From the NCBI GenBank assembly GCA_016930835.1, contig JAFGGA010000046.1, positions 1 to 57,264 of the forward strand: a stretch of DNA of 57,264 nucleotides. The letters are read 5' to 3'. The notes under the pieces were generated by a model. It made no database searches, was not told the DNA's origin, and was given only the letters and a program-made list of their open reading frames with translations. This stretch comes from Deltaproteobacteria bacterium. Lineage in GTDB: Bacteria; Desulfobacterota; DSM-4660; Desulfatiglandales; HGW-15. Below are positions 1-57,264 of this stretch, piece after piece. The translations under genes and the position numbers were made by a program. Numbering within the stretch: position 1 is the stretch's first letter; each line of letters begins with the position of its first letter.

Positions 1-89
1 AGGAAATTTGCGGCGAATTGTTTGGAAGATTGATAACTTAGATCAAATTAACACTTTTTCTGGAGTAGACAAACATCATAGGAGGCTAT

Positions 90-2093
90 ATGCAATTTCC
101 CCATCTGTTTTCACCCATAACCATTAACGGGATGACGGTAAAAAATCGCGTCGTCATGACGGCCATGCACCTTAACTACACACCGGATGGCGAGGTGACG
201 GATCAATTAATAGATTTCTATTCAAGAAGGGCTAAGGGTGGTGTCGGGCTTATCATCGTTGGGGGATGTCCTATTGATGATCAGGGCAGCATGCGAAGTA
301 TGGCCCGCCTTGATGATGATCGATATATCCCGGGTCTCCGGAGACTGACCCAAGCCGTTAAACAGGACGGCGCGAAGATCGCCGCCCAATTATACCAGGC
401 CGGCAGGTATGTCCATTCTTCCATGATCGGAGGCAAACAGGCCATCTCCGCCTCAGCGGTGAGGTCCACATTTACAGGAGAAACACCCAGGGCCTTAGAG
501 TTGGATGAGATTCCGATGATACAGGATCGGTTTTTCGAAGCGGCCGCTCGCGCAAAGAAATCCGGGTTTGATGCCGTGGAGATATTGGGAAGCGCCGGAT
601 ATCTCATCAGCCAGTTTTTTTCACCTGTAACGAATCGGCGCGTTGATTTGTATGGAGGAAGCTTTGAGAACCGGATGCGATTCGGCCTGGAGATAGCCGA
701 GAAGGTTCGAAAGGCCGTAGGTGATGATTATCCAGTCATCATGCGGTTGGCCGGGAACGATTTTATGGAAGGGGGGAACACCAATCAAGAGGCCAGAATC
801 TTTGCCTCTGAATTGGAAAAGGCGGGTATTGATCTTTTTGATATTACCGGCGGATGGCATGAAACTAGGGTCCCCCAAATAACCATGTCCGTTCCTCATC
901 AAGCCTATGTGTATCTAGCTCAAGGCATAAAATCAGTGGTCTCGACTCCGGTTTTGGCCAGCAACCGTATCAATGATCCAAAAATCGCGGAAGAGATTCT
1001 TAGAATCAAGGCCGCGGACCTTGTGACCATGGCCAGGGCCTTGATTGCAGACCCGGATCTTCCAAAAAAGGCTGAAGAGGGGCGATCCGATTTGATATAT
1101 CACTGTGTGGCCTGTAATCAAGGATGTTTTGACAGCATATTTAAGGATGCTCCGGTTTCATGCCTTGTGAATCCCCGGACCGGTATGGAAAAAGAGACCG
1201 AGATTAAGCAAGTAACCAAGGCCAAAAAGGTTCTTGTGATAGGGGGCGGACTGGCTGGCTTAAAGGCCGCCGTTACGGCAGCGGAAAGGGGACATCAGGT
1301 GATCCTGGCGGAAAAGAGCAACCAATGGGGCGGCCAGATTCTTTTAAACAAGAATATCCCGGGACGCGAAGAGATTGTTCATGCGGCAGATGATCTTCTC
1401 AGAAATCTACAGGCACTCCATGTTCGGATGATGTTGAATCAAGAGGTGGATGGATCTTTTATTCAGAAGATCTCACCGGATGCGGTGGTTCTGGCAACAG
1501 GCGCGCAACCTTTGGCCCCACCGATTCATGGCTTGGATGATGAAAAGGTGGTGACGGCCTGGGACCTTTTATCGGGAAAGGCTGTTGCAGACCGTCGTGT
1601 TGCCGTAGTGGGCGGCAATGCCGTTGGATTGGAAACGGCCATGTATTTGGCCCACCAAGGAACCATATCTCCGAAGATCCTATATTTTTTGGCCGCCAAC
1701 AAGGCGGAATCGTGGGAGACATTGGAACAACTTATCAATAAAGGGAATAAGGAAGTTACGGTGCTGGAGATGGACAAAAAGATCGGGCGCGATATCGGCG
1801 GATCAACCCGGTGGACGATCTTCAAGGAACTTAAACGACTTGGTGTGAATACGGTAACGGAGGCCAAGGTCACAGGCGTCTTGGCAGACGGGCTTGAATT
1901 TGAGAAGAACGGTAAACGGGAAATCCTTTCAGTAGATACCATCGTCATTGCCACCGGATCAGAATCCGTCAACGATCTTGAGGGAGAAATAAGCAATCTG
2001 GTACGAGAAGTCCATGTCATCGGTGATGCCAAGTCACCGAGAAACGCCTTGGAAGCCATCAAGGAGGGATTTTTTACGGGGTTTCGAATATAA
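90..2093 (+). CDS. 2,4-dienoyl-CoA reductase-like NADH:flavin oxidoreductase (OYE barrel plus FAD/NAD domain)
   Basis: A 667-residue two-part flavoenzyme. Residues 1-335 form an FMN-binding old-yellow-enzyme barrel. Cys339, Cys342, Cys346 and Cys358 have the CxxCxxxC-x11-C spacing of the 4Fe-4S site in this family. Residues 385-667 carry two dinucleotide folds (GGGLAGLKAA, then GGNAVGLETA). The active-site stretch GSAGYLISQF resembles the FadH type, whose Tyr is a proton donor, rather than the His-containing OYE type. Electrons probably pass from NAD(P)H through FAD and Fe-S to FMN and reduce an enoyl or dienoyl substrate in the cytoplasm. The substrate cannot be read from the sequence. The start is supported by AGGAGG a few bases upstream. 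The gene converges with the next one, with a 6-nt gap and no obvious terminator. Trimethylamine-dehydrogenase-like relatives share the layout. Confidence 0.9.
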   Translation: MQFPHLFSPITINGMTVKNRVVMTAMHLNYTPDGEVTDQLIDFYSRRAKGGVGLIIVGGCPIDDQGSMRSMARLDDDRYIPGLRRLTQAVKQDGAKIAAQLYQAGRYVHSSMIGGKQAISASAVRSTFTGETPRALELDEIPMIQDRFFEAAARAKKSGFDAVEILGSAGYLISQFFSPVTNRRVDLYGGSFENRMRFGLEIAEKVRKAVGDDYPVIMRLAGNDFMEGGNTNQEARIFASELEKAGIDLFDITGGWHETRVPQITMSVPHQAYVYLAQGIKSVVSTPVLASNRINDPKIAEEILRIKAADLVTMARALIADPDLPKKAEEGRSDLIYHCVACNQGCFDSIFKDAPVSCLVNPRTGMEKETEIKQVTKAKKVLVIGGGLAGLKAAVTAAERGHQVILAEKSNQWGGQILLNKNIPGREEIVHAADDLLRNLQALHVRMMLNQEVDGSFIQKISPDAVVLATGAQPLAPPIHGLDDEKVVTAWDLLSGKAVADRRVAVVGGNAVGLETAMYLAHQGTISPKILYFLAANKAESWETLEQLINKGNKEVTVLEMDKKIGRDIGGSTRWTIFKELKRLGVNTVTEAKVTGVLADGLEFEKNGKREILSVDTIVIATGSESVNDLEGEISNLVREVHVIGDAKSPRNALEAIKEGFFTGFRI

Positions 2094-2099
2094 TCGTGA

Positions 2100-4394
2100 T
2101 TATCGAATACAGACCTTTCTCACCTGCCGAAGGTCCGTAAGTCCAAGCAAAACCTTCCGGATCCCGTCCTGCATCAGGGTGGTCATACCTTCTTTGATGG
2201 CCTGATCTCGTATTTCCTCCATCGGAGCGCGGTGCTGAATAAGGGATTTTATTTCACCCGTGGCCTCCAGGAGTTCCATGATACTGGTTCGGCCTTTGTA
2301 ACCGGTGTTGGCGCATTCGGGACATCCTTTGGCCTTAAAAAGCATGAATTGATCAGAATAAGAGAACGATTGAAAATCAAAATCTCCATCATAGGCATGG
2401 ACCAGGCTGTCGTATTCTTCCCTTGAGGGATGATACGCCTCCTTACAATGACGGCATAAGGTTCTCACCAGACGTTGAGCCAGGATGCCCAAGAGGGCGT
2501 CGGCAAAATTGAATGAATCCATACCCATATCCAGAAGCCGTGTGATGGTCTCAGGAGCGCTGTTTGTATGCAGCGTGCTAAAGACCAAGTGACCCGTTAA
2601 AGAGGCCTCGATACCGGTTGCCACGGTTTCTCTATCACGCATCTCCCCAACCATGATCACATCCGGATCAGCCCTCAGAAACGAGCGCATGGCCGCGGCA
2701 AAATCAAAACCGATTTTGGGCTGGACCTGCACCTGCCTGAGGCCCCGCTGAGTGATTTCCACCGGGTCTTCAGCCGTCCATATTTTGGTCTCGGGCTTAT
2801 TAATGGCGGCCAAAGCAGCATGGAGAGTCGTTGTCTTGCCGCTGCCCGTCGGGCCCACGACCAAAAAGATGCCATATGGTTTGTTAATGGCATCATTCAG
2901 GATCTGTAAATCGCGTTTTTTCATCCCCATTTCATTCAGGGCGATGGGTTCTCCAGCGGAAAGGATTCGCAAAACCACATCTTCCTCTCCCCCCACTGTG
3001 GGAATGGTTGCGACCCTTAATTCAATATCCAGTGGATTAAAATTTTTAAACTTGATCTTGCCGTCCTGTGGCTTTCTTCGTTCTGCGATATCGAGATCAG
3101 CCATGATCTTGATCCTCGAGACGAAGGCCTTTTTATACTTATAAGGGATGGTCTGATATTTTGAGCAAGCCCCATCGATTCGGAACCGTATTTCAGCACC
3201 CAGTTTGCCCGGTAACGGTTCTATATGAATATCCGAGCAATTACGATTATGACCATCCACAATGATCTTATTAACCAACTGCACGATGGCGCTATCATCC
3301 TCGGTCAGCATATCGACCGCTTCGTCTTCTTCTTCCTCGGTCGTGTCCAGCTTTTCCAGGATATCATTGATCGACTCAATCCGTTGGGTTCTTGTGTTTC
3401 CGTAAAAATAATCTAAAAACTGCAAGATATCCTCCTTGAGCCCCACTACGAATTCATATGACTCGGCCGGTATTAAGGATTTTATGGAGTCGATCTTATC
3501 GAGTCTCTGGGGATTGTCGATGAGTATCCGAACCTTTCCGTTATCTTGGTCCAGAGGAATCCAGAGATTATTCCTGAGATAGATTTGTTTTAGGTTAACC
3601 AGCAGGTCCGTTGGAATGGGATAGTGACTATCATAGGCCACATATTCGCAGCCGTAGTATTCCGCCAGGGATTTTCCCACATCGCTTTTTTTGACCCGCA
3701 TCTCGTTAAGGAAAATGGATTCCACATTGGTTTTTGCCTCACGGGCTCGGGCTATGGCCAGTTGTAATTCATTTTTGGTAATCAGGTTATTGGCAATGAG
3801 ATAATCAAACTTGGTACGCTTTTTGGATTTTTGTGCCAATTTTTGATGGTTAAAAAAGGCAATGCCCAGAACCTTTGCCATTTCAATGGCCGAATTTTGG
3901 TCTTCCAAGGTGAATCGAGCGCTATGTTTCTTGTTGATGAGTTGGAAGACTCCGATTACGCGATTCTTAAAAAAAATCGGGACGGTCAATATCTGTCTGG
4001 TTACATATCGCGATTCTTCATCCCAGCTTTTATCAAACACGAGATCTTTGTTGATCATGCCCAGTTCGTCTTTATCATATGCGTTTTCAATATTGGTGAT
4101 CTGGGCGTTGTTGGCCGTATAGCCTGCTACACTCCGGTTATTAACGGGAAGTCGAATCTCGGTTGGGATATCGCCCACTTTAAACCTTGAGAAAATGTGC
4201 TTTCTTTGGGCATCCATCACATAGATCGTAATTCTATCGGCATCAAAAAGGCTCAGGATCTGTTCCCGCAGGTCGATCAGGATCTCATCCATGTTTTTTG
4301 AGGCATGAATCTGGTTGGCTATATCGTGAAGTGCTTTATAGTAATGCAGCCTTTTCTTTTGTTCCTGGTTGTCTTTACTGTCCAAAATTTCCAT
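2100..4394 (-). CDS. GAF-domain PilB/GspE-type secretion ATPase
   Basis: About 764 residues in three parts. An N-terminal GAF-like sensor domain (about 20-185) is followed by an MshEN/GspE-N domain (about 195-335) and a type II secretion/type IV pilus ATPase (about 370-760). The Walker A motif GPTGSGKTTT, an Asp box with GEMRDRETV, and a CxxC...CxxC zinc knuckle (CRHC, CPEC) are intact. The family powers pilus or pseudopilus assembly at the inner membrane. The ATG at 4394 is preferred because GAGG lies 7 nt upstream; a GTG two codons earlier has the same GAGG only 1 nt away. No pilin, PilC or secretin gene is nearby, so it is an orphan ATPase. The GAF domain suggests control by a small ligand, which is an inference. 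Confidence 0.88.
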   Translation of the reverse strand: MEILDSKDNQEQKKRLHYYKALHDIANQIHASKNMDEILIDLREQILSLFDADRITIYVMDAQRKHIFSRFKVGDIPTEIRLPVNNRSVAGYTANNAQITNIENAYDKDELGMINKDLVFDKSWDEESRYVTRQILTVPIFFKNRVIGVFQLINKKHSARFTLEDQNSAIEMAKVLGIAFFNHQKLAQKSKKRTKFDYLIANNLITKNELQLAIARAREAKTNVESIFLNEMRVKKSDVGKSLAEYYGCEYVAYDSHYPIPTDLLVNLKQIYLRNNLWIPLDQDNGKVRILIDNPQRLDKIDSIKSLIPAESYEFVVGLKEDILQFLDYFYGNTRTQRIESINDILEKLDTTEEEEDEAVDMLTEDDSAIVQLVNKIIVDGHNRNCSDIHIEPLPGKLGAEIRFRIDGACSKYQTIPYKYKKAFVSRIKIMADLDIAERRKPQDGKIKFKNFNPLDIELRVATIPTVGGEEDVVLRILSAGEPIALNEMGMKKRDLQILNDAINKPYGIFLVVGPTGSGKTTTLHAALAAINKPETKIWTAEDPVEITQRGLRQVQVQPKIGFDFAAAMRSFLRADPDVIMVGEMRDRETVATGIEASLTGHLVFSTLHTNSAPETITRLLDMGMDSFNFADALLGILAQRLVRTLCRHCKEAYHPSREEYDSLVHAYDGDFDFQSFSYSDQFMLFKAKGCPECANTGYKGRTSIMELLEATGEIKSLIQHRAPMEEIRDQAIKEGMTTLMQDGIRKVLLGLTDLRQVRKVCIR

Positions 4395-4820
4395 GATCAC
4401 ACCTCTGTTTTATCCTTTTTATCTTTTTTCAAAAATTCTCTGATTCCGGTCGTGGTTTCAAAAAAACATCAATTCATGACTATAATAGATCATTTTCTAG
4501 CCCTTTTGAAGACAAAATATCAAAAATATATCCAAATGGTCCTTTCCCTGAATCACAAAAGCTCTTGACAGTAAAAACCTCATTCAATATAGATGATTGA
4601 CTGTTAAACCATTCATCAGGAGAAAGGTCTCGCGCCCTGCTTTTGTTTTTGATTTTACCGGGCTTCTCTGGTTTTGAAAGAGCAAACTGAATCTTCGTGT
4701 ATTTTATTCAGTGAAGCTCAGGCTCAAATCGATGAGTTGGTTGAATAAACATGTAATGGTTGGTTCTTAGCATAACCTGCTGGGGACCATTTGACAACAA
4801 ACATCAATAAAGGGGGAATC
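4395..4820. other. Divergent intergenic region with long trpB2 leader
   Basis: This 426-bp gap separates the minus-strand secretion ATPase from trpB2. Apart from the promoter at 4565-4593 it holds no supported gene. The 4600-4820 leader has T-rich stretches and a possible short stem near 4752-4790 (AATGGT pairing with ACCATT). No T-box motif or Trp-rich leader peptide was recognised. Confidence 0.4.
4565..4593 (+). promoter_or_regulatory. Sigma-70-like promoter for trpB2
   Basis: TTGACA at 4565-4570 and TATAGA at 4588-4593 are separated by 17 nt, close to the sigma-70 consensus. Transcription would begin near 4600, giving a leader of roughly 220 nt before the trpB2 start codon. Confidence 0.65.
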
Positions 4821-6209
4821 ATGAAACAGAGAAAAATTGTTTTGAGTGAAAAAGAACTTCCAACCCAATGGTACAATATCCAACCGGATCTGCCGACACC
4901 TCTGGAGCCGCCGCTTCATCCGGGGACGGGAAATCCCGTAGGCCCGGACGATCTAAGCCCCATCTTTCCCATGCCGCTTATTTTACAAGAAGTAAGCCAA
5001 GAACGCTTCATTGATATACCGGAAGAGGTCCTGGAAAAATATCTCATCTGGCGACCAACACCCCTATATCGGGCCTATACCCTGGAAAAATATCTGGAAA
5101 CACCGGCCAAGATCTATTTTAAAAATGAGGGGGTGAGTCCGGCAGGCAGCCATAAGCCCAATACGGCACTTCCTCAGGCCTATTATAATAAGATTTCCGG
5201 GACCAAGAGAATCTGCACGGAGACAGGGGCTGGACAATGGGGAAGCGCCTTGTCTTTCTGCTGTGCTCTTTTCGGCCTGGAATGTAAGGTCTATATGGTG
5301 AAAATCAGTTATAATCAAAAGCCATACCGCCGGATTATGATGGAAACATGGGGAGCGACCTGCGTGCCGAGCCCCAGTACGGAGACGGAATCGGGCCGCA
5401 TGATCCTTGCGGGCCACCCGGATTCCCCGGGTAGCTTAGGCATTGCCATCAGTGAGGCCGTGGAGGCTGCTGTGACAGGGGAAAATTCAAAGTATGCACT
5501 GGGAAGTGTCTTGAATCATGTCTTGCTCCATCAGACCATTAATGGCCTGGAATGTCAAAAACAGATGGCCATCGCAGGGGATTATCCGGACGTGGTTATT
5601 GGCTGTGCTGGCGGCGGCAGCAATTTTGCCGGTATGGCCCTTCCATTCGTACGGGATAAGATCAATGGCAAGGATATTGATATTATCGGTGTGGAGCCGG
5701 CCTCTTGCCCCACCATGACCCGAGGGCCGTTTGCCTATGATTTCGGGGATACGGTTCAGAAAACCCCCCTTCTCGCCATGCATACGCTCGGGCACAGCTT
5801 CGTTCCCGCACCCATCCATGCTGGTGGTCTCAGGTATCATGGAATGGCGCCGATTGTCAGTCAACTCATCATGGATAACATTATCCGAGCGGAGGCCGTG
5901 CCGCAATTGGAGACATTCCAGGCCGGCATCACCTTTGCTCGAACCGAGGGTTTTATCAGCGCTCCTGAAACGGACCATGCCATAGCCATGGTGATCAGAG
6001 AGGCCGTCAAGGCCAGAGAAGAAGGCAAGGAAAAGGTTATCCTGTTTAATTGGAGTGGTCATGGTCTGGTGGATATGGCGGCATATGAGGCCTATCTGTC
6101 CGGCCAACTTTCTGACCATGCCCTACCGGAAGAAGAAATACACAGGGCATTGGAAGATATCGCACCGCTTCCCAAACCCAAACAATATAAGCCAGGAACT
6201 ATTTCATAG
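4821..6209 (+). CDS. trpB2: Tryptophan synthase beta chain, TrpB2 type
   Basis: A 462-residue PLP enzyme of the TrpB2 subfamily, longer than classical TrpB (about 400). Visible are the PLP-lysine motif GSHKPNTA, the [11 protein letters not shown] segment and the phosphate-binding glycine loop GCAGGGSNF. It is expected to condense indole with L-serine to tryptophan. TrpB2 enzymes usually lack a TrpA partner, and no trpA is adjacent, so indole salvage is a plausible role. The ATG at 4821 has AAAGGGGG 5 nt upstream; an in-frame TTG at 4791 has no such signal. The gene stands alone behind its own promoter. Confidence 0.93.
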
Positions 6210-6239
6210 GACGATGCTTTTAAAATAACAGAGAAAATC

Positions 6240-6310
6240 GAATATCGAACAAGGAACCATAGAATCAAGAAGTAGTTACTTTGGGCTTCGATATTCCTTG
6301 TTCGATATTC
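6240..6310. repeat. 17-bp perfect inverted repeat
   Basis: Positions 6240-6256 and 6294-6310 are exact reverse complements (arm GAATATCGAACAAGGAA). The right side also repeats CGATATTC twice in direct orientation. No T-run follows, so it looks more like a dispersed palindromic repeat than a terminator, although it could end or stabilise the trpB2 transcript. Confidence 0.7.
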
Positions 6311-6422
6311 TGCGGTTCGGAAAAATCGTAAGACGATATATGAGGATGATTCTGAGTATTCTGATCTTCCCAGGTTTCTGGACCGCTCACATTGAGGCTA
6401 AAGGCTAATAGTTGTTATTCCC

Positions 6423-6704
6423 ATGATCCATAATAGTACACCACCGGGTGAAGATTATTTGATCCGTTGCCCTCGATTGGGACATCAGATCCATTTTTCA
6501 TATTGCCGTTCAGAAAATCAGGGACTCCCCTGCTCTAAGATACTGGATTGCTGGTTTAACCACTTTTTAGTGGAGGAATATTTAAGGAGGGAATTATCCG
6601 CCGAAGAATGGGCCAAGGCATTTGAAAGGCCCGCACATCCAAAGATGCAGTCCTTGTTGGAATTGATCGAACAGGCAAAGAAAAATAAAAAAAAGGAGGA
6701 ATGA
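6423..6704 (+). CDS. Small cysteine-containing conserved protein
   Basis: A 93-residue protein not assigned to a named family. Cys18, Cys28, Cys37 and Cys43 lie in the first half (RCPRLGHQ, SYCRSE, GLPCSK, LDCWF), which suggests a small metal or Fe-S site. The second half is a charged helix ending in KKNKKKEE. It overlaps the next small cysteine protein in an ATGA junction, so the pair is probably co-translated. Function is unknown; a metal-binding accessory role is inference from cysteine spacing. Confidence 0.65.
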   Translation: MIHNSTPPGEDYLIRCPRLGHQIHFSYCRSENQGLPCSKILDCWFNHFLVEEYLRRELSAEEWAKAFERPAHPKMQSLLELIEQAKKNKKKEE

Positions 6705-6922
6705 GCGATAGGCTACACATGGAATGTAATAAAGAAAAAAATTTGAATCGGTGTAACTGCACTTATGATCCATGTTCTCGCAAAGGGCTTTGTTGCGAAT
6801 GTGTGACTTATCACTTGCGAGCCAGGGAACTTCCCGCATGCTTTTTTTCGAGAGAGGCTGAAGCCACTTATGATCGGTCATTTGAGCATTTTGCGAGACT
6901 TGTGAAGGCAGGGAAGGTGTGA
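6701..6922 (+). CDS. DUF6485-like small cysteine-rich protein
   Basis: A 73-residue protein with a dense cysteine cluster (CNCTYDPC followed by GLCCEC and later ACFF). The pattern resembles the short DUF6485 family of anaerobes, whose function is not known to me. The cysteines suggest binding of zinc or an iron-sulfur cluster. GGAGG at 6695-6699 is only 1 nt from the ATG at 6701, so the in-frame ATG at 6719 is an alternative start that would remove six residues. It overlaps the previous gene by 4 nt and likely forms a two-gene unit with it. Confidence 0.65.
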   Translation: MSDRLHMECNKEKNLNRCNCTYDPCSRKGLCCECVTYHLRARELPACFFSREAEATYDRSFEHFARLVKAGKV

Positions 6923-7013
6923 TGGAAAAGGCCTAAGGGCGCAAGGCTCGGACAACACCGTTTGAAGACTAAGGCAGGCGCCAAGAGACATAGGGTAAAT
7001 AAAAGATAGATTA

Positions 7014-7304
7014 ATGGACGATGACACAATTTATAGGCTTTTCTCAAGGGTTGCTGAAGGAGCTTCAAAAGAGAATCATGCGGCCAGAGAGGTTTTTTCC
7101 ACACTCATCCGTGCCACGTTAAAATATAGAGACATCATGCTGGCATCTAAAAAGATTGTTGTCACGGTTGCAGATGTGCGGGCGGCGTTAGACTGGCTCA
7201 TCCCAGCCCTCAACTCGGGTGGGCTCCCTCAAACGGATAACAAGATTTCTTTTGATTTATTAAAATTATGGCTGGATGAACTGAAATATCTAAAACCATC
7301 TTAA
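7014..7304 (+). CDS. Hypothetical helical protein
   Basis: A 96-residue ORF not recognised as any family. It is predicted mostly helical and soluble, with no cysteines, signal peptide or membrane segment. No clear ribosome-binding site precedes the ATG, so the start and the gene itself are uncertain. It faces the membrane-protein operon that ends at 7315, with a 10-nt gap. Confidence 0.45.
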   Translation: MDDDTIYRLFSRVAEGASKENHAAREVFSTLIRATLKYRDIMLASKKIVVTVADVRAALDWLIPALNSGGLPQTDNKISFDLLKLWLDELKYLKPS

Positions 7305-7314
7305 TTTCATTAAG

Positions 7315-8979
7315 TCAATATCTTTTCAAATTATTTCCTATCTTGCTTTGTCGCCATCCCAGGCTTTTTAAAGCCCTGTAAGCATACCACTGATTATACC
7401 AATGATCGGATTTTTCTATCTTTAAAAGGATTTCATGAATGGCCCGTTTGTCTCTTCTTTGCCCGAGGCTGCGTAAGGCCATGGAAACCACATTGGGATG
7501 AGGGTCGTTCAGGAGCATCACCAGGTCCGGGTATGTATTCGGGTCTTTACTGATCCCCAACGCCTGGGCCAGCCAATAACGTTCAGGCACATGGGGGCTG
7601 GTCAATAATTGTTTATAACCTGCTATATTTCCAATTTCCTGCTTTTGGTTGATAAAGTCCCGTAATGCAGAAACCCTTCTTTGCCATGCGTCCGAATGAA
7701 GATCGTCCATGGCACTTGTATCACCCCTGCCCTCGACGTTTCCCATCCAAAAAGGAACCAATAGAAGCAAACCGATGATAAAGCCAGCAAAAGCCGTCAA
7801 CATATAGGCGAGCGATTCATTTATAAAGAAGCCGGTGATATATCGGATGAAGGCGAAAACCATAATATAGAGAAAGATAGGGAAACCCAGCAGCACGGAA
7901 ATTCCTATGACCCGACTGAAAAAAACAAATCGGTCTGTTGCGATTGAAAGTTGACTGAAGGTATCGCCCGGTCGAGTAAGGACTTTTTTGAGAGTGGTTT
8001 CAAGGATATTTTTGCCTCTATGTTTGAAGACTAAATGGCCATCCGATTCTTGGATCTCAAGATCCACTTTGATATCTGCATCTATGGGAAGGTAGTCATA
8101 GTTGATCAAGATCCGTTCCAGCCTCTTAAGGTCACTTGAGTGGCTTTCCCCGTCGAAATGGTAAGTCTTCAGTGTTTTTTGATTTAGGCTTTTAAAAACC
8201 TCTGCGGGATAGAGGGTGAAACGATAATAAAATGCGTCGATCTTTTGGCCAATTGGATTCGTTAGAAGCAAAAAATCCCGGATATCGAGGAATAGGGTGG
8301 GACCGGCATAAAGCATCCATATGCCGGTCAAGGCGGCGATGGGGATGACGAAGCAAAGCCTTTTTTGCCAGGACTTTTCAACAGGCTGTGGCGGCATCCA
8401 TTTTAATGTGGCCCAAAAAGCCACACAAGGGACACAAAGGAAATACAGGCTCACAACGGGGGAGAATCCATGAAGATTGGCCATGATGAGGGTGCCTATC
8501 CAGATGAATAGGAGGATGATGAGAACGATCCGATTTCTTCTCAAAAGTCGCACCCAAACCCATGCACATAAAACAGAAAGAATAGAAAGACCTGTCCCGA
8601 TACTTAATGTGAAAAAAAGACCGCCCCAAACAGCTGGGCACCAACTCCTGAGAGTGGGTAAAACAATGGCGTTCGGGATCGCAAGATAGCCTGCATCGGC
8701 GATGGCCTTGGTAGCATGATAAATATCTAAATTGGAGAGATGGACCTGCAGGGTGGCTATGATCTGTGTCACCAGCAAGCCCGATAGAATGGCTTTTGCC
8801 ATGGACATGGAGCCTTTATCAGTCTTATCCGTTTGATGGCTTTTATTTGTTCCCTCTTTGCCGAAAGAGAAAGTGGAGTTGGTCCCACTTTGGCTTGCAG
8901 TGGATAAAGGTTTATCGGGTTGCTTGAAAAGAATACGTGATAATCGTAATCCGATTGTGAATATTTGACCTTTTTCCAT
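7315..8979 (-). CDS. Multi-pass membrane protein with C-terminal HEAT-like repeats
   Basis: A 554-residue protein. Residues 60-260 hold several hydrophobic helices, the middle (about 260-370) is a hydrophilic domain, and a further membrane pair lies around 375-435. The last 110 residues form HEAT/PBS-lyase-like repeats (LLNDPHPNVVSMALRSLG, then a second copy). HEAT repeats usually bind proteins, so it may be a membrane-anchored scaffold; no enzymatic motif was seen. The ATG at 8979 is preferred: it starts 7 nt after the CPBP gene stop, whereas a longer start at 9096 would overlap that gene by 110 bp. It is the last gene of a three-gene membrane-protein operon. Confidence 0.7.
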   Translation of the reverse strand: MEKGQIFTIGLRLSRILFKQPDKPLSTASQSGTNSTFSFGKEGTNKSHQTDKTDKGSMSMAKAILSGLLVTQIIATLQVHLSNLDIYHATKAIADAGYLAIPNAIVLPTLRSWCPAVWGGLFFTLSIGTGLSILSVLCAWVWVRLLRRNRIVLIILLFIWIGTLIMANLHGFSPVVSLYFLCVPCVAFWATLKWMPPQPVEKSWQKRLCFVIPIAALTGIWMLYAGPTLFLDIRDFLLLTNPIGQKIDAFYYRFTLYPAEVFKSLNQKTLKTYHFDGESHSSDLKRLERILINYDYLPIDADIKVDLEIQESDGHLVFKHRGKNILETTLKKVLTRPGDTFSQLSIATDRFVFFSRVIGISVLLGFPIFLYIMVFAFIRYITGFFINESLAYMLTAFAGFIIGLLLLVPFWMGNVEGRGDTSAMDDLHSDAWQRRVSALRDFINQKQEIGNIAGYKQLLTSPHVPERYWLAQALGISKDPNTYPDLVMLLNDPHPNVVSMALRSLGQRRDKRAIHEILLKIEKSDHWYNQWYAYRALKSLGWRQSKIGNNLKRY

Positions 8980-8986
8980 ATTCCAA

Positions 8987-9643
8987 CTAAACCAGCAAGG
9001 GAATGATAAAGATAGCCATGTTACCCAGAATGTGAATCGTGATAGGGACCATAAGGTTTTTTTCAAACTCATAGGCAATAGCGAATAAGATGCCACCCAC
9101 GATTTGAGTCAAGGGGAAATTCATGCCTCTGGAATGGATGAATGCGAAAATAACCGTGCTGATAATGACGGCCTGGATTACCCCCCATCGTCTCAGGAAT
9201 CCAAAAACCATACCTCGAAAGAAAATCTCTTCAGCAACGGGTGAGATGAATCCCGCCACCAACAAAAAGAAGATCAATTCTTGCCCTGTAAAAGGGAGCC
9301 TGCGACCCAACAGGATTAAGGGATTGGTTTGAAATACATAAAGAATCACAAACAAGATGCCTGTGAGAATGCCGAATGCGGCCGACCATATGAACCCTTT
9401 TTTGAGTCCTTTCAGCCATAGCTTTTGGGCAAGCCCAATTGAAGAAAGACCTTTACCATACTGAAAAACAAGCATAACCATAAAAAATGTCTCTAGTAAA
9501 CGTACAAAACCAATAGCCATGAAGGGTGCAACCCATTTTTTAGACACGGCCGTTCCTGCTGCTATCTCCAATGTGAAAATAATGGAAGCAGAAGCTAAAA
9601 GAATCTTCCATTCTACTGGTGGGAGGATTTTTTCAGTATTCAT
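8987..9643 (-). CDS. CPBP-family intramembrane metalloprotease (CAAX protease/Abi)
   Basis: About 218 residues with six or more membrane helices and the CPBP signature. EEIFFRG matches motif 1 (EExxxR), FIHS supplies the motif 2 His, and the later HILGN resembles the third His-containing motif. Such proteins cleave peptides within the membrane; bacterial members act in bacteriocin immunity or in processing a partner protein. The start at 9643 (MNTEK) is chosen because an upstream extension would run into the neighbouring gene. The partner may be one of the flanking membrane proteins, which is an inference from gene order. Confidence 0.82.
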   Translation of the reverse strand: MNTEKILPPVEWKILLASASIIFTLEIAAGTAVSKKWVAPFMAIGFVRLLETFFMVMLVFQYGKGLSSIGLAQKLWLKGLKKGFIWSAAFGILTGILFVILYVFQTNPLILLGRRLPFTGQELIFFLLVAGFISPVAEEIFFRGMVFGFLRRWGVIQAVIISTVIFAFIHSRGMNFPLTQIVGGILFAIAYEFEKNLMVPITIHILGNMAIFIIPLLV

Positions 9644-9684
9644 CGAGTCTGAATTTGATTTTGTCGTTAGATAACAGTGATGCT

Positions 9685-10425
9685 TCAGCCAGGCCTTTTT
9701 CCCGAGGCCATTGTTTTCAGCCTTGTCGCGACATAGCCAACGGAAAAGGTATAGGATGGCAAAAAAAGCCACCAGGCAAAAGAGTTCGGTATTCCATCAC
9801 GGTAAATCCCGTCCGGGATGTGCATAATATTCTTCCAATCCCAGCAAAAAGCGATGATCATTAAAAGGCCACAACCCATAACGATCACGATATCATACCA
9901 GCGAATCGGAATAGGCACACCTTTTTCATCATAATAAATGATCATGGAACCGAAGACGGCCATCGCCAAGGCGATCAAGACAGGAGTAATAACAGGTCCC
10001 GTCCATGTTAAGGGTAATAAGAATAACAGATCCCATGTCATAAGACTTTCAGGCCAATTGAGCATGACCTTGAGCCAGACATAAAAAAATATATCCCAGA
10101 AGCCGAAGGCGATCATAAAAAAACTAAATCGTTGCAGGCCGTTTTTCCCCGCAACCCACCCCACGGCGATGAGCATAAAAATGGTGGCGGCCTCCCGGCC
10201 CAATTCAATATGCATCAGAGGATCACGGACATATTGTCCGTTCACCCAATTAATGACAATGGGAAATGTAAATCCGCCTGGAAAGTAGATTTTACGGAGA
10301 TAAGCCACCACGGATGCTTCCACCCAGGCAAAGGCCATGGCAAAGACCATCACCCACGCCCAGCGCCGCAAGGCTTCACCATATGGAAAGATGTTGTTTG
10401 AGTTTGAAGATGAATGCGCGTCCAT
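9685..10425 (-). CDS. Multi-pass membrane protein, unknown function
   Basis: A 246-residue integral membrane protein with about seven hydrophobic helices rich in Trp and Phe and no recognised catalytic motif. The N-terminus is short and hydrophilic (MDAHSSSNSNN). It is the promoter-proximal gene of an apparent three-gene unit with the CPBP protease and the HEAT-repeat membrane protein. I do not recognise a family. Confidence 0.65.
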   Translation of the reverse strand: MDAHSSSNSNNIFPYGEALRRWAWVMVFAMAFAWVEASVVAYLRKIYFPGGFTFPIVINWVNGQYVRDPLMHIELGREAATIFMLIAVGWVAGKNGLQRFSFFMIAFGFWDIFFYVWLKVMLNWPESLMTWDLLFLLPLTWTGPVITPVLIALAMAVFGSMIIYYDEKGVPIPIRWYDIVIVMGCGLLMIIAFCWDWKNIMHIPDGIYRDGIPNSFAWWLFLPSYTFSVGYVATRLKTMASGKRPG

Positions 10426-10477
10426 GGTTTTTAATCATCATATGGGAATGGAAATCATGTGTCAATCGATTCATGGT

Positions 10478-10506
10478 TTGACATAATCATGTTCCTTTAT
10501 TAGACT
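10478..10506 (+). promoter_or_regulatory. Candidate sigma-70 promoter for the acyl-CoA dehydrogenase gene
   Basis: TTGACA at 10478-10483 is followed after 17 nt by TAGACT at 10501-10506, about 45 nt before the start codon. The -35 box is perfect and the -10 box matches 4 of 6 positions. Confidence 0.55.
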
Positions 10507-10552
10507 ACATCCTCTTTGTCGAGATAATATGTATTATTGGAGGTTATATGGA

Positions 10553-11704
10553 ATGGACTTTAGGTTAACGAAAGAACAACAGAGCATAAAAAAGGCCGCT
10601 AGGGAATTTGCCGAAGGGGAGTTTCCTCAAATCGCTAAAGAATGTGATGAAGAAGAAAAATTTGATTTAAAATTACTTGAAAAGGCAAGGGATCTGGGAT
10701 TCGTCGGGGCTAATATCCCTGAAGAATATGGTGGCCCCGGGCTATCGACACTTGATCGGGCCATTATTATGGAAGAATTTTGGAGGATTGACCCGGGTCT
10801 GGGCCAGGCGATTTCTTCCGTGACCTTCGGGTCGGAAATCCTTATGAATCATGCCTCTGAGGAGCAAAAAAAGAAATATCTCGTCCCTTTGGTCGAGGGA
10901 AACGCCATTATCGCAACCGCAATCACCGAACCCGATGCAGGGTCGGATGTGACCGGGGTTCAAACCACGGCGGTAAGAGAAGGCAATGAATGGGTCATCA
11001 ACGGAAGTAAGACCTTCATTACCAACGGGACATTGGCTGATTACACGATTGTATTTTGCAAGACGCATCCGGATGAGTCGAATCGACATAAACAATTTAG
11101 CATGTTTATTGTGGAGAAAAATATGGTTGGCTTTAGGGCCACGAAATTGAAAAACAAGCTGGGAATCCGGGCATCGGATACCGCCGAGCTGTCATTCAAT
11201 AATGTTCGTGTACCGGCGGAGAACCTGATTGGAGATGAAAAGAGTGGATTCAATCAGACCTTGACCCTTTTTAACAGGGAGAGGCTTGTTATCGCGGCAC
11301 AAGCAACCGGGCTGGCCCAAGGTGCTTTAGAACAGGCTATACGCCATATTTCTCAAAGAAAACAGTTCGGCCAAAAAATCTCATCTTTTCAAGCGATTCG
11401 GTTTAAGATAGCGGAAATGGGAACATTGATTGAAGCAGGCAGGTCTCTTTATTATCGCGCGGCCTGGTCTGTAGACAGCGGTAAAGAGGATCATAGTCTC
11501 ATTGCCATGGCAAAATGGTTTTGTGCCTATAATGCCGTTAACATTACCCAGGAGGCCCTTCAGATGCATGGCGGATATGGTTATTTCAATGAATATGACA
11601 TTGCGCGTTTTTATCGAGATTCCAAAATTCTGGAGATCTATGAGGGGACGCGGGAGATCGAAAAGGTGGTCATTGCCAATGCCATGTTGGGCAGGGCCAA
11701 ATAG
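10553..11704 (+). CDS. Acyl-CoA dehydrogenase
   Basis: A 383-residue flavoprotein, typical length for the family. The FAD/substrate segment ATAITEPDAGSDV, the QKRKQFG-type helix (SQRKQFGQKI), the QMHGGYGY segment and the C-terminal IYEGTREI, which holds the catalytic-base Glu of most short-chain members, are all present. It would introduce a trans-2,3 double bond into an acyl-CoA and pass electrons to ETF. The ATG at 10553 has GGAGG 9 nt upstream. No ETF or thiolase gene is adjacent, so chain-length specificity is open. Confidence 0.92.
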   Translation: MDFRLTKEQQSIKKAAREFAEGEFPQIAKECDEEEKFDLKLLEKARDLGFVGANIPEEYGGPGLSTLDRAIIMEEFWRIDPGLGQAISSVTFGSEILMNHASEEQKKKYLVPLVEGNAIIATAITEPDAGSDVTGVQTTAVREGNEWVINGSKTFITNGTLADYTIVFCKTHPDESNRHKQFSMFIVEKNMVGFRATKLKNKLGIRASDTAELSFNNVRVPAENLIGDEKSGFNQTLTLFNRERLVIAAQATGLAQGALEQAIRHISQRKQFGQKISSFQAIRFKIAEMGTLIEAGRSLYYRAAWSVDSGKEDHSLIAMAKWFCAYNAVNITQEALQMHGGYGYFNEYDIARFYRDSKILEIYEGTREIEKVVIANAMLGRAK

Positions 11705-11939
11705 AATTTTTTTTGGATTTCCGGGCCGGTGCTTGATCTGGAAACAGCCATCGCCAGATTTGTATTGTGGACCAATGCGGCCTTGGCAGTTGTTTCCATG
11801 CCCGTGGCGGGAGATGGCCTGGAAATCTTGACTCGATTTTGAAAAAGATATGTCTTGGGCGAACGTTCAGGGAAGGCTTGGCTGGTAAATGGCCGAAGAT
11901 AAGTGTCGATAATATCGACTTACTCTTTATCTTAAATCC

Positions 11940-12416
11940 TCAAGCGTCCGTTCTTGCAACCGTATGAGATTTTACCATGGCTTTTTTAAAGGAAGGCAAT
12001 TTTTTAAGGGCCTCGCATTCTTTCATTAAGACGCCATTAATCAACTCTGGCAACCAATCACCATAAATGGAATGTTCTTTAAACATCTCGACCGCTCCAC
12101 GGGCATCGTCATGCGTGCCATAGACAACGGTATTGATGCCGGCAAAGATGGTGGCTCCCAGACACATCGCGCATGGTTCTAAAGTGCAGTAGAGGGTAAC
12201 ATCTTTGGGTCGAAGGCCTAGGTTTCGTTTAGCATCTAATAAGGCGTTGAGTACCGCATGACCCAATCCGCATTTTTCCGAGTTCCTGGAATTACGCCCG
12301 AGACCGATTATTTGGCCGTCTTGGACCACAACGGCAGCGGCAGGTTCTTCCCCTTCCGCCGCCGCTGCTTTCGCCCCTTCAACAATCAACCGCATCCATT
12401 TGACATGATCCGGCAT
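11940..12416 (-). CDS. Cytidine-deaminase-fold nucleoside deaminase with altered active site
   Basis: A 158-residue protein of the zinc-dependent deaminase fold (guanine/tRNA-adenosine deaminase branch). The zinc-ligand motif TLEPCAMCLG is intact. The first motif reads GHAVLNAL, where the family has HAE: the zinc-ligand His is kept but the proton-shuttling Glu is Val (codon GTA, one base from GAA). Unless this is a sequencing error the enzyme should be catalytically impaired or have another role. The ATG at 12416 has AGGAGG 8 nt upstream. The gene stands alone. Confidence 0.85.
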   Translation of the reverse strand: MPDHVKWMRLIVEGAKAAAAEGEEPAAAVVVQDGQIIGLGRNSRNSEKCGLGHAVLNALLDAKRNLGLRPKDVTLYCTLEPCAMCLGATIFAGINTVVYGTHDDARGAVEMFKEHSIYGDWLPELINGVLMKECEALKKLPSFKKAMVKSHTVARTDA

Positions 12417-13022
12417 AACCAAATCCTCCTTTATATTATTGTTGTGACAAGGTCAAAAATCATCCGTGGGGGATATGTTAAAGAAGAATGAATCCTGGAC
12501 AAATTATTGTGCTTATTTTTTATTTATCTGATCAATAATTGCCGCTCATATATCCGGATTAACTTTTTTGTTTGCGGAAAAGGCCAGATCAAGCATTTTT
12601 ATATTATCCATACTATATTGAATGGTGATGTTTTGATAGTCCGGTTGGTGATCACCTAAAGTTATAGAAATTGAGGACAATAGTCAATAGAGATGACATT
12701 CCTGCAAAGCCGTACTCCACTCTGATACGACGTGAAAAAACCTTTTTTATTGAAAACCATTGAAAAAAGTATTGACATCCAAGCGTTTCAAGAAGAAATA
12801 GAGTGAAATGGTGGTGTTTATTTTGGCAGGCCTTCAAGGATTCAGGTCGTCGGAATCATGAGATGATATCCTGTCAGTATGGCATGGATGTTGCTTTCGG
12901 TATATTAGAGGTTATGCGAATATTATCCGTGCAAATATGATTGCATTTCGTTTTTAAAAGATTTAAATGGTAGCCATGACGCAAGCGATTTTAATGTTTT
13001 ATTAAAAGAGAGGACTCGATAT
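12417..13022. other. 606-bp intergenic region
   Basis: No supported gene. It is AT-rich and contains a TTGACA at 12772-12777 that could be the -35 of a promoter reading toward the acidic protein at 13023, but no good -10 lies at the right distance. GAGAGGA just before 13023 serves as ribosome-binding site for that gene. Confidence 0.4.
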
Positions 13023-13370
13023 ATGAGAAAGGAAAAATCCCATAAAGAAATAACCATTAGCGGATTCATCACCCCGGAACAATGGGATGACGATGATAAT
13101 GTCATTGCTATTGGAATTTCTACGGATGATGAGGATTACGTGATCGAATTGAACAAACTTGGAGAAGAACTATTTGACTTTATTGATGAAGACGTCGAGG
13201 TGACGGGTTTCATAAGGGAAGATAAGGACGGTACGAAGCACATTACGATTTCGAACTATGAAATTTTAGATACTGATGATTACGAAGAAGAGGATGAGTA
13301 TTATTACGGAGATGAGGATGATCCATATACTGAAGATGATGATGAAGACGATGATGAAGAGTATTATTAA
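13023..13370 (+). CDS. Small acidic protein, paralogue of the protein at 16388
   Basis: A 115-residue, very acidic protein. Residues 9-82 alternate short beta-strand-like stretches (ITISGFITP, VIAIGISTDDEDYVIEL, VEVTGFIREDKDG, HITISNYEIL), a pattern suggestive of a small beta-barrel such as an OB fold. The last 30 residues are almost only Asp, Glu and Tyr. The beta part aligns along its whole length with the protein at 16388, which lacks the acidic tail. Function is unknown; an acidic tail can mimic DNA or bind metal or basic proteins, which is speculation. A hairpin terminator follows directly. Confidence 0.7.
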   Translation: MRKEKSHKEITISGFITPEQWDDDDNVIAIGISTDDEDYVIELNKLGEELFDFIDEDVEVTGFIREDKDGTKHITISNYEILDTDDYEEEDEYYYGDEDDPYTEDDDEDDDEEYY

Positions 13371-13401
13371 TTCATAACGTATCAAATATCCCATTGATTT
13401 A

Positions 13402-13428
13402 AGCCGGGTCAGCAGCCCGGCTTTTTTA
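13402..13428 (+). terminator. Rho-independent terminator after the acidic protein gene
   Basis: AGCCGGG (13402-13408) pairs perfectly with CCCGGCT (13416-13422) across a 7-nt loop and is followed by a T-run. It ends the gene at 13023-13370 and lies between it and the convergent diadenylate cyclase gene. Confidence 0.85.
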
Positions 13429-13468
13429 TTTGTACCGGTGGTTTGGGTTTCGGTATTTTTGCATGAAA

Positions 13469-14923
13469 TTATCTCTCGGATCCATTCGGCGACGGCCTCT
13501 TTGTTATTACATAATCAATAGAGACCCTATCCTTGGATTCAGAGGTTGTCTTCAGTGATGCAGGATGGAGGGCCGGCTTTGCGGTGATATTCCCGGATCT
13601 TTTCATGGAATCCAGTGAAACCGGCTCAGTATAAATCGTTGATATATTCTCGAGTATGTGCCTTCCACCGATGACATCAATTTTGGACGGTGTCAACCTC
13701 ACGTCGGTCATGATAAGATCCTCGTTTAATTTCCCCACCCAATCCACTTGAATCGCCAGAGTCTTTTCGATCATTATATCGAGGTTGACCGTTACGGTCG
13801 GAGGGTGAATATTGATCAAGGTCACACCTGGTGGTAGGGTGATATTTTCTCTTGTAATGGTATATGCGTTCAGACCAGGCAGGGCTTTGATAAGGTCGAT
13901 ACGGATTCGAATTTGTTCAGGTCGTATAGATTTGATCAAGGCCCCTGAACCGCTCAGCTGCAGCCGAACCGTATTGGCGGAGGTTTCCAGAATTTCCATC
14001 TTGGGATCACGATTCACATATTCAACGGGAACTTCAAGATTAACCAGGGTGTCTTGGCCTCTCGTAAAACTAAACCACACACCGGATATAAAAAAAAAGG
14101 AGATCAACGCCGCCAGGGCTGGCTCTAGCCCCTTTTTTTTAAAAGAATTCGCCAGTTGCCCTTCCGTACCAAAGTGTTGTCGCATCTTTTCGAGGAGGTC
14201 CTCCCTGCTTTTTATCGGATGAATACGAGGGCCTTTGGCGACGGATATGGTGCCTCTTTCCTCGGAAACGACGACAACCAACGCATCCGTCCTTTCACTC
14301 AGGCCGACCGCGGCTCTATGGCGAGTACCATAATAGGACGGAAGATCTTTTTGATAGGAGAGCGGCAGAATACCTCCCACTTCCTTTATCTTGTTCCCCT
14401 GGATGGTAACCGCACCATCGTGAACGGGATTATCGGGCCAGAAAATACTAATAAGCATTTCTTTAGATAGGACACCCTCCCAGGTAATACTACTGTGGAT
14501 ATATTCTTGTAGGTCTTCCTTTCCCGGAAAAACGATCAGGGCTCCCATTTTTTTTCGGGACAATTCAAAAACGCTCTCCAGGATTACATCAAACGGAGTT
14601 TCAATAGATTTTCTGGATGAACCCCAAAGAATGGTCTTGAGATTTTTGGTTTGCAGCACGGACCGGATCTCATTCCTAAATACAACAATAATTAATAAGG
14701 CCGCGGCCGCAGTGATTCCTTGAATAGCCCAGCTCGTGACGATAAGCCCCAATGAAACGGCTATTCTTTGAAAAAACCAGAGGATCGCGATTGTGATGAG
14801 AACCCGAAAAACAATGGTACCCCTGAAAAGGGCATAGAGGCGGTAGATAATATAGCTATTCAGGATGATATCCACTGCGTCTTGCCACCTTATGGAGGCT
14901 ATGAGATGAATTAATTTTTCCAT
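13469..14923 (-). CDS. cdaA: Membrane diadenylate cyclase fused to YbbR domains (CdaA-CdaR fusion)
   Basis: A 484-residue protein. Three N-terminal membrane helices (about 20-85) precede a DisA_N cyclase domain (about 105-250) with the catalytic motifs HDGAV and RHRAA. A further membrane helix (about 270-290) leads to YbbR-like beta domains (about 300-475). It should convert two ATP to cyclic di-AMP on the cytoplasmic face. In Firmicutes the YbbR protein CdaR is a separate gene that regulates CdaA; here both parts are one chain, placing YbbR outside the membrane as a built-in regulator. It follows the DUF2914 gene by 20 nt on the same strand, so the two are likely co-transcribed. Confidence 0.92.
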   Translation of the reverse strand: MEKLIHLIASIRWQDAVDIILNSYIIYRLYALFRGTIVFRVLITIAILWFFQRIAVSLGLIVTSWAIQGITAAAALLIIVVFRNEIRSVLQTKNLKTILWGSSRKSIETPFDVILESVFELSRKKMGALIVFPGKEDLQEYIHSSITWEGVLSKEMLISIFWPDNPVHDGAVTIQGNKIKEVGGILPLSYQKDLPSYYGTRHRAAVGLSERTDALVVVVSEERGTISVAKGPRIHPIKSREDLLEKMRQHFGTEGQLANSFKKKGLEPALAALISFFFISGVWFSFTRGQDTLVNLEVPVEYVNRDPKMEILETSANTVRLQLSGSGALIKSIRPEQIRIRIDLIKALPGLNAYTITRENITLPPGVTLINIHPPTVTVNLDIMIEKTLAIQVDWVGKLNEDLIMTDVRLTPSKIDVIGGRHILENISTIYTEPVSLDSMKRSGNITAKPALHPASLKTTSESKDRVSIDYVITKRPSPNGSER

Positions 14924-14943
14924 TCAGCCCAATGATTCTTTTC

Positions 14944-15387
14944 TTATTCCACTATACTAAAACGAAGTATTTGAAAAACATAACCCTGTTCGTCCGTGAT
15001 CTCCACATGCCAGGGCCCCTTATCACTTTCTCGAACATGAATGCTGCTGTATGTAGACCAGCGCGGCGGATTCACGATGAGCCTTGTTGTCCTATTGAGG
15101 ACATCACGAAAAAACCATTTATGGTAGATGAACGTGTTTTCTTGGATATCATCGAAGGTCGTAAAACAAATGACCTCTCCGTGGCTTTTGGAAAAGATGA
15201 CGGCCGCGTTTTGAGGTTTACCATCTTTTATCCCTTCACACATGACGGCGTCAATGAGTTTGATTCTCGGGAGTGCGTTTCCGGGTGTGGGTTCTCCCTT
15301 ATCGGGTTCTTGTCCGAGCGTCAAATGAAATATGCCCATAAAGAAAAGGGCAAGAAAAAGCACGCGCATATATTTTGGGATCATCAT
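14944..15387 (-). CDS. DUF2914 secreted or membrane-anchored protein
   Basis: A 147-residue protein with a hydrophobic N-terminal signal (RVLFLALFFMGIFHLTLG) and a DUF2914 domain containing the ITDEQGYVFQILRFSI-type C-terminus. DUF2914 function is not established; it is often found behind a signal or membrane segment in deltaproteobacteria. The tandem ATGs at 15387 and 15384 are preceded by AGGGG; a longer start would place 36 non-signal residues ahead of the signal. The location directly upstream of the diadenylate cyclase suggests an envelope role linked to it (inference). Confidence 0.75.
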   Translation of the reverse strand: MMIPKYMRVLFLALFFMGIFHLTLGQEPDKGEPTPGNALPRIKLIDAVMCEGIKDGKPQNAAVIFSKSHGEVICFTTFDDIQENTFIYHKWFFRDVLNRTTRLIVNPPRWSTYSSIHVRESDKGPWHVEITDEQGYVFQILRFSIVE

Positions 15388-16387
15388 AGCCCCTGAGAGT
15401 GTTATGGAGGTGGTATCACCTCGATTGTCCCGATTCAACCATGTGAAAACGAATTTTTTGGTAAAAAGTATAAGGAAATAATATGGGGGTGTCAATCATG
15501 GAACCATTTCATGATTTACCCTAAAGATGCCGGCGGCTATGGGAAATGTTGTTACGAAAGGGGTATTCATATTAAGACATTCTTGTTGCCGGTCTTTCCA
15601 ACCGGATTCGAACAAGCGATGTCAATCTTCTATGCCATCCACGAGGAGCGTTTTTGTAAGTCCCGACTATTCATCTTAAGCCTTTGGAACGGCACCCAGC
15701 CTTCAAAATCTGCTGGATGATCCCTTTTCGGATGGTTTCTCTGACTGAATCCGCCTTCCATGCCCGCATGGTTCATTCGTGGCCAGGAGGGGGCGGAGGC
15801 CGTGGCTTATGTCATTCAAAGATTGCCCATTTTCATGAGTAACAATGATGGTCACATCAGGGAAAAAACAAGGAAAGGTCTTGGATCATTGGTGTCCAAA
15901 ATAAAATTCAATTTGAGCTTTTTGCTTATATAAGGGATTGTTTTTCAATCACATCCATAACAGGTTTCATTGAGGTTTCCTTTTTTATCGATTTAGAAAA
16001 GAGATCCCCGTACCCCCGAGACCCGTTTTTGGACAAGCATGGTCTTTGACATAAAAATATAATGGGTTCAGACGAGGGACCTCGTTTGGAATCGGGATGA
16101 TCAAGGGACATTTAATTCGGAATTTTTTGTTCCATTTTAGTTGCAAAAAAGAACTATTAGTTCTTGTTCTGAAAATGATTATTATTTCAGTTCATTAAAA
16201 CTTTCTGAATCTGTCACATGGATGAAACATATATCATTCTCAACAAACCTCGGAACAATGAGTTCCTATAATAGATCATATCATTTAAAAAATGCCATTA
16301 TTTTAGGTAGTTAGTTTGTTGGCATGTGGATTGCTTGTATATAGGATGAGAACTTAGGCCCCTGTGCGGTTTTGAGAAGGAGTCGAC
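15388..16387. other. 1-kb region without a supported gene
   Basis: No convincing intact gene on either strand. On the minus strand around 15715-15905 one frame reads through a single TGA and gives a protein-like stretch (FPDVTIIVTHENGQSLND), which may be a decayed gene. Toward 16388 the sequence is AT-rich. TATATA near 16339-16344 with a weak TTGTTG 16 nt upstream could be the promoter of the next gene. AAGGAG just before 16388 is its ribosome-binding site. Confidence 0.4.
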
Positions 16388-16726
16388 ATGAATTACCCGG
16401 TGTGGGGCCAAATTTTATTGGAGCAAAAAAAGGGATACAAAGAGGTGAGAATATCATCAAGCAAGGATATCACAATAAAAGGAATCATTTACCCATCAAG
16501 TTTTGATGAAGATAATCATGTGATCGGCATCGTGGTCGATACCGATGAACAAGACTCGTATTTTGTAGATAATAATAAAAATGGGAAGGCGTTAATCGAT
16601 TTTCTTCATTGCCGAGTGGAAGCAAATGGTTCCATTAGGGAAAATGAGGATGGCGAGTATATCATAAACATCAGAGAATATAAAATATTAGGGAATATGG
16701 ATGATCAAAAAAAGGTTCATGAATAA
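16388..16726 (+). CDS. Small protein, paralogue of the acidic protein at 13023
   Basis: A 112-residue protein. From residue about 28 it aligns with residues 9-82 of the protein at 13023: ITIKGIIYP versus ITISGFITP, VIGIVVDTDEQDSYFVD versus VIAIGISTDDEDYVIEL, and NIREYKILG versus TISNYEILD. The acidic tail is missing and a 27-residue N-terminal extension is added. AAGGAG stands 6 nt before the ATG. It lies about 100 bp upstream of the SpeD-like gene on the same strand and could be the first gene of that operon. Function is unknown. Confidence 0.68.
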   Translation: MNYPVWGQILLEQKKGYKEVRISSSKDITIKGIIYPSSFDEDNHVIGIVVDTDEQDSYFVDNNKNGKALIDFLHCRVEANGSIRENEDGEYIINIREYKILGNMDDQKKVHE

Positions 16727-16827
16727 ATCCTATGGTCCATGAAGTACCTGTAATATGGAATATCCTTAGCAGTCAGAGTTGTTTTTTGAAAATCGCACCC
16801 ATAAGATGAAAGGAAACCAAAAGAAGA

Positions 16828-17211
16828 ATGGAGCATAAAAAAAACGGAGACCGTACCGAAGAGCCTTGGGGATTACTTTCTTGCATTGATCTGTATGACT
16901 GTGACCCTGGAATCATAAGAGACGCGCAGAAGATCAAACAATTCGTTATCGAGCTTTGTGATCTCATTGAGATGAAACGGTATGGGGAGACACAGGTTGT
17001 CCATTTCGGGGAAGAAGAGCGGGTTGCGGGGTACTCCATGACACAGCTCATTGAAACATCCCTTATTTCCGCGCATTTTGCAAATCTAACCAATACAACC
17101 TATCTGGATGTATTTAGTTGTAAACAGTATGATCCCGATACGGTTATCGCTTTTGCTAAAAAATATTTCAAGGCAAAGACGGTAAATTCCAAAGTCGTGA
17201 GGCGTGAATGA
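16828..17211 (+). CDS. S-adenosylmethionine-decarboxylase-fold (SpeD/SpeH) pyruvoyl enzyme
   Basis: A 127-residue protein matching the class 1B AdoMet decarboxylase proenzyme in length and core. Aligned by eye with the Thermotoga enzyme, Ser78 (in ETSLISAHF) is the residue that would become the pyruvoyl group by self-cleavage, His83 matches the processing His, and Cys98 (in LDVFSC) matches the catalytic Cys. Residues before the cleavage point and the Glu of the WPE motif differ. SpeD homologues are known to have evolved into ornithine or arginine decarboxylases, so AdoMet should not be assumed as substrate. No spermidine synthase is nearby. It leads an operon with an acyltransferase, an ATP-grasp ligase and a PLP decarboxylase. 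Confidence 0.8.
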   Translation: MEHKKNGDRTEEPWGLLSCIDLYDCDPGIIRDAQKIKQFVIELCDLIEMKRYGETQVVHFGEEERVAGYSMTQLIETSLISAHFANLTNTTYLDVFSCKQYDPDTVIAFAKKYFKAKTVNSKVVRRE

Positions 17212-17250
17212 CCCCCTCCATTTTATGCATTTAAAAGGAAGGGGGCAATC

Positions 17251-18234
17251 ATGCATAAACGTGATATCACAGATCTGGAGGCATGTCGAAACATCTGGAC
17301 AAGGCTGGTTTCAGTCAAAAACATTTCCGATCTTTGGGATTTTCGCTTTTGTTTCCAAAAACATTATCATTGTGATCCATATTTTATCGTATTAGAGGAC
17401 CATCATGGCATTGCGGCCATGGTCCCCCTTTCCTATGTGAATCATCTGGACATGTATGTGTTCTTCCCGGGTGAAACCTGGAATCAAAAGACTTGGATCG
17501 AACGTACCCCCATCTACTTAAGAAAACCTCACTTTTTACATGAGGCGTTGGATGCCTGCCCGGAAAGGACCTATCTTCGATACATGGAGATGGACAGGGA
17601 TCCGTATATAGTAGATCTTGGAATCGATGAAATCGGTTATGTATTTTATCCATCCCAAGTCGATTATGATCTTCAGGGCTTTAGCAAACGCTTCCATAAT
17701 AAGAAATACAAAGAAATCATGAAGGTGATCCGATCATTCGCGGATGCGGGCAGTGTATTCCATTATAATCGATTAGATGATTTTAACATCCTCGTGGATA
17801 TGAGTCTTCAGCGATATGGATCTCATTCGTATCTGGATGATGGGCGGTTTAGGGAGGGGTTCAGAGAACTCATCTTTTTTCTCCATCAAAAAGGTTGGCT
17901 TCGGATGGTCAGCCTTGAAATAATGGGGAAAACCGTTGCCGTGGATGTAGGTGCGACATATATGGGAACTTATACCGTCTTTCTGGGTGGAACCGATCCT
18001 GACTATATGGGTGTCGCCAAGGTGATGAACATGCATCACCTGGAGTGGGCCTGCAGAGAGAAGATGAATAAGGTGGATTTTCTGTGCGGTGATTTTCATT
18101 GGAAAAAACTTTGGCATTTGGATCAGGAGCCCCTTTATCAATATATTACATTCCCATTGGATTCTGGCAAAGTCATTCACCCCGACATTCCTCTGGAAAT
18201 CTTTTCAATGAGCGAAGTCCTCACTCATGCCTAA
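17251..18234 (+). CDS. FemAB/BioF2-like GNAT-fold acyltransferase
   Basis: A 327-residue protein resembling the Acetyltransf_6 group of double-GNAT proteins related to FemAB peptidyl transferases. The C-terminal half has the typical pattern of a transferase domain that recognises a large acceptor: AVDVGATYMGTYTVFLGGTDPDY, then a long helix and VDFLCGDFHWKKLW. There is no signal peptide. GGAAGGGGG precedes the ATG by 6 nt. It overlaps the ATP-grasp gene by 8 nt, so the two are translationally coupled. It may transfer an acyl or aminoacyl group onto the amide or amine product of this operon; donor and acceptor are unknown. Confidence 0.72.
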   Translation: MHKRDITDLEACRNIWTRLVSVKNISDLWDFRFCFQKHYHCDPYFIVLEDHHGIAAMVPLSYVNHLDMYVFFPGETWNQKTWIERTPIYLRKPHFLHEALDACPERTYLRYMEMDRDPYIVDLGIDEIGYVFYPSQVDYDLQGFSKRFHNKKYKEIMKVIRSFADAGSVFHYNRLDDFNILVDMSLQRYGSHSYLDDGRFREGFRELIFFLHQKGWLRMVSLEIMGKTVAVDVGATYMGTYTVFLGGTDPDYMGVAKVMNMHHLEWACREKMNKVDFLCGDFHWKKLWHLDQEPLYQYITFPLDSGKVIHPDIPLEIFSMSEVLTHA

Positions 18235-19561
18235 ATTCAACAAGACAGATATTCCTTCCACGGATTCTGCAGACCCCGTCGTGGTGGTCGGAACGACACC
18301 GGATTATGTTGCCAGGATATTTCATCACTATCCAGTGGACCCCCTTTTTATACTGGACATAAGGCATCAGGGTGATTCAACACTGGATGGCATCGAGCCA
18401 TCCCATCTTTTTTTCGCCTCTCTTTCGGATGAAGAGGCCACCCTTTATTATTTTCAAGAACATCTAAGGTTTCATCATGTTTCACCCATAGGCATCGCTT
18501 GTTTTGATTGTGAATATCTTGCCTTGGCCAGTCGACTGGCCACTGATCTCCACTTACCGTTCCCCCCTTTGGATGCGGTTCTGTATTCACGCAACAAGCT
18601 GGAGACTCGCCGGTTATTGAAAAAGGCGGGTGTCCGCACAGTCTCGGCAACGGCCGCGTCTGATTTGGATGCGACTCTCCGATTCTTCCATACCGCCCAA
18701 AAATCCATTGTCATCAAACCTCTTTCCGGGAGCGGCTCCGAACTGGTGTTTCATTGTCGATCTGAAAAGGAGATTAAAGAAACGGTCGGCATCATGAAGC
18801 AGCAGCTTCCCAAGCGGCGAGAGAATCCATTATTCAGAATAGTTTCCCATCATCCATCAGATGGGGGGCCTTTCATGGATCCTTGTCGAACATGGCTTGT
18901 GGAAGAGTATATTGACGGGCCGGAATATAGTTGTGATTTGACCCTCTCAAGCGGCCAAGCGACCATTATCCGCGAAACCGGAAAGGTGAAGGCCTTGGGT
19001 CAGACCTTTGGATCAGTACTGGCCTATACTTGCCCCCCGGTTTACCCTGAAGGATTTCCACTCGAAACCCTTCCCCGGATCTTAGGGCAGGCCTGTGAGG
19101 CTTTAGGATTTTCATGGGGTTATTTCATGGTGGATTATATTGTAAAAGACCATTATCCGTTTATTATTGAAATCTCCCCCAGGCCCGGGGGCGATTCCAT
19201 ACCTGATCTAATTCAAACAGCTACCGGGCGTGATACCCTTGGCATCTATTTGAGTTTGATCTGTGGAAGACCCTTTTCTACCGATATAAAACCTCTGCCG
19301 TGTCGTTTTAGCGGAAGCCTAAACATATTTGCCCCTTGTGAAGGCAGAATTGCGCATATGGATCTTTCGGAGATTCAACGCCAACAAGATGTCCAGAGTA
19401 TTTATCTCAAAAAAAAGGTGGGAGACCGGATCACCCTCCCTCCTGAAGATTATGATAACCGGCTACTCGGTTATTGTATTGTTTCATCGGACCATCAGTT
19501 TGATCCCATCGCTTTGTATCAAGCATTTCAACCCCTCGTTAGAATATATATTGAAAAATAA
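18227..19561 (+). CDS. ATP-grasp carboxylate-amine ligase
   Basis: A 444-residue ATP-grasp enzyme. The N-terminal 120 residues form the pre-ATP domain. The central part has IVIKPLSGSGS and WLVEEYIDGPEYS, and the metal-binding part reads PFIIEISPRPGGDSIPDL, as in carbamoyl-phosphate-synthase-like and dipeptide-ligase members. It would activate a carboxylate as acyl phosphate and join it to an amine. The start overlaps the acyltransferase gene by 8 nt, and the decarboxylase gene begins 4 nt after its stop. The adjacent decarboxylase recalls the ligase-decarboxylase pair of butirosin side-chain synthesis (BtrJ/BtrK), but no carrier protein is present here. Confidence 0.88.
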   Translation: MPKFNKTDIPSTDSADPVVVVGTTPDYVARIFHHYPVDPLFILDIRHQGDSTLDGIEPSHLFFASLSDEEATLYYFQEHLRFHHVSPIGIACFDCEYLALASRLATDLHLPFPPLDAVLYSRNKLETRRLLKKAGVRTVSATAASDLDATLRFFHTAQKSIVIKPLSGSGSELVFHCRSEKEIKETVGIMKQQLPKRRENPLFRIVSHHPSDGGPFMDPCRTWLVEEYIDGPEYSCDLTLSSGQATIIRETGKVKALGQTFGSVLAYTCPPVYPEGFPLETLPRILGQACEALGFSWGYFMVDYIVKDHYPFIIEISPRPGGDSIPDLIQTATGRDTLGIYLSLICGRPFSTDIKPLPCRFSGSLNIFAPCEGRIAHMDLSEIQRQQDVQSIYLKKKVGDRITLPPEDYDNRLLGYCIVSSDHQFDPIALYQAFQPLVRIYIEK

Positions 19562-19565
19562 AACC

Positions 19566-20918
19566 ATGTCTTCAAGATCATCTCTTAATCATCTATTCAT
19601 GAAAATCATCAGCAGTCGGAATCGCCATCTGCCCAAAGATGTTCTTGATAACTATGTGGATGCCTTTCTTAAGAGACGTGAACTCTTTTTAAAGAGCGCC
19701 GATCGGTTTGGTGCCCCACAATATTTTTTCGATGCTCCAGCATTCGCTCTTCAGATCGCTTCCTTCAAAGAAGCCTTCTCAAGGCATTTAGACAAGTGCC
19801 GTATATTTTACGCTATGAAGAGTAATCATTTTATCGGTATTTGCCGCAAGGCCGTTTCGGAAGGGTTGGGACTGGATGTTTCAGGTGGTGTGGAGTTATC
19901 AAAGGCATTAGATCTGGCTTGTAAGCAGATTGTTTTCAGCGGTCCGGGAAAGACCGATGATGAACTTCGCTATGTTGTTCAAAACAGGGATAGGGTTACC
20001 CTCTTAATGGATAGTTTTGGAGAGCTCCGTAGGGTCTCAAACATCCTGAAAAAAAACGCTATCGGGAATAATGGCCCATTAAAAGCCGGTGTACGCATCC
20101 AGCAACAAAACCAATGGAGCAAGTTCGGTATTCCCCTAAAGCACCTTCCGAATTTTTTAAAAGAAGCAGGGGATTCACCGGGCTTGGCTCTTTTCGGCAT
20201 CCAGTTTCATACAAGCTGGAATCTTGACCCCTCAGCACAGGTCCATATGATCCATCGGATCGGCGAGGTCATTCAGAATAAGATTCCAAGTGATCTGCGG
20301 AAAGCCTTTCGGTTTTTGGATATAGGGGGCGGTTTCTGGCCTGAACAAGGTGAGTGGTTGAATCCCCAAAACACCATGAAAGGCCGGATTTTGGAGATTC
20401 TAAATCCGGAATATCGTCGTAAAAAATCGCATTACTACCTGCGGGGCCGGCCCATAGATTTTTTCGCTAAAAAGATCGGCGAGGCCATTCAACAGCAAGG
20501 TCCCCCGTTAAGTGATTTGGAAATATATCTGGAACCGGGCAGATGGGTCTCTACGCCGGCCATGCATATCCTTCTGAAAATTATTGACAAAAAGGATGAC
20601 AAGACCATTATAACAGACGGCGGAATCAATCTCCTTGGATGGGAACGTCCCCTGACCGAATATATTCCTTTGATAAATGTATCCAGGCCCTCGTTGAAGG
20701 AACGGAGCGTCAAGGTTTATGGCTCACTTTGTACGCCTCATGATATTTGGGGGATGTCCGTATTCGGCGAAACCGTGAAGGAGGGTGATATCCTATTGGT
20801 ACCGGACCAAGGGGCTTATACCTACTCTCTAAGACAATCCTTTATTAAGCCCATTGCAAAGGTCGTACAATATGATGAAAAAGGAATTCATGAAGTCATA
20901 AAAGAAAACGTTTATTGA
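19566..20918 (+). CDS. Fold-III PLP-dependent decarboxylase (DAP/ornithine decarboxylase family)
   Basis: A 450-residue alanine-racemase-fold decarboxylase. Lys85 in YAMKSNHF should bind PLP. FHTSWNL, FLDIGGGF, LEPGRWV, the active-site Cys/Asp in SLCTPHDIWG and the GAYTYSL segment are all present. The family includes diaminopimelate, ornithine/arginine, carboxynorspermidine and carrier-bound glutamate (BtrK) decarboxylases. It is likely to act on an intermediate of this operon, since a LysA for lysine synthesis would not be expected between an ATP-grasp ligase and a SpeD homologue. The ATG at 19566 lies 4 nt after the previous stop without a clear ribosome-binding site; 19599 is an alternative. 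Confidence 0.85.
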   Translation: MSSRSSLNHLFMKIISSRNRHLPKDVLDNYVDAFLKRRELFLKSADRFGAPQYFFDAPAFALQIASFKEAFSRHLDKCRIFYAMKSNHFIGICRKAVSEGLGLDVSGGVELSKALDLACKQIVFSGPGKTDDELRYVVQNRDRVTLLMDSFGELRRVSNILKKNAIGNNGPLKAGVRIQQQNQWSKFGIPLKHLPNFLKEAGDSPGLALFGIQFHTSWNLDPSAQVHMIHRIGEVIQNKIPSDLRKAFRFLDIGGGFWPEQGEWLNPQNTMKGRILEILNPEYRRKKSHYYLRGRPIDFFAKKIGEAIQQQGPPLSDLEIYLEPGRWVSTPAMHILLKIIDKKDDKTIITDGGINLLGWERPLTEYIPLINVSRPSLKERSVKVYGSLCTPHDIWGMSVFGETVKEGDILLVPDQGAYTYSLRQSFIKPIAKVVQYDEKGIHEVIKENVY

Positions 20919-20997
20919 GTTCATGTTTCTATTATTTCATGATAATATCAAGCAACCCAATAGCACATTAGGAGGAGGTTTTAGGGGGCATTACCAT

Positions 20998-21219
20998 ATG
21001 AAGGACGATATTCTTTACTGCATTCAATGCAACAAGCCGTTTACACTGCCGCACGATGAACGGGATAAGATCCTTGAAAGAGGATTCAGCCTTCCGAGAC
21101 GTTGTCCTGATTGCCGTAGACATAAGGCAAAAATGCGGGAACCTGATGATAGATGGAAAAGAAAGGACCAAAAAAGAGGGGATCGCCGAAAGCGTGATTA
21201 CGAGTTTGAAAAGGATTAA
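20998..21219 (+). CDS. Small zinc-ribbon protein
   Basis: A 73-residue protein with YCIQCNKPF and RCPDCRRHKAK, two CxxC knuckles forming the probable zinc-ribbon domain known as zf-trcl, followed by a basic, highly charged tail. Family function is not established; nucleic-acid or protein binding is likely. GGGGG lies 9 nt before the ATG at 20998. It is the last plus-strand gene before the convergent minus-strand operon. Confidence 0.72.
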   Translation: MKDDILYCIQCNKPFTLPHDERDKILERGFSLPRRCPDCRRHKAKMREPDDRWKRKDQKRGDRRKRDYEFEKD

Positions 21220-21255
21220 AAAGAAATCATTCTTTGATTATTTGAAATCTCCGGT

Positions 21256-23508
21256 TTATATCAAGACCCTGCAGTAGGTGATTTTTGCCTCATTGGGGCC
21301 ATAAAAATTTTCCAAAACCGATTCCGGACGATAACCTTGGCTTTCGTAAAATGCCCTGGTGCTGGCATATTGCGGGCGTTCGGAAGTTTCTACATAAATT
21401 CGGGACCCGCCGGCTTGACGGATTAATCGTTCGGACTCTTTCAATACCCGTCTTCCCAGGCCTCTGCCTTGAAAGTCCGGGTGGACCGCGATCCAATAGA
21501 GGTCATAACTGGATTCGGTACAGGCAATAGGTCCGTAACATGTGTATCCGACAAGTCTTCCGTAATGTTCAGCCAAAACAAAATGATATCCACTGGCCGG
21601 ACCCTTAGCCAGACGTTCGCGGACAAGCTCTTCAGCTACATCCACCTCCGCCGGATAGAAAAACCCGGTAATATCCACCAGGCGGCGGATTTTCTCCGGG
21701 TCCGCGGGACCGACGTCATACTGGAGATGGATGCCGTGGAGCAGGGGTGTTCTTTCCAAATGATTTTTTTTCCATTCCAAGCTTGCCGCTACCAGACCAT
21801 TAAAGAAACGCAGTGCGTTTACCCCCAGGGTTCTGTTTCGATATCCGCCCTCCTGGGTCACGATCACGGGAAGACCCAGATCGCCGATTATGCGACCATT
21901 GGCCTCAAAGTCTTTTGGTGATAATGACCATGTACCGGTGGGATCACCTTTAGCCGGATCCAGACCAAATGCCACCACCAAAAAATAGGGATTGAATGCC
22001 TCGATCCGTTGAACGGCCTTTCTTAATGTTTTACGATAAATCTCCCCATCCATTGCTTCCGGCAAGGGTAAATTCAAGTTAAAGCCCTCGCCTTCACCCT
22101 CTCCTTGCTCGTCCTCAAAACCCGAAAAATAGGGATAGGCGAATTTTGGATGCCCATGTATGGAAATGGTTAAGACATCGTCTCTTTGATAGAAAATATC
22201 CTGTTGCCCATTTCCATGGTGATAATCGATATCCAGGATAGCCACCTTGCCGTAAGGGGATAAGAACTGCGCCACGATGGCTGCGTTGTTAAGGTAGCAG
22301 AATCCGCCGAAGGCGCGTCGCTCAGCATGGTGCCCGGGCGGTCGCACCAAGGCGTAACTAATTCGTCTGCCGTTTAGGATCTCTTGCGCGGCCGTGAGAG
22401 CGCAATCCACCCCACGGCGCGCCGCCAAATACGCATTGCGATTGATGGGGGTAAATGTGTCGATGCAGTAATATCCCGCGAGGACAGAGGGTTCTTTTGG
22501 AGGACGGGCCTTATTTCGTATGGGGAACACATAGGGATAGAGCGATTTTCCTTCCGGCATTTGTTCGCATGCCCGCTTTAGATATTGGGTGAATTGCGGA
22601 TCATGGACGGCGTGGATATGTTTATCCGGGAATGAACGGGGTTTCATGGGAATAAAGAGACCGGATTTCTCAAGCTCCGATAGGATGCTGCCGACTCGAA
22701 CCGGTGATTCCACGTATCCCCGTTCATGAATATGATGAATGGTATGACGATCATTCACCACCATTCCAATTTGCTCGATGGATTGACCTTCGATCCGGGT
22801 TCTTGCGGCTTCGGGCTTGACATACCGGAAGTCCCTTAACTGAATGGGATCATCTCGAAAGGACCGGACCACGCGTTCAACATAATCGGGCGGACAATAT
22901 CCGGCATATTTCCTCTCCAAGATAGCTCGGACGACCTTTTGCATCAAGGCGGATCCCGGTCGTTGATCCTGATCCAACCCGTCAAATACGAGATGCGGCA
23001 TACAGGTGTCTTCCAGCTTTATGGGGCTTTCATAGGCCGTGTTTATGATGGGACGGGCACCATAACGTTCATAAAAGCGCAATCGGGATCGGTTTTCCTT
23101 GAGCAGCCCTTCATCCGGGCATGCTTCGAAGTCGTCCGGCAGACATTCAAAGAAAAGGGCCTTTGCATTGAGGTCCGCTGCTTCCCGTCGTACCGTATCA
23201 TAGAGGGCGCTGCCCAGACCGCCTCCGGCCTTTCCCGTGGCCGCCGCGATCCAATCCAGATAGCAGAACATGATCTCCGGCTCATGGAGGAGCAGGGCGA
23301 AACCTTGCACGCGGTTGCTGAGGCTTTCCGCCACAAAAAGAATGGATCGGAAACGTTGCTTAAATGGATTGCGCAGCTTTTCACCAATCTGATTGATTTC
23401 TTCTTCAGGAACCTGATGAAAGCGTTTCCGAAGGATCTCCTGAACCTGGCGCAACCGTTCCTTGTTGGAAGGAAGGATGTCATCATATATGCGACGAATG
23501 CGGATCAT
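21256..23508 (-). CDS. GNAT - class II histone-deacetylase-like amidohydrolase - GNAT triple fusion
   Basis: About 750 residues in three domains. Residues 1-170 are a GNAT-like domain (acetyl-CoA loop near GGGLGSAL). Residues about 255-585 are a zinc deacetylase of the acetylpolyamine amidohydrolase/HDAC family with RPPGHHAE, DIDYHHGNG, the distal Asp in GLDPAKGD and the catalytic Tyr in EGGYRN. Residues about 600-750 are a second GNAT with HPDFQGRGLGRRV. The chain could therefore both add and remove acetyl groups, probably from an amine or polyamine-like product. The ATG at 23508 has GAGGA 8 nt upstream; a TTG five codons earlier is weaker. It is the last gene of the minus-strand operon. Confidence 0.88.
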   Translation of the reverse strand: MIRIRRIYDDILPSNKERLRQVQEILRKRFHQVPEEEINQIGEKLRNPFKQRFRSILFVAESLSNRVQGFALLLHEPEIMFCYLDWIAAATGKAGGGLGSALYDTVRREAADLNAKALFFECLPDDFEACPDEGLLKENRSRLRFYERYGARPIINTAYESPIKLEDTCMPHLVFDGLDQDQRPGSALMQKVVRAILERKYAGYCPPDYVERVVRSFRDDPIQLRDFRYVKPEAARTRIEGQSIEQIGMVVNDRHTIHHIHERGYVESPVRVGSILSELEKSGLFIPMKPRSFPDKHIHAVHDPQFTQYLKRACEQMPEGKSLYPYVFPIRNKARPPKEPSVLAGYYCIDTFTPINRNAYLAARRGVDCALTAAQEILNGRRISYALVRPPGHHAERRAFGGFCYLNNAAIVAQFLSPYGKVAILDIDYHHGNGQQDIFYQRDDVLTISIHGHPKFAYPYFSGFEDEQGEGEGEGFNLNLPLPEAMDGEIYRKTLRKAVQRIEAFNPYFLVVAFGLDPAKGDPTGTWSLSPKDFEANGRIIGDLGLPVIVTQEGGYRNRTLGVNALRFFNGLVAASLEWKKNHLERTPLLHGIHLQYDVGPADPEKIRRLVDITGFFYPAEVDVAEELVRERLAKGPASGYHFVLAEHYGRLVGYTCYGPIACTESSYDLYWIAVHPDFQGRGLGRRVLKESERLIRQAGGSRIYVETSERPQYASTRAFYESQGYRPESVLENFYGPNEAKITYCRVLI

Positions 23509-23519
23509 GGTTTTATTCC

Positions 23520-24521
23520 TCAAATATTTAGATTCTTGATAATCCTTTTTATCGCATCGGTATAGGTCATGCCTGCCTGTTCAACAGCGGCGGCAAACCC
23601 GGCGTCCGGCGAAAGGCATGGGTTGCTGTTGACCTCCAAGACCCATGGGTTTCCTTGGTCATCCACCCTGAAATCCACCCTGGCATATCCGTCCAGGCCG
23701 AAGATGTCCCAACAACGAATGGCCAGCGATCGGAGTATACCGATGAGGATGGTATCCTCTCGCGGGAAATCGAACCGTCGGGGCGTGTGGTGATATTCAT
23801 AGGAAGAGCTGTCCCATTTTGCGCGGTACCCCACAATAGGGAGTTTTCCGTCATCATAGTTTTCAAAAATGATCTCGGCCGGGGGCAATACCTCGGGTCC
23901 TCTCAGGCCATTGATGAGGGAGAGGTTGAACTCACGACCCGGGATAAAAGCCTCCGCAAAACAGGCATTTCCGAGATTCGGGGCCCGTTCCGCCAGTATC
24001 TGATCCAGTTCCTTTAAGGTGACCTGAGCAATGGGTTCATCATCGTCTAACCCCAGAGAACCATGTTCCCAAACGGATTTTATTAACCATTGGGCGTCTT
24101 TCACTTCAAGAGGAGGACGTTGAATAATTGGAAAATCCGTTGGATATGGGCCCCACCATATGGGGGTGGGAATGCCGGCCAGGGTCATCCGTTCCTTGGC
24201 AAGGGTCTTGTGGCTCGTGATAAAAATGGTTTCGGTACAAGAGCCGGAATAAGGAAGCTTCATGCTGTCCAGGAGGGCCGGAAAAAGATGGATAAGCCGT
24301 CCTTCTCCATCCAGGGATTCCACCAGGTTGAAGACCATATGGGGCGTTATGGACTCGAGTTGCTGTTTCATACGGGTCAGGTCAAGTGTGCATGCTATCG
24401 TGGTGACAGTATGCCCCAATTCCGCCAAAGCTTGGGAGACCGCAGTCGCCTGGACAAGCACATCTTGCTCATCCGCGCGACTCTCCGGATCCACGGCATT
24501 ATGGACAATAGCGATATGCAT
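23520..24521 (-). CDS. D-Ala-D-Ala-ligase-like ATP-grasp ligase (first of two)
   Basis: A 333-residue ATP-grasp enzyme. The N-terminal domain (MVFNLVESLDG) matches the D-Ala-D-Ala ligase layout, CFAEAFIPGREFNLSLI contains the conserved Glu/Arg of the ATP site, and DGYARVDFRVD...WVLEVNSNPCLSPDAG carries the magnesium ligands and the peptide-bond-forming loop. It should form an amide between two amino-acid-like substrates. Substrates are unlikely to be D-Ala, because two such ligases lie side by side with an aminomutase and a deacetylase rather than with mur genes. The deacetylase fusion starts 11 nt after its stop. Confidence 0.88.
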   Translation of the reverse strand: MHIAIVHNAVDPESRADEQDVLVQATAVSQALAELGHTVTTIACTLDLTRMKQQLESITPHMVFNLVESLDGEGRLIHLFPALLDSMKLPYSGSCTETIFITSHKTLAKERMTLAGIPTPIWWGPYPTDFPIIQRPPLEVKDAQWLIKSVWEHGSLGLDDDEPIAQVTLKELDQILAERAPNLGNACFAEAFIPGREFNLSLINGLRGPEVLPPAEIIFENYDDGKLPIVGYRAKWDSSSYEYHHTPRRFDFPREDTILIGILRSLAIRCWDIFGLDGYARVDFRVDDQGNPWVLEVNSNPCLSPDAGFAAAVEQAGMTYTDAIKRIIKNLNI

Positions 24522-24545
24522 TATGCGTTTCTTTCTTTTAGAGCA

Positions 24546-25535
24546 TCATAAATGGTTCATTCTTTTTTCAGCCGAATGGATAATCCCTTTTATGAGAGCT
24601 ATATAATCGATTTTCATATGCTTGCAGATAATAGGCAGGTCTGAGTGATGGGGATGTAATCCTGCCAATGGATTGACCTCCAAGAAAAAGGGATTTCCTT
24701 CACCATCGCAGCGGATGTCCACACGGCCTGCATCCCGACACTCAAGGGTTTGCCACGATTCCAGGGAAATCTTTTCGGCACGTTGAACCAATGGGTCTTT
24801 TTCGGACCAAACCGGCTGGTATTCCACCAGTTCTTCACATTTTTCCTTATTCACGTAGGAATAGACACCGGGCTCCGCATCGGCCAGCAAGATTACTTCA
24901 ATCGTACCGAGTATTCGTGCATCGGGGCCGGTACCTATGATCCCCACCGTGAATTCACGACCGGAAAGGTACCGTTCTACCAGTACCGGTTGTCGGTAAG
25001 TTCTGCGCATGGCAGCACAAGCGGGGCCCAGTTCGGCAGAGGATTGAATGATAGAATGGGGGGTAATCCCTTTGCCCGTGCCTTCAGCGATCGGTTTGAT
25101 AAAATAGGGGGGCGGAAGAGTGACCCGCTCAACATCATCGCTTGTCTCTATGACCCAAAAATTGGACGTGGGGATTCCGGCATCGCGTATCACCCTTTTG
25201 GTCATGCCTTTATGGAGGGTCAGACTCATGACCAAAGGGTCTGAGAAGGTGTAGGGGATACCGTAAACATCGAGGATAGCAGGGATCTGGGCCTCCCGGC
25301 CTATTCCATAAAGACCTTCAGCGATATTAAATACCAGATCCCATCGGTCCCCCCTGGCCAGTCGATCAATGAGTCGCCGGGCGTGTCCGATTCGATCCGT
25401 ATCATGGCCCAGTCGGTTCAGGGATGTTTCAATGGCCTGAATGGTATCATCACGATCAAACTCGGCAGTCTCTTCCTCATTGTACCCGGCCGCTAGATAT
25501 TCGGACCGCAGATCGTATGTCAAACCGATCTTCAT
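24546..25535 (-). CDS. D-Ala-D-Ala-ligase-like ATP-grasp ligase (second of two)
   Basis: A 329-residue homologue of the neighbouring ligase. DLVFNIAEGLYG, FIKPIAEGTGKGI (the ATP-lid loop), VLVERYLSGREFTVGI and DAGRVDIRCDGEGNPFFLEVNPLAGLHPHHSDL are the expected ATP-grasp elements. Its sequence differs clearly from the first ligase, so the pair probably acts on different carboxylates or in successive steps. It overlaps the YkgJ-like gene in a 4-nt ATGA junction and precedes the first ligase by 24 nt. Confidence 0.88.
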   Translation of the reverse strand: MKIGLTYDLRSEYLAAGYNEEETAEFDRDDTIQAIETSLNRLGHDTDRIGHARRLIDRLARGDRWDLVFNIAEGLYGIGREAQIPAILDVYGIPYTFSDPLVMSLTLHKGMTKRVIRDAGIPTSNFWVIETSDDVERVTLPPPYFIKPIAEGTGKGITPHSIIQSSAELGPACAAMRRTYRQPVLVERYLSGREFTVGIIGTGPDARILGTIEVILLADAEPGVYSYVNKEKCEELVEYQPVWSEKDPLVQRAEKISLESWQTLECRDAGRVDIRCDGEGNPFFLEVNPLAGLHPHHSDLPIICKHMKIDYIALIKGIIHSAEKRMNHL

Positions 25536-26029
25536 GGTTCATCCCCCTTTTCCTTAATTTCTTCGTAAAGCAAGTGGTGCCAGTTCATTGCCTCCTCGTT
25601 ACTGAACCCAGCGATAGCCATTTCAAGATTATTTCCAATGGGCAGGAGATTGATAGGACAATCGGGGGCCAATCCGGGATACAGTCCCTGGGCGTTATAG
25701 ATGTGCGGATGAAGCCGGCATACCAAGGGTCGAACGGATATCGGCAGGCGGCATCCTTGAGGGTCCAGGAAGAGGCAAGCACCTGATGAACTGTGTTTGA
25801 TCACCCGCCTGGTTCCATCAGATCTGAAGACCAGAGTATCCCAAACCGGGTCATCACTCTGATCTCGATATGAAGGGATCGAGGATGAACGAAATTCATA
25901 AAAATCGTGATTGGAGGTAAATGCGGCGATCCGCCGCACGTCTCCCGGCGTGACGAAGATATCCGTACCCACGCAACAGGTCTTGCCTTGTTGGGCACAA
26001 ATAGCGCAAAGGATGGATTTGTTAAACAT
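25532..26029 (-). CDS. YkgJ-family cysteine-cluster protein
   Basis: About 165 residues with the cysteine pattern of YkgJ (CxBxCxP) proteins: CAICAQQGKTCC at the N-terminus, then GACLFL, QGCRL, LVCRLHPH and APDCPI. These are thought to bind a metal or Fe-S cluster; their role is unsettled. The start at 26029 is chosen because family members begin close to the first Cys pair and AAGGG lies upstream; 26107 is an alternative. The position between the radical SAM enzyme and the ligases suggests an accessory metal or redox role for the pathway (inference). Confidence 0.72.
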   Translation of the reverse strand: MFNKSILCAICAQQGKTCCVGTDIFVTPGDVRRIAAFTSNHDFYEFRSSSIPSYRDQSDDPVWDTLVFRSDGTRRVIKHSSSGACLFLDPQGCRLPISVRPLVCRLHPHIYNAQGLYPGLAPDCPINLLPIGNNLEMAIAGFSNEEAMNWHHLLYEEIKEKGDEP

Positions 26030-26135
26030 GTATGAATAGCCCTTCTCTACCGCTGATTCCGCGGCAGCCCCAAAAAGAATGGACTTCCGATGTGATCGGA
26101 AGTCCATGGGAAAATTTTCAGCTTGTGCTGTAGGG

Positions 26136-27503
26136 CTATGCATCTGCGAAAATGACAGGGTCAGGACCAAAGGAAGGCAATCCATGATGGGAAGGCGAAG
26201 GATAATGGAATTCATTGCCTTCATAATTTTGGAGCGTCCAATCCTCCCCGTCCCTCCCCGTTATATAATTGGGCATAACCGGGATCTTTCCGCCCCCGCC
26301 CGGGGCATCGATCACGTAAGTGGGAATCGCATAACCGCTGGTGAATCCCCTTAATCCCCTGATGATTTCCAGGCCTTTGTCCACCGAAGTGCGAAAATGG
26401 GACGAACCGGATATGGGATCACATTGATAAAGGTAATAAGGTCTCACGCGCATCATCAATAGATGATGGACCAATTCGGACATGGTCTCCAGACGGTCAT
26501 TAATGCCTGATAGAAGAACGGTCTGGGATCCCAACGGGATGCCCGCGTCGGCCAACATGGAGCATGCCTTATAGCTCTCGGGTGTGCACTCTTCCGGATG
26601 GGTAAAGTGGAGACTCATCCAGAGGGGGTGATATTTTCGAAGCATTTTGACCAACTGCGGTGTAACACGTTGCGGTAAGACAGCAGGGATCTTGGTGCCG
26701 ATTCGAATGATCTCAACATGGGGAATCCTTCGTAAACCGGCGAGTATCCAGCCCAGACGGTCGTCACTCAAGGTTAAGGGATCTCCTCCTGAGATCAAGA
26801 CGTCCCGGATTTGAGGATTGGACTCGATATATTCAAACGCCTTTTCCAGTCTGGAACGGGTGGGGTATAGAGCACCGTGCCCAACCACACGGGAGCGTGT
26901 ACAGTAGCGGCAATATGTCGAGCAAAAATCCAGGGCAAGCAGAAGGACCCTATCCGGATAACGATGAACCAATCCTGGAACCGGACTCTGGTGTTCTTCT
27001 CCAAGGGGGTCATCCGCTTCTTCCGGGGCACGAAAAAGTTCGTGGATCGTAGGAATGACCGTTCGGCGCAAAGGTGAGGACGGATCATCCGGAGAGATCA
27101 GGCTCAGGTAGTATGGTGTAATCCCTACGGGAAGTTTGACCGTTAAGGTGTCCATGGCTGTTCTTTCCTCATCGGAAAGGACCACTAACCGTTCTAGTTG
27201 TGAAAGGTTTCTAATACGATTGTTGATCTGCCAGTGCCAATCATTCCACTGTTTGTCGGCAACAAGGGGAAAGAAGCGGCGACGGAAGGATTTGGTTTTG
27301 ATGGAGGTTCGAGGTGTACGTTTACCCGGGAAAGGAAGGATTATCCCAGGTTGATGGTATCTTGTAAAAATGGTTTGAGGTTTTTGAACAACATTTTGAA
27401 GTGAAACCAGATTACTCGGAGGTTCCTCATCGTTGTCCTGAGGGATCTCTTTTGTAAAGGTACTGCTACCTGAACATTGAAAAAGCGGCATGGCTTCATC
27501 CAT
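26136..27503 (-). CDS. kamA: Lysine 2,3-aminomutase-family radical SAM/PLP enzyme
   Basis: A 455-residue KamA-family protein. Cys194, Cys198 and Cys201 (CSTYCRYC) bind the 4Fe-4S cluster. Lys406 in DAPGGGGKIPVMPNY is the PLP lysine. Asp362 and Asp399 occupy the positions of Asp293 and Asp330 of clostridial lysine 2,3-aminomutase with identical spacing (37 and 7 residues to the Lys). Those residues hold the lysine side-chain amine, and glutamate aminomutases replace them. L-lysine to beta-lysine is therefore the best guess. AGGAGGG lies 7 nt before the ATG. First gene of the five-gene minus-strand operon. Typical KamA is about 415 residues; the extra length is N-terminal. Confidence 0.9.
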   Translation of the reverse strand: MDEAMPLFQCSGSSTFTKEIPQDNDEEPPSNLVSLQNVVQKPQTIFTRYHQPGIILPFPGKRTPRTSIKTKSFRRRFFPLVADKQWNDWHWQINNRIRNLSQLERLVVLSDEERTAMDTLTVKLPVGITPYYLSLISPDDPSSPLRRTVIPTIHELFRAPEEADDPLGEEHQSPVPGLVHRYPDRVLLLALDFCSTYCRYCTRSRVVGHGALYPTRSRLEKAFEYIESNPQIRDVLISGGDPLTLSDDRLGWILAGLRRIPHVEIIRIGTKIPAVLPQRVTPQLVKMLRKYHPLWMSLHFTHPEECTPESYKACSMLADAGIPLGSQTVLLSGINDRLETMSELVHHLLMMRVRPYYLYQCDPISGSSHFRTSVDKGLEIIRGLRGFTSGYAIPTYVIDAPGGGGKIPVMPNYITGRDGEDWTLQNYEGNEFHYPSPSHHGLPSFGPDPVIFADA

Positions 27504-27544
27504 CTATCGGCCCTCCTGAAATGTGATTATTTAAAAATGCAAAT

Positions 27545-27572
27545 ATGATAAGCTCATCTATAAATAATGCAA
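27545..27572 (-). promoter_or_regulatory. Candidate promoter of the kamA operon
   Basis: On the minus strand TTGCAT (27572-27567) and TATCAT (27550-27545) are 16 nt apart in a very AT-rich stretch, about 40 nt upstream of the kamA start codon. Confidence 0.5.
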
Positions 27573-27695
27573 GCGATTTTTTTATTAATCGATTATTTTT
27601 TTATTTTATTTTCGGCATTCTTTTAACGGCACATGAGCAAAAAATGAGGGTTTAATGGAAATGTTTTTTGGGGGGCTTAGTTCAAGGGTGGGGTA

Positions 27696-28031
27696 TCAGG
27701 GGGCCAGCAGGACCTGCTCGCCAAATCGTTTCGAGAGTGAGTTGGTTAGGTCATCAACCGCTGTTTGGTCGGCAAACTCCACCATCAGTTCACCACTTTC
27801 ACCCAGCACGAGGGTACCGTGTTTTTCAACAATCTCCAGAACCTCTGCCGGCTCCACCGTCCACCATCCGCGGGTGCGCATCAGCAGTTCGCGGCCTTTA
27901 AGCTTTCTGGGGGTGACCAGATCAATGGTCCGAAACATGGCACCCCATCCGATTTCAGCCGGTGCCTTTAAGACCGGACTCACCGGGTCATGATAGATTC
28001 TACAGCGACCAAATAGACGTAAGCGGATCAT
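27696..28031 (-). CDS. Hypothetical protein, last gene of a thioesterase-MFS operon
   Basis: A 111-residue protein of unknown family, predicted alpha/beta and soluble (MIRLRLFGRCRIYHD at the N-terminus, FADQTAVDDLTNSLSKRFG near the end). AAAGGA stands 8 nt before the ATG at 28031; a longer start would overlap the upstream gene. It is the fourth gene of a compact minus-strand operon. Confidence 0.65.
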   Translation of the reverse strand: MIRLRLFGRCRIYHDPVSPVLKAPAEIGWGAMFRTIDLVTPRKLKGRELLMRTRGWWTVEPAEVLEIVEKHGTLVLGESGELMVEFADQTAVDDLTNSLSKRFGEQVLLAP

Positions 28032-28053
28032 TAAAAATGTCCTTTTTATTATC

Positions 28054-28398
28054 TCAATTCCCGACACGAAGGTCACTAAAAACCCTTTTGACTTCTTCCC
28101 CCGCGGGCAAAAGATCTGAAGGCACCTCTATCCCATCTTGATAGATGGCTTCGGCCATAGCGTAAATATATATATCGTACGCGAAGCATTCATCAATATC
28201 TAGCCCTATCCGGTTGGCTGAAACCCAGGCCCGTTCAAATAGAGCCAGGGCCTTCTCCCGCCATGCCCTTATGCGGAGATCATAGAGGCTGATACCCAGT
28301 TCGTGCAGCAGCCGGGCCTGGGCCGCCTCCATGGCCTTAAAAACCCTTCGCATGATTTGCACGGAAGGATCTTTTCCCCATTCATCGATTTGATTCAT
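28054..28398 (-). CDS. Hypothetical helical protein in the thioesterase-MFS operon
   Basis: A 114-residue, mainly helical, soluble protein (VFKAMEAAQARLLHELG, then WREKALALFERAW). I do not recognise a family. The ATG at 28398 follows the MFS gene stop by 4 nt, which favours it over the longer in-frame start that overlaps that gene. It lies between the transporter gene and another small unknown. Confidence 0.65.
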   Translation of the reverse strand: MNQIDEWGKDPSVQIMRRVFKAMEAAQARLLHELGISLYDLRIRAWREKALALFERAWVSANRIGLDIDECFAYDIYIYAMAEAIYQDGIEVPSDLLPAGEEVKRVFSDLRVGN

Positions 28399-28402
28399 TT
28401 CA

Positions 28403-29581
28403 TCAACCTTCACCTTTTGGTTTGACGATAAAGGTGGCAAGGATTACCAATCCCGTGAGCATTGAGCCGGGTACACAAACCAACCAAAGGCCCATTTCAA
28501 CCGAATGGTGATCTCCCAGATATCCGATCACTATAGGGGCTATTGAGGCTGAAGCATAACCCACTGTCGCCATAATGCCGAGGGCCAATCCTTTGAACGA
28601 GGGAAAAACCAGACCGGTAAACGTCCAGAGAGCCCCCATCACAGCCGCGCCGATAAACCCGGCCTGAAATGTAAAATATCCACGCCACCCCATACTCGAG
28701 ACAGAAAGGATGAGGATGAGTGAAAGGCAGAGAACAGCGGCGCCCGCGAATCCGACCGAGCGGTAGCCGAGCTTATCCGAGACCCAACCCATGATAGGTC
28801 TTCCAATAAATTGTCCGAGGCCATATAACCCCGCGATGACCCCGGCGGTTGCAACAATCGCACTTCGTTCCAATTCAAGAAATGCCGGGTACCACATGGT
28901 AAATCCAAATTCGGTGGCGATTTGAAACGCAGCGGCCAAACTTAAAAGAGCGAGCATCACTAAGTTTGTGGGAATGAAAAGGTTTTTATCCAACAAAGGT
29001 CGGGATTGAACAAGCCCTCCTTGATCTTCGGGCCACAATAGGTACATGAATAAAGTGATGATCAAGCCTGCGATACCGGCCACGAAAAAAGGGGATCGCC
29101 AACCACCTGTCAGGTTAACAAGCCACCCGGCCATAGCCGGGCCGGTAAACCATCCAAGGGAAGATCCGGACGACATGAGCGTCAGATAAAACCCTGGCCG
29201 CTTTGGAAAAAGCTCCAATGTAAAGGCCAGCAGGGGTACAAAAAAGAATGCCTCGCCGATCCCCGTAAAAAAACGTCCCATGAAAAGCTGGTTGGTACTC
29301 TTGGCCAATCCGCATAAGAGCGTGAGGCCTGAAAACGCGAAGATACCCGCCAGTACGGCCAATTTTCTTCCATATCGGTCGGAGATAATCCCCGCAATGA
29401 TGGGTGTGAACATGTAGCCCCAGAGCGATGCCGAACCGATGACGCCAATGGCGGTCTTGTCTACCCCGAACTCACGCATCAGGGGTGGAATCACCGGGCC
29501 AAATATCCATCGCTGGGTGAAATAAAGCACCATGCCAAGCCAACCCATGAGAAAGAATAATCCATTTTTTTTATCCATCAT
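28403..29581 (-). CDS. MFS transporter
   Basis: A 392-residue major-facilitator protein with about 12 membrane helices. The loop-2/3 motif GIISDRYGRK and its repeat GWVSDKLGYRS in the second half are clear. Substrate cannot be read from the sequence. It overlaps the thioesterase gene by 11 nt, so import of a carboxylic acid that is then handled as a CoA ester, or export of its hydrolysis product, is a reasonable inference. Confidence 0.9.
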   Translation of the reverse strand: MMDKKNGLFFLMGWLGMVLYFTQRWIFGPVIPPLMREFGVDKTAIGVIGSASLWGYMFTPIIAGIISDRYGRKLAVLAGIFAFSGLTLLCGLAKSTNQLFMGRFFTGIGEAFFFVPLLAFTLELFPKRPGFYLTLMSSGSSLGWFTGPAMAGWLVNLTGGWRSPFFVAGIAGLIITLFMYLLWPEDQGGLVQSRPLLDKNLFIPTNLVMLALLSLAAAFQIATEFGFTMWYPAFLELERSAIVATAGVIAGLYGLGQFIGRPIMGWVSDKLGYRSVGFAGAAVLCLSLILILSVSSMGWRGYFTFQAGFIGAAVMGALWTFTGLVFPSFKGLALGIMATVGYASASIAPIVIGYLGDHHSVEMGLWLVCVPGSMLTGLVILATFIVKPKGEG

Positions 29582-30002
29582 TCGATCGCTCTATATAATC
29601 ATTTAATCCTTGACGCAGCCAATCAGGGAGTTCGATCTTTTCAAATGTATCCGCGCGGACACAAACCGTGATATTATGCCCTTCAACCACGAGATCGTCT
29701 TCCTCCCCCATTCGAAATCCCCTGTATCCCCATTTAATCGAGGTATTGCCCATGTGAAGAATCCTGACCTCCATGTCGATTCGATCTCCGTACCGCATTC
29801 TTCTACGAAAATCACTTTCCAGATGGACAGTGGGAAATGATACCTTGCGTTTATGTAAAACATCCGCATAATCGATCCCCAGTTCATCGGCAAAAAACCC
29901 TTCCATGGCAAGATGAAAATAATGAACAAAACGGGGATAGTAGACGATACCGGCATTATCGATATCCGAAAAACAGACCCTTATGGGTGCGCGGAAAGCC
30001 AT
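29571..30002 (-). CDS. Hot-dog-fold acyl-CoA thioesterase (4-hydroxybenzoyl-CoA thioesterase type)
   Basis: A 143-residue single hot-dog protein. The N-terminal motif CFSDIDNAGIVYYPRF carries the catalytic Asp of the YbgC/4-hydroxybenzoyl-CoA thioesterase group (DxDxxGxVYYxxY). It should hydrolyse an acyl- or aroyl-CoA. AAAGGAGG precedes the ATG. First gene of the four-gene minus-strand operon with the MFS transporter. Confidence 0.88.
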   Translation of the reverse strand: MAFRAPIRVCFSDIDNAGIVYYPRFVHYFHLAMEGFFADELGIDYADVLHKRKVSFPTVHLESDFRRRMRYGDRIDMEVRILHMGNTSIKWGYRGFRMGEEDDLVVEGHNITVCVRADTFEKIELPDWLRQGLNDYIERSNDG

Positions 30003-30080
30003 AACATGAATCCTCCTTTTTGTAATTCATGGTTGCTTAGGTTCGAACCCCATCTACATGGGACATAGAATCCTGATCGG

Positions 30081-31652
30081 TCAAATAGCATTATTCAATC
30101 CTAGTTTAAGCGTTTGGGTGATGATACTCGGAAGTTCATCCATATCATGGGTAACAAAGATAACGGTCACCTCCAATTGATCCCCGATGGCATCGACTAG
30201 ATTTAGAACGCGATGTCGATTCTTGATATCAAGACCTTGGCATGGTTCATCCATAAACAGCAATAGCGGCTGTTTGACCAAGGCCCTGGCTATCAGGATC
30301 ATGCGCTGTATCCCGTCCGATAGGGTATCGAACATGGTTTCAGCATAATTGAAAAGCCCCAGATTTTCCATCCAAAACTTTGCCATTCGGCGCTGCTCCA
30401 TGGAACAACGGGCATAGAGCCCGAGTGAATCAAAAAATCCTGTACAGACCGCGTCTAACCCGGAGATCCGCCGAGGAAAATATAGATGCAATTCAGGGCT
30501 TACAAATCCGATATTATGTTTGATCTCCCAGATGCTCTCCCCTGAGCCTTTGCGTTTACCGAACAATCTAAGATCATTGGCATAAGCCTGAGGATTGTCG
30601 CCCAGAATCAAACTCAAGAGAGTGGTTTTGCCTGAACCGTTGGGACCGACTAAAGCCCACTGGTCCCCTTTTTTTATTGTCCAATTGATGTTGCAAAGGA
30701 CCGACATCCCGTCATAGGAGACGTTTATATTCTTCATGTCAACCAGGACATCACCGTCTTTATATTTAGGCCGCGATTCCGATTTCTGATGTGCACTAAG
30801 ATTATATTCCATTGGCGAAAAACCTTCCCGCATTTTGCTGAAAGTGCCAATAACTTTTTGTTTTGGCCCGGCAGCCGTGATTTTCAGGTTCTCAATCACC
30901 ATGACATGGGTAATGTCCGGTAGAATCTCATCCTCACGGGATGTGACAATGATAATCCGTAAACGGTCTTTCATCAAATTTTCAAGGGTCGCTTTCAGCC
31001 GTACGCGATAGTCCTGGTCAAGACCGGCTAAAGGACTATCCAGAATGAGTAGACGCGGTCTGGTAAGGAGCGCCCTGGCCAACATGACCTTTCGCATTTC
31101 ACCATTTGAGAGTTGAATAATTTTTTTCTTTATCAATCCCTGAATGGCCAAAGTCGAAATAATATTTTTTCTATCCGCCTTAAATATATGAGAATCCGGG
31201 TGCCAGGCATCAACCTGATAAGGATTGATGTGGTAAACACGCTCTTCAGATAGATATTCCGACACCGTCATGGCGTCAATGTTTTCACTGCTGTGCCAGC
31301 GTGCTTGATAAATTTGATCCGCCCGCGCCCGCGCCTGTTTCTGTTTGTCAAAGCTGACGTAAGAGATGGCATGCTTTAAGGGAATGGTTGAATTCGAAAA
31401 GCCGCTCTTAGAAGGCGTTTTTAAGAAATGATAAACGATTTTTCCCTTAACCGCAGGAACCTGACCGGAAAAGGCCCTTGCCAGAATCGACTTTCCTGAG
31501 CCATTGTCTCCGACAATAGCCCAGTGCTCATCATCAAAAAATTCCCAGCTGGATTCCGGAAATGCAATCTGGTTATCTATACGAAGAGAGACATGATCAA
31601 AAGATATAAATAGGTTTCTATTCTTTACGGCCAAAAACTTAAAACTCCACAA
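30081..31652 (-). CDS. ModF-like protein with two ABC ATPase domains
   Basis: About 523 residues containing two ABC ATPase domains and no membrane segment, the layout of ModF/PhrA. Walker A motifs are GDNGSGKS and GPNGSGKTT. In domain 1 the Walker B reads LLILDSPLAGLD, with Ser where the catalytic Glu is expected, and both signature motifs are unusual (LSNGE, LSDGI). Domain 2 keeps MDEP. ATP hydrolysis is thus probably asymmetric. No ATG exists before the first Walker A, so the start is a TTG (31652 or 31634) or the 5' end has been lost; the gene borders a zone of decayed genes. Confidence 0.75.
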   Translation of the reverse strand: MWSFKFLAVKNRNLFISFDHVSLRIDNQIAFPESSWEFFDDEHWAIVGDNGSGKSILARAFSGQVPAVKGKIVYHFLKTPSKSGFSNSTIPLKHAISYVSFDKQKQARARADQIYQARWHSSENIDAMTVSEYLSEERVYHINPYQVDAWHPDSHIFKADRKNIISTLAIQGLIKKKIIQLSNGEMRKVMLARALLTRPRLLILDSPLAGLDQDYRVRLKATLENLMKDRLRIIIVTSREDEILPDITHVMVIENLKITAAGPKQKVIGTFSKMREGFSPMEYNLSAHQKSESRPKYKDGDVLVDMKNINVSYDGMSVLCNINWTIKKGDQWALVGPNGSGKTTLLSLILGDNPQAYANDLRLFGKRKGSGESIWEIKHNIGFVSPELHLYFPRRISGLDAVCTGFFDSLGLYARCSMEQRRMAKFWMENLGLFNYAETMFDTLSDGIQRMILIARALVKQPLLLFMDEPCQGLDIKNRHRVLNLVDAIGDQLEVTVIFVTHDMDELPSIITQTLKLGLNNAI

Positions 31653-31661
31653 TATTTAGGA

Positions 31662-31859
31662 TCATCTTTCAGCTAATCCCCCATGATTTTTTCTGAAGAA
31701 TGCCGCAGATTCCTCATAACCTATTGCCTGATAAAATGGCCTAGCGCGACGCGTGGCAAGACCAATAAGTATAGATCCTTTTGAAACGGCTCAATCCTCA
31801 ACGGATTTCATGAGACCCTTTCCAATACCACTTCTGCGTCGATCACCTCTTAAATATTG
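31662..31859 (-). pseudogene. GNAT acetyltransferase fragment with in-frame stop
   Basis: Reading the minus strand from 31859 gives a C-terminal GNAT piece: RRRSGIGKGLMKSVED, then a TGA, then ILIGLATRRARPFYQAIGYE. The acetyl-CoA loop and the typical ARPFYxxxGYE ending are recognisable, but the N-terminal half is absent and one stop interrupts the frame. Confidence 0.7.
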
Positions 31860-31990
31860 ATTCGTGGGTCTCCCTGCCAGGGTGTTTTGTAAACTCGATG
31901 ACTGCCGGTGCTCTGACGCGGTTTCCCGAAGAAATGATCTCAAACGTTACATAAATCGCTAAAACGTATCCCCTTCGGATTTTGCATCAT
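31850..31990 (-). pseudogene. HicA-like toxin remnant
   Basis: From the ATG at 31990 the frame reads QNPKGIRFSDLC, a TGA, then GKPRQSTGSHRVYKTPWQGD and stops at 31850. The GSHRVYKTPW segment is the core of HicA-type mRNA-interferase toxins, including the catalytic His. It has an internal stop and a lost C-terminus, where the GNAT fragment begins. Non-functional. Confidence 0.65.
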
Positions 31991-32239
31991 GCTGGCTATA
32001 ATTACATCAATTTTGGCCATGACCTAACAGTATCAATACTGATATCATTGTCAGGGACTCATTTTTGCTTTAAAGCCGATTGGTTTCAGGTTGATGCACA
32101 GAAAAGGATGCCCATAACTAGAGAGCGGATTTTTAGCCCTTCTGGTTCATGGGCTTGTTATGTGAATGATGTGATGATTGACTCAACCGGAAAATTGTTC
32201 TCGATCAACCTTCCCCGCTGCAAGATCAAGTATTATTTT

Positions 32240-32388
32240 TTATTGATCATCAATTGCCGCTTTAGATTGTCCTATTAGGTCTTCAATAGAGGCAGTGATA
32301 AATTGATCTGCAAAATACCCAATTTTTCGGCTTTTTTCCAAAGCAATGCCGCCTTAAAGTCATCTATTTGTACTGTGATTGTTGCCAT
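32240..32388 (-). pseudogene. Frameshifted small antitoxin-like gene
   Basis: AAGGA stands 7 nt before the ATG at 32388. The first frame gives TVQIDDFKAALLWKKAEKLG, and the next frame continues DQFITASIEDLIGQSKAAID to a stop at 32240. The joined product resembles short DNA-binding antitoxins; a single frameshift breaks it. It may be the former partner of the toxin remnant at 31850-31990. Confidence 0.6.
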
Positions 32389-32460
32389 AATTATTCCTTA
32401 TAATTTGTTTTAATGAAACCAATATATCCCAAAAAGGATAAATCTTCAATGCTAAGAATT

Positions 32461-32643
32461 TCACATATGAGTAGAAGCAAATTCGCCGATATTCACCGAA
32501 TGAAATTCACCGCCTTTAGCAAATACCTGAATCCTGAACCAATCATCTACTGCGGCTTGAAGCACCTTGATTAAAAAGCTTGTTTCGTGATTTTGTTCCT
32601 CACCATATCGGTAATATGCCTGCGGGTCAAAATCACTCCAACT
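32461..32643 (-). pseudogene. C-terminal fragment of an unidentified protein
   Basis: An open stretch without a start codon reads SDFDPQAYYRYGEEQNHETS, later AVDDWFRIQVFAKGGEF, and ends in ASTHM with a stop at 32461. A likely frameshift lies at its upstream end, where another frame gives DYKVK. The composition is protein-like but I do not recognise the family. Confidence 0.45.
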
Positions 32644-32810
32644 TCACTTTATAGTCAGGCTTTCGGCGCCTCGCTACGATAATTGATGCAAGATTCAGGT
32701 ATATAAATTCATCGACCCAAATAAAGTGGGAGAATCAACACGCTATGTGGGTCCTGGCGTATAAATAAAAATGGATTGAACAGTGCAGGTTCCCAGGCCA
32801 TCCAAAGACC

Positions 32811-33009
32811 CTATTTGCATGTTTTATCATCAGCCTCACGGCCTTTTATCTGTTTCGTAATCTCATGATGAATGGGTCCGGTATCATGCCGGAGGCATCT
32901 GGTCATGCTTGAACTCCGTTACGATCTCCAGTTTAGGTTTCTCCATGTCATTGGCCTTAAGATACTGGAATAGCCCCACGGCCATCAATAGAAGCCTGGC
33001 TGCCAATTC
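32811..33009 (-). pseudogene. Frameshifted fragment of an unidentified helical protein
   Basis: The minus strand from 33009 reads LLLMAVGLFQYLKANDMEKP, later IVTEFKHDQMPPA, stops, and after a one-base shift continues DTGPIHHEITKQIKGRE to a stop at 32811. It is truncated exactly where the plus-strand acyltransferase fragment begins (about 33003), so the two were joined by a deletion or recombination. Confidence 0.5.
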
Positions 33010-33253
33010 TTACGACATTTATCTCTCTCGCTACCCATGCGTCTTTCTTTTTCAACTCATTTTATTCACTTTGCCGGGGATTTATCCGTTGCTTAAACTC
33101 TTTCTTGTTTTATTGGCGTCCATATCGTCAAGTTATTTGACCAGCCAGTATCTAAAAAGACCCTATTCGCGATTGACGATTGCCGCGACGACAGGTCTGT
33201 TTCTTATCCTGGTGATAGGTATTCGTGTTAAAAAAAAAATAAAAGGAGAATAA
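33003..33253 (+). pseudogene. C-terminal fragment of an acyltransferase-3 (OafA-type) membrane protein
   Basis: The plus strand encodes NSYDIYLSRYPCVFLFQ followed by two hydrophobic helices and SSYLTSQYLKRPYSRL, the ending typical of acyltransferase family 3 O-acyltransferases. The N-terminal 300 or so residues are missing. An ATG-started frame from 32909 includes it, but its first part is antisense to the fragment at 32811-33009 and is not genuine. Confidence 0.55.
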
Positions 33254-33356
33254 AAAATGGACCCATGGATTTTCCTTGACGCCGCGGAATCTTTTTCATA
33301 GGTATTATTAATTGTTTTATAATAGTATTCAAGGTTCGTCGTACTGAAAAGCCAGT

Positions 33357-33383
33357 GGATTCCGGCCTCCGCCGGAATGACGG
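33357..33383. repeat. Short palindromic repeat (GGATTCCGG/CCGGAATGAC type)
   Basis: TCCGGC and GCCGGA pair around a short loop inside GGATTCCGGCCTCC...GGAATGACGG. The same GGATTCCGG/CCGGAATGAC words recur at 45821-45924, 48328-48354, 51199-51307 and 51455-51556. Confidence 0.65.
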
Positions 33384-33463
33384 TGGTGCGGATGATTACG
33401 AGAGATTTATTAGATCCGTTTGGGTGTAAAATTTTATTGATCCCTAAATGAATAGGACGGCTT

Positions 33464-33979
33464 ATGAAAGGTTACGTACAGGTTTATACCGGAAATGGTA
33501 AAGGAAAGACCACGGCTGCATTGGGTCAGGCTTTGAGGGCGGCCGGTGCGGGCCTTCGGGTCTATATCGCTCAATTTTTAAAAGGCATGCATTACAGTGA
33601 ATTGCATTCTATTCAAAGGTATTCCGACCTGATCACACTCAAACAATATGGTGGTGCCTGCTTTATCAATGGAAAGCCCAGTGAGGAAGATTACAGGCTT
33701 AGCGGTTTAGGTCTTAGAGAATCCAGGGAGGCTATATTGTCAGGAAAATACGAAATGGTGATCCTGGATGAGGCCAATGTCGCCGTTCATTTTGGATTGT
33801 TAAAGGTGGAAGACCTGCTTGATCTGATCGCGATCAAACCGGAAGGCCTTGAATTGGTTATCACGGGACGCTATGCCCCAACCGAGCTTTTGGAAAAGGC
33901 GGACCTGGTTACGGAGATGAAAGAGATCAAGCATTATTACACGGCCGGTGTGCAAGCCAGGAATGGGATAGAAAAATAA
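33464..33979 (+). CDS. cobO: Cob(I)yrinic acid a,c-diamide adenosyltransferase
   Basis: A 171-residue CobO/BtuR-type ATP:corrinoid adenosyltransferase. The P-loop GNGKGKTTAALGQALRA, the AQFLKG segment, VILDEANVAVHFGLL and the C-terminal TEMKEIKHYYTAGVQARNGIE are characteristic. It attaches the adenosyl group to reduced corrinoids in the cytoplasm, the first intracellular step after uptake. It is the first gene of the corrinoid island but lies upstream of the riboswitch, so the riboswitch does not control it. Confidence 0.95.
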   Translation: MKGYVQVYTGNGKGKTTAALGQALRAAGAGLRVYIAQFLKGMHYSELHSIQRYSDLITLKQYGGACFINGKPSEEDYRLSGLGLRESREAILSGKYEMVILDEANVAVHFGLLKVEDLLDLIAIKPEGLELVITGRYAPTELLEKADLVTEMKEIKHYYTAGVQARNGIEK

Positions 33980-33990
33980 AGGAGAATAAG

Positions 33991-34170
33991 ATGCATTTAT
34001 ATTGGCGAATCATCGAGGAACTAAAATATTTAGGAGAGTACTGGATCATAAAAGATCCCAGCATATTAAGGTATTATGATCGTTGGACACAAAAACACCA
34101 GGAATCCATTCGGTCGAATTTTGGCCAAAGATCAAAGGGATTTACAGGCATTCCGTATTCTCTTAATTAA
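33991..34170 (+). CDS. Small unknown protein downstream of cobO
   Basis: A 59-codon ORF begins 11 nt after the cobO stop with AAGGAG 6-7 nt before its ATG. The product (MHLYWRIIEELKYLGEYW at the N-terminus) is Trp/Tyr-rich, basic toward the C-terminus and possibly a single amphipathic helix. Spacing and ribosome-binding site suggest real translation with cobO. I do not recognise a family. Confidence 0.55.
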   Translation: MHLYWRIIEELKYLGEYWIIKDPSILRYYDRWTQKHQESIRSNFGQRSKGFTGIPYSLN

Positions 34171-34220
34171 GTGCCATGAAGAAATCATAGATTACTGAAT
34201 TCAACTCAAAAATATTTTTC

Positions 34221-34249
34221 TTGACACCCCGCCATTTTTTTTCTAAGGA
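34221..34249 (+). promoter_or_regulatory. Candidate promoter of the btuB transcript
   Basis: TTGACA at 34221-34226 is followed after 17-18 nt by a weak -10 (AAGGAT region, 34245-34250). It sits just upstream of the cobalamin riboswitch, as expected for its transcript start. Confidence 0.4.
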
Positions 34250-34257
34250 TGTACTCT

Positions 34258-34425
34258 GTTCAGGCGCTCCATTCGGGGCTTAATAGGGAACCCCGTTAAA
34301 ATCGGGGACGGGCCCGCCGCTGTGATCGGGGACGAAAACCACTTTTATACCACTGTCCTTATAAAATAGGACGGGAAGGTGTGGTAAGTAGAGCGATCCG
34401 AAAGTCAGAAAACCTGCCAAGACAA
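34258..34425 (+). promoter_or_regulatory. Cobalamin riboswitch
   Basis: The order of conserved elements fits a B12 riboswitch: TTAATAGGGAA, GACGGGCCCGCCGCTGTGAT, a variant B12-box region (ACCACTGTCC), GGGAAGGTGTGG, and AGTCAGAAAACCTGCC at the 3' end. It lies in the leader of the TonB-dependent receptor and is followed by a terminator hairpin, so bound cobalamin should shut off the receptor transcript. Confidence 0.93.
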
Positions 34426-34483
34426 CTATATTGAGTAATCCCTTGCGGTCCCAAGGGATATTCGGTCAGTTGATAAAAAAGGG

Positions 34484-34528
34484 AAATCTCCTGATCCATT
34501 TAAGTTAAGGATCAGGAGATTTTTTTTT
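34484..34528 (+). terminator. Riboswitch expression-platform terminator
   Basis: A 14-bp perfect stem (34484-34497 with 34509-34522, loop 11 nt) is followed by a T-run at 34520-34528, ending directly before the btuB start at 34532. The 3' arm also contains AGGAG (34514-34518), the only good ribosome-binding sequence for btuB, so the same hairpin could block both transcription and translation. Confidence 0.88.
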
Positions 34529-34531
34529 GTA

Positions 34532-36553
34532 ATGATGAGAAACAAAATACATATTTTAACATTCCTGGTATTGACGCTATATCCCGCCTTCATAGCGGCG
34601 GAAGACAGGTCCGGAGTCACTACGATTGAAACGGTTATTGTCACCGGTGAAAGGCCGGAAAAGATCCAAACCGGTGATGTCGATATTGAAAGCACACCCA
34701 TACCCGTCATCGTCATTAAAAAAGAGGATTTTGAGGGAAAGATAGAAGAACTGCCGGAATTGATCGAAAAAGAAACGGGCGTTCAAGTGAGACAAACCGG
34801 TGGGTTGGGTAGTTTTTCCACGGTTTCTCTACGTGGATCAACAAGCGATCAAGTCATGGTGTTCATTGACGGCATTTTACTCAATGACGCATCCGGCGGT
34901 GCAGTCGATCTCAGTACCATAGCCCTGGGTGATGTGGAGGCCATTGAGATCTACAAAGGTGCAACACCTGGAAATCTCGGCAATTCATCCATAGGCGGTG
35001 CCATCAATATCCGGACGCTCCGATCAGAAAAGAAACCACATGCCGCTGCAAGTGTCGGGTATGGATCGTTTAACACAAAAGAGGCGAGAGGATATTTATG
35101 CCATAAACCTAATGAATGGGATTATCTTGTTTCTTTAGATGCTTTTGCCGGTGATAATGATTTTGAAATTACGAATAATAATGGAACCCCGTTAAACAAT
35201 GAAGATGACCGGGTTGAGACGCGGAATAATGCCCAGTTCGATCAATTCAATGCCCTTGGGAAATTCGGATATGACCTTTCCAAAAACAGTCGATTGCAAT
35301 TTTTGACGCAGTGGTTTTCAAAAGATCAGGGATTGCCGAGTTGGAACAATTCGCCGGTGACAACGGCATCCTTGGAAACGGAAAGGAACGTCAATACATT
35401 AAGATATACCCATGATGACATCCAAGGATCATCTCTTAATTTTTCCACATCTCTGGATTATTCAAAAAAAGTGGAAATGTATGATGATACACATGGCAGC
35501 ATAGGATTGGGCAATCAAAAGGCCAAATACGCCACGTCCCGCTATGGGGGAAATATTTATTTGGAATGGCTCGCCGTCACCCAGACACTCAGTTTATTAC
35601 TGGATGCCCACCATGAAGATTATGGTGTCGAAAATCTGCTTATGTATGAAAGGCCGTCCAACAGCACGCGAGATAGTTATTCCGCTTCTATTCAAGATAC
35701 ATTTTACCTCTTTGAAGATTCATTAACACTGACCCCCGCTGTACGTTATTCCCTCATTTCAGATTATCTGGAAAACACCGTTGATGTCTGGGGAGAACCT
35801 GGAGACAGTACAAGTCACGACAAGGATTATTTCTCGCCCCAGATGGGTATCAAGTACCATCCTGTGATCTGGCTTGTTTTTAAATCCAACCTGGGGAAAT
35901 ATTTTCGTATACCCCATTTCTATGAACTATCAGGTGACAGGGGCTTTTTAGTGGGAAATCCGGACCTTTTACCCGAAGAAGGGATGAATTTTGATATAGG
36001 GGGAGAAATAAACGCAATCTTCAACACGAATTGGTTGCAAAGCTTATCCATGAGTGGAACCTATTTTCAAAGTGATGTGGATAACCTCATTTCAATCGCC
36101 TACGATGCAAGAGGGATAGGTCAGGCTGTAAACATCCCCGGCGCAAAGATTCAAGGGTTTGAGGTTGGAATGAAAATTGATTTGTTAAAATATTTTAAGA
36201 TCATAGGTAATGCGACACTTCAAGACACGAAAAACCTGAATGAGAATAGGGCCTTTAACAACAAAAACTTGCCTGGTCGATGGGGGCAAACCTATATGGG
36301 AAGGATTGAAGCCGTTCATAAGAGCTTTAAAATCTTTACCGAGTATATCTATAACATGGATTTGTACTATGATACGGCCAACCTGTTAAAAGCCAAAGAC
36401 CAGGAAAAACTCAATGCAGGCCTGTCGGTCCAGATTGATCCTTTTTTGATAACGCTTGATATAAAAAATATTCAGGATCGTAAACATGAAGATTTTAACG
36501 GATACCCTTCACCGGGGAGATCCGTTTTTCTAATGTTGACCTATAAACATTAA
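34532..36553 (+). CDS. btuB: TonB-dependent cobalamin receptor (BtuB type)
   Basis: A 673-residue outer-membrane receptor. A signal peptide (LTFLVLTLYPAFIAAED) is followed by a TonB box (ETVIVTGE), the plug domain (about 50-165, with RQTGGLGSFSTVSLRGS and VFIDGILLND) and a 22-strand-type barrel ending in an aromatic-rich C-terminus. The riboswitch directly upstream and the following B12 genes identify corrinoids as the substrate. ATG codons at 34532 and 34535 are both possible. Confidence 0.95.
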   Translation: MMRNKIHILTFLVLTLYPAFIAAEDRSGVTTIETVIVTGERPEKIQTGDVDIESTPIPVIVIKKEDFEGKIEELPELIEKETGVQVRQTGGLGSFSTVSLRGSTSDQVMVFIDGILLNDASGGAVDLSTIALGDVEAIEIYKGATPGNLGNSSIGGAINIRTLRSEKKPHAAASVGYGSFNTKEARGYLCHKPNEWDYLVSLDAFAGDNDFEITNNNGTPLNNEDDRVETRNNAQFDQFNALGKFGYDLSKNSRLQFLTQWFSKDQGLPSWNNSPVTTASLETERNVNTLRYTHDDIQGSSLNFSTSLDYSKKVEMYDDTHGSIGLGNQKAKYATSRYGGNIYLEWLAVTQTLSLLLDAHHEDYGVENLLMYERPSNSTRDSYSASIQDTFYLFEDSLTLTPAVRYSLISDYLENTVDVWGEPGDSTSHDKDYFSPQMGIKYHPVIWLVFKSNLGKYFRIPHFYELSGDRGFLVGNPDLLPEEGMNFDIGGEINAIFNTNWLQSLSMSGTYFQSDVDNLISIAYDARGIGQAVNIPGAKIQGFEVGMKIDLLKYFKIIGNATLQDTKNLNENRAFNNKNLPGRWGQTYMGRIEAVHKSFKIFTEYIYNMDLYYDTANLLKAKDQEKLNAGLSVQIDPFLITLDIKNIQDRKHEDFNGYPSPGRSVFLMLTYKH

Positions 36554-36584
36554 CCCAAATGAATAATTGATAAAGGAGGCTATT

Positions 36585-37856
36585 ATGAAGAATTTCAGTT
36601 GTGAAAAAAGAAAATCAGGCAGGACATTTATTTCTATATCGGCATTGCTTTGCGGTCTGTTCATATCAAGCCTAACGGCATCTGCTCAGCAAACTGCGGT
36701 TGTGGCTACAGCCGCTGCAGATTATTCGAGTGGCGCCCATTCGGTGATCTCCGTGGATCCCATAGGCGGCCCCCGTGATGTACAGAACGATCTGGTTCCT
36801 ACGATCTCTGATATTTCCGTGGTGGCTTTCGGCCAATATTTTTATAGGATTGAAAAATTTATGGCAAACAATGTTATAAAATTTAATATCCGTAAGCCGG
36901 ACAAAGCCATCTGGCAGTATTCTACTGATGAACCGGGTGACACCAATAGTAACCCTCATGATCTTATTTTTCTCAGTCCTCAAAAGGCCTATCTGTTAAG
37001 GTATGAATCCAACATTGCATGGATTGTGAATCCTTCTACGACCACTGAGGCTGGTTTTAAGATCGGAGAACTCGACTTGAGGCCTTATGCGGATTCAGAC
37101 GGCATCTCGGAAATGGATAAGGGTGTCATTGTAGGCAATAAATTGTTTATTGTCTTACAAAGATTGGATAGGAACAATTTCTGGTCCCCCACCAACACGC
37201 CATATGTGGCTGTCTTCGACACAACCAATGATATTGAGATCGATACAACCCTCGTATCCGGTGTCACGAACCCCGATCCCGTTGTGGGTATACAACTTCC
37301 GGTTCATAATCCAGTCTCTATTCAATACCTGCCGGACAATGGCACCATTTATGCGGCAGGCGTTGAAGGATATTCAGCGGCTGCACCGGGCGGCATCGCC
37401 AGCATTAATCCCAACACCTATGAAGTAAATACTGTTTTGGACGGAGGCGCCCCTTATGGGGCCATTGCTGGCATCTCCATTGTATCTCCCACAAAAGGAT
37501 ACTTCGTCGGTTATGCGGGGTGGGGAGACAACACATTATATTCATTCGATCCGTCAGACCCAAATCCAGTTGGATCTGCTGTTACCGGTTTTGTGAATAT
37601 GAGCATAGGGGGTATGGACAGCACATTGGCTCTAGATGAGAATGGTATGTTGTGGATTTGCAATCAAACGGACGGACAGATCGATATCCTGGACCCTACC
37701 ACGGATAGCATCGATGAAAGCATTGACACGAATCTTAATCCACTCAAGGTCGTATTTGCCGAGGGTGAGGCTTCTGATGCGGAGGATGCTGAAGAGGATG
37801 ACGATGGTATGGCCGGTTGTTTTATATCATCTAGTGGAAGTATTTGGAAAAAATGA
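36585..37856 (+). CDS. Secreted beta-propeller-like protein next to BtuB (possible BtuG analogue)
   Basis: About 423 residues with a signal peptide (ISALLCGLFISSLTASAQQ, AxA site) and repeated propeller-like blades: GGIASINPNTYEVNTVLDGG, TLYSFDPSDP, MLWICNQTDGQIDILDP. The C-terminus is acidic and ends AGCFISSSGSIWKK, similar to the CFIATAAYGS tail of some secreted proteins. AAGGAGG precedes the ATG at 36585. In Bacteroides, BtuG is a propeller lipoprotein that caps BtuB and binds B12 tightly; this protein has the same gene position and fold type but no lipobox. A cobalamin-binding surface partner is an inference. Confidence 0.72.
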   Translation: MKNFSCEKRKSGRTFISISALLCGLFISSLTASAQQTAVVATAAADYSSGAHSVISVDPIGGPRDVQNDLVPTISDISVVAFGQYFYRIEKFMANNVIKFNIRKPDKAIWQYSTDEPGDTNSNPHDLIFLSPQKAYLLRYESNIAWIVNPSTTTEAGFKIGELDLRPYADSDGISEMDKGVIVGNKLFIVLQRLDRNNFWSPTNTPYVAVFDTTNDIEIDTTLVSGVTNPDPVVGIQLPVHNPVSIQYLPDNGTIYAAGVEGYSAAAPGGIASINPNTYEVNTVLDGGAPYGAIAGISIVSPTKGYFVGYAGWGDNTLYSFDPSDPNPVGSAVTGFVNMSIGGMDSTLALDENGMLWICNQTDGQIDILDPTTDSIDESIDTNLNPLKVVFAEGEASDAEDAEEDDDGMAGCFISSSGSIWKK

Positions 37857-38133
37857 ACTTGGTTGCTTCATTCGAATTTGTTTCCTAGATATCGAGGATC
37901 AAAGAGACATGAAAGAGGCTACTCTAAGGCCGACCTTTCAGATGAAAAACCTTCCCGAATGAGGAAATTGGTTCTTCTAGCCAAAAGGGACCTGCTGATC
38001 TTGGTAATCAAAGGGACAACCTCGGGTTGATTCATTGATTCGGGTACCAATAATCCCGAGAATGACTGTTTATTTGGGCATCCGATAAATTATCTTGACT
38101 ATAACGCATAAATATTGGAAGGCTCGGTGTGTT

Positions 38134-40155
38134 ATGAAAATAGTAAAAAATAGCCTCGTTATTCTGAAAATGATCGCGGCGCATTGTTTGATTATTTTAT
38201 GGGCATCAGCGGCTTTTTCATATCCGGTGACATTCACCGATACACAAGGCAGAGAGATCACCATCCATCAGAGGCCGTCACGAGTGGTATCCCTTGTTCC
38301 CAGCATTACGGAGATCATCATGAATCTGGGTGCAGGGGATGCCCTTAAAGGCATCACGTATCACAGCACGGACATTCCAGGTGCCGCCCATAAAAACATT
38401 GTCGGTGGTTTTATCTCACCGAACCTGGATCTTGTGGAAGCGATATCTCCGGATCTCATATTTTACGCGGACATTCAAAAAGGGGTCGTGGAGAGATTTT
38501 CAAAATCATCCAGTATCCTGATCAAACCGGAGATCAAGAGTCTTGAAGATAGTTATAAGGTGATCCTTCAGATCGGGCGAATCTTTGATGTTGAGGACAA
38601 AGCTGAAGACCTGGTTCGTGAAATCAAAGAGCAACTCGAATTGGTTGCCAAAAAGGTTGACGCCATACCGCAATCCAAAAGAAAACGCGTGATACGATTG
38701 ATGGGCCTGGACCCGGTGATGGTTCCGGGTGATGACTCATTTCAAAACGAGATGATCAGGGCGGCTGGAGGTATTCCTCCTGTGCTTGGAAAGAGGGGAC
38801 AGATCGTGACCATGACCCAGGAGGAATGGAAAAAATTTAATCCCCAAATCATTTATGGTTGCGGAGGTTATACTGACATCTCCGCAAGTATTTTCAATCA
38901 GCCCGGTTGGAAGGATGTGGATGCCGTCAAAAACAGACAAATCTTTGACTTCCCATGTGATCTCACCTGTCGGGCCGCTACCCATACAGGGGAGTTTGCA
39001 GCCTGGCTATCCGCAAGGATCTACAGTGATGAATTCTCTATGCCGGGGAGACAGGTTCAACCGGATCGGACGACGGGATCGCGCCGCCTGGATATCCCCC
39101 TCACGTATGTGTTGGATTCCCGGATTACTACAAGCCTCATCAATGATTTTACCAACAAGTCACTGATCATTGATTTTGAAGAACCTTTATCCATTGTCTC
39201 GACTCTGGATGGTTATCGAACAGGGATCGAGACCGTTATGAACCATTATTCTTCACCGCCAGGTTGGGTAGTGAACCATCATTTGGATGTACCGGCCTTG
39301 AGGCGATTAATATATCCTATTCTCGGTAAACAGGAGGAGAAGACCTCGTGTCTATTCACAGGCGCGGACATGGACCATCTATCCATCAAGAAAGAGCAAT
39401 TTAAGGAGATGCAAGTCTATGCCCTTGTCACGGCAGGTGTCCGTTCCAATGCCCTTCGTATGTCCAAGGACGAAGGATTTTATTATGAACCGGGGACCAT
39501 TAATATCATTATCCTGCCCAATATGCGCTTGACCCAACGCGCAATGGCCCGCGCCATCATCAGCGCCACGGAGGCCAAGACCGCGGCCCTTTGGGATATG
39601 GATATCCGAAGCAGTTATACCCCCATGATCCATCCAGCCACCGGCACCGGAACCGATAACATCATCATCGTGGAGGGGGAGGGGCCTGACATCGATAACA
39701 GCGGCGGGCATACCAAGATGGGGGAGCTGATTGCAAAGGTCGTGTATGAAGGCGTGCAAGAAGCAGCTGATAAGCAAAACGGCATTGTGCCTGATCGAGA
39801 TATATTCCAACGCTTGATGGATAGAAAGATCAATCTCTTTGGTGTCATTACTTTAAGTGACTGCGATTGCGGGGTCAGCAAATCTCAATTGACTAAAGAA
39901 ATGGATAACCTGCTTCTAAAACCAGAGTACGCATCATTTATCGCCGCGTCACTCACATTGAGCGATGATTTTGAAAAAGGGCTTATTTGCGATCTCACGC
40001 CAATTGAGCTGTGGTGTCAAAGCATGGCCGAACGTATTGCTGAAATCAAGATTGAACAAACGAAAGACTTGATCCGGGAAAAGGGTATTCCCATCGTGAT
40101 TCGAATGTCTTTGAATGCATTGGCTAATGGGGTATATTATAAGGAGAGACCATAA
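38134..40155 (+). CDS. Exported BtuF-CbiZ fusion: cobamide-binding protein with adenosylcobinamide amidohydrolase
   Basis: About 673 residues. A signal segment (LIILWASAAFSYP) is followed by a periplasmic substrate-binding domain of the BtuF/FecB class (about 30-325: SLVPSITEIIMNLGAGD, VVGGFISPNLDLVEAI-like region). A CbiZ domain follows (about 355-555: LVTAGVRSNALRMS, PGTINIIIL, EAKTAALWDM, ATGTGTDNIII, GHTKMGELIAKVV) and then about 110 unassigned residues. CbiZ cleaves the nucleotide loop from cobamides and is normally cytoplasmic; here it is joined to a secreted binding domain. The ATG at 38134 is preferred over a TTG at 38095. Confidence 0.88.
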   Translation: MKIVKNSLVILKMIAAHCLIILWASAAFSYPVTFTDTQGREITIHQRPSRVVSLVPSITEIIMNLGAGDALKGITYHSTDIPGAAHKNIVGGFISPNLDLVEAISPDLIFYADIQKGVVERFSKSSSILIKPEIKSLEDSYKVILQIGRIFDVEDKAEDLVREIKEQLELVAKKVDAIPQSKRKRVIRLMGLDPVMVPGDDSFQNEMIRAAGGIPPVLGKRGQIVTMTQEEWKKFNPQIIYGCGGYTDISASIFNQPGWKDVDAVKNRQIFDFPCDLTCRAATHTGEFAAWLSARIYSDEFSMPGRQVQPDRTTGSRRLDIPLTYVLDSRITTSLINDFTNKSLIIDFEEPLSIVSTLDGYRTGIETVMNHYSSPPGWVVNHHLDVPALRRLIYPILGKQEEKTSCLFTGADMDHLSIKKEQFKEMQVYALVTAGVRSNALRMSKDEGFYYEPGTINIIILPNMRLTQRAMARAIISATEAKTAALWDMDIRSSYTPMIHPATGTGTDNIIIVEGEGPDIDNSGGHTKMGELIAKVVYEGVQEAADKQNGIVPDRDIFQRLMDRKINLFGVITLSDCDCGVSKSQLTKEMDNLLLKPEYASFIAASLTLSDDFEKGLICDLTPIELWCQSMAERIAEIKIEQTKDLIREKGIPIVIRMSLNALANGVYYKERP

Positions 40156-40230
40156 ATTCTTTGGAAGATTCTAAGTCTAGAACATATGATTTTCAGGGTA
40201 AATCAGTTCTTGCATTGGGGCGCAAGGGGT

Positions 40231-40360
40231 CTCACCCTCCCCTAGCCCCTCCCGTCAAGGGAGGGGACTGGAGTTTGGGCCTCTCCTGGCAAGGGAGGGG
40301 AGTAAGATGCGGGAGGGGTTAGAGCCTGCCCCGTACTTGATACGGGGGGAGGGGGTTAGA
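40231..40360. repeat. Palindromic CCCTCCC/GGGAGGG repeat block
   Basis: Several inverted copies of CCCCTCCC and GGGAGGGG lie between the BtuF-CbiZ gene and cobQ. The left part shares a long near-identical stretch with 46001-46050 upstream of cbiB. Confidence 0.7.
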
Positions 40361-40374
40361 AGAGGTAATCTGAA

Positions 40375-41883
40375 TTGGCCAAAGCACTCATGTTTCTGGG
40401 AACCGGTAGCGATGTAGGGAAGTCCATTGCCACAACCGCTTTCTGCCGGATATTCAAAAGGAGAGGCTATCGTGTCGCCCCTTTCAAGGCCCAGAATATG
40501 TCCAATAACTCCTATGTGACCATTGAAGGCGGTGAGATCGGCAGGGCCCAGGTGGCACAGGCCGAGGCGGCAGGACTATTGCCTTCGATTCATATGAATC
40601 CCATCCTGTTGAAGCCATCCGCCAATCAGGGGGTGCAAGTCGTTCTCCAAGGCAGGCCCATTGGCACCATGAAAGCCAAGACCTATTATGAACTGAAACC
40701 CCGGTTTAAAAAGGCTATAAAGGAATCATATCATTACTTGGAAAAGGATCATGATGTGATTATCATAGAAGGGGCCGGGAGTTGTTGCGAGATGAATTTG
40801 AAGGGCAATGACCTGGTCAATCTTCCTCTGGCCAAATCCTTCAGGGTGCCATGCATCCTTGTGGCGGATATTGATCGCGGTGGCGTGTTTGCCCAAATCA
40901 TCGGCACCTATCAACTTATGACACCAGCGGAACGAAAATTAGCCATGGGATTTTTGATCAACAAATTCCGCGGAGAATCGGATCTTTTCACATCAGGGAT
41001 CGATTACATTGAAAAAAGGACGGCAAAGCCGGTTTTGGGCCTGGTTCCTTATTTCCAGGATATCCATATTGACTCCGAAGACTCTGTCGCAGTACAAATT
41101 GATAAACGTCCCATAAAAACCACAGGGCCAAGAAGCGTTAATATCGCCGTGTTGAGACTTCCGACCATCTCTAATTTTACGGACCTGGAGATCCTGGAGC
41201 AGGAAGAGGACGTGATCATGAACTATCTCTCTCATTCGAAAGATCTGATAAGTGATTATGATTATTTTGTCCTCCCCGGCACAAAGAATGTCATGGAGGA
41301 TGCGGCTTGGCTCAATCGGTCCGGATGGAAAAAGGCTATCCATGAATTCGCCGGATCAGGGAAGAAAATATTGGGGATCTGCGGCGGGTACCAGCTTTTG
41401 GGGAGGATGATTCTGGACCCATGGGGGGTTGAATCGGATCGTAAGAAAGTCAAGGGACTCAATCTCTTGCCCATTACCACGACCCTTGAGGAGGAAAAGA
41501 TCGTCCGCAAGGTTATGGGGGCCTGTTTAGTTTATAACAAACCGGTTACGGGCTATGAGATCCATATGGGCACAAGCCGTATTACAGAAAAGAGGGGAGA
41601 GTCTTTTCTGAAACTTCACGTGCAAGGGAAAAAACAGGCCTGGGAAGATGGATGGAGCGTGAATCAAGGGCAGATTGCAGGTACCTACCTTCATGGGTTG
41701 TTTGATTCGCCGAATTTCAGGGGGGCGATTTTAAATGATTTGCGCTCAATCAAAGGACTATCCGCAAAAAGACCCCAGCCGGGCAGAAAAGCGAGGTTTT
41801 CTCAATATGACTCTCTGGCGGAGCATTTTGAAAAACACTGCGATGTGGATAAGATCATTCATCAGACCATGAAGGGGATATGA
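40375..41883 (+). CDS. cobQ: Cobyric acid synthase
   Basis: A 502-residue amidotransferase. The N-terminal P-loop-like GTGSDVGKS ATPase domain (1-240) is followed by a class I glutamine amidotransferase domain with the nucleophile Cys in GICGGYQLLG and the His in GTYLHGLFD. It amidates the corrin side chains b, d, e and g using glutamine and ATP. The start is a TTG at 40375 with GAGG about 10 nt upstream; the ATG five codons later would clip the first strand before the ATP loop. Its stop overlaps cobU (ATGA). Confidence 0.95.
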   Translation: MAKALMFLGTGSDVGKSIATTAFCRIFKRRGYRVAPFKAQNMSNNSYVTIEGGEIGRAQVAQAEAAGLLPSIHMNPILLKPSANQGVQVVLQGRPIGTMKAKTYYELKPRFKKAIKESYHYLEKDHDVIIIEGAGSCCEMNLKGNDLVNLPLAKSFRVPCILVADIDRGGVFAQIIGTYQLMTPAERKLAMGFLINKFRGESDLFTSGIDYIEKRTAKPVLGLVPYFQDIHIDSEDSVAVQIDKRPIKTTGPRSVNIAVLRLPTISNFTDLEILEQEEDVIMNYLSHSKDLISDYDYFVLPGTKNVMEDAAWLNRSGWKKAIHEFAGSGKKILGICGGYQLLGRMILDPWGVESDRKKVKGLNLLPITTTLEEEKIVRKVMGACLVYNKPVTGYEIHMGTSRITEKRGESFLKLHVQGKKQAWEDGWSVNQGQIAGTYLHGLFDSPNFRGAILNDLRSIKGLSAKRPQPGRKARFSQYDSLAEHFEKHCDVDKIIHQTMKGI

Positions 41884-42431
41884 TGATATTTAAAAAGGAG
41901 TTGGATAAAGGATGCGCCCTTCTCATTGGCGGCGCCAAGAGTGGTAAAAGTCGTATTGCCTTGGATATTTGTAACAAATCGGAAAAGAAAAAAATATTCA
42001 TGGCCACGGCCCAGGCTCTTGATGATGAGATGAAAAAACGAATCCAACGGCATAAGGCGGAACGGGGTGATGATTGGATCACCGTGGAGGAGTCCATCCA
42101 GATCACGGATAGGCTTGCTGAGTTGGATGCGTCAAACACGGTGATCCTTCTGGATTGTTTAACATTGTGGCTGAACAACCTGTTCATGGAAAAAGGCGAG
42201 TCGATTGAGAGCATACAGGAATCAATAGACGGCTTGCTTAAACGGCTTAGTCAAATAAAAGCCGTTGTCGTTATAGTGAGCAATGAGGTGGGAATGGGCA
42301 TTGTGCCGGAAAATGACCTGGCACGCATGTATAGAGATGTAGCGGGCTCACTCAACCAACACATCGCACAAGTCGCGAAGAAGGTCGTAGCTGTAATGGC
42401 GGGACTGCCGGTGGTGTTGAAAGATGAATGA
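41880..42431 (+). CDS. cobU: Adenosylcobinamide kinase / adenosylcobinamide-phosphate guanylyltransferase
   Basis: A 183-residue CobU/CobP enzyme. The P-loop GGAKSGKS, the RIQRHKAERGDDW motif with the guanylylated His, and LLDCLTLWLNNL are conserved. It phosphorylates adenosylcobinamide and activates it with GTP. The start overlaps the cobQ stop by 4 nt, so they are translationally coupled. Confidence 0.95.
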   Translation: MMIFKKELDKGCALLIGGAKSGKSRIALDICNKSEKKKIFMATAQALDDEMKKRIQRHKAERGDDWITVEESIQITDRLAELDASNTVILLDCLTLWLNNLFMEKGESIESIQESIDGLLKRLSQIKAVVVIVSNEVGMGIVPENDLARMYRDVAGSLNQHIAQVAKKVVAVMAGLPVVLKDE

Positions 42432-42701
42432 ATTTTCGATTAAAAATGGCTCTTTTCCGCAATCTCAGCGTCAATCTTTGGAATGAATTGTGCGGCGTAC
42501 CTATCTATGTACGCCTCCGCATAATCCCTTGGTTTCCTTGATCTTGCGAAAAATGCCTCATTTTTAGAGCGGGAATCACATGGGATTGATTAAAGACAAA
42601 TATCCAACATGAATCCCCGGAGGGGCTGGTTTTCGTAGCCTGGGGTTTCAACTCCAGGATTGGGTATATTCAATTGATTGATCATAGAAAGGACGCAAAA
42701 C

Positions 42702-43751
42702 GTGATAAAAGAAACATTGAAACAGGTCCAACCCATATCACAGAAATGGCTGAAAAAGGCGTGGAACCGATTGGATAATTTGACCAAACCCAGGCGAAGC
42801 CTGGGAATTTTGGAAGAAATAGCTGCACGCGTGGTGGCCATCCTGGAACAAGAAAGCCCAACTCTAGAAAAAAAGGAGATCTTTACATTCGCAGGTGATC
42901 ATGGCGTGATAACGGAGGGAGTGAGTGCCTATCCCCAGGAGGTCACAGGCCTGATGGTCCGGAATTTTTTAGCGGGTGGAGCAGGCATTAACGTACTGGC
43001 ACGATGTGCCGGTGCCCATGTGAACATCATTGATATCGGCATGAAAGAGGATCTTCAGGATGCGGAGGGGCTGATCAAAAGAAATGTAAAGCGAGCCACG
43101 GATAATATGGCTATCGGACAGGCCATGACCCGAGAGGAGGCGGAGAAAGCTATTTGCATTGGGATTGAGATGGCTGAGCAAGCCCATGATCGGGGAACCC
43201 ACGTGATCGCCACCGGCGAGATGGGCATCGGTAATACAACACCATCCGCCGCGGTGCTTGCTGCATTGCTACCGGCAAATGTGGAAGATGTCACTGGTGT
43301 AGGGACTGGATTAGACGAAAAAGGTCTTAAGAAAAAAATCAAGATCATCGAAAAGGCCTTAAAGGTGAATAAAGATCATTTAAATGATCCCATCTCGATC
43401 CTTGCGGCAGTGGGTGGTTTAGAGATCGCGGGTATTTGCGGTCTGTGCCTAGGTGGCGCGGCCAGGCATATGATCGTGATCGTTGACGGGTTCATTTCAA
43501 GCGCTGGCGCCCTGGTGGCTATGCGATTGAATCCATCCATTAAGGATTATCTCTTTTTCTCTCATCTGTCTTCCGAGAAAGGACACCGCACTTTTTTTGA
43601 AAAACAAGGGTTGCGTCCCATGTTGGACCTGGATTTAAGGCTTGGAGAAGGGACCGGCGCGGCCTTGGCTATGCAGATTATGGAAAGCGCGGTCAGGATT
43701 TATAATGAGATGGCCACGTTTGAAGAGGTGGGGATCGAGCCGGGGGCGTAA
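42702..43751 (+). CDS. cobT: Nicotinate-nucleotide:dimethylbenzimidazole phosphoribosyltransferase
   Basis: A 349-residue CobT. TFAGDHGVITEGVSAYP, TGEMGIGNTTPS and the catalytic-Glu segment LGEGTGAALAM are present. It makes the alpha-ribotide of the lower ligand base. A GTG at 42702 with AAAGGA 8 nt upstream is preferred; an in-frame TTG at 42678 is weaker. The 270-bp gap from cobU holds a CCCCGGAGGGG palindrome (about 42614-42624) and no gene. Which base it activates cannot be read from the sequence. Confidence 0.94.
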   Translation: MIKETLKQVQPISQKWLKKAWNRLDNLTKPRRSLGILEEIAARVVAILEQESPTLEKKEIFTFAGDHGVITEGVSAYPQEVTGLMVRNFLAGGAGINVLARCAGAHVNIIDIGMKEDLQDAEGLIKRNVKRATDNMAIGQAMTREEAEKAICIGIEMAEQAHDRGTHVIATGEMGIGNTTPSAAVLAALLPANVEDVTGVGTGLDEKGLKKKIKIIEKALKVNKDHLNDPISILAAVGGLEIAGICGLCLGGAARHMIVIVDGFISSAGALVAMRLNPSIKDYLFFSHLSSEKGHRTFFEKQGLRPMLDLDLRLGEGTGAALAMQIMESAVRIYNEMATFEEVGIEPGA

Positions 43752-43859
43752 TGGTAGGTGCAAGGCATAGGGCACATGGCGCATGGCGCAAAGCGCCTTG
43801 ATGAATCGGGATTTTCGACAGGGCGCAAAGGGAAAAGCCTAGATATAAGGATTAGACTT

Positions 43860-44636
43860 ATGCAAACCAATCCCATTCATGGTCTCTTATCAGCCTTCAG
43901 GACATTGACGATCTTGTCATGGCCAGGGAGGGAAAGTAAGGATCTTTCTTCGGCCCTTCCATGGTTTCCGGTGGCGGGGGCCGTGCTTGGTTTGTTTCTT
44001 TATGCCTTGACTTGCTTAGGAATGCTACTCCCATTTGATCCTTGGCACAGGGGTATGGCCGTCGGCGTTCTTTTGGCCGGAGTTTGGCTGACACGGGGGC
44101 TCCATCTGGATGGATTAGCGGACTGGGCTGACTCCATTGGCTCCTTTTCCAGGGAAAGGCGCCTGGAGATCATGAAAGACAGTCATATCGGTGCGTTCGG
44201 CGTTATGGCCCTGATTCTTTTGCTTATGACCAAATGGCTGGCCTATGAAAGGCTTCTCTCCTCAGGCTCCATGGTATGGATATTGATTATCATGGCCATA
44301 TCGAGAAGCATGATGGTGGAATTGATCACCACTCTACCTTATGCCCGGACCGGTGACGGCATGGGAAGGCCGTTTGTAGAAGGGGCCTCATTGAGGTATC
44401 GGTTGATATCTCACATCGTATGCCTGCTCTTTTGCCTGCCGTTTGGACCTATGGGGTTTGTCTTGTGGGGACTGGCATTGATCTTGACCCGGATATTTCG
44501 AAAACGCTGTCAAAAAGGATTCGGGGGCATCACCGGCGATCTTTTGGGAACGGCAAATGAAATGGTTGAGGTCGTTCTACTTTTTTTGTGTGCATATTTT
44601 AAGGTTCTTTTCTCTGCGTTCTCGGTGACTTTTTGA
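43860..44636 (+). CDS. cobS: Adenosylcobinamide-GDP ribazoletransferase (cobalamin-5'-phosphate synthase)
   Basis: A 258-residue multi-pass membrane enzyme. GLHLDGLADWADSIG carries the Asp-rich metal motif, SHIGAFGVMALIL and GGITGDLLGTANEMVE are typical of CobS. It joins the activated ribotide to adenosylcobinamide-GDP at the inner membrane. AAGGA lies 9 nt before the ATG at 43860; the longer frame from 43758 starts in a repeat-like stretch. Confidence 0.93.
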   Translation: MQTNPIHGLLSAFRTLTILSWPGRESKDLSSALPWFPVAGAVLGLFLYALTCLGMLLPFDPWHRGMAVGVLLAGVWLTRGLHLDGLADWADSIGSFSRERRLEIMKDSHIGAFGVMALILLLMTKWLAYERLLSSGSMVWILIIMAISRSMMVELITTLPYARTGDGMGRPFVEGASLRYRLISHIVCLLFCLPFGPMGFVLWGLALILTRIFRKRCQKGFGGITGDLLGTANEMVEVVLLFLCAYFKVLFSAFSVTF

Positions 44637-44663
44637 TGAGACTGTTTTTGGTCAGGAGGAATA

Positions 44664-45743
44664 GTGGATAACAAAATAGAACATAAGCATGGTGGCAATC
44701 CTAAAGCGGATTTTATGAAATTCGGTCTGGAAGAAAAACCGGTCCTGGACTTTAGTGTGAATCTGAATCCTTTGGGGCCACCGGAGATTGTTAAGAGTTG
44801 TTGGCAGGATCTTTTTGAGGCCATTAAGGGATATCCTTCTGTCGAAGGGGAGGGTATTATTCATTTTTATCAAAATCGGTTCAATCTCCCATATGACAAT
44901 ATTTTAGCGGGTAATGGCTCCACGGAGCTGATATACCTGATTCCGCGGGTACTTCGCTTGAAAAAGGCCATGATCTTTACCCCCTCTTTTCATGACTATA
45001 CGCGGGCGTCGATGATTGCCGGAACCAGAGTGACAACCTATACTCTAATCGAGGAAGACGCCTTCGCCTTTCCTGACCCGCGATCGATAGCTGAAATGAT
45101 CAAGGATATGGATGCCCTCTGGGTGGGCCGTCCCAATAACCCAACCGGCACGGTTATTTCCAAAGATGTGATTATCGAGCTGGCAAAACAGTTTCCTGAA
45201 AAGTGGTTTATTGTAGATGAGGCCTTTATTCAGTTCGTAGAAGAATGGGAGAAAAACACCTTGTTATTTGAAAAGTCGTTTTCGAATATTTTGGTTCTCC
45301 ATTCAATGACCAAATATTATGCTCTTGCCGGTTTGCGCATGGGAGCGGTTGTGGCGGGTAGAGATGTGATCGGACGTTTGAAAGCAGCTAAAGAGCCTTG
45401 GACCATCAATGGCATTGCGGATAGGGTGGCGCCGTTACTGATTGATTGCAAGGAGTACGAGACCCGGACCGCGTTGTTTGTCTCCCAAGAACGTGATAGG
45501 GTGTATCATAGGCTTCAGGGATTGGATGGAGTGCTGCCTTTTCTGGGTACGGCCAATTATTTGCTTTGCCAATGGAATGCTATCAAAAATCTGGATGATC
45601 TACTTCGTCACCTCATATCGAATGGGATATATATTCGAGATTGTCGTAATTTCAAGGGTCTTGAAAAGAATTTTTTCAGATTTGGCCTCCGATCTCAGGA
45701 AGAGAACGATAGATTATTGCATTTGTTGGAAGGATTGGTTTAA
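44664..45743 (+). CDS. cobD: Threonine-phosphate decarboxylase (HisC-like)
   Basis: A 359-residue fold-I PLP enzyme related to histidinol-phosphate aminotransferase. HGGN at the N-terminus, DFSVNLNPLGPP, VGRPNNPTGT, the PLP-contacting VDEAFIQF and the lysine motif SMTKYYALAGLRMG match CobD. It makes aminopropanol phosphate, the linker of the nucleotide loop. GTG start with GGAGG 4 nt upstream. No threonine kinase is adjacent. Confidence 0.92.
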   Translation: MDNKIEHKHGGNPKADFMKFGLEEKPVLDFSVNLNPLGPPEIVKSCWQDLFEAIKGYPSVEGEGIIHFYQNRFNLPYDNILAGNGSTELIYLIPRVLRLKKAMIFTPSFHDYTRASMIAGTRVTTYTLIEEDAFAFPDPRSIAEMIKDMDALWVGRPNNPTGTVISKDVIIELAKQFPEKWFIVDEAFIQFVEEWEKNTLLFEKSFSNILVLHSMTKYYALAGLRMGAVVAGRDVIGRLKAAKEPWTINGIADRVAPLLIDCKEYETRTALFVSQERDRVYHRLQGLDGVLPFLGTANYLLCQWNAIKNLDDLLRHLISNGIYIRDCRNFKGLEKNFFRFGLRSQEENDRLLHLLEGLV

Positions 45744-45820
45744 TTTCGACCTAATTTTTTTTCAAGACCATTTCCTCCCTGCCCAGTTCGGAGGCAAGAT
45801 CTTGACAATCTCGCAAAAAG

Positions 45821-45924
45821 CCGTCACTCCGGTCCCGAATCAAGTAGGGGATAGCCTGCGGCCGGGGTCCAGAGACCCTGTAACTATTTGAAAAGACTGG
45901 ATTCCGTTTTTCTAACGGAATGAC
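45821..45924. repeat. Palindromic repeat (GTCACTCCGG...CCGGGGTCC, GGATTCCG...CGGAATGAC)
   Basis: GTCACTCCGG at the left end and CGGAATGAC at the right end form the outer arms. An inner GGATTCCG/CGGAAT hairpin follows. It belongs to the family also seen at 33357, 48328, 51199 and 51455. Confidence 0.65.
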
Positions 45925-46000
45925 CAAAATGGGTGTTTTTCGACTTTTTACGAGGCCATCAAGTTTTTTGATTTTTGAAAAATTTTAAATGGGGAGAACG

Positions 46001-46177
46001 TCACCCTCCCCTAACCCCTCCCGTCGAGGGAGGGGAATGCGCATTATCAATTATTTCTCCTCTCCTTACCAGAGGGGCCTGGAGTTTGGACATTTTACAG
46101 CTATGTATAAGCATAATGAATTCGATTTTTGGCCATATTGGCTCCCCTCCCCTTGCGGGAGGGGCTAGGGGAGGGGA
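46001..46177. repeat. Palindromic CCCTCCC/GGGAGGG repeat block
   Basis: Left arm with CACCCTCCCC and right arm with AGGGGAGGGG enclose a shorter internal hairpin (CCCTCCCGTCGAGGGAGGG). The first 45 bp nearly match the block at 40231. Confidence 0.7.
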
Positions 46178-46198
46178 AAAGATACTTCACGTAAATAG

Positions 46199-47203
46199 AT
46201 GATCATGCTGGAACTATCATTCATTCTCATTATCGGCTTTTTCATGGATCTGATCATTGGTGATCCGCAATATCGATATCATCCCATAAGAATGATAGGA
46301 AATGGCATTGCCAAACTAGAAAGAATTTTAAGACGATTCGGTTTAGACAGCAGGGGCGGTGGAATTATCCTGGCATTCTCAACAGTGTCCATCACCTTTT
46401 GTATCTATCTGGTTATTACCCACTTGTTTGACCGCATCCACCCAATCCTCGGCTGGTGTTTCAATCTTTTTGTTTTTTATTCGTTGTTGGCGCTGCAGGA
46501 CCTGTTTCATCACATTCGACCGGTAAATACGGCCTTGGGTGCGGGTCATTTGCCTGAAGCCCGTAGTGCCGTGGCCAGGATAGTGGGCAGGGATGTAGAG
46601 GATCTGAATGAACAGGGCATTATCAGAGCAGCCATCGAGACTATTTCTGAAAATTTTGTAGATGGATTTTTAAGCCCTTTGTTTTGGTTTTTGGTCGGCG
46701 GTTTATTCGCCTTTTATCTTAGGTTCGATCCCGTTCCCGCGGCCTTGAGCCTGATGCTTGCAACTAAAGTGGCCAGCACACTGGATTCCATGGTGGGGTA
46801 TAAAATCCCCGACTACTTAAGGTTTGGTTGGGCAGGTGCCCGACTAGACGATATCATGGCCTTTATTCCGGCAAGGCTTTCAGTTTTCATCCTTTTTTTA
46901 GGGGCATGGGTCAGCGGATTGCGTGCCTCCACTGGTTTTCGAGTAGCCTTTCGCGATCGGCTCAAACACGATTCCCCCAATGCCGCCCATGCTGAGAGCT
47001 TTGTGGCGGGAGCCTTAAATGTAAGATTGGGCGGCCCGACACGATATAGCGGAGAGTTGAAAAATAAGCCCTGGTTGGGTGAGGAATTCCCTGATCCTGA
47101 CGCAGGCCATATCCGATTGACGGAAAGATTGATTAGAACGTCAGCATGGATTTTTGTGCTTATTGTAGAAGGCATTTTGGCGGTTATCATTATTTGCCGA
47201 TAA
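46199..47203 (+). CDS. cbiB: Adenosylcobinamide-phosphate synthase
   Basis: A 334-residue membrane protein of the CbiB/CobD(Pseudomonas) family. DLIIGDPQYRYHPIRMIG at the N-terminus, ETISENFVDGFLSPLF, and DSPNAAHAESFVAGAL...LGGP are characteristic. It attaches aminopropanol phosphate, made with CobD, to cobyric acid. Either of two ATGs (46199, 46205) may be used; no strong ribosome-binding site is visible. Confidence 0.94.
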   Translation: MIMLELSFILIIGFFMDLIIGDPQYRYHPIRMIGNGIAKLERILRRFGLDSRGGGIILAFSTVSITFCIYLVITHLFDRIHPILGWCFNLFVFYSLLALQDLFHHIRPVNTALGAGHLPEARSAVARIVGRDVEDLNEQGIIRAAIETISENFVDGFLSPLFWFLVGGLFAFYLRFDPVPAALSLMLATKVASTLDSMVGYKIPDYLRFGWAGARLDDIMAFIPARLSVFILFLGAWVSGLRASTGFRVAFRDRLKHDSPNAAHAESFVAGALNVRLGGPTRYSGELKNKPWLGEEFPDPDAGHIRLTERLIRTSAWIFVLIVEGILAVIIICR

Positions 47204-47353
47204 TGGCTTGAATAAAATGGATATTCAGCCACAGACTCACACAGACGGACATAGACTTTTTTGGCCCGAAGGACATGATCATAAATCGTCCAGCGAGTCG
47301 CGGGACGATTCGTTTGGGATTGTTTGCATGGGTTTGTGGTTCAATAAAAACGG

Positions 47354-48250
47354 GTGAAAGACTTTACCATGCATCACAGAAAAATTATTTTAAAAGTCAT
47401 GATATGCTTTCTTATCCTGGGCAGTTCATTACCCGTATTTGGTGAAACATTTGAGGACGCCATGGGGAGAGAGATCACGCTCCATAAGGCCCCTGCACGG
47501 ATTATCCCGCTTGCCCCCAGCCTCACGGAGATCGTTTATTTTTTGGGACTTGGAGATCGAGTGGTGGGGGTCACGGAGTTCAGTTATTATCCACCTGAGG
47601 CCATGGCAAAACCGAAGGTCGGCAGTTATATCAACTTGAATATAGAGCGGATTATCAGCCTTTCGCCCGAGTTGGCCATCGGCACCAAGGACGGTAATCA
47701 GCCCGGCATTATCGAATTGCTTGAACAGGCAGGCATTCAGATCTTCATCGTCAATCCCAGAAAAGTTAAGGACGTGATTAAGACCATATCTCAAATCGGT
47801 GATGTATGTGGTGTTTCCGAAAAGGCCGGGTTGCTGACAAGGCAACTCAATCAGCGGATGGAACGGATCCAATCCGTTATTGCAACCAAAGAAAGGCCGC
47901 TGGTGTTTTTTCAGATTAACCTTCGACCCATCATGACGGTGAATCGCGACACATTTCATCATGATCTCATCACATTGGCGGGTGGTCTGAACTTGGCACA
48001 AGACGAGCCCATTACGTACCCAAGGATCAGTCGGGAAGAAGTGATTCGAAGACGCCCTGATGTAATCATCATTTCCTCAATGGACAGGGGTGGAGGTTTT
48101 GAAGATGCGAGACAAGAGTGGCTTGAATGGCCGTCCATACCGGCCGTTAAACATAACCGTGTTCATTTGATCAATTCCGATCTTACGGACAGACCATCAC
48201 CCAGGATTATCGACGGGCTTGAAGCAATGGTGAGAATGATTCATCCATAA
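47354..48250 (+). CDS. btuF: Periplasmic cobalamin-binding protein
   Basis: A 298-residue substrate-binding protein. A signal peptide (MICFLILGSSLPVFGETF) precedes a two-lobe domain (PLAPSLTEIVYFLGLGDRVVG, RIISLSPELAIG, SREEVIRRRPDVIIISS). It is homologous to the N-terminal half of the BtuF-CbiZ fusion and is followed by BtuC and BtuD, so it is the main delivery protein of the ABC importer. A GTG at 47354 or the ATG at 47369 may start it. Upstream is a small palindrome near 47289-47311. Confidence 0.9.
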   Translation: MKDFTMHHRKIILKVMICFLILGSSLPVFGETFEDAMGREITLHKAPARIIPLAPSLTEIVYFLGLGDRVVGVTEFSYYPPEAMAKPKVGSYINLNIERIISLSPELAIGTKDGNQPGIIELLEQAGIQIFIVNPRKVKDVIKTISQIGDVCGVSEKAGLLTRQLNQRMERIQSVIATKERPLVFFQINLRPIMTVNRDTFHHDLITLAGGLNLAQDEPITYPRISREEVIRRRPDVIIISSMDRGGGFEDARQEWLEWPSIPAVKHNRVHLINSDLTDRPSPRIIDGLEAMVRMIHP

Positions 48251-48327
48251 AATCGCTTTGCGATTTTATATAACGAGGCTGCGCCGCTGATTTGTAATAA
48301 TTTAGGTTTTACTAAATCCAAACGATT

Positions 48328-48354
48328 GGATTCCGCGACTTGATCGCGGAATCC
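48328..48354. repeat. Perfect 11-bp hairpin repeat (GGATTCCGCGA)
   Basis: GGATTCCGCGA (48328-48338) and its exact complement (48344-48354) flank a 5-nt loop between btuF and btuC. It shares GGATTCCG with the other dispersed palindromes of the island. Confidence 0.75.
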
Positions 48355-48447
48355 AGTATTTTTTCAATTGGGCAGACAGAACTTTTTTCATAGCCTGGAG
48401 TAGTGTCCAGGATATGCTTTGATTGGAAGTGAGGGGGTGCGTTCTTC

Positions 48448-49497
48448 GTGTTACAAAGTAGAGAAGACCTTTATTCTTTAAGACCCATAATAACCCTAAA
48501 AAAGGTTGTATTGCTTTCATCGATCATGTCCTGTGTGCTCCTAATGGTGATGGTTTTGTCATTGATTGTCGGCACGGCTGAGATTTCATTAAAACAGGTG
48601 CTGGGACTTATTCAAGGGACCTTATCGATGGAAGATCCCGCGAGACTCATCATCCTTAAGATCCGGCTGCCGCGAATCATACTCGCCGGGCTCGTGGGTT
48701 TCGCCCTCTCCCTGGGGGGCGTGGTATTTCAGGCCATATTGCGAAATCCCCTTGCAGATCCTTTTATCCTCGGCGTTTCCAGCGGATCGGCCTTCGGCGC
48801 GGTACTGGGTATCATATTCGGATTCGGCTTCAAGCTTGGCATTCCCGTTATGGCTTTCGCCGGCGCGCTTTTTACGATCTGGCTGGTCATGACATTAGGT
48901 TCCAGGCAGATGGGTATGGAATCCTCGACGATACTGCTTACGGGTGTAATTATAAACGCATTCTTTACGGCCATTATCATGTTTTTTATCTCCACATCTT
49001 CTGATTCCAGGTTGCATACCATGCTCTTTTGGCTCTACGGGGACCTTTCCCAAAGCCAATACGGCCAGTTGGTCATCATCGCCCCAATGGTGCTTATGGC
49101 ATCCTTGGTTCTTTTCGGCCTGGCAAAGGATCTCAATATCCTGACATCGGGAGAGGAAAACGCCCTGCAATTGGGTGTGGAGGTGGAAAGAACGAAAAAG
49201 CTCGGACTCCTGATCATCTCTTTAATCATGGGATTGATCGTGGCGTTTTCGGGATTGATCGGTTTTGTGGGTCTGATCGTACCTCATCTCAGCCGGATGG
49301 CCTTTGGGGCCGACCATCGTCAACTGATCCCCATAGCATCAATAGGGGGCGCTATCTTTCTCATTTCGGCGGATACGCTGGCCAGGACCGTTATCTCCCC
49401 CAGTGAATTGCCCGTGGGCGTGATCACGGCGTTTTTGGGTGCGCCCTTTTTTATTATTCTTCTTAAAAAGAAAGGCAGCCAATGGAGCCGGTCCTGA
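48448..49497 (+). CDS. btuC: Cobalamin ABC transporter permease
   Basis: A 349-residue FecCD/BtuC permease with about ten membrane helices. RLPRIILAGLVGFALSLGGVVFQAILRNPLADP and GFVGLIVPHLSRMAFGADHR are family hallmarks. GTG start at 48448 with GAGGGGG 10 nt upstream. It overlaps btuD by 16 nt. Confidence 0.94.
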   Translation: MLQSREDLYSLRPIITLKKVVLLSSIMSCVLLMVMVLSLIVGTAEISLKQVLGLIQGTLSMEDPARLIILKIRLPRIILAGLVGFALSLGGVVFQAILRNPLADPFILGVSSGSAFGAVLGIIFGFGFKLGIPVMAFAGALFTIWLVMTLGSRQMGMESSTILLTGVIINAFFTAIIMFFISTSSDSRLHTMLFWLYGDLSQSQYGQLVIIAPMVLMASLVLFGLAKDLNILTSGEENALQLGVEVERTKKLGLLIISLIMGLIVAFSGLIGFVGLIVPHLSRMAFGADHRQLIPIASIGGAIFLISADTLARTVISPSELPVGVITAFLGAPFFIILLKKKGSQWSRS

Positions 49498-50258
49498 CCT
49501 TAAAACATATCGGTTTCAGGTATGAACTGGCATGGGTGCTCAGGAGTATTGACATCCAAGTTCATGCCGGTGAGATCTTGGGGATCCTCGGTCCCAATGG
49601 TTCGGGAAAAAGCACGCTCTTGAATATCATGGATGGGGTGTTGACGCCCCAAGAGGGTGAAGTCCGGCTCAACGGGCATAATCTTCATGATTTAAATCGA
49701 TCCGCTATCGCAAAAAAGGTAGCCATGGTCTCTCAGGAGAATCATTTTCGATTTTCTTTTTCCACCCTTGAAGTGGTGCTCATGGGGCGGTTTCCTCATT
49801 TGGGACGTTTGCAATTTGAAGGTAAAAAGGACCTAGACATTGCCAGGGATGCATTAAGTGCAACCCACGCCGAGGACCTGGCACAACGATCCATCCATGA
49901 ATTGTCCGGTGGGGAAAGGCAGAGAGTTCTTTTGGCTCGCGCATTGGCCCAGGAACCCCTGGTTATCCTTTTGGATGAACCCACATCCTTTTTGGATCTC
50001 AAATTCAAGAGGGAGATCTTCCGGTTAATCGCCGCATTAAGCGAGGAAAGAGGGGTGAGTGTGGTGGTGGTGTCACACGATATTGACCTGTTATCGCAAT
50101 ACTGCCGTCATCTCGTGATGCTCAAACAAGGTTCGATCTTTGCCGAGGGAAAGCCTGAAGAAGTCATCACCACATCCAATATTGAAACGGTTTATGAATG
50201 TCCGGTGATGGTCGACCAAAACCCCGTGTCCGGAAAACCAAGAATCAACGTGGTATAG
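49482..50258 (+). CDS. btuD: Cobalamin ABC transporter ATPase
   Basis: A 258-residue ABC ATPase with Walker A GPNGSGKST, signature LSGGERQRVLLARAL, Walker B VILLDEPTSFLD and the switch His in VVSHDIDLL. It drives BtuC. The overlap with btuC indicates translational coupling. Confidence 0.94.
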   Translation: MEPVLTLKHIGFRYELAWVLRSIDIQVHAGEILGILGPNGSGKSTLLNIMDGVLTPQEGEVRLNGHNLHDLNRSAIAKKVAMVSQENHFRFSFSTLEVVLMGRFPHLGRLQFEGKKDLDIARDALSATHAEDLAQRSIHELSGGERQRVLLARALAQEPLVILLDEPTSFLDLKFKREIFRLIAALSEERGVSVVVVSHDIDLLSQYCRHLVMLKQGSIFAEGKPEEVITTSNIETVYECPVMVDQNPVSGKPRINVV

Positions 50259-50262
50259 GGTA

Positions 50263-50329
50263 AGGCGCAAGGAACTTTAAAGACTGTTTCGCTTTTCCCT
50301 TTGTGCCCTGCGTCCTGCGCCTTGCGCCT
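50263..50329. repeat. Inverted repeat AGGCGCAAGG
   Basis: AGGCGCAAGG (50263-50272) is exactly complemented by CCTTGCGCCT (50320-50329) between btuD and exbB. Related GGCGCA/GCGC-rich text occurs at 43752-43800 before cobS. Confidence 0.65.
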
Positions 50330-50404
50330 GATTGAAGTACTAATGAAAATCTTTCTGATATATTTGGTCGAATTGTAAATATACAAGCTTGAAAGGAAGG
50401 TTCT

Positions 50405-51064
50405 ATGTTAGATTTTTTTATCAAAGGCGGTCCGGTGATGTATCCGCTGCTGGCCTGTTCTATTCTCTCTTTAACCGTGATCATTGAGCGCATCTTATTC
50501 TGGGTTCGAGAGGATATGTCTCGAGATCAACGCCTGGTGGATGATGTATTGGAGCTATGTCGCAAGGGAGAGTGGGATGAAGTCAGGACACGGGTAACCG
50601 GATCCAGAGATTATATTATCCGTATCCTGGTTGCGGGGATCCTTCATAAAGATTTTTCCATGGTAAAGGCCATGGAGACCGCGGCCACGGATGAGATCAA
50701 GCGAATGCGCAAATACCTCAGTGTACTGGATACCATGATCACGGTCGCCCCCTTGTTGGGGATCTTCGGGACGGTCCTGGGTATTATCACGTCTTTTGAG
50801 CTTCTGGGTACAAGCGGTATTGAACATCCACAGGCCGTCACGGCAGGAATCGCCCAGGCCCTCATCACAACGGCCTCCGGCCTGGGTATTGCAATCTTGG
50901 CCGTTTTTCCATTTAACTACTTTAATTCAAGGGCGGAGAACGCCGCTGCCTATATTGAAAAATATGCCACCAGTCTTGAGATTGTATACGAAAAACTGGC
51001 TCCTCAATCTGTGGGTACCACCGGAAGAGCCAACGATCTAGGCGAAATCAAAAGGAGAACCTAG
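50405..51064 (+). CDS. exbB: ExbB-type MotA/TolQ/ExbB proton channel
   Basis: A 219-residue inner-membrane protein with three membrane helices (about 10-30, 110-135, 150-175). APLLGIFGTVLGIITSF and ALITTASGLGIAILAV are the conserved proton-channel segments. GGAAGG precedes the ATG. With exbD and tonB downstream it forms the energy module for the BtuB receptor. It is separated from exbD by a 614-bp repeat-filled gap. Confidence 0.93.
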   Translation: MLDFFIKGGPVMYPLLACSILSLTVIIERILFWVREDMSRDQRLVDDVLELCRKGEWDEVRTRVTGSRDYIIRILVAGILHKDFSMVKAMETAATDEIKRMRKYLSVLDTMITVAPLLGIFGTVLGIITSFELLGTSGIEHPQAVTAGIAQALITTASGLGIAILAVFPFNYFNSRAENAAAYIEKYATSLEIVYEKLAPQSVGTTGRANDLGEIKRRT

Positions 51065-51198
51065 CGTTACTGCTGGCCATTAAAATGTCCAGATTGAATG
51101 AAAATGAAATTTATCAACCATATTTGGTTTATTTAAAATAGGAATTCCCCTCTCCCTGTCCCTTTCCCAAATGGGGGCGTGTCGTAATTCCTATAGCC

Positions 51199-51307
51199 GT
51201 CATTCCGGACGAGCGAAGCGAGATCCGGAATCCAGAAATGCTAAGCAAAATTAATGACTTCTGGATTCCGGCTCGTGCCCCATTTCATGGGGCTTGGCCG
51301 GAATGAC
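51199..51307. repeat. 109-bp palindromic element, GTCATTCCGG ends
   Basis: The ends GTCATTCCGG (51199-51208) and CCGGAATGAC (51298-51307) are exact complements. Inner arms ATCCGGAATCCAGAA and TTCTGGATTCCG pair as well, so the whole element can fold into one long hairpin. Confidence 0.8.
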
Positions 51308-51454
51308 GAATTGCTACACAGCCTCTGGCGGGAGGGGATTACCGGGCTTTTCTATGAGAAGCGTCAAGCGGGTGTATGATCAATGTTATATGAACTCTTG
51401 TGTGAAACTACAAGGAATCCATAGTTCTTTTATCCTACGTATTAGCCTTTTTTT

Positions 51455-51556
51455 GTCATTCCGGCGAAGGCCGGAATCCAGTCCTTTCAGACAGTTACAT
51501 GGACTCTGGACCCCGGCCGCAGTCTATCCTGTACTTGATGCGGGACCGGGGTGACG
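51455..51556. repeat. Palindromic element of the GTCATTCCGG family
   Basis: It begins with GTCATTCCGG and an internal GGCCGGAATCCAG arm, and ends CGGGACCGGGGTGAC, complementary in part to the GGACCCCGG words inside it. Second copy of the family within the exbB-exbD gap. Confidence 0.65.
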
Positions 51557-51678
51557 ACTAAGTTTCCTTTCCGTTCAATCCGGGCTTTTTTGCGCCCGGC
51601 AGCAAAGCTGGATGTTGGATTATACCCAGCATGACGAAAGAACTATAGAACCTAACGCTTATGTAAAAGGACATTAAG

Positions 51679-52089
51679 ATGAAAGTTCACATTCAAGCAG
51701 GAAAAAGGCCGCGCATCGAGATGCTGCCGCTTATCGATATCGTGTTTTTACTTTTGGTGTTTTTTATCTATGCCATGTTATCCATGACCGTACATAAAGC
51801 CCTGCCCGTTGCCTTACCACAATCATCCACCGCGAAAATCGATAAAAAGCAGGTCCTATCTATTACCATCCTGTCTAATGGAGGCATTTACCTGGATAAG
51901 CAAAAAGTTTTACTGGATCGCCTTAAAGGGCGTTTAGAAGAGATTCATGCAGAGGAAGGCATTGCCGGTGTCTCCATTTTTGCTGATAAGACCGTTTCAT
52001 ACCAGGCCCTTTTTCGTGTCATGGATCAGGTCCGGTTGGCCGGTGTCAATCGGATTTCATTGCAAGCGGAGGTTGAACAAGGGTCTTGA
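51679..52089 (+). CDS. exbD: ExbD/TolR-family biopolymer transport protein
   Basis: A 136-residue protein with a short cytoplasmic N-terminus, one membrane helix containing the essential Asp (PLIDIVFLLLVFFIY) and a periplasmic domain with VSIFADKTVSYQALFRVMDQ. It works with ExbB to energise TonB. Its stop overlaps the tonB start codon (TTGA). Confidence 0.93.
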   Translation: MKVHIQAGKRPRIEMLPLIDIVFLLLVFFIYAMLSMTVHKALPVALPQSSTAKIDKKQVLSITILSNGGIYLDKQKVLLDRLKGRLEEIHAEEGIAGVSIFADKTVSYQALFRVMDQVRLAGVNRISLQAEVEQGS

Positions 52090-52904
52090 GACGTTTTTTC
52101 ATCGCCGCGGTGCTGGCCTTGCTGCTGCACGTCTTACTCTTTAGTGCAAGTACGGACCGGTCTAATAAAAAAGAAATTCAATGGGCGCGACCCGAGCCCA
52201 TTACATTGGCCCTGACCTATTACCGACCACCAAAACCTCGTCCAAAGCCCCAAGAGCGGATCGTGTCTCCCAAACCCCAACCCAAACCCATTCTCCAGGA
52301 TAAAAAACCGGCGCAAAAAAAGGTTGTGCAACCCCCCCCGCCGCCTCCTCTGGCCCCACCACCTCCTGAAAAACAAGAACCTGTTCCTGAGCCAAAGGAA
52401 GTTCACGTAGAGGAGGTCAAACCGCAGCCGCCGCTTACGGAGACGCCCATCCCGGAACCGAAAGAATCGGCTATAGAGACGATGGAACCAAAGGAAGAAG
52501 AGGATGTCGTTGAAACGATTGAACCACAACAAGAGCAGGTCATTGAAACCGCCTCCATTCCGGAAATCAAGAGCATTGATGCTATTATTATGGAAGACAT
52601 GGCGGATGAACCTCCGGCTCCGGGATCCCTTCCCTTACAGATGGCCATTCCTGCATTTAGGGAAGAACCCGTCTATCCGAGGATAGCCAAGAGGCGAGGC
52701 TATGAGGGGACTGTCATTTTAAAGGTCCTTGTGGGTGTAGATGGGAGCGTGGCCGATCTCGAAATTCTGGAGTCCAGCGGACATGATATATTGGATCAGG
52801 CAGCCGGAAAATCCGTCCGAAAATGGATGTTTGAGCCCTGGAAAAAAGGAGACGAACCCATTGAGATGTGGGGGCAGGTTGTAGTACGGTTTCAGTTGAG
52901 ATAA
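52086..52904 (+). CDS. tonB: TonB energy transducer
   Basis: A 272-residue TonB. An N-terminal membrane anchor (FFIAAVLALLLHVLLF) with the conserved His, a Pro/Lys/Glu-rich spacer (about 40-160, including PPPPPPLAPPPP) and a C-terminal TonB domain (YPRIAKRRGYEGTVILKV, SGHDILDQAA, VRKWMFEPWKKG) are seen. The start is TTG overlapping the exbD stop. Last gene of the island, followed by an inverted repeat. Confidence 0.93.
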   Translation: MRRFFIAAVLALLLHVLLFSASTDRSNKKEIQWARPEPITLALTYYRPPKPRPKPQERIVSPKPQPKPILQDKKPAQKKVVQPPPPPPLAPPPPEKQEPVPEPKEVHVEEVKPQPPLTETPIPEPKESAIETMEPKEEEDVVETIEPQQEQVIETASIPEIKSIDAIIMEDMADEPPAPGSLPLQMAIPAFREEPVYPRIAKRRGYEGTVILKVLVGVDGSVADLEILESSGHDILDQAAGKSVRKWMFEPWKKGDEPIEMWGQVVVRFQLR

Positions 52905-52912
52905 GATGCCTG

Positions 52913-52968
52913 CACATTATTCGGATGAAAAATGAGAATTTTTGCACATTTTTTGTCCGAATAATGTG
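52913..52968 (+). terminator. Inverted repeat after tonB, possible terminator
   Basis: CACATTATTCGGA (52913-52925) is exactly complemented at 52956-52968, with the pairing continuing imperfectly inward. It lies 8 nt after the tonB stop. No clear T-run follows, so it may be a mobile palindrome rather than a terminator. Confidence 0.5.
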
Positions 52969-53014
52969 AAAAAATGCCAAATTTCCGCCCGAATGCCCCT
53001 TCTTTTTTTAATCG

Positions 53015-53036
53015 CTCTATTATTGGTGGAGTAAAG
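53015..53036 (+). repeat. Direct repeat, left copy, flanking the AAA/DUF4143 gene
   Basis: 22 bp encoding LYYW-SK in one frame; 20 of 22 positions match 54641-54662. The right copy lies inside a DUF4143 C-terminal fragment, so this left copy is probably also a scrap of such a gene. Confidence 0.55.
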
Positions 53037-53174
53037 AAATTCCTGTCATTTGGTATAGCCCCAAATCTTCCATATAATCTCTTGACTGAATAATAATTGT
53101 ATGTCATTATTTGACCTATTGATAGAACAATGAATGTAATAAAATGTAGGCAATTTAGAACGCTTAGCGCATAA

Positions 53175-54518
53175 ATGATTATTCATCGAAAAATCGAGTC
53201 TGTATTATTAGGCTGGAAAAACTCTGAAAACAGAAAACCCGTGATTCTGCGAGGAGCGAGACAGGTAGGGAAAACATTCATTATTAACCGTTTTTCCAGC
53301 AATTATGATGATTTTGTTGAAGTCAATCTGGAAAGACCTAGAGAGCGTGAGCTCTTTCATGATTTTAATACCGGCAGGGAACTTATCGAACGTATTCAAC
53401 TTTATAAAGGCCGAAAAATAGATGCTGCGCATACACTCTTATTTATCGATGAGATTCAGCACTCTGCCGGGGCAATCAGATCACTTCGATACATCCATGA
53501 GGATGTAAAGGAATTAAGCGTTATTGCCGCCGGATCACTTCTTGAAGTCTTTTCAAAACAAGAGGGATTTTCTTTTCCTGTTGGCAGGGTTAAGAACCTT
53601 TTCTTATACCCGGTTCATTTTCTCGAATACCTGGAGGCAAAAAATCCGCCCCTTGCAAAAGAGCTACTAAATTTGGAGTTGACCAAAGAAACGCCTCACC
53701 ATGATTTATTCATTCAGGCATTTAATGAATATGCGTTCATCGGGGGCATGCCCGAAGCCCTTTCAAGGTACCTGGAAACCGGATCATATTCTGACCTGCC
53801 GGAGATATATGATGCGATATTGATGGGCTATATTGAAGATGTTGAAAAATATTCAAATATCGCCAAGGTTAAATATTTGAGCCATACCATCGACCGGGCG
53901 CCGCTTTACGCGGGCGAACGGATTACGTATGAAAAATTCGGTGAGTCTTCTTATAGGTCCAGAGAAATGAAAGAAGCGTTTGATGTGCTTGAACGCGCTC
54001 TTCTCGTTCATCGTGCGAGACCGTCAACGTCAACAAAGATTCCGATTATTGAAAAATTAAGGAAGGCGCCGAAACTCTTTTTTCTGGATGTCGGCCTGGC
54101 CAATCATCGTATCGGGTTTAAGACCTTTTTCAATAACAAAAAGGCCTTGGACAATGTTTATCAAGGGAGAATATCAGAGCAAATTGCGGCACAAGAGATG
54201 ATTTCATTAAGCCACAAGGCTCCGTCACTCCATTTCTGGATACGAGAAAAAGGCGCCGCCGAAATAGATTTTCTTTATCCTTTTAAAGAACGGGTCATAC
54301 CCATTGAAATCAAGAGCGGTAAGGCCGGCAAACTCAGATCATTGAATCTTTTTATGGAAAACAGTGATCATCCATACGCTGTTCGTGTTTACTCAGGGAA
54401 AACCAGGGTGGACAAGATAACACTTCCTTCCGGCAAAACCTTTTTTCTTTACTCGATGCCTTATTACCTGTTGCCGAGGCTGGATGAGGCAATAGATGAG
54501 CTGATAACACACTTTTAA
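53175..54518 (+). CDS. AAA (AAA_14) ATPase with DUF4143 domain
   Basis: A 447-residue protein. Walker A GARQVGKTFI (about 27-36), Walker B TLLFIDEIQHS, an arginine/sensor region and the C-terminal DUF4143 nuclease-like domain (HFWIREKGAAEIDFLYPF...IPIEIKSGKAGK) are intact; the D-ExK pattern resembles PD-(D/E)XK nucleases. Such genes are common, mobile, and of unsettled function, often linked with toxin-antitoxin-like or defence behaviour. A candidate -35 (TTGACT) lies near 53082. It is flanked by direct repeats and a DUF4143 fragment. Confidence 0.9.
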   Translation: MIIHRKIESVLLGWKNSENRKPVILRGARQVGKTFIINRFSSNYDDFVEVNLERPRERELFHDFNTGRELIERIQLYKGRKIDAAHTLLFIDEIQHSAGAIRSLRYIHEDVKELSVIAAGSLLEVFSKQEGFSFPVGRVKNLFLYPVHFLEYLEAKNPPLAKELLNLELTKETPHHDLFIQAFNEYAFIGGMPEALSRYLETGSYSDLPEIYDAILMGYIEDVEKYSNIAKVKYLSHTIDRAPLYAGERITYEKFGESSYRSREMKEAFDVLERALLVHRARPSTSTKIPIIEKLRKAPKLFFLDVGLANHRIGFKTFFNNKKALDNVYQGRISEQIAAQEMISLSHKAPSLHFWIREKGAAEIDFLYPFKERVIPIEIKSGKAGKLRSLNLFMENSDHPYAVRVYSGKTRVDKITLPSGKTFFLYSMPYYLLPRLDEAIDELITHF

Positions 54519-54637
54519 GGGTAACATTCCCCTCCGCGGGCCTTTAGCTGACCCCTGAGGGCCTTTCGGCCTAGAGCGACTCGATTTGAGGACTACGAGT
54601 GAGCCACAGCCGAACCCCTCGTCGATATGTCTCAAAT

Positions 54638-54892
54638 CCCCTCTACTATTGGCGGAGTAAAGGCGGGAAGGTGGAAGTTGATTTTCTTTGTGAATTCACG
54701 GACCGGATTTTTCCACTTGAGGTAAAAGCGGGCATTAATCCAAAGAGCAAAAGCCTAAAATCATATGATGATCAATTTCAACCGGATCAACTCATGAGAA
54801 CAAATTTGCTCAATCTCAAAAAGGATGGGAAGATCCGCAATCTACCGCTTTATGCCATATCACGACTCAACACACTTTCTGCAACCGTATAG
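54638..54892 (+). pseudogene. C-terminal fragment of a second DUF4143 ATPase
   Basis: Reads PLYYWRSKGGKVEVDFLCEF, later FPLEVKAGINPKSKSLKSY and LPLYAISRL, matching the end of DUF4143 proteins. The ATPase domain is missing. A frame from 54599 adds about 13 unrelated residues. Confidence 0.75.
54641..54662 (+). repeat. Direct repeat, right copy, flanking the AAA/DUF4143 gene
   Basis: 20 of 22 bases match 53015-53036. It lies within the coding fragment of the truncated DUF4143 gene. Confidence 0.55.
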
Positions 54893-55135
54893 GCGACCTA
54901 ATATCCATGGCCAATAATCTTAGAAAATTAGTAGGGAACCAAAATCAATTCCCATAAAATATCATTGTGCAATTACTATTATTATTGTAAATTGCTCATA
55001 ATTCAGTGTCAGTATACTTATGAATATAGAAGTAATTTGAAATGCTTCTTACCGATGATTCCCTTCCCTACAGCCCTGAAATAGGTTCTCCATCTATGAG
55101 GGGGTTCCTCTGTAAGGTCTATAAGGCAATATAAT

Positions 55136-56374
55136 ATGAAAAAAATATTTTACGGATGGTGGATCGTCTATGCCAGTCTGATCTTAAGCTTTTCCATCGG
55201 AGGAATAGTATTTGCCAGCTTTACGGCCTTTTTCGATCCCCTTGTAGAAGAATTCGGCTGGAGTCACACACAGGTATCCCTTGCATTCAGTCTGAGGGGT
55301 TTCGAAATGTCCCTTTTCGCGCCCGCATTAGGTTTTCTGATCAGCCGTTTCGGGACAAGGAAACTGGTCTTTTTAGGAATTATTATTGTGGGTTTCGGCC
55401 TTTACCTCTTGAGCCTCACCAGATCACTTCCCATATTTTATGCCTCATTTCTTTTCCTGTCGCTCGGAGCTGGTTCATGTAGCGGTATTGTTACTATGAC
55501 CGCTGTTACCAACTGGTTTAAAAAGAACCTAGGAAAAGCCATGGGTGTTCTGAGTTCAGGTTTCGGCGCGAGCGGCCTGATGGTCCCCATCGTCGTATGG
55601 CTCATCGACAGTTACGAGTGGAGGTCGACGCTTGTAATGCTCGGAACTGTCGTGATTGTCGTGTGTATACCCCTTTCTTTTATCTTCCGTGAAAGACCAG
55701 AAGACTTTGGTTATTTACCTGATGGTTTAGAGCCGGATAATAAGGAAAGAGGCGAAGGATTATTCCCTAAGGAAACTGAAATAGGATTAAAGGCTGCACT
55801 TAGACACAGGTCTTTCATTTTCATGCTGGCAATTGATTTCATGAGACAGATGGCCGTTGCAACCATTGCCGTCCACGTAATCCCATATCTCAGTAACGCG
55901 GGCATACCAAGATTAAACGCCGGTATAGTGGCCGCCGCGTTCCCTTTGATCAGCGTTGTCGGCCGCCTGGTCTTCGGATGGCTTGGTGATATCTATGATA
56001 AAAGGTTTATCCTGGCCACTGCCTATGCCTTTCAGGGCATCGGGTTCTTCTCTTTTTGCTATGTGGCCAACCAATGGGCAATGATATCCTTCCTCCTCTT
56101 TTTCTCTATCGGACTTGGAGCAACCATGGTCATCGGCAGGACCATTCTAAGTGAATATTTCGGGCGGAAGTATTTTGGAAAGCTGCTGGGTATAATGATA
56201 GGTGCGGCCTCTATCGGGGGCATACTCGGGCCGACTTTTGCTGGATGGATATTCGATACCTTTCAGTCCTATATTTCCATGTGGCTTCTCTTTTGCGCCT
56301 TCAGCGGTCTTTCCATATGGCTGTCATTGGGCATAAGACCTGTGGGAAAGCCTAGCCTTACAACTACAGCTTAA
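55136..56374 (+). CDS. MFS transporter (monocarboxylate/oxalate-formate antiporter-like)
   Basis: A 412-residue, 12-helix major-facilitator protein starting MKKIFYGWWIVYASLIL, the opening typical of OxlT/MCT-like carriers. FGWSHTQVSLAFSLRG and the cytoplasmic loop GWLGDIYDKRF are recognisable. It probably moves a small carboxylate; the substrate is unknown. AAGG lies about 9 nt before the ATG. It has no obvious operon partner. Confidence 0.88.
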   Translation: MKKIFYGWWIVYASLILSFSIGGIVFASFTAFFDPLVEEFGWSHTQVSLAFSLRGFEMSLFAPALGFLISRFGTRKLVFLGIIIVGFGLYLLSLTRSLPIFYASFLFLSLGAGSCSGIVTMTAVTNWFKKNLGKAMGVLSSGFGASGLMVPIVVWLIDSYEWRSTLVMLGTVVIVVCIPLSFIFRERPEDFGYLPDGLEPDNKERGEGLFPKETEIGLKAALRHRSFIFMLAIDFMRQMAVATIAVHVIPYLSNAGIPRLNAGIVAAAFPLISVVGRLVFGWLGDIYDKRFILATAYAFQGIGFFSFCYVANQWAMISFLLFFSIGLGATMVIGRTILSEYFGRKYFGKLLGIMIGAASIGGILGPTFAGWIFDTFQSYISMWLLFCAFSGLSIWLSLGIRPVGKPSLTTTA

Positions 56375-56512
56375 AGATGTACTGATCACAGCAATGCCAA
56401 AATCTTTGATAGGAGAGTAATATACTATCGAAAGCAGTTCTTTATTCAACCTGACCTTTCATGCCAGTATCTCATAATATCAACCGGATTAAGAATTACG
56501 GACATGTATGAC

Positions 56513-56797
56513 TTACCTTTGATATTTTATTGCATCATACCCACTATAAATGCTGCCAATGATATTTATCCTTTTCATTGTCGAAAGATTGAAATTGGAC
56601 CTCGTTTGTAATGGGGTGCTTATGGCCTTCCCGGTCCTATGGGCCTTTTTCTCCTCCCGGGTCTCCCGGTTGTCCAGGAGATGGGCGAACATGAGAAGGG
56701 GAATCTGCTCGATGACCATGAGGAGGTTGGTGATCTCTCCGGTCCAGAATTCAGTATGGAGTTTATCGACTTGATCTCGTAATTCACCTGTAATCAT
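56513..56797 (-). pseudogene. N-terminal remnant of a type I restriction methylase (HsdM)
   Basis: The first 55 codons from the ATG at 56797 ([38 protein letters not shown]) match the helical N-terminus of HsdM. The rest diverges into unrelated sequence and stops; the methylase domain is absent. Confidence 0.7.
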
Positions 56798-56846
56798 TTG
56801 ATTTAACTCCTTGTATTAGCCACAGACCCAAATAGACAAATACAGA

Positions 56847-57053
56847 CTATTTTATTTCTTTTAAGCGGTATTTTTGAAGCAGGTCGTTTGGTTTTTCGGG
56901 TATTGTGTATTCAATTAGGCCTTTAGATAAAAGTTAGCGAACTACCCTGTTTAGATAACCTGCAACTCCCTCCATTCCGAGACTTTTGGCTATTTCCGCC
57001 TTGGTTAAAAGACCTGAGGAAAGAGCTTTCAAAATTTTTTCCTTCGTTAACAT
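56847..57053 (-). pseudogene. Winged-helix C-terminal fragment with an in-frame stop
   Basis: From 57053 the minus strand reads LTKEKILKALSSGLLTKAEI, GYLNRVVR, a TAA where Glu is expected, then LLSKGLIEYTIPEKPND and QKYRLK to a stop at 56847. This is the winged-helix tail found at the end of ATP-binding transcriptional regulators or helicases. It is followed by the HsdM remnant on the same strand. Confidence 0.6.
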
Positions 57054-57223
57054 TGGCTGTAAATCTGGCTGCATCACCTTTCGACTCTGCCTCGACTCAG
57101 CCCTTTTTTTGGCTTTATACCTCGATCTTGCATGAAGGAATAAAAAATACTTGAAAAACCGCCTGGGTTTACTGTTATTAAAGGGTTTACGCAAACCAAA
57201 TAGAATAACGGGAGGATACCCAG

Positions 57224-57264
57224 ATGGTAAAAACACGGAAGAAGAATAACAGGAAAAAGCGCTC
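57224..57264 (+). CDS. Start of a gene truncated by the window end
   Basis: GGAGG at 57211-57215 is 8 nt from an ATG at 57224, and 13 codons of a very basic peptide (MVKTRKKNNRKKR) run off the window. The ribosome-binding site is good, but too little sequence remains to name the product. Confidence 0.4.
   Translation, partial: MVKTRKKNNRKKR

Follow-up and report, generated by a model that had tools for sequence, protein, structure and literature searches.

Anaerobic bacteria of several phyla appear to export a BtuF-CbiZ fusion that may cut cobamides in the periplasm

Many anaerobic bacteria appear, from their genes, to export an enzyme that binds B12-like molecules in the periplasm and removes their lower part there, ahead of their entry into the cell. 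The case examined here is a gene at 38134-40155 of the window (the whole 57,264-nucleotide stretch that was analysed, on whose + strand all of the window features below lie), encoding in one chain a signal peptide, a BtuF-like solute-binding protein (SBP) domain, the amidohydrolase CbiZ and a helical tail. We read its product, at a probability of about 0.7, as a soluble periplasmic corrinoid-remodelling enzyme that would capture a corrinoid, cut it and hand it over for import; its ligand, catalysis, substrate and hand-over are what we infer.

The gene is a single open frame from an ATG at 38134 to a stop at 40153-40155 and encodes 673 residues. Residues 1-29 (38134-38220) form the signal peptide, its cleavage point estimated, and residues 30-302 (38221-39039) a class III (helical-backbone) BtuF-like binding domain, recognised by structure match and by Pfam Peripla_BP_2 (PF01497), which spans residues 51-274 (75 bits; cut-off 27.5; E 7e-21). 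The same chain carries the CbiZ amidohydrolase domain (PF01955; residues 348-541, 39175-39756), identified by its Pfam score of 177.5 bits against a cut-off of 27 (E 4e-52, profile positions 2-191 of 191), by its invariant residues and by its model. The frame, the Pfam matches, the signal-peptide rules and the invariant residues thus confirm the preliminary description, which had seen a signal segment, a BtuF-like domain and complete-looking CbiZ motifs together. The last ~130 residues (132; 39757-40152) are a C-terminal helical tail with no Pfam match; long cytosolic CbiZ proteins have a homologous tail (hhalign 92.5%, E 5e-7, 132 columns), and that of the window protein therefore arrived together with CbiZ. 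CbiS, which joins CbiZ to alpha-ribazole phosphatase (NF038002), likewise has a helical C-terminal part after CbiZ, but the window protein scores 88.4 bits on that profile, under the cut-off of 250, and its tail alone matches CobZ phosphatase only at E 0.14.

Relatives were sought among 84,980 species genomes, and the nearest 80 CbiZ loci were compared; most had the same arrangement, which was seen wherever the frame was complete enough to judge. When the phylum was sampled evenly (297 genomes), CbiZ turned up in 59, and in 38 of the 59 its frame was of fusion length (judged by ORF length). Recurrence in both samples rules out a chance or assembly join. Fused CbiZs form one clade (support 98/88) in a tree built without the Cytobacillus row, which had given a 7.5-long branch, and on this tree the fusion CbiZ has a single origin. 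The clade is mainly Desulfobacterota, whose carriers among isolates include Desulfoluna, Desulfogranum and NaphS2, and extends to metagenome-assembled genomes (MAGs) of Synergistota, Nitrospirota, Spirochaetota and Planctomycetota; some of these outlier-phylum carriers could be artefacts of MAG binning. CbiD is present in 27 of the 38 fusion genomes, so auxotrophs are not alone in having the enzyme, and we rejected the idea of the fusion as solely an adaptation to auxotrophy. A plasmid search did not find the full-length fusion. Three complete fusion genes stand in tandem in one locus (L098:2561-9289), and G016 has two paralogues on one contig, 39% and 51% identical to the fusion of the window.

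The N-terminus of the window protein, MKIVKNSLVILKMIAAHCLIILWASAAFS followed after the estimated cut by YP, has three lysines, a hydrophobic core and small residues preceding the cut, and would be cleaved by signal peptidase. By simple rules (a basic n-region, then a hydrophobic core, then small residues ahead of the cut) used in place of a trained predictor, signal peptides were recognised in the window protein and in 81 of the 85 homologous fusions, compared with 1 of 12 cytosolic CbiZ loci. No second hydrophobic segment able to span the membrane was found in the window protein (highest 19-residue mean 0.93). It might still be argued from the simplicity of these rules that the N-terminal segment does not export and that CbiZ acts in the cytosol as usual, but we consider this extremely improbable: canonical n-, h- and c-regions are present in those 81 fusions, CbiZ is fused to a class III SBP, for which we know of no cytosolic role, exported-type CbiZ occurs alone, and four-part proteins end in a docking-competent SBP.

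The last two architectures deserve description. Four loci (L135, L136, L137 and L138) encode, directly downstream of a TonB receptor, a CbiZ of ~280 residues with its own signal-like N-terminus and without a binding domain; the signal-peptide rules hold strictly in three of them, and the L137 protein satisfies them only from a non-ATG start just upstream of the hydrophobic core. In L045 and L077 a binding domain, CbiZ, tail and second binding domain form a single chain (two PF01497 stretches), and L051 and L079 have the same four-part layout with the N-terminal part cut by the contig. The last SBP of these proteins has glutamate at both BtuC-docking positions, and BtuC is the next gene in L045, L051 and L079; most of the four are followed by BtuC and BtuD. 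The last part of such a chain must meet BtuC from outside, and therefore CbiZ should be outside too. Together, the BtuF-less exported CbiZ and the four-part proteins make periplasmic action likely. Export, and a role ahead of inner-membrane transport, had been proposed in the preliminary description, and are well supported by the signal peptides, the TonB/BtuFCD context and these two architectures. A 163-residue exported-type CbiZ missing its middle (L142:3397-3885) also adjoins a TonB receptor, and reflects a deletion or an assembly error.

Upstream of the fusion the window holds, in order, a CobO/BtuR corrinoid adenosyltransferase (33464-33979, by Pfam), a cobalamin riboswitch aptamer (34245-34435; RF00174, 98.8 bits), a strong terminator-like stem with a T run (34481-34528), a TonB-dependent receptor with a BtuB-like role (34532-36553, by Pfam) and a probably exported protein (36567-37856) with a signal-like N-terminus, no Pfam or NCBIfam match and the ending GCFISSSGSIWKK. 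Homologues of this last protein occupy the same place, after the receptor and before the fusion, in L038, L039, L049 and L057; by analogy with the BtuG propeller of Bacteroides, it may bind corrinoids at the outer surface. Downstream come, by Pfam, CobQ/CbiP cobyric acid synthase (40375-41883), CobU (41880-42431), CobT (42678-43751), CobS (43758-44636), a CobD-type aminotransferase-fold protein (44664-45743, assigned also by cluster position) and CbiB (46199-47203), which attaches aminopropanol to cobyric acid; then, by NCBIfam, a separate BtuF (47354-48250) that has both docking glutamates (E98 and E228, by alignment), BtuC and BtuD (48448-50258), and ExbB/TolQ-type, ExbD-type and TonB genes (50405-52904). 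The salvage enzymes expected next door are therefore in place (CobU, CobT, CobS, CobD and CbiB), and every gene for rebuilding a cobamide from cobyric acid adjoins the fusion except a recognised alpha-ribazole phosphatase. CbiD and CbiC are absent from the source genome assembly (95% complete), which should therefore depend on imported corrinoids; it has one cobalamin riboswitch and one CbiZ only. Among fusion loci of at least 8 kb (n = 53), a TonB receptor was found in 36, a further BtuF in 23, BtuC in 18, BtuD in 18 and TonB in 16. Besides that of the window, cobalamin riboswitches were recognised in 8 of the 11 loci tested for them; the one in L035 immediately precedes the fusion, and L029 has two in tandem (1972-2402) upstream of its receptor-CobO-fusion cluster.

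The window protein has every residue (T409, T433, G435, N439, G454, T455, E480, G504-D508, H526 and G530) that does not vary among fused, exported and cytosolic CbiZs, so that neither of the two weaknesses foreseen for the proposal, a missing signal peptide or missing catalytic residues, was found. AlphaFold2 modelled the whole fusion, with 59 sequences, at pLDDT 88 and pTM 0.85, with low confidence in the invariant loops 443-450 and 496-505; CbiZ and tail modelled alone (39157-40152) gave pLDDT 85. The best matches of the latter model were DOM-fold amidases, namely Nyl50 (Z 12.6), BapA (11.8), ThnT (11.7), NylC (11.5), ornithine acetyltransferase (OAT; 11.4) and DmpA (10.8), this class (S58/DmpA, NylC, OAT) reaching Z 10-12.6, whereas the first unrelated entry after it had 8.9. 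CbiZ is thus predicted to resemble in fold the DOM-fold self-processing amidases (DmpA, NylC, ornithine acetyltransferase). Kinship with S58 peptidases at the sequence level was not supported, the profile-profile comparison not being significant; its best local match, a weak one (P 0.057), puts the invariant GT455IN on the S58 nucleophile-starting strand, a suggestion that T455, in the motif G454-T455-I-N457 (39493-39504), is the CbiZ nucleophile. T505 and T507, in the invariant loop T503-G-T-G-T-D508 (39640-39657, of low model confidence), are as invariant as T455. A search of the PDB found no CbiZ relative or solved structure. CbiZ hydrolyses the amide linking aminopropanol to the corrin ring, so the product of the fusion, by analogy, should be cobyric acid and not cobinamide; of the two products that had been named for it, cobyric acid thus stands and cobinamide falls away.

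The fold of the binding domain is that of the class III binding proteins, among which haem binders rank first (2r7a, Z 27.1) and E. coli BtuF a few Z units lower (1n2z, Z 23.8), and therefore fold alone names no ligand; by score, too, the domain is equally close to haem/siderophore binders and to BtuF. A class III helical-backbone SBP fold and a signal peptide, two features of BtuF, are present in the window fusion, and the BtuF-like fold claimed for it holds. The domain is not an orthologous BtuF, scoring 32.7 bits on the BtuF equivalog (PRK03379 / NF002894, NCBIfam), below the cut-off of 234; the separate BtuF at 47354 scores 150, likewise below. From gene context we infer a corrinoid as ligand. 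The fusion shares with E. coli BtuF, besides fold and corrinoid gene context, the cleft arginine R246 (R280 here, retained in 84 of 86 fusions), and differs in its attached enzyme, in docking glutamates that are relaxed at the family level and in three cleft cysteines. These are C243 (38860-38862; 79/86 fusions by alignment), C275 (79/86) and C279 (77/86), the latter two lying with R280 in a conserved motif FPCxLTCR (38956-38973) and aligning with S241 and E245 of E. coli BtuF. They may serve as a cobalt ligand, a disulfide or a metal site; the separate BtuF of the window is without them.

On our main reading, the signal peptide would export the fusion to the periplasm, where its BtuF-like domain would bind cobamides (or cobinamide) after their passage through the outer membrane by way of the TonB receptor. 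CbiZ would then hydrolyse the amide holding the aminopropanol/nucleotide loop, the separate BtuF-BtuCD would import the cobyric acid, and cytosolic CbiB, CobD, CobU, CobT and CobS would rebuild a cobamide with the cell's own lower ligand, CobO adenosylating. The CbiZ reaction has no need of ATP and therefore suits the periplasm, and the predicted amidase-type fold, needing none, counts for action there. The chief difficulty is the upper ligand. Corrinoid adenosyltransferase requires ATP, and adenosylation is cytosolic. The substrate of a known CbiZ in the assay of PMC7733943 was an adenosylated corrinoid, Ado-pseudocobalamin. A periplasmic enzyme must therefore accept non-adenosylated or already adenosylated corrinoids.

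Other readings keep the export of the fusion and change its work. It could be a transport binding protein whose cutting takes place during docking on BtuCD, only cobyric acid being fed into the channel. BtuFCD adjoins the fusion in many loci, and the window protein retains acids at both docking positions (D99 and E230), and therefore might still dock on BtuC. E. coli BtuF docks on BtuC via two glutamates, numbered Glu74/Glu202 (PMC3741162), which are E72 and E202 in the sequence used here, matching PDB 1n2z. Glutamate stands at each of these positions in 37 of 38 stand-alone BtuFs of these loci but in only 24/86 and 50/86 fusions, where K, G and A are common (the rows are related, so that Fisher values overstate the contrast, the direction of which is clear). 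As many clusters also have a separate BtuF, and four-part proteins carry a second, docking-competent SBP, we judge docked cutting unlikely.

Somewhat better placed, as a minority possibility, is that the substrates of exported CbiZ are limited to cobinamide and other incomplete corrinoids, so that it serves salvage rather than the remodelling of complete cobamides. Archaeal CbiZ is a cobinamide amidohydrolase (PMC3541065), and cob salvage genes adjoin the fusion. Against this, R. sphaeroides CbiZ cleaves pseudocobalamin (PMC7733943), and cutting cobinamide would be wasteful, because CobU, also present, could use it directly. The low model confidence in the two invariant loops would allow CbiZ to be no longer an enzyme and instead a second corrinoid-binding module, but residues invariant in cytosolic CbiZ stay invariant in about 85 fusions, and a pure binder would not need them; we hold this very unlikely.

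Cobamide remodelling has so far been described as a cytosolic, post-uptake step, and to our knowledge the known CbiZs lack a signal peptide and work on corrinoids already taken up. The D. mccartyi protein (L148) is without one. The CbiZs of Rhodobacter sphaeroides, archaea and Dehalococcoides (PF01955) share with that of the window the catalytic domain, the invariant residues and the link to cobamide salvage or remodelling; unlike them, it is fused to an SBP and predicted to be exported. That CbiZ is a remodelling enzyme and clusters with transporters is already known (PMC7733943, PMC8620254 and PMC4285132). A BtuD-CbiZ (ATPase-amidohydrolase) fusion in Cytobacillus (L150) likewise ties CbiZ to a corrinoid ABC importer, but on the cytosolic side, through the ATPase. 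CbiR of Akkermansia also starts cobamide remodelling, with a link to uptake proposed, but is of unrelated fold and cuts the phosphoribosyl bond, and the available text of its description (PMC7733943) mentions no SBP fusion. Our literature search, which did not reach the main CbiZ papers, found no description of an exported CbiZ or an SBP-CbiZ fusion. Domain databases will list the fusion architecture.

If periplasmic remodelling is correct, importer specificity would be bypassed, any cobamide in the periplasm becoming cobyric acid. Neighbours might receive cobyric acid and freed loop fragments by leakage, and predictions of cobamide exchange in sulfate-reducing communities would change. The exported protein would also offer a separable enzyme for testing the CbiZ mechanism.

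Only tentatively do we propose a more dedicated machine for capture, cutting and relay, in which the non-docking first SBP would hold the corrinoid via the cleft cysteines (perhaps with thiolate on cobalt) while CbiZ reaches the nucleotide loop, the ring then passing to a docking-competent BtuF. That receiving BtuF would lie within the same chain in some species, and a CobN-like chelatase would be added in others. On this view many anaerobes would remove the lower ligand in the envelope.

In L084 (4981-10881) the fusion runs on into a CobN-type chelatase (PF02514, 1067 bits), and likewise, judged by eye, in L076. A hydrophobic helix closes both chelatase fusions at the C-terminus; with the signal peptide it suggests a periplasmic, membrane-anchored chelatase.
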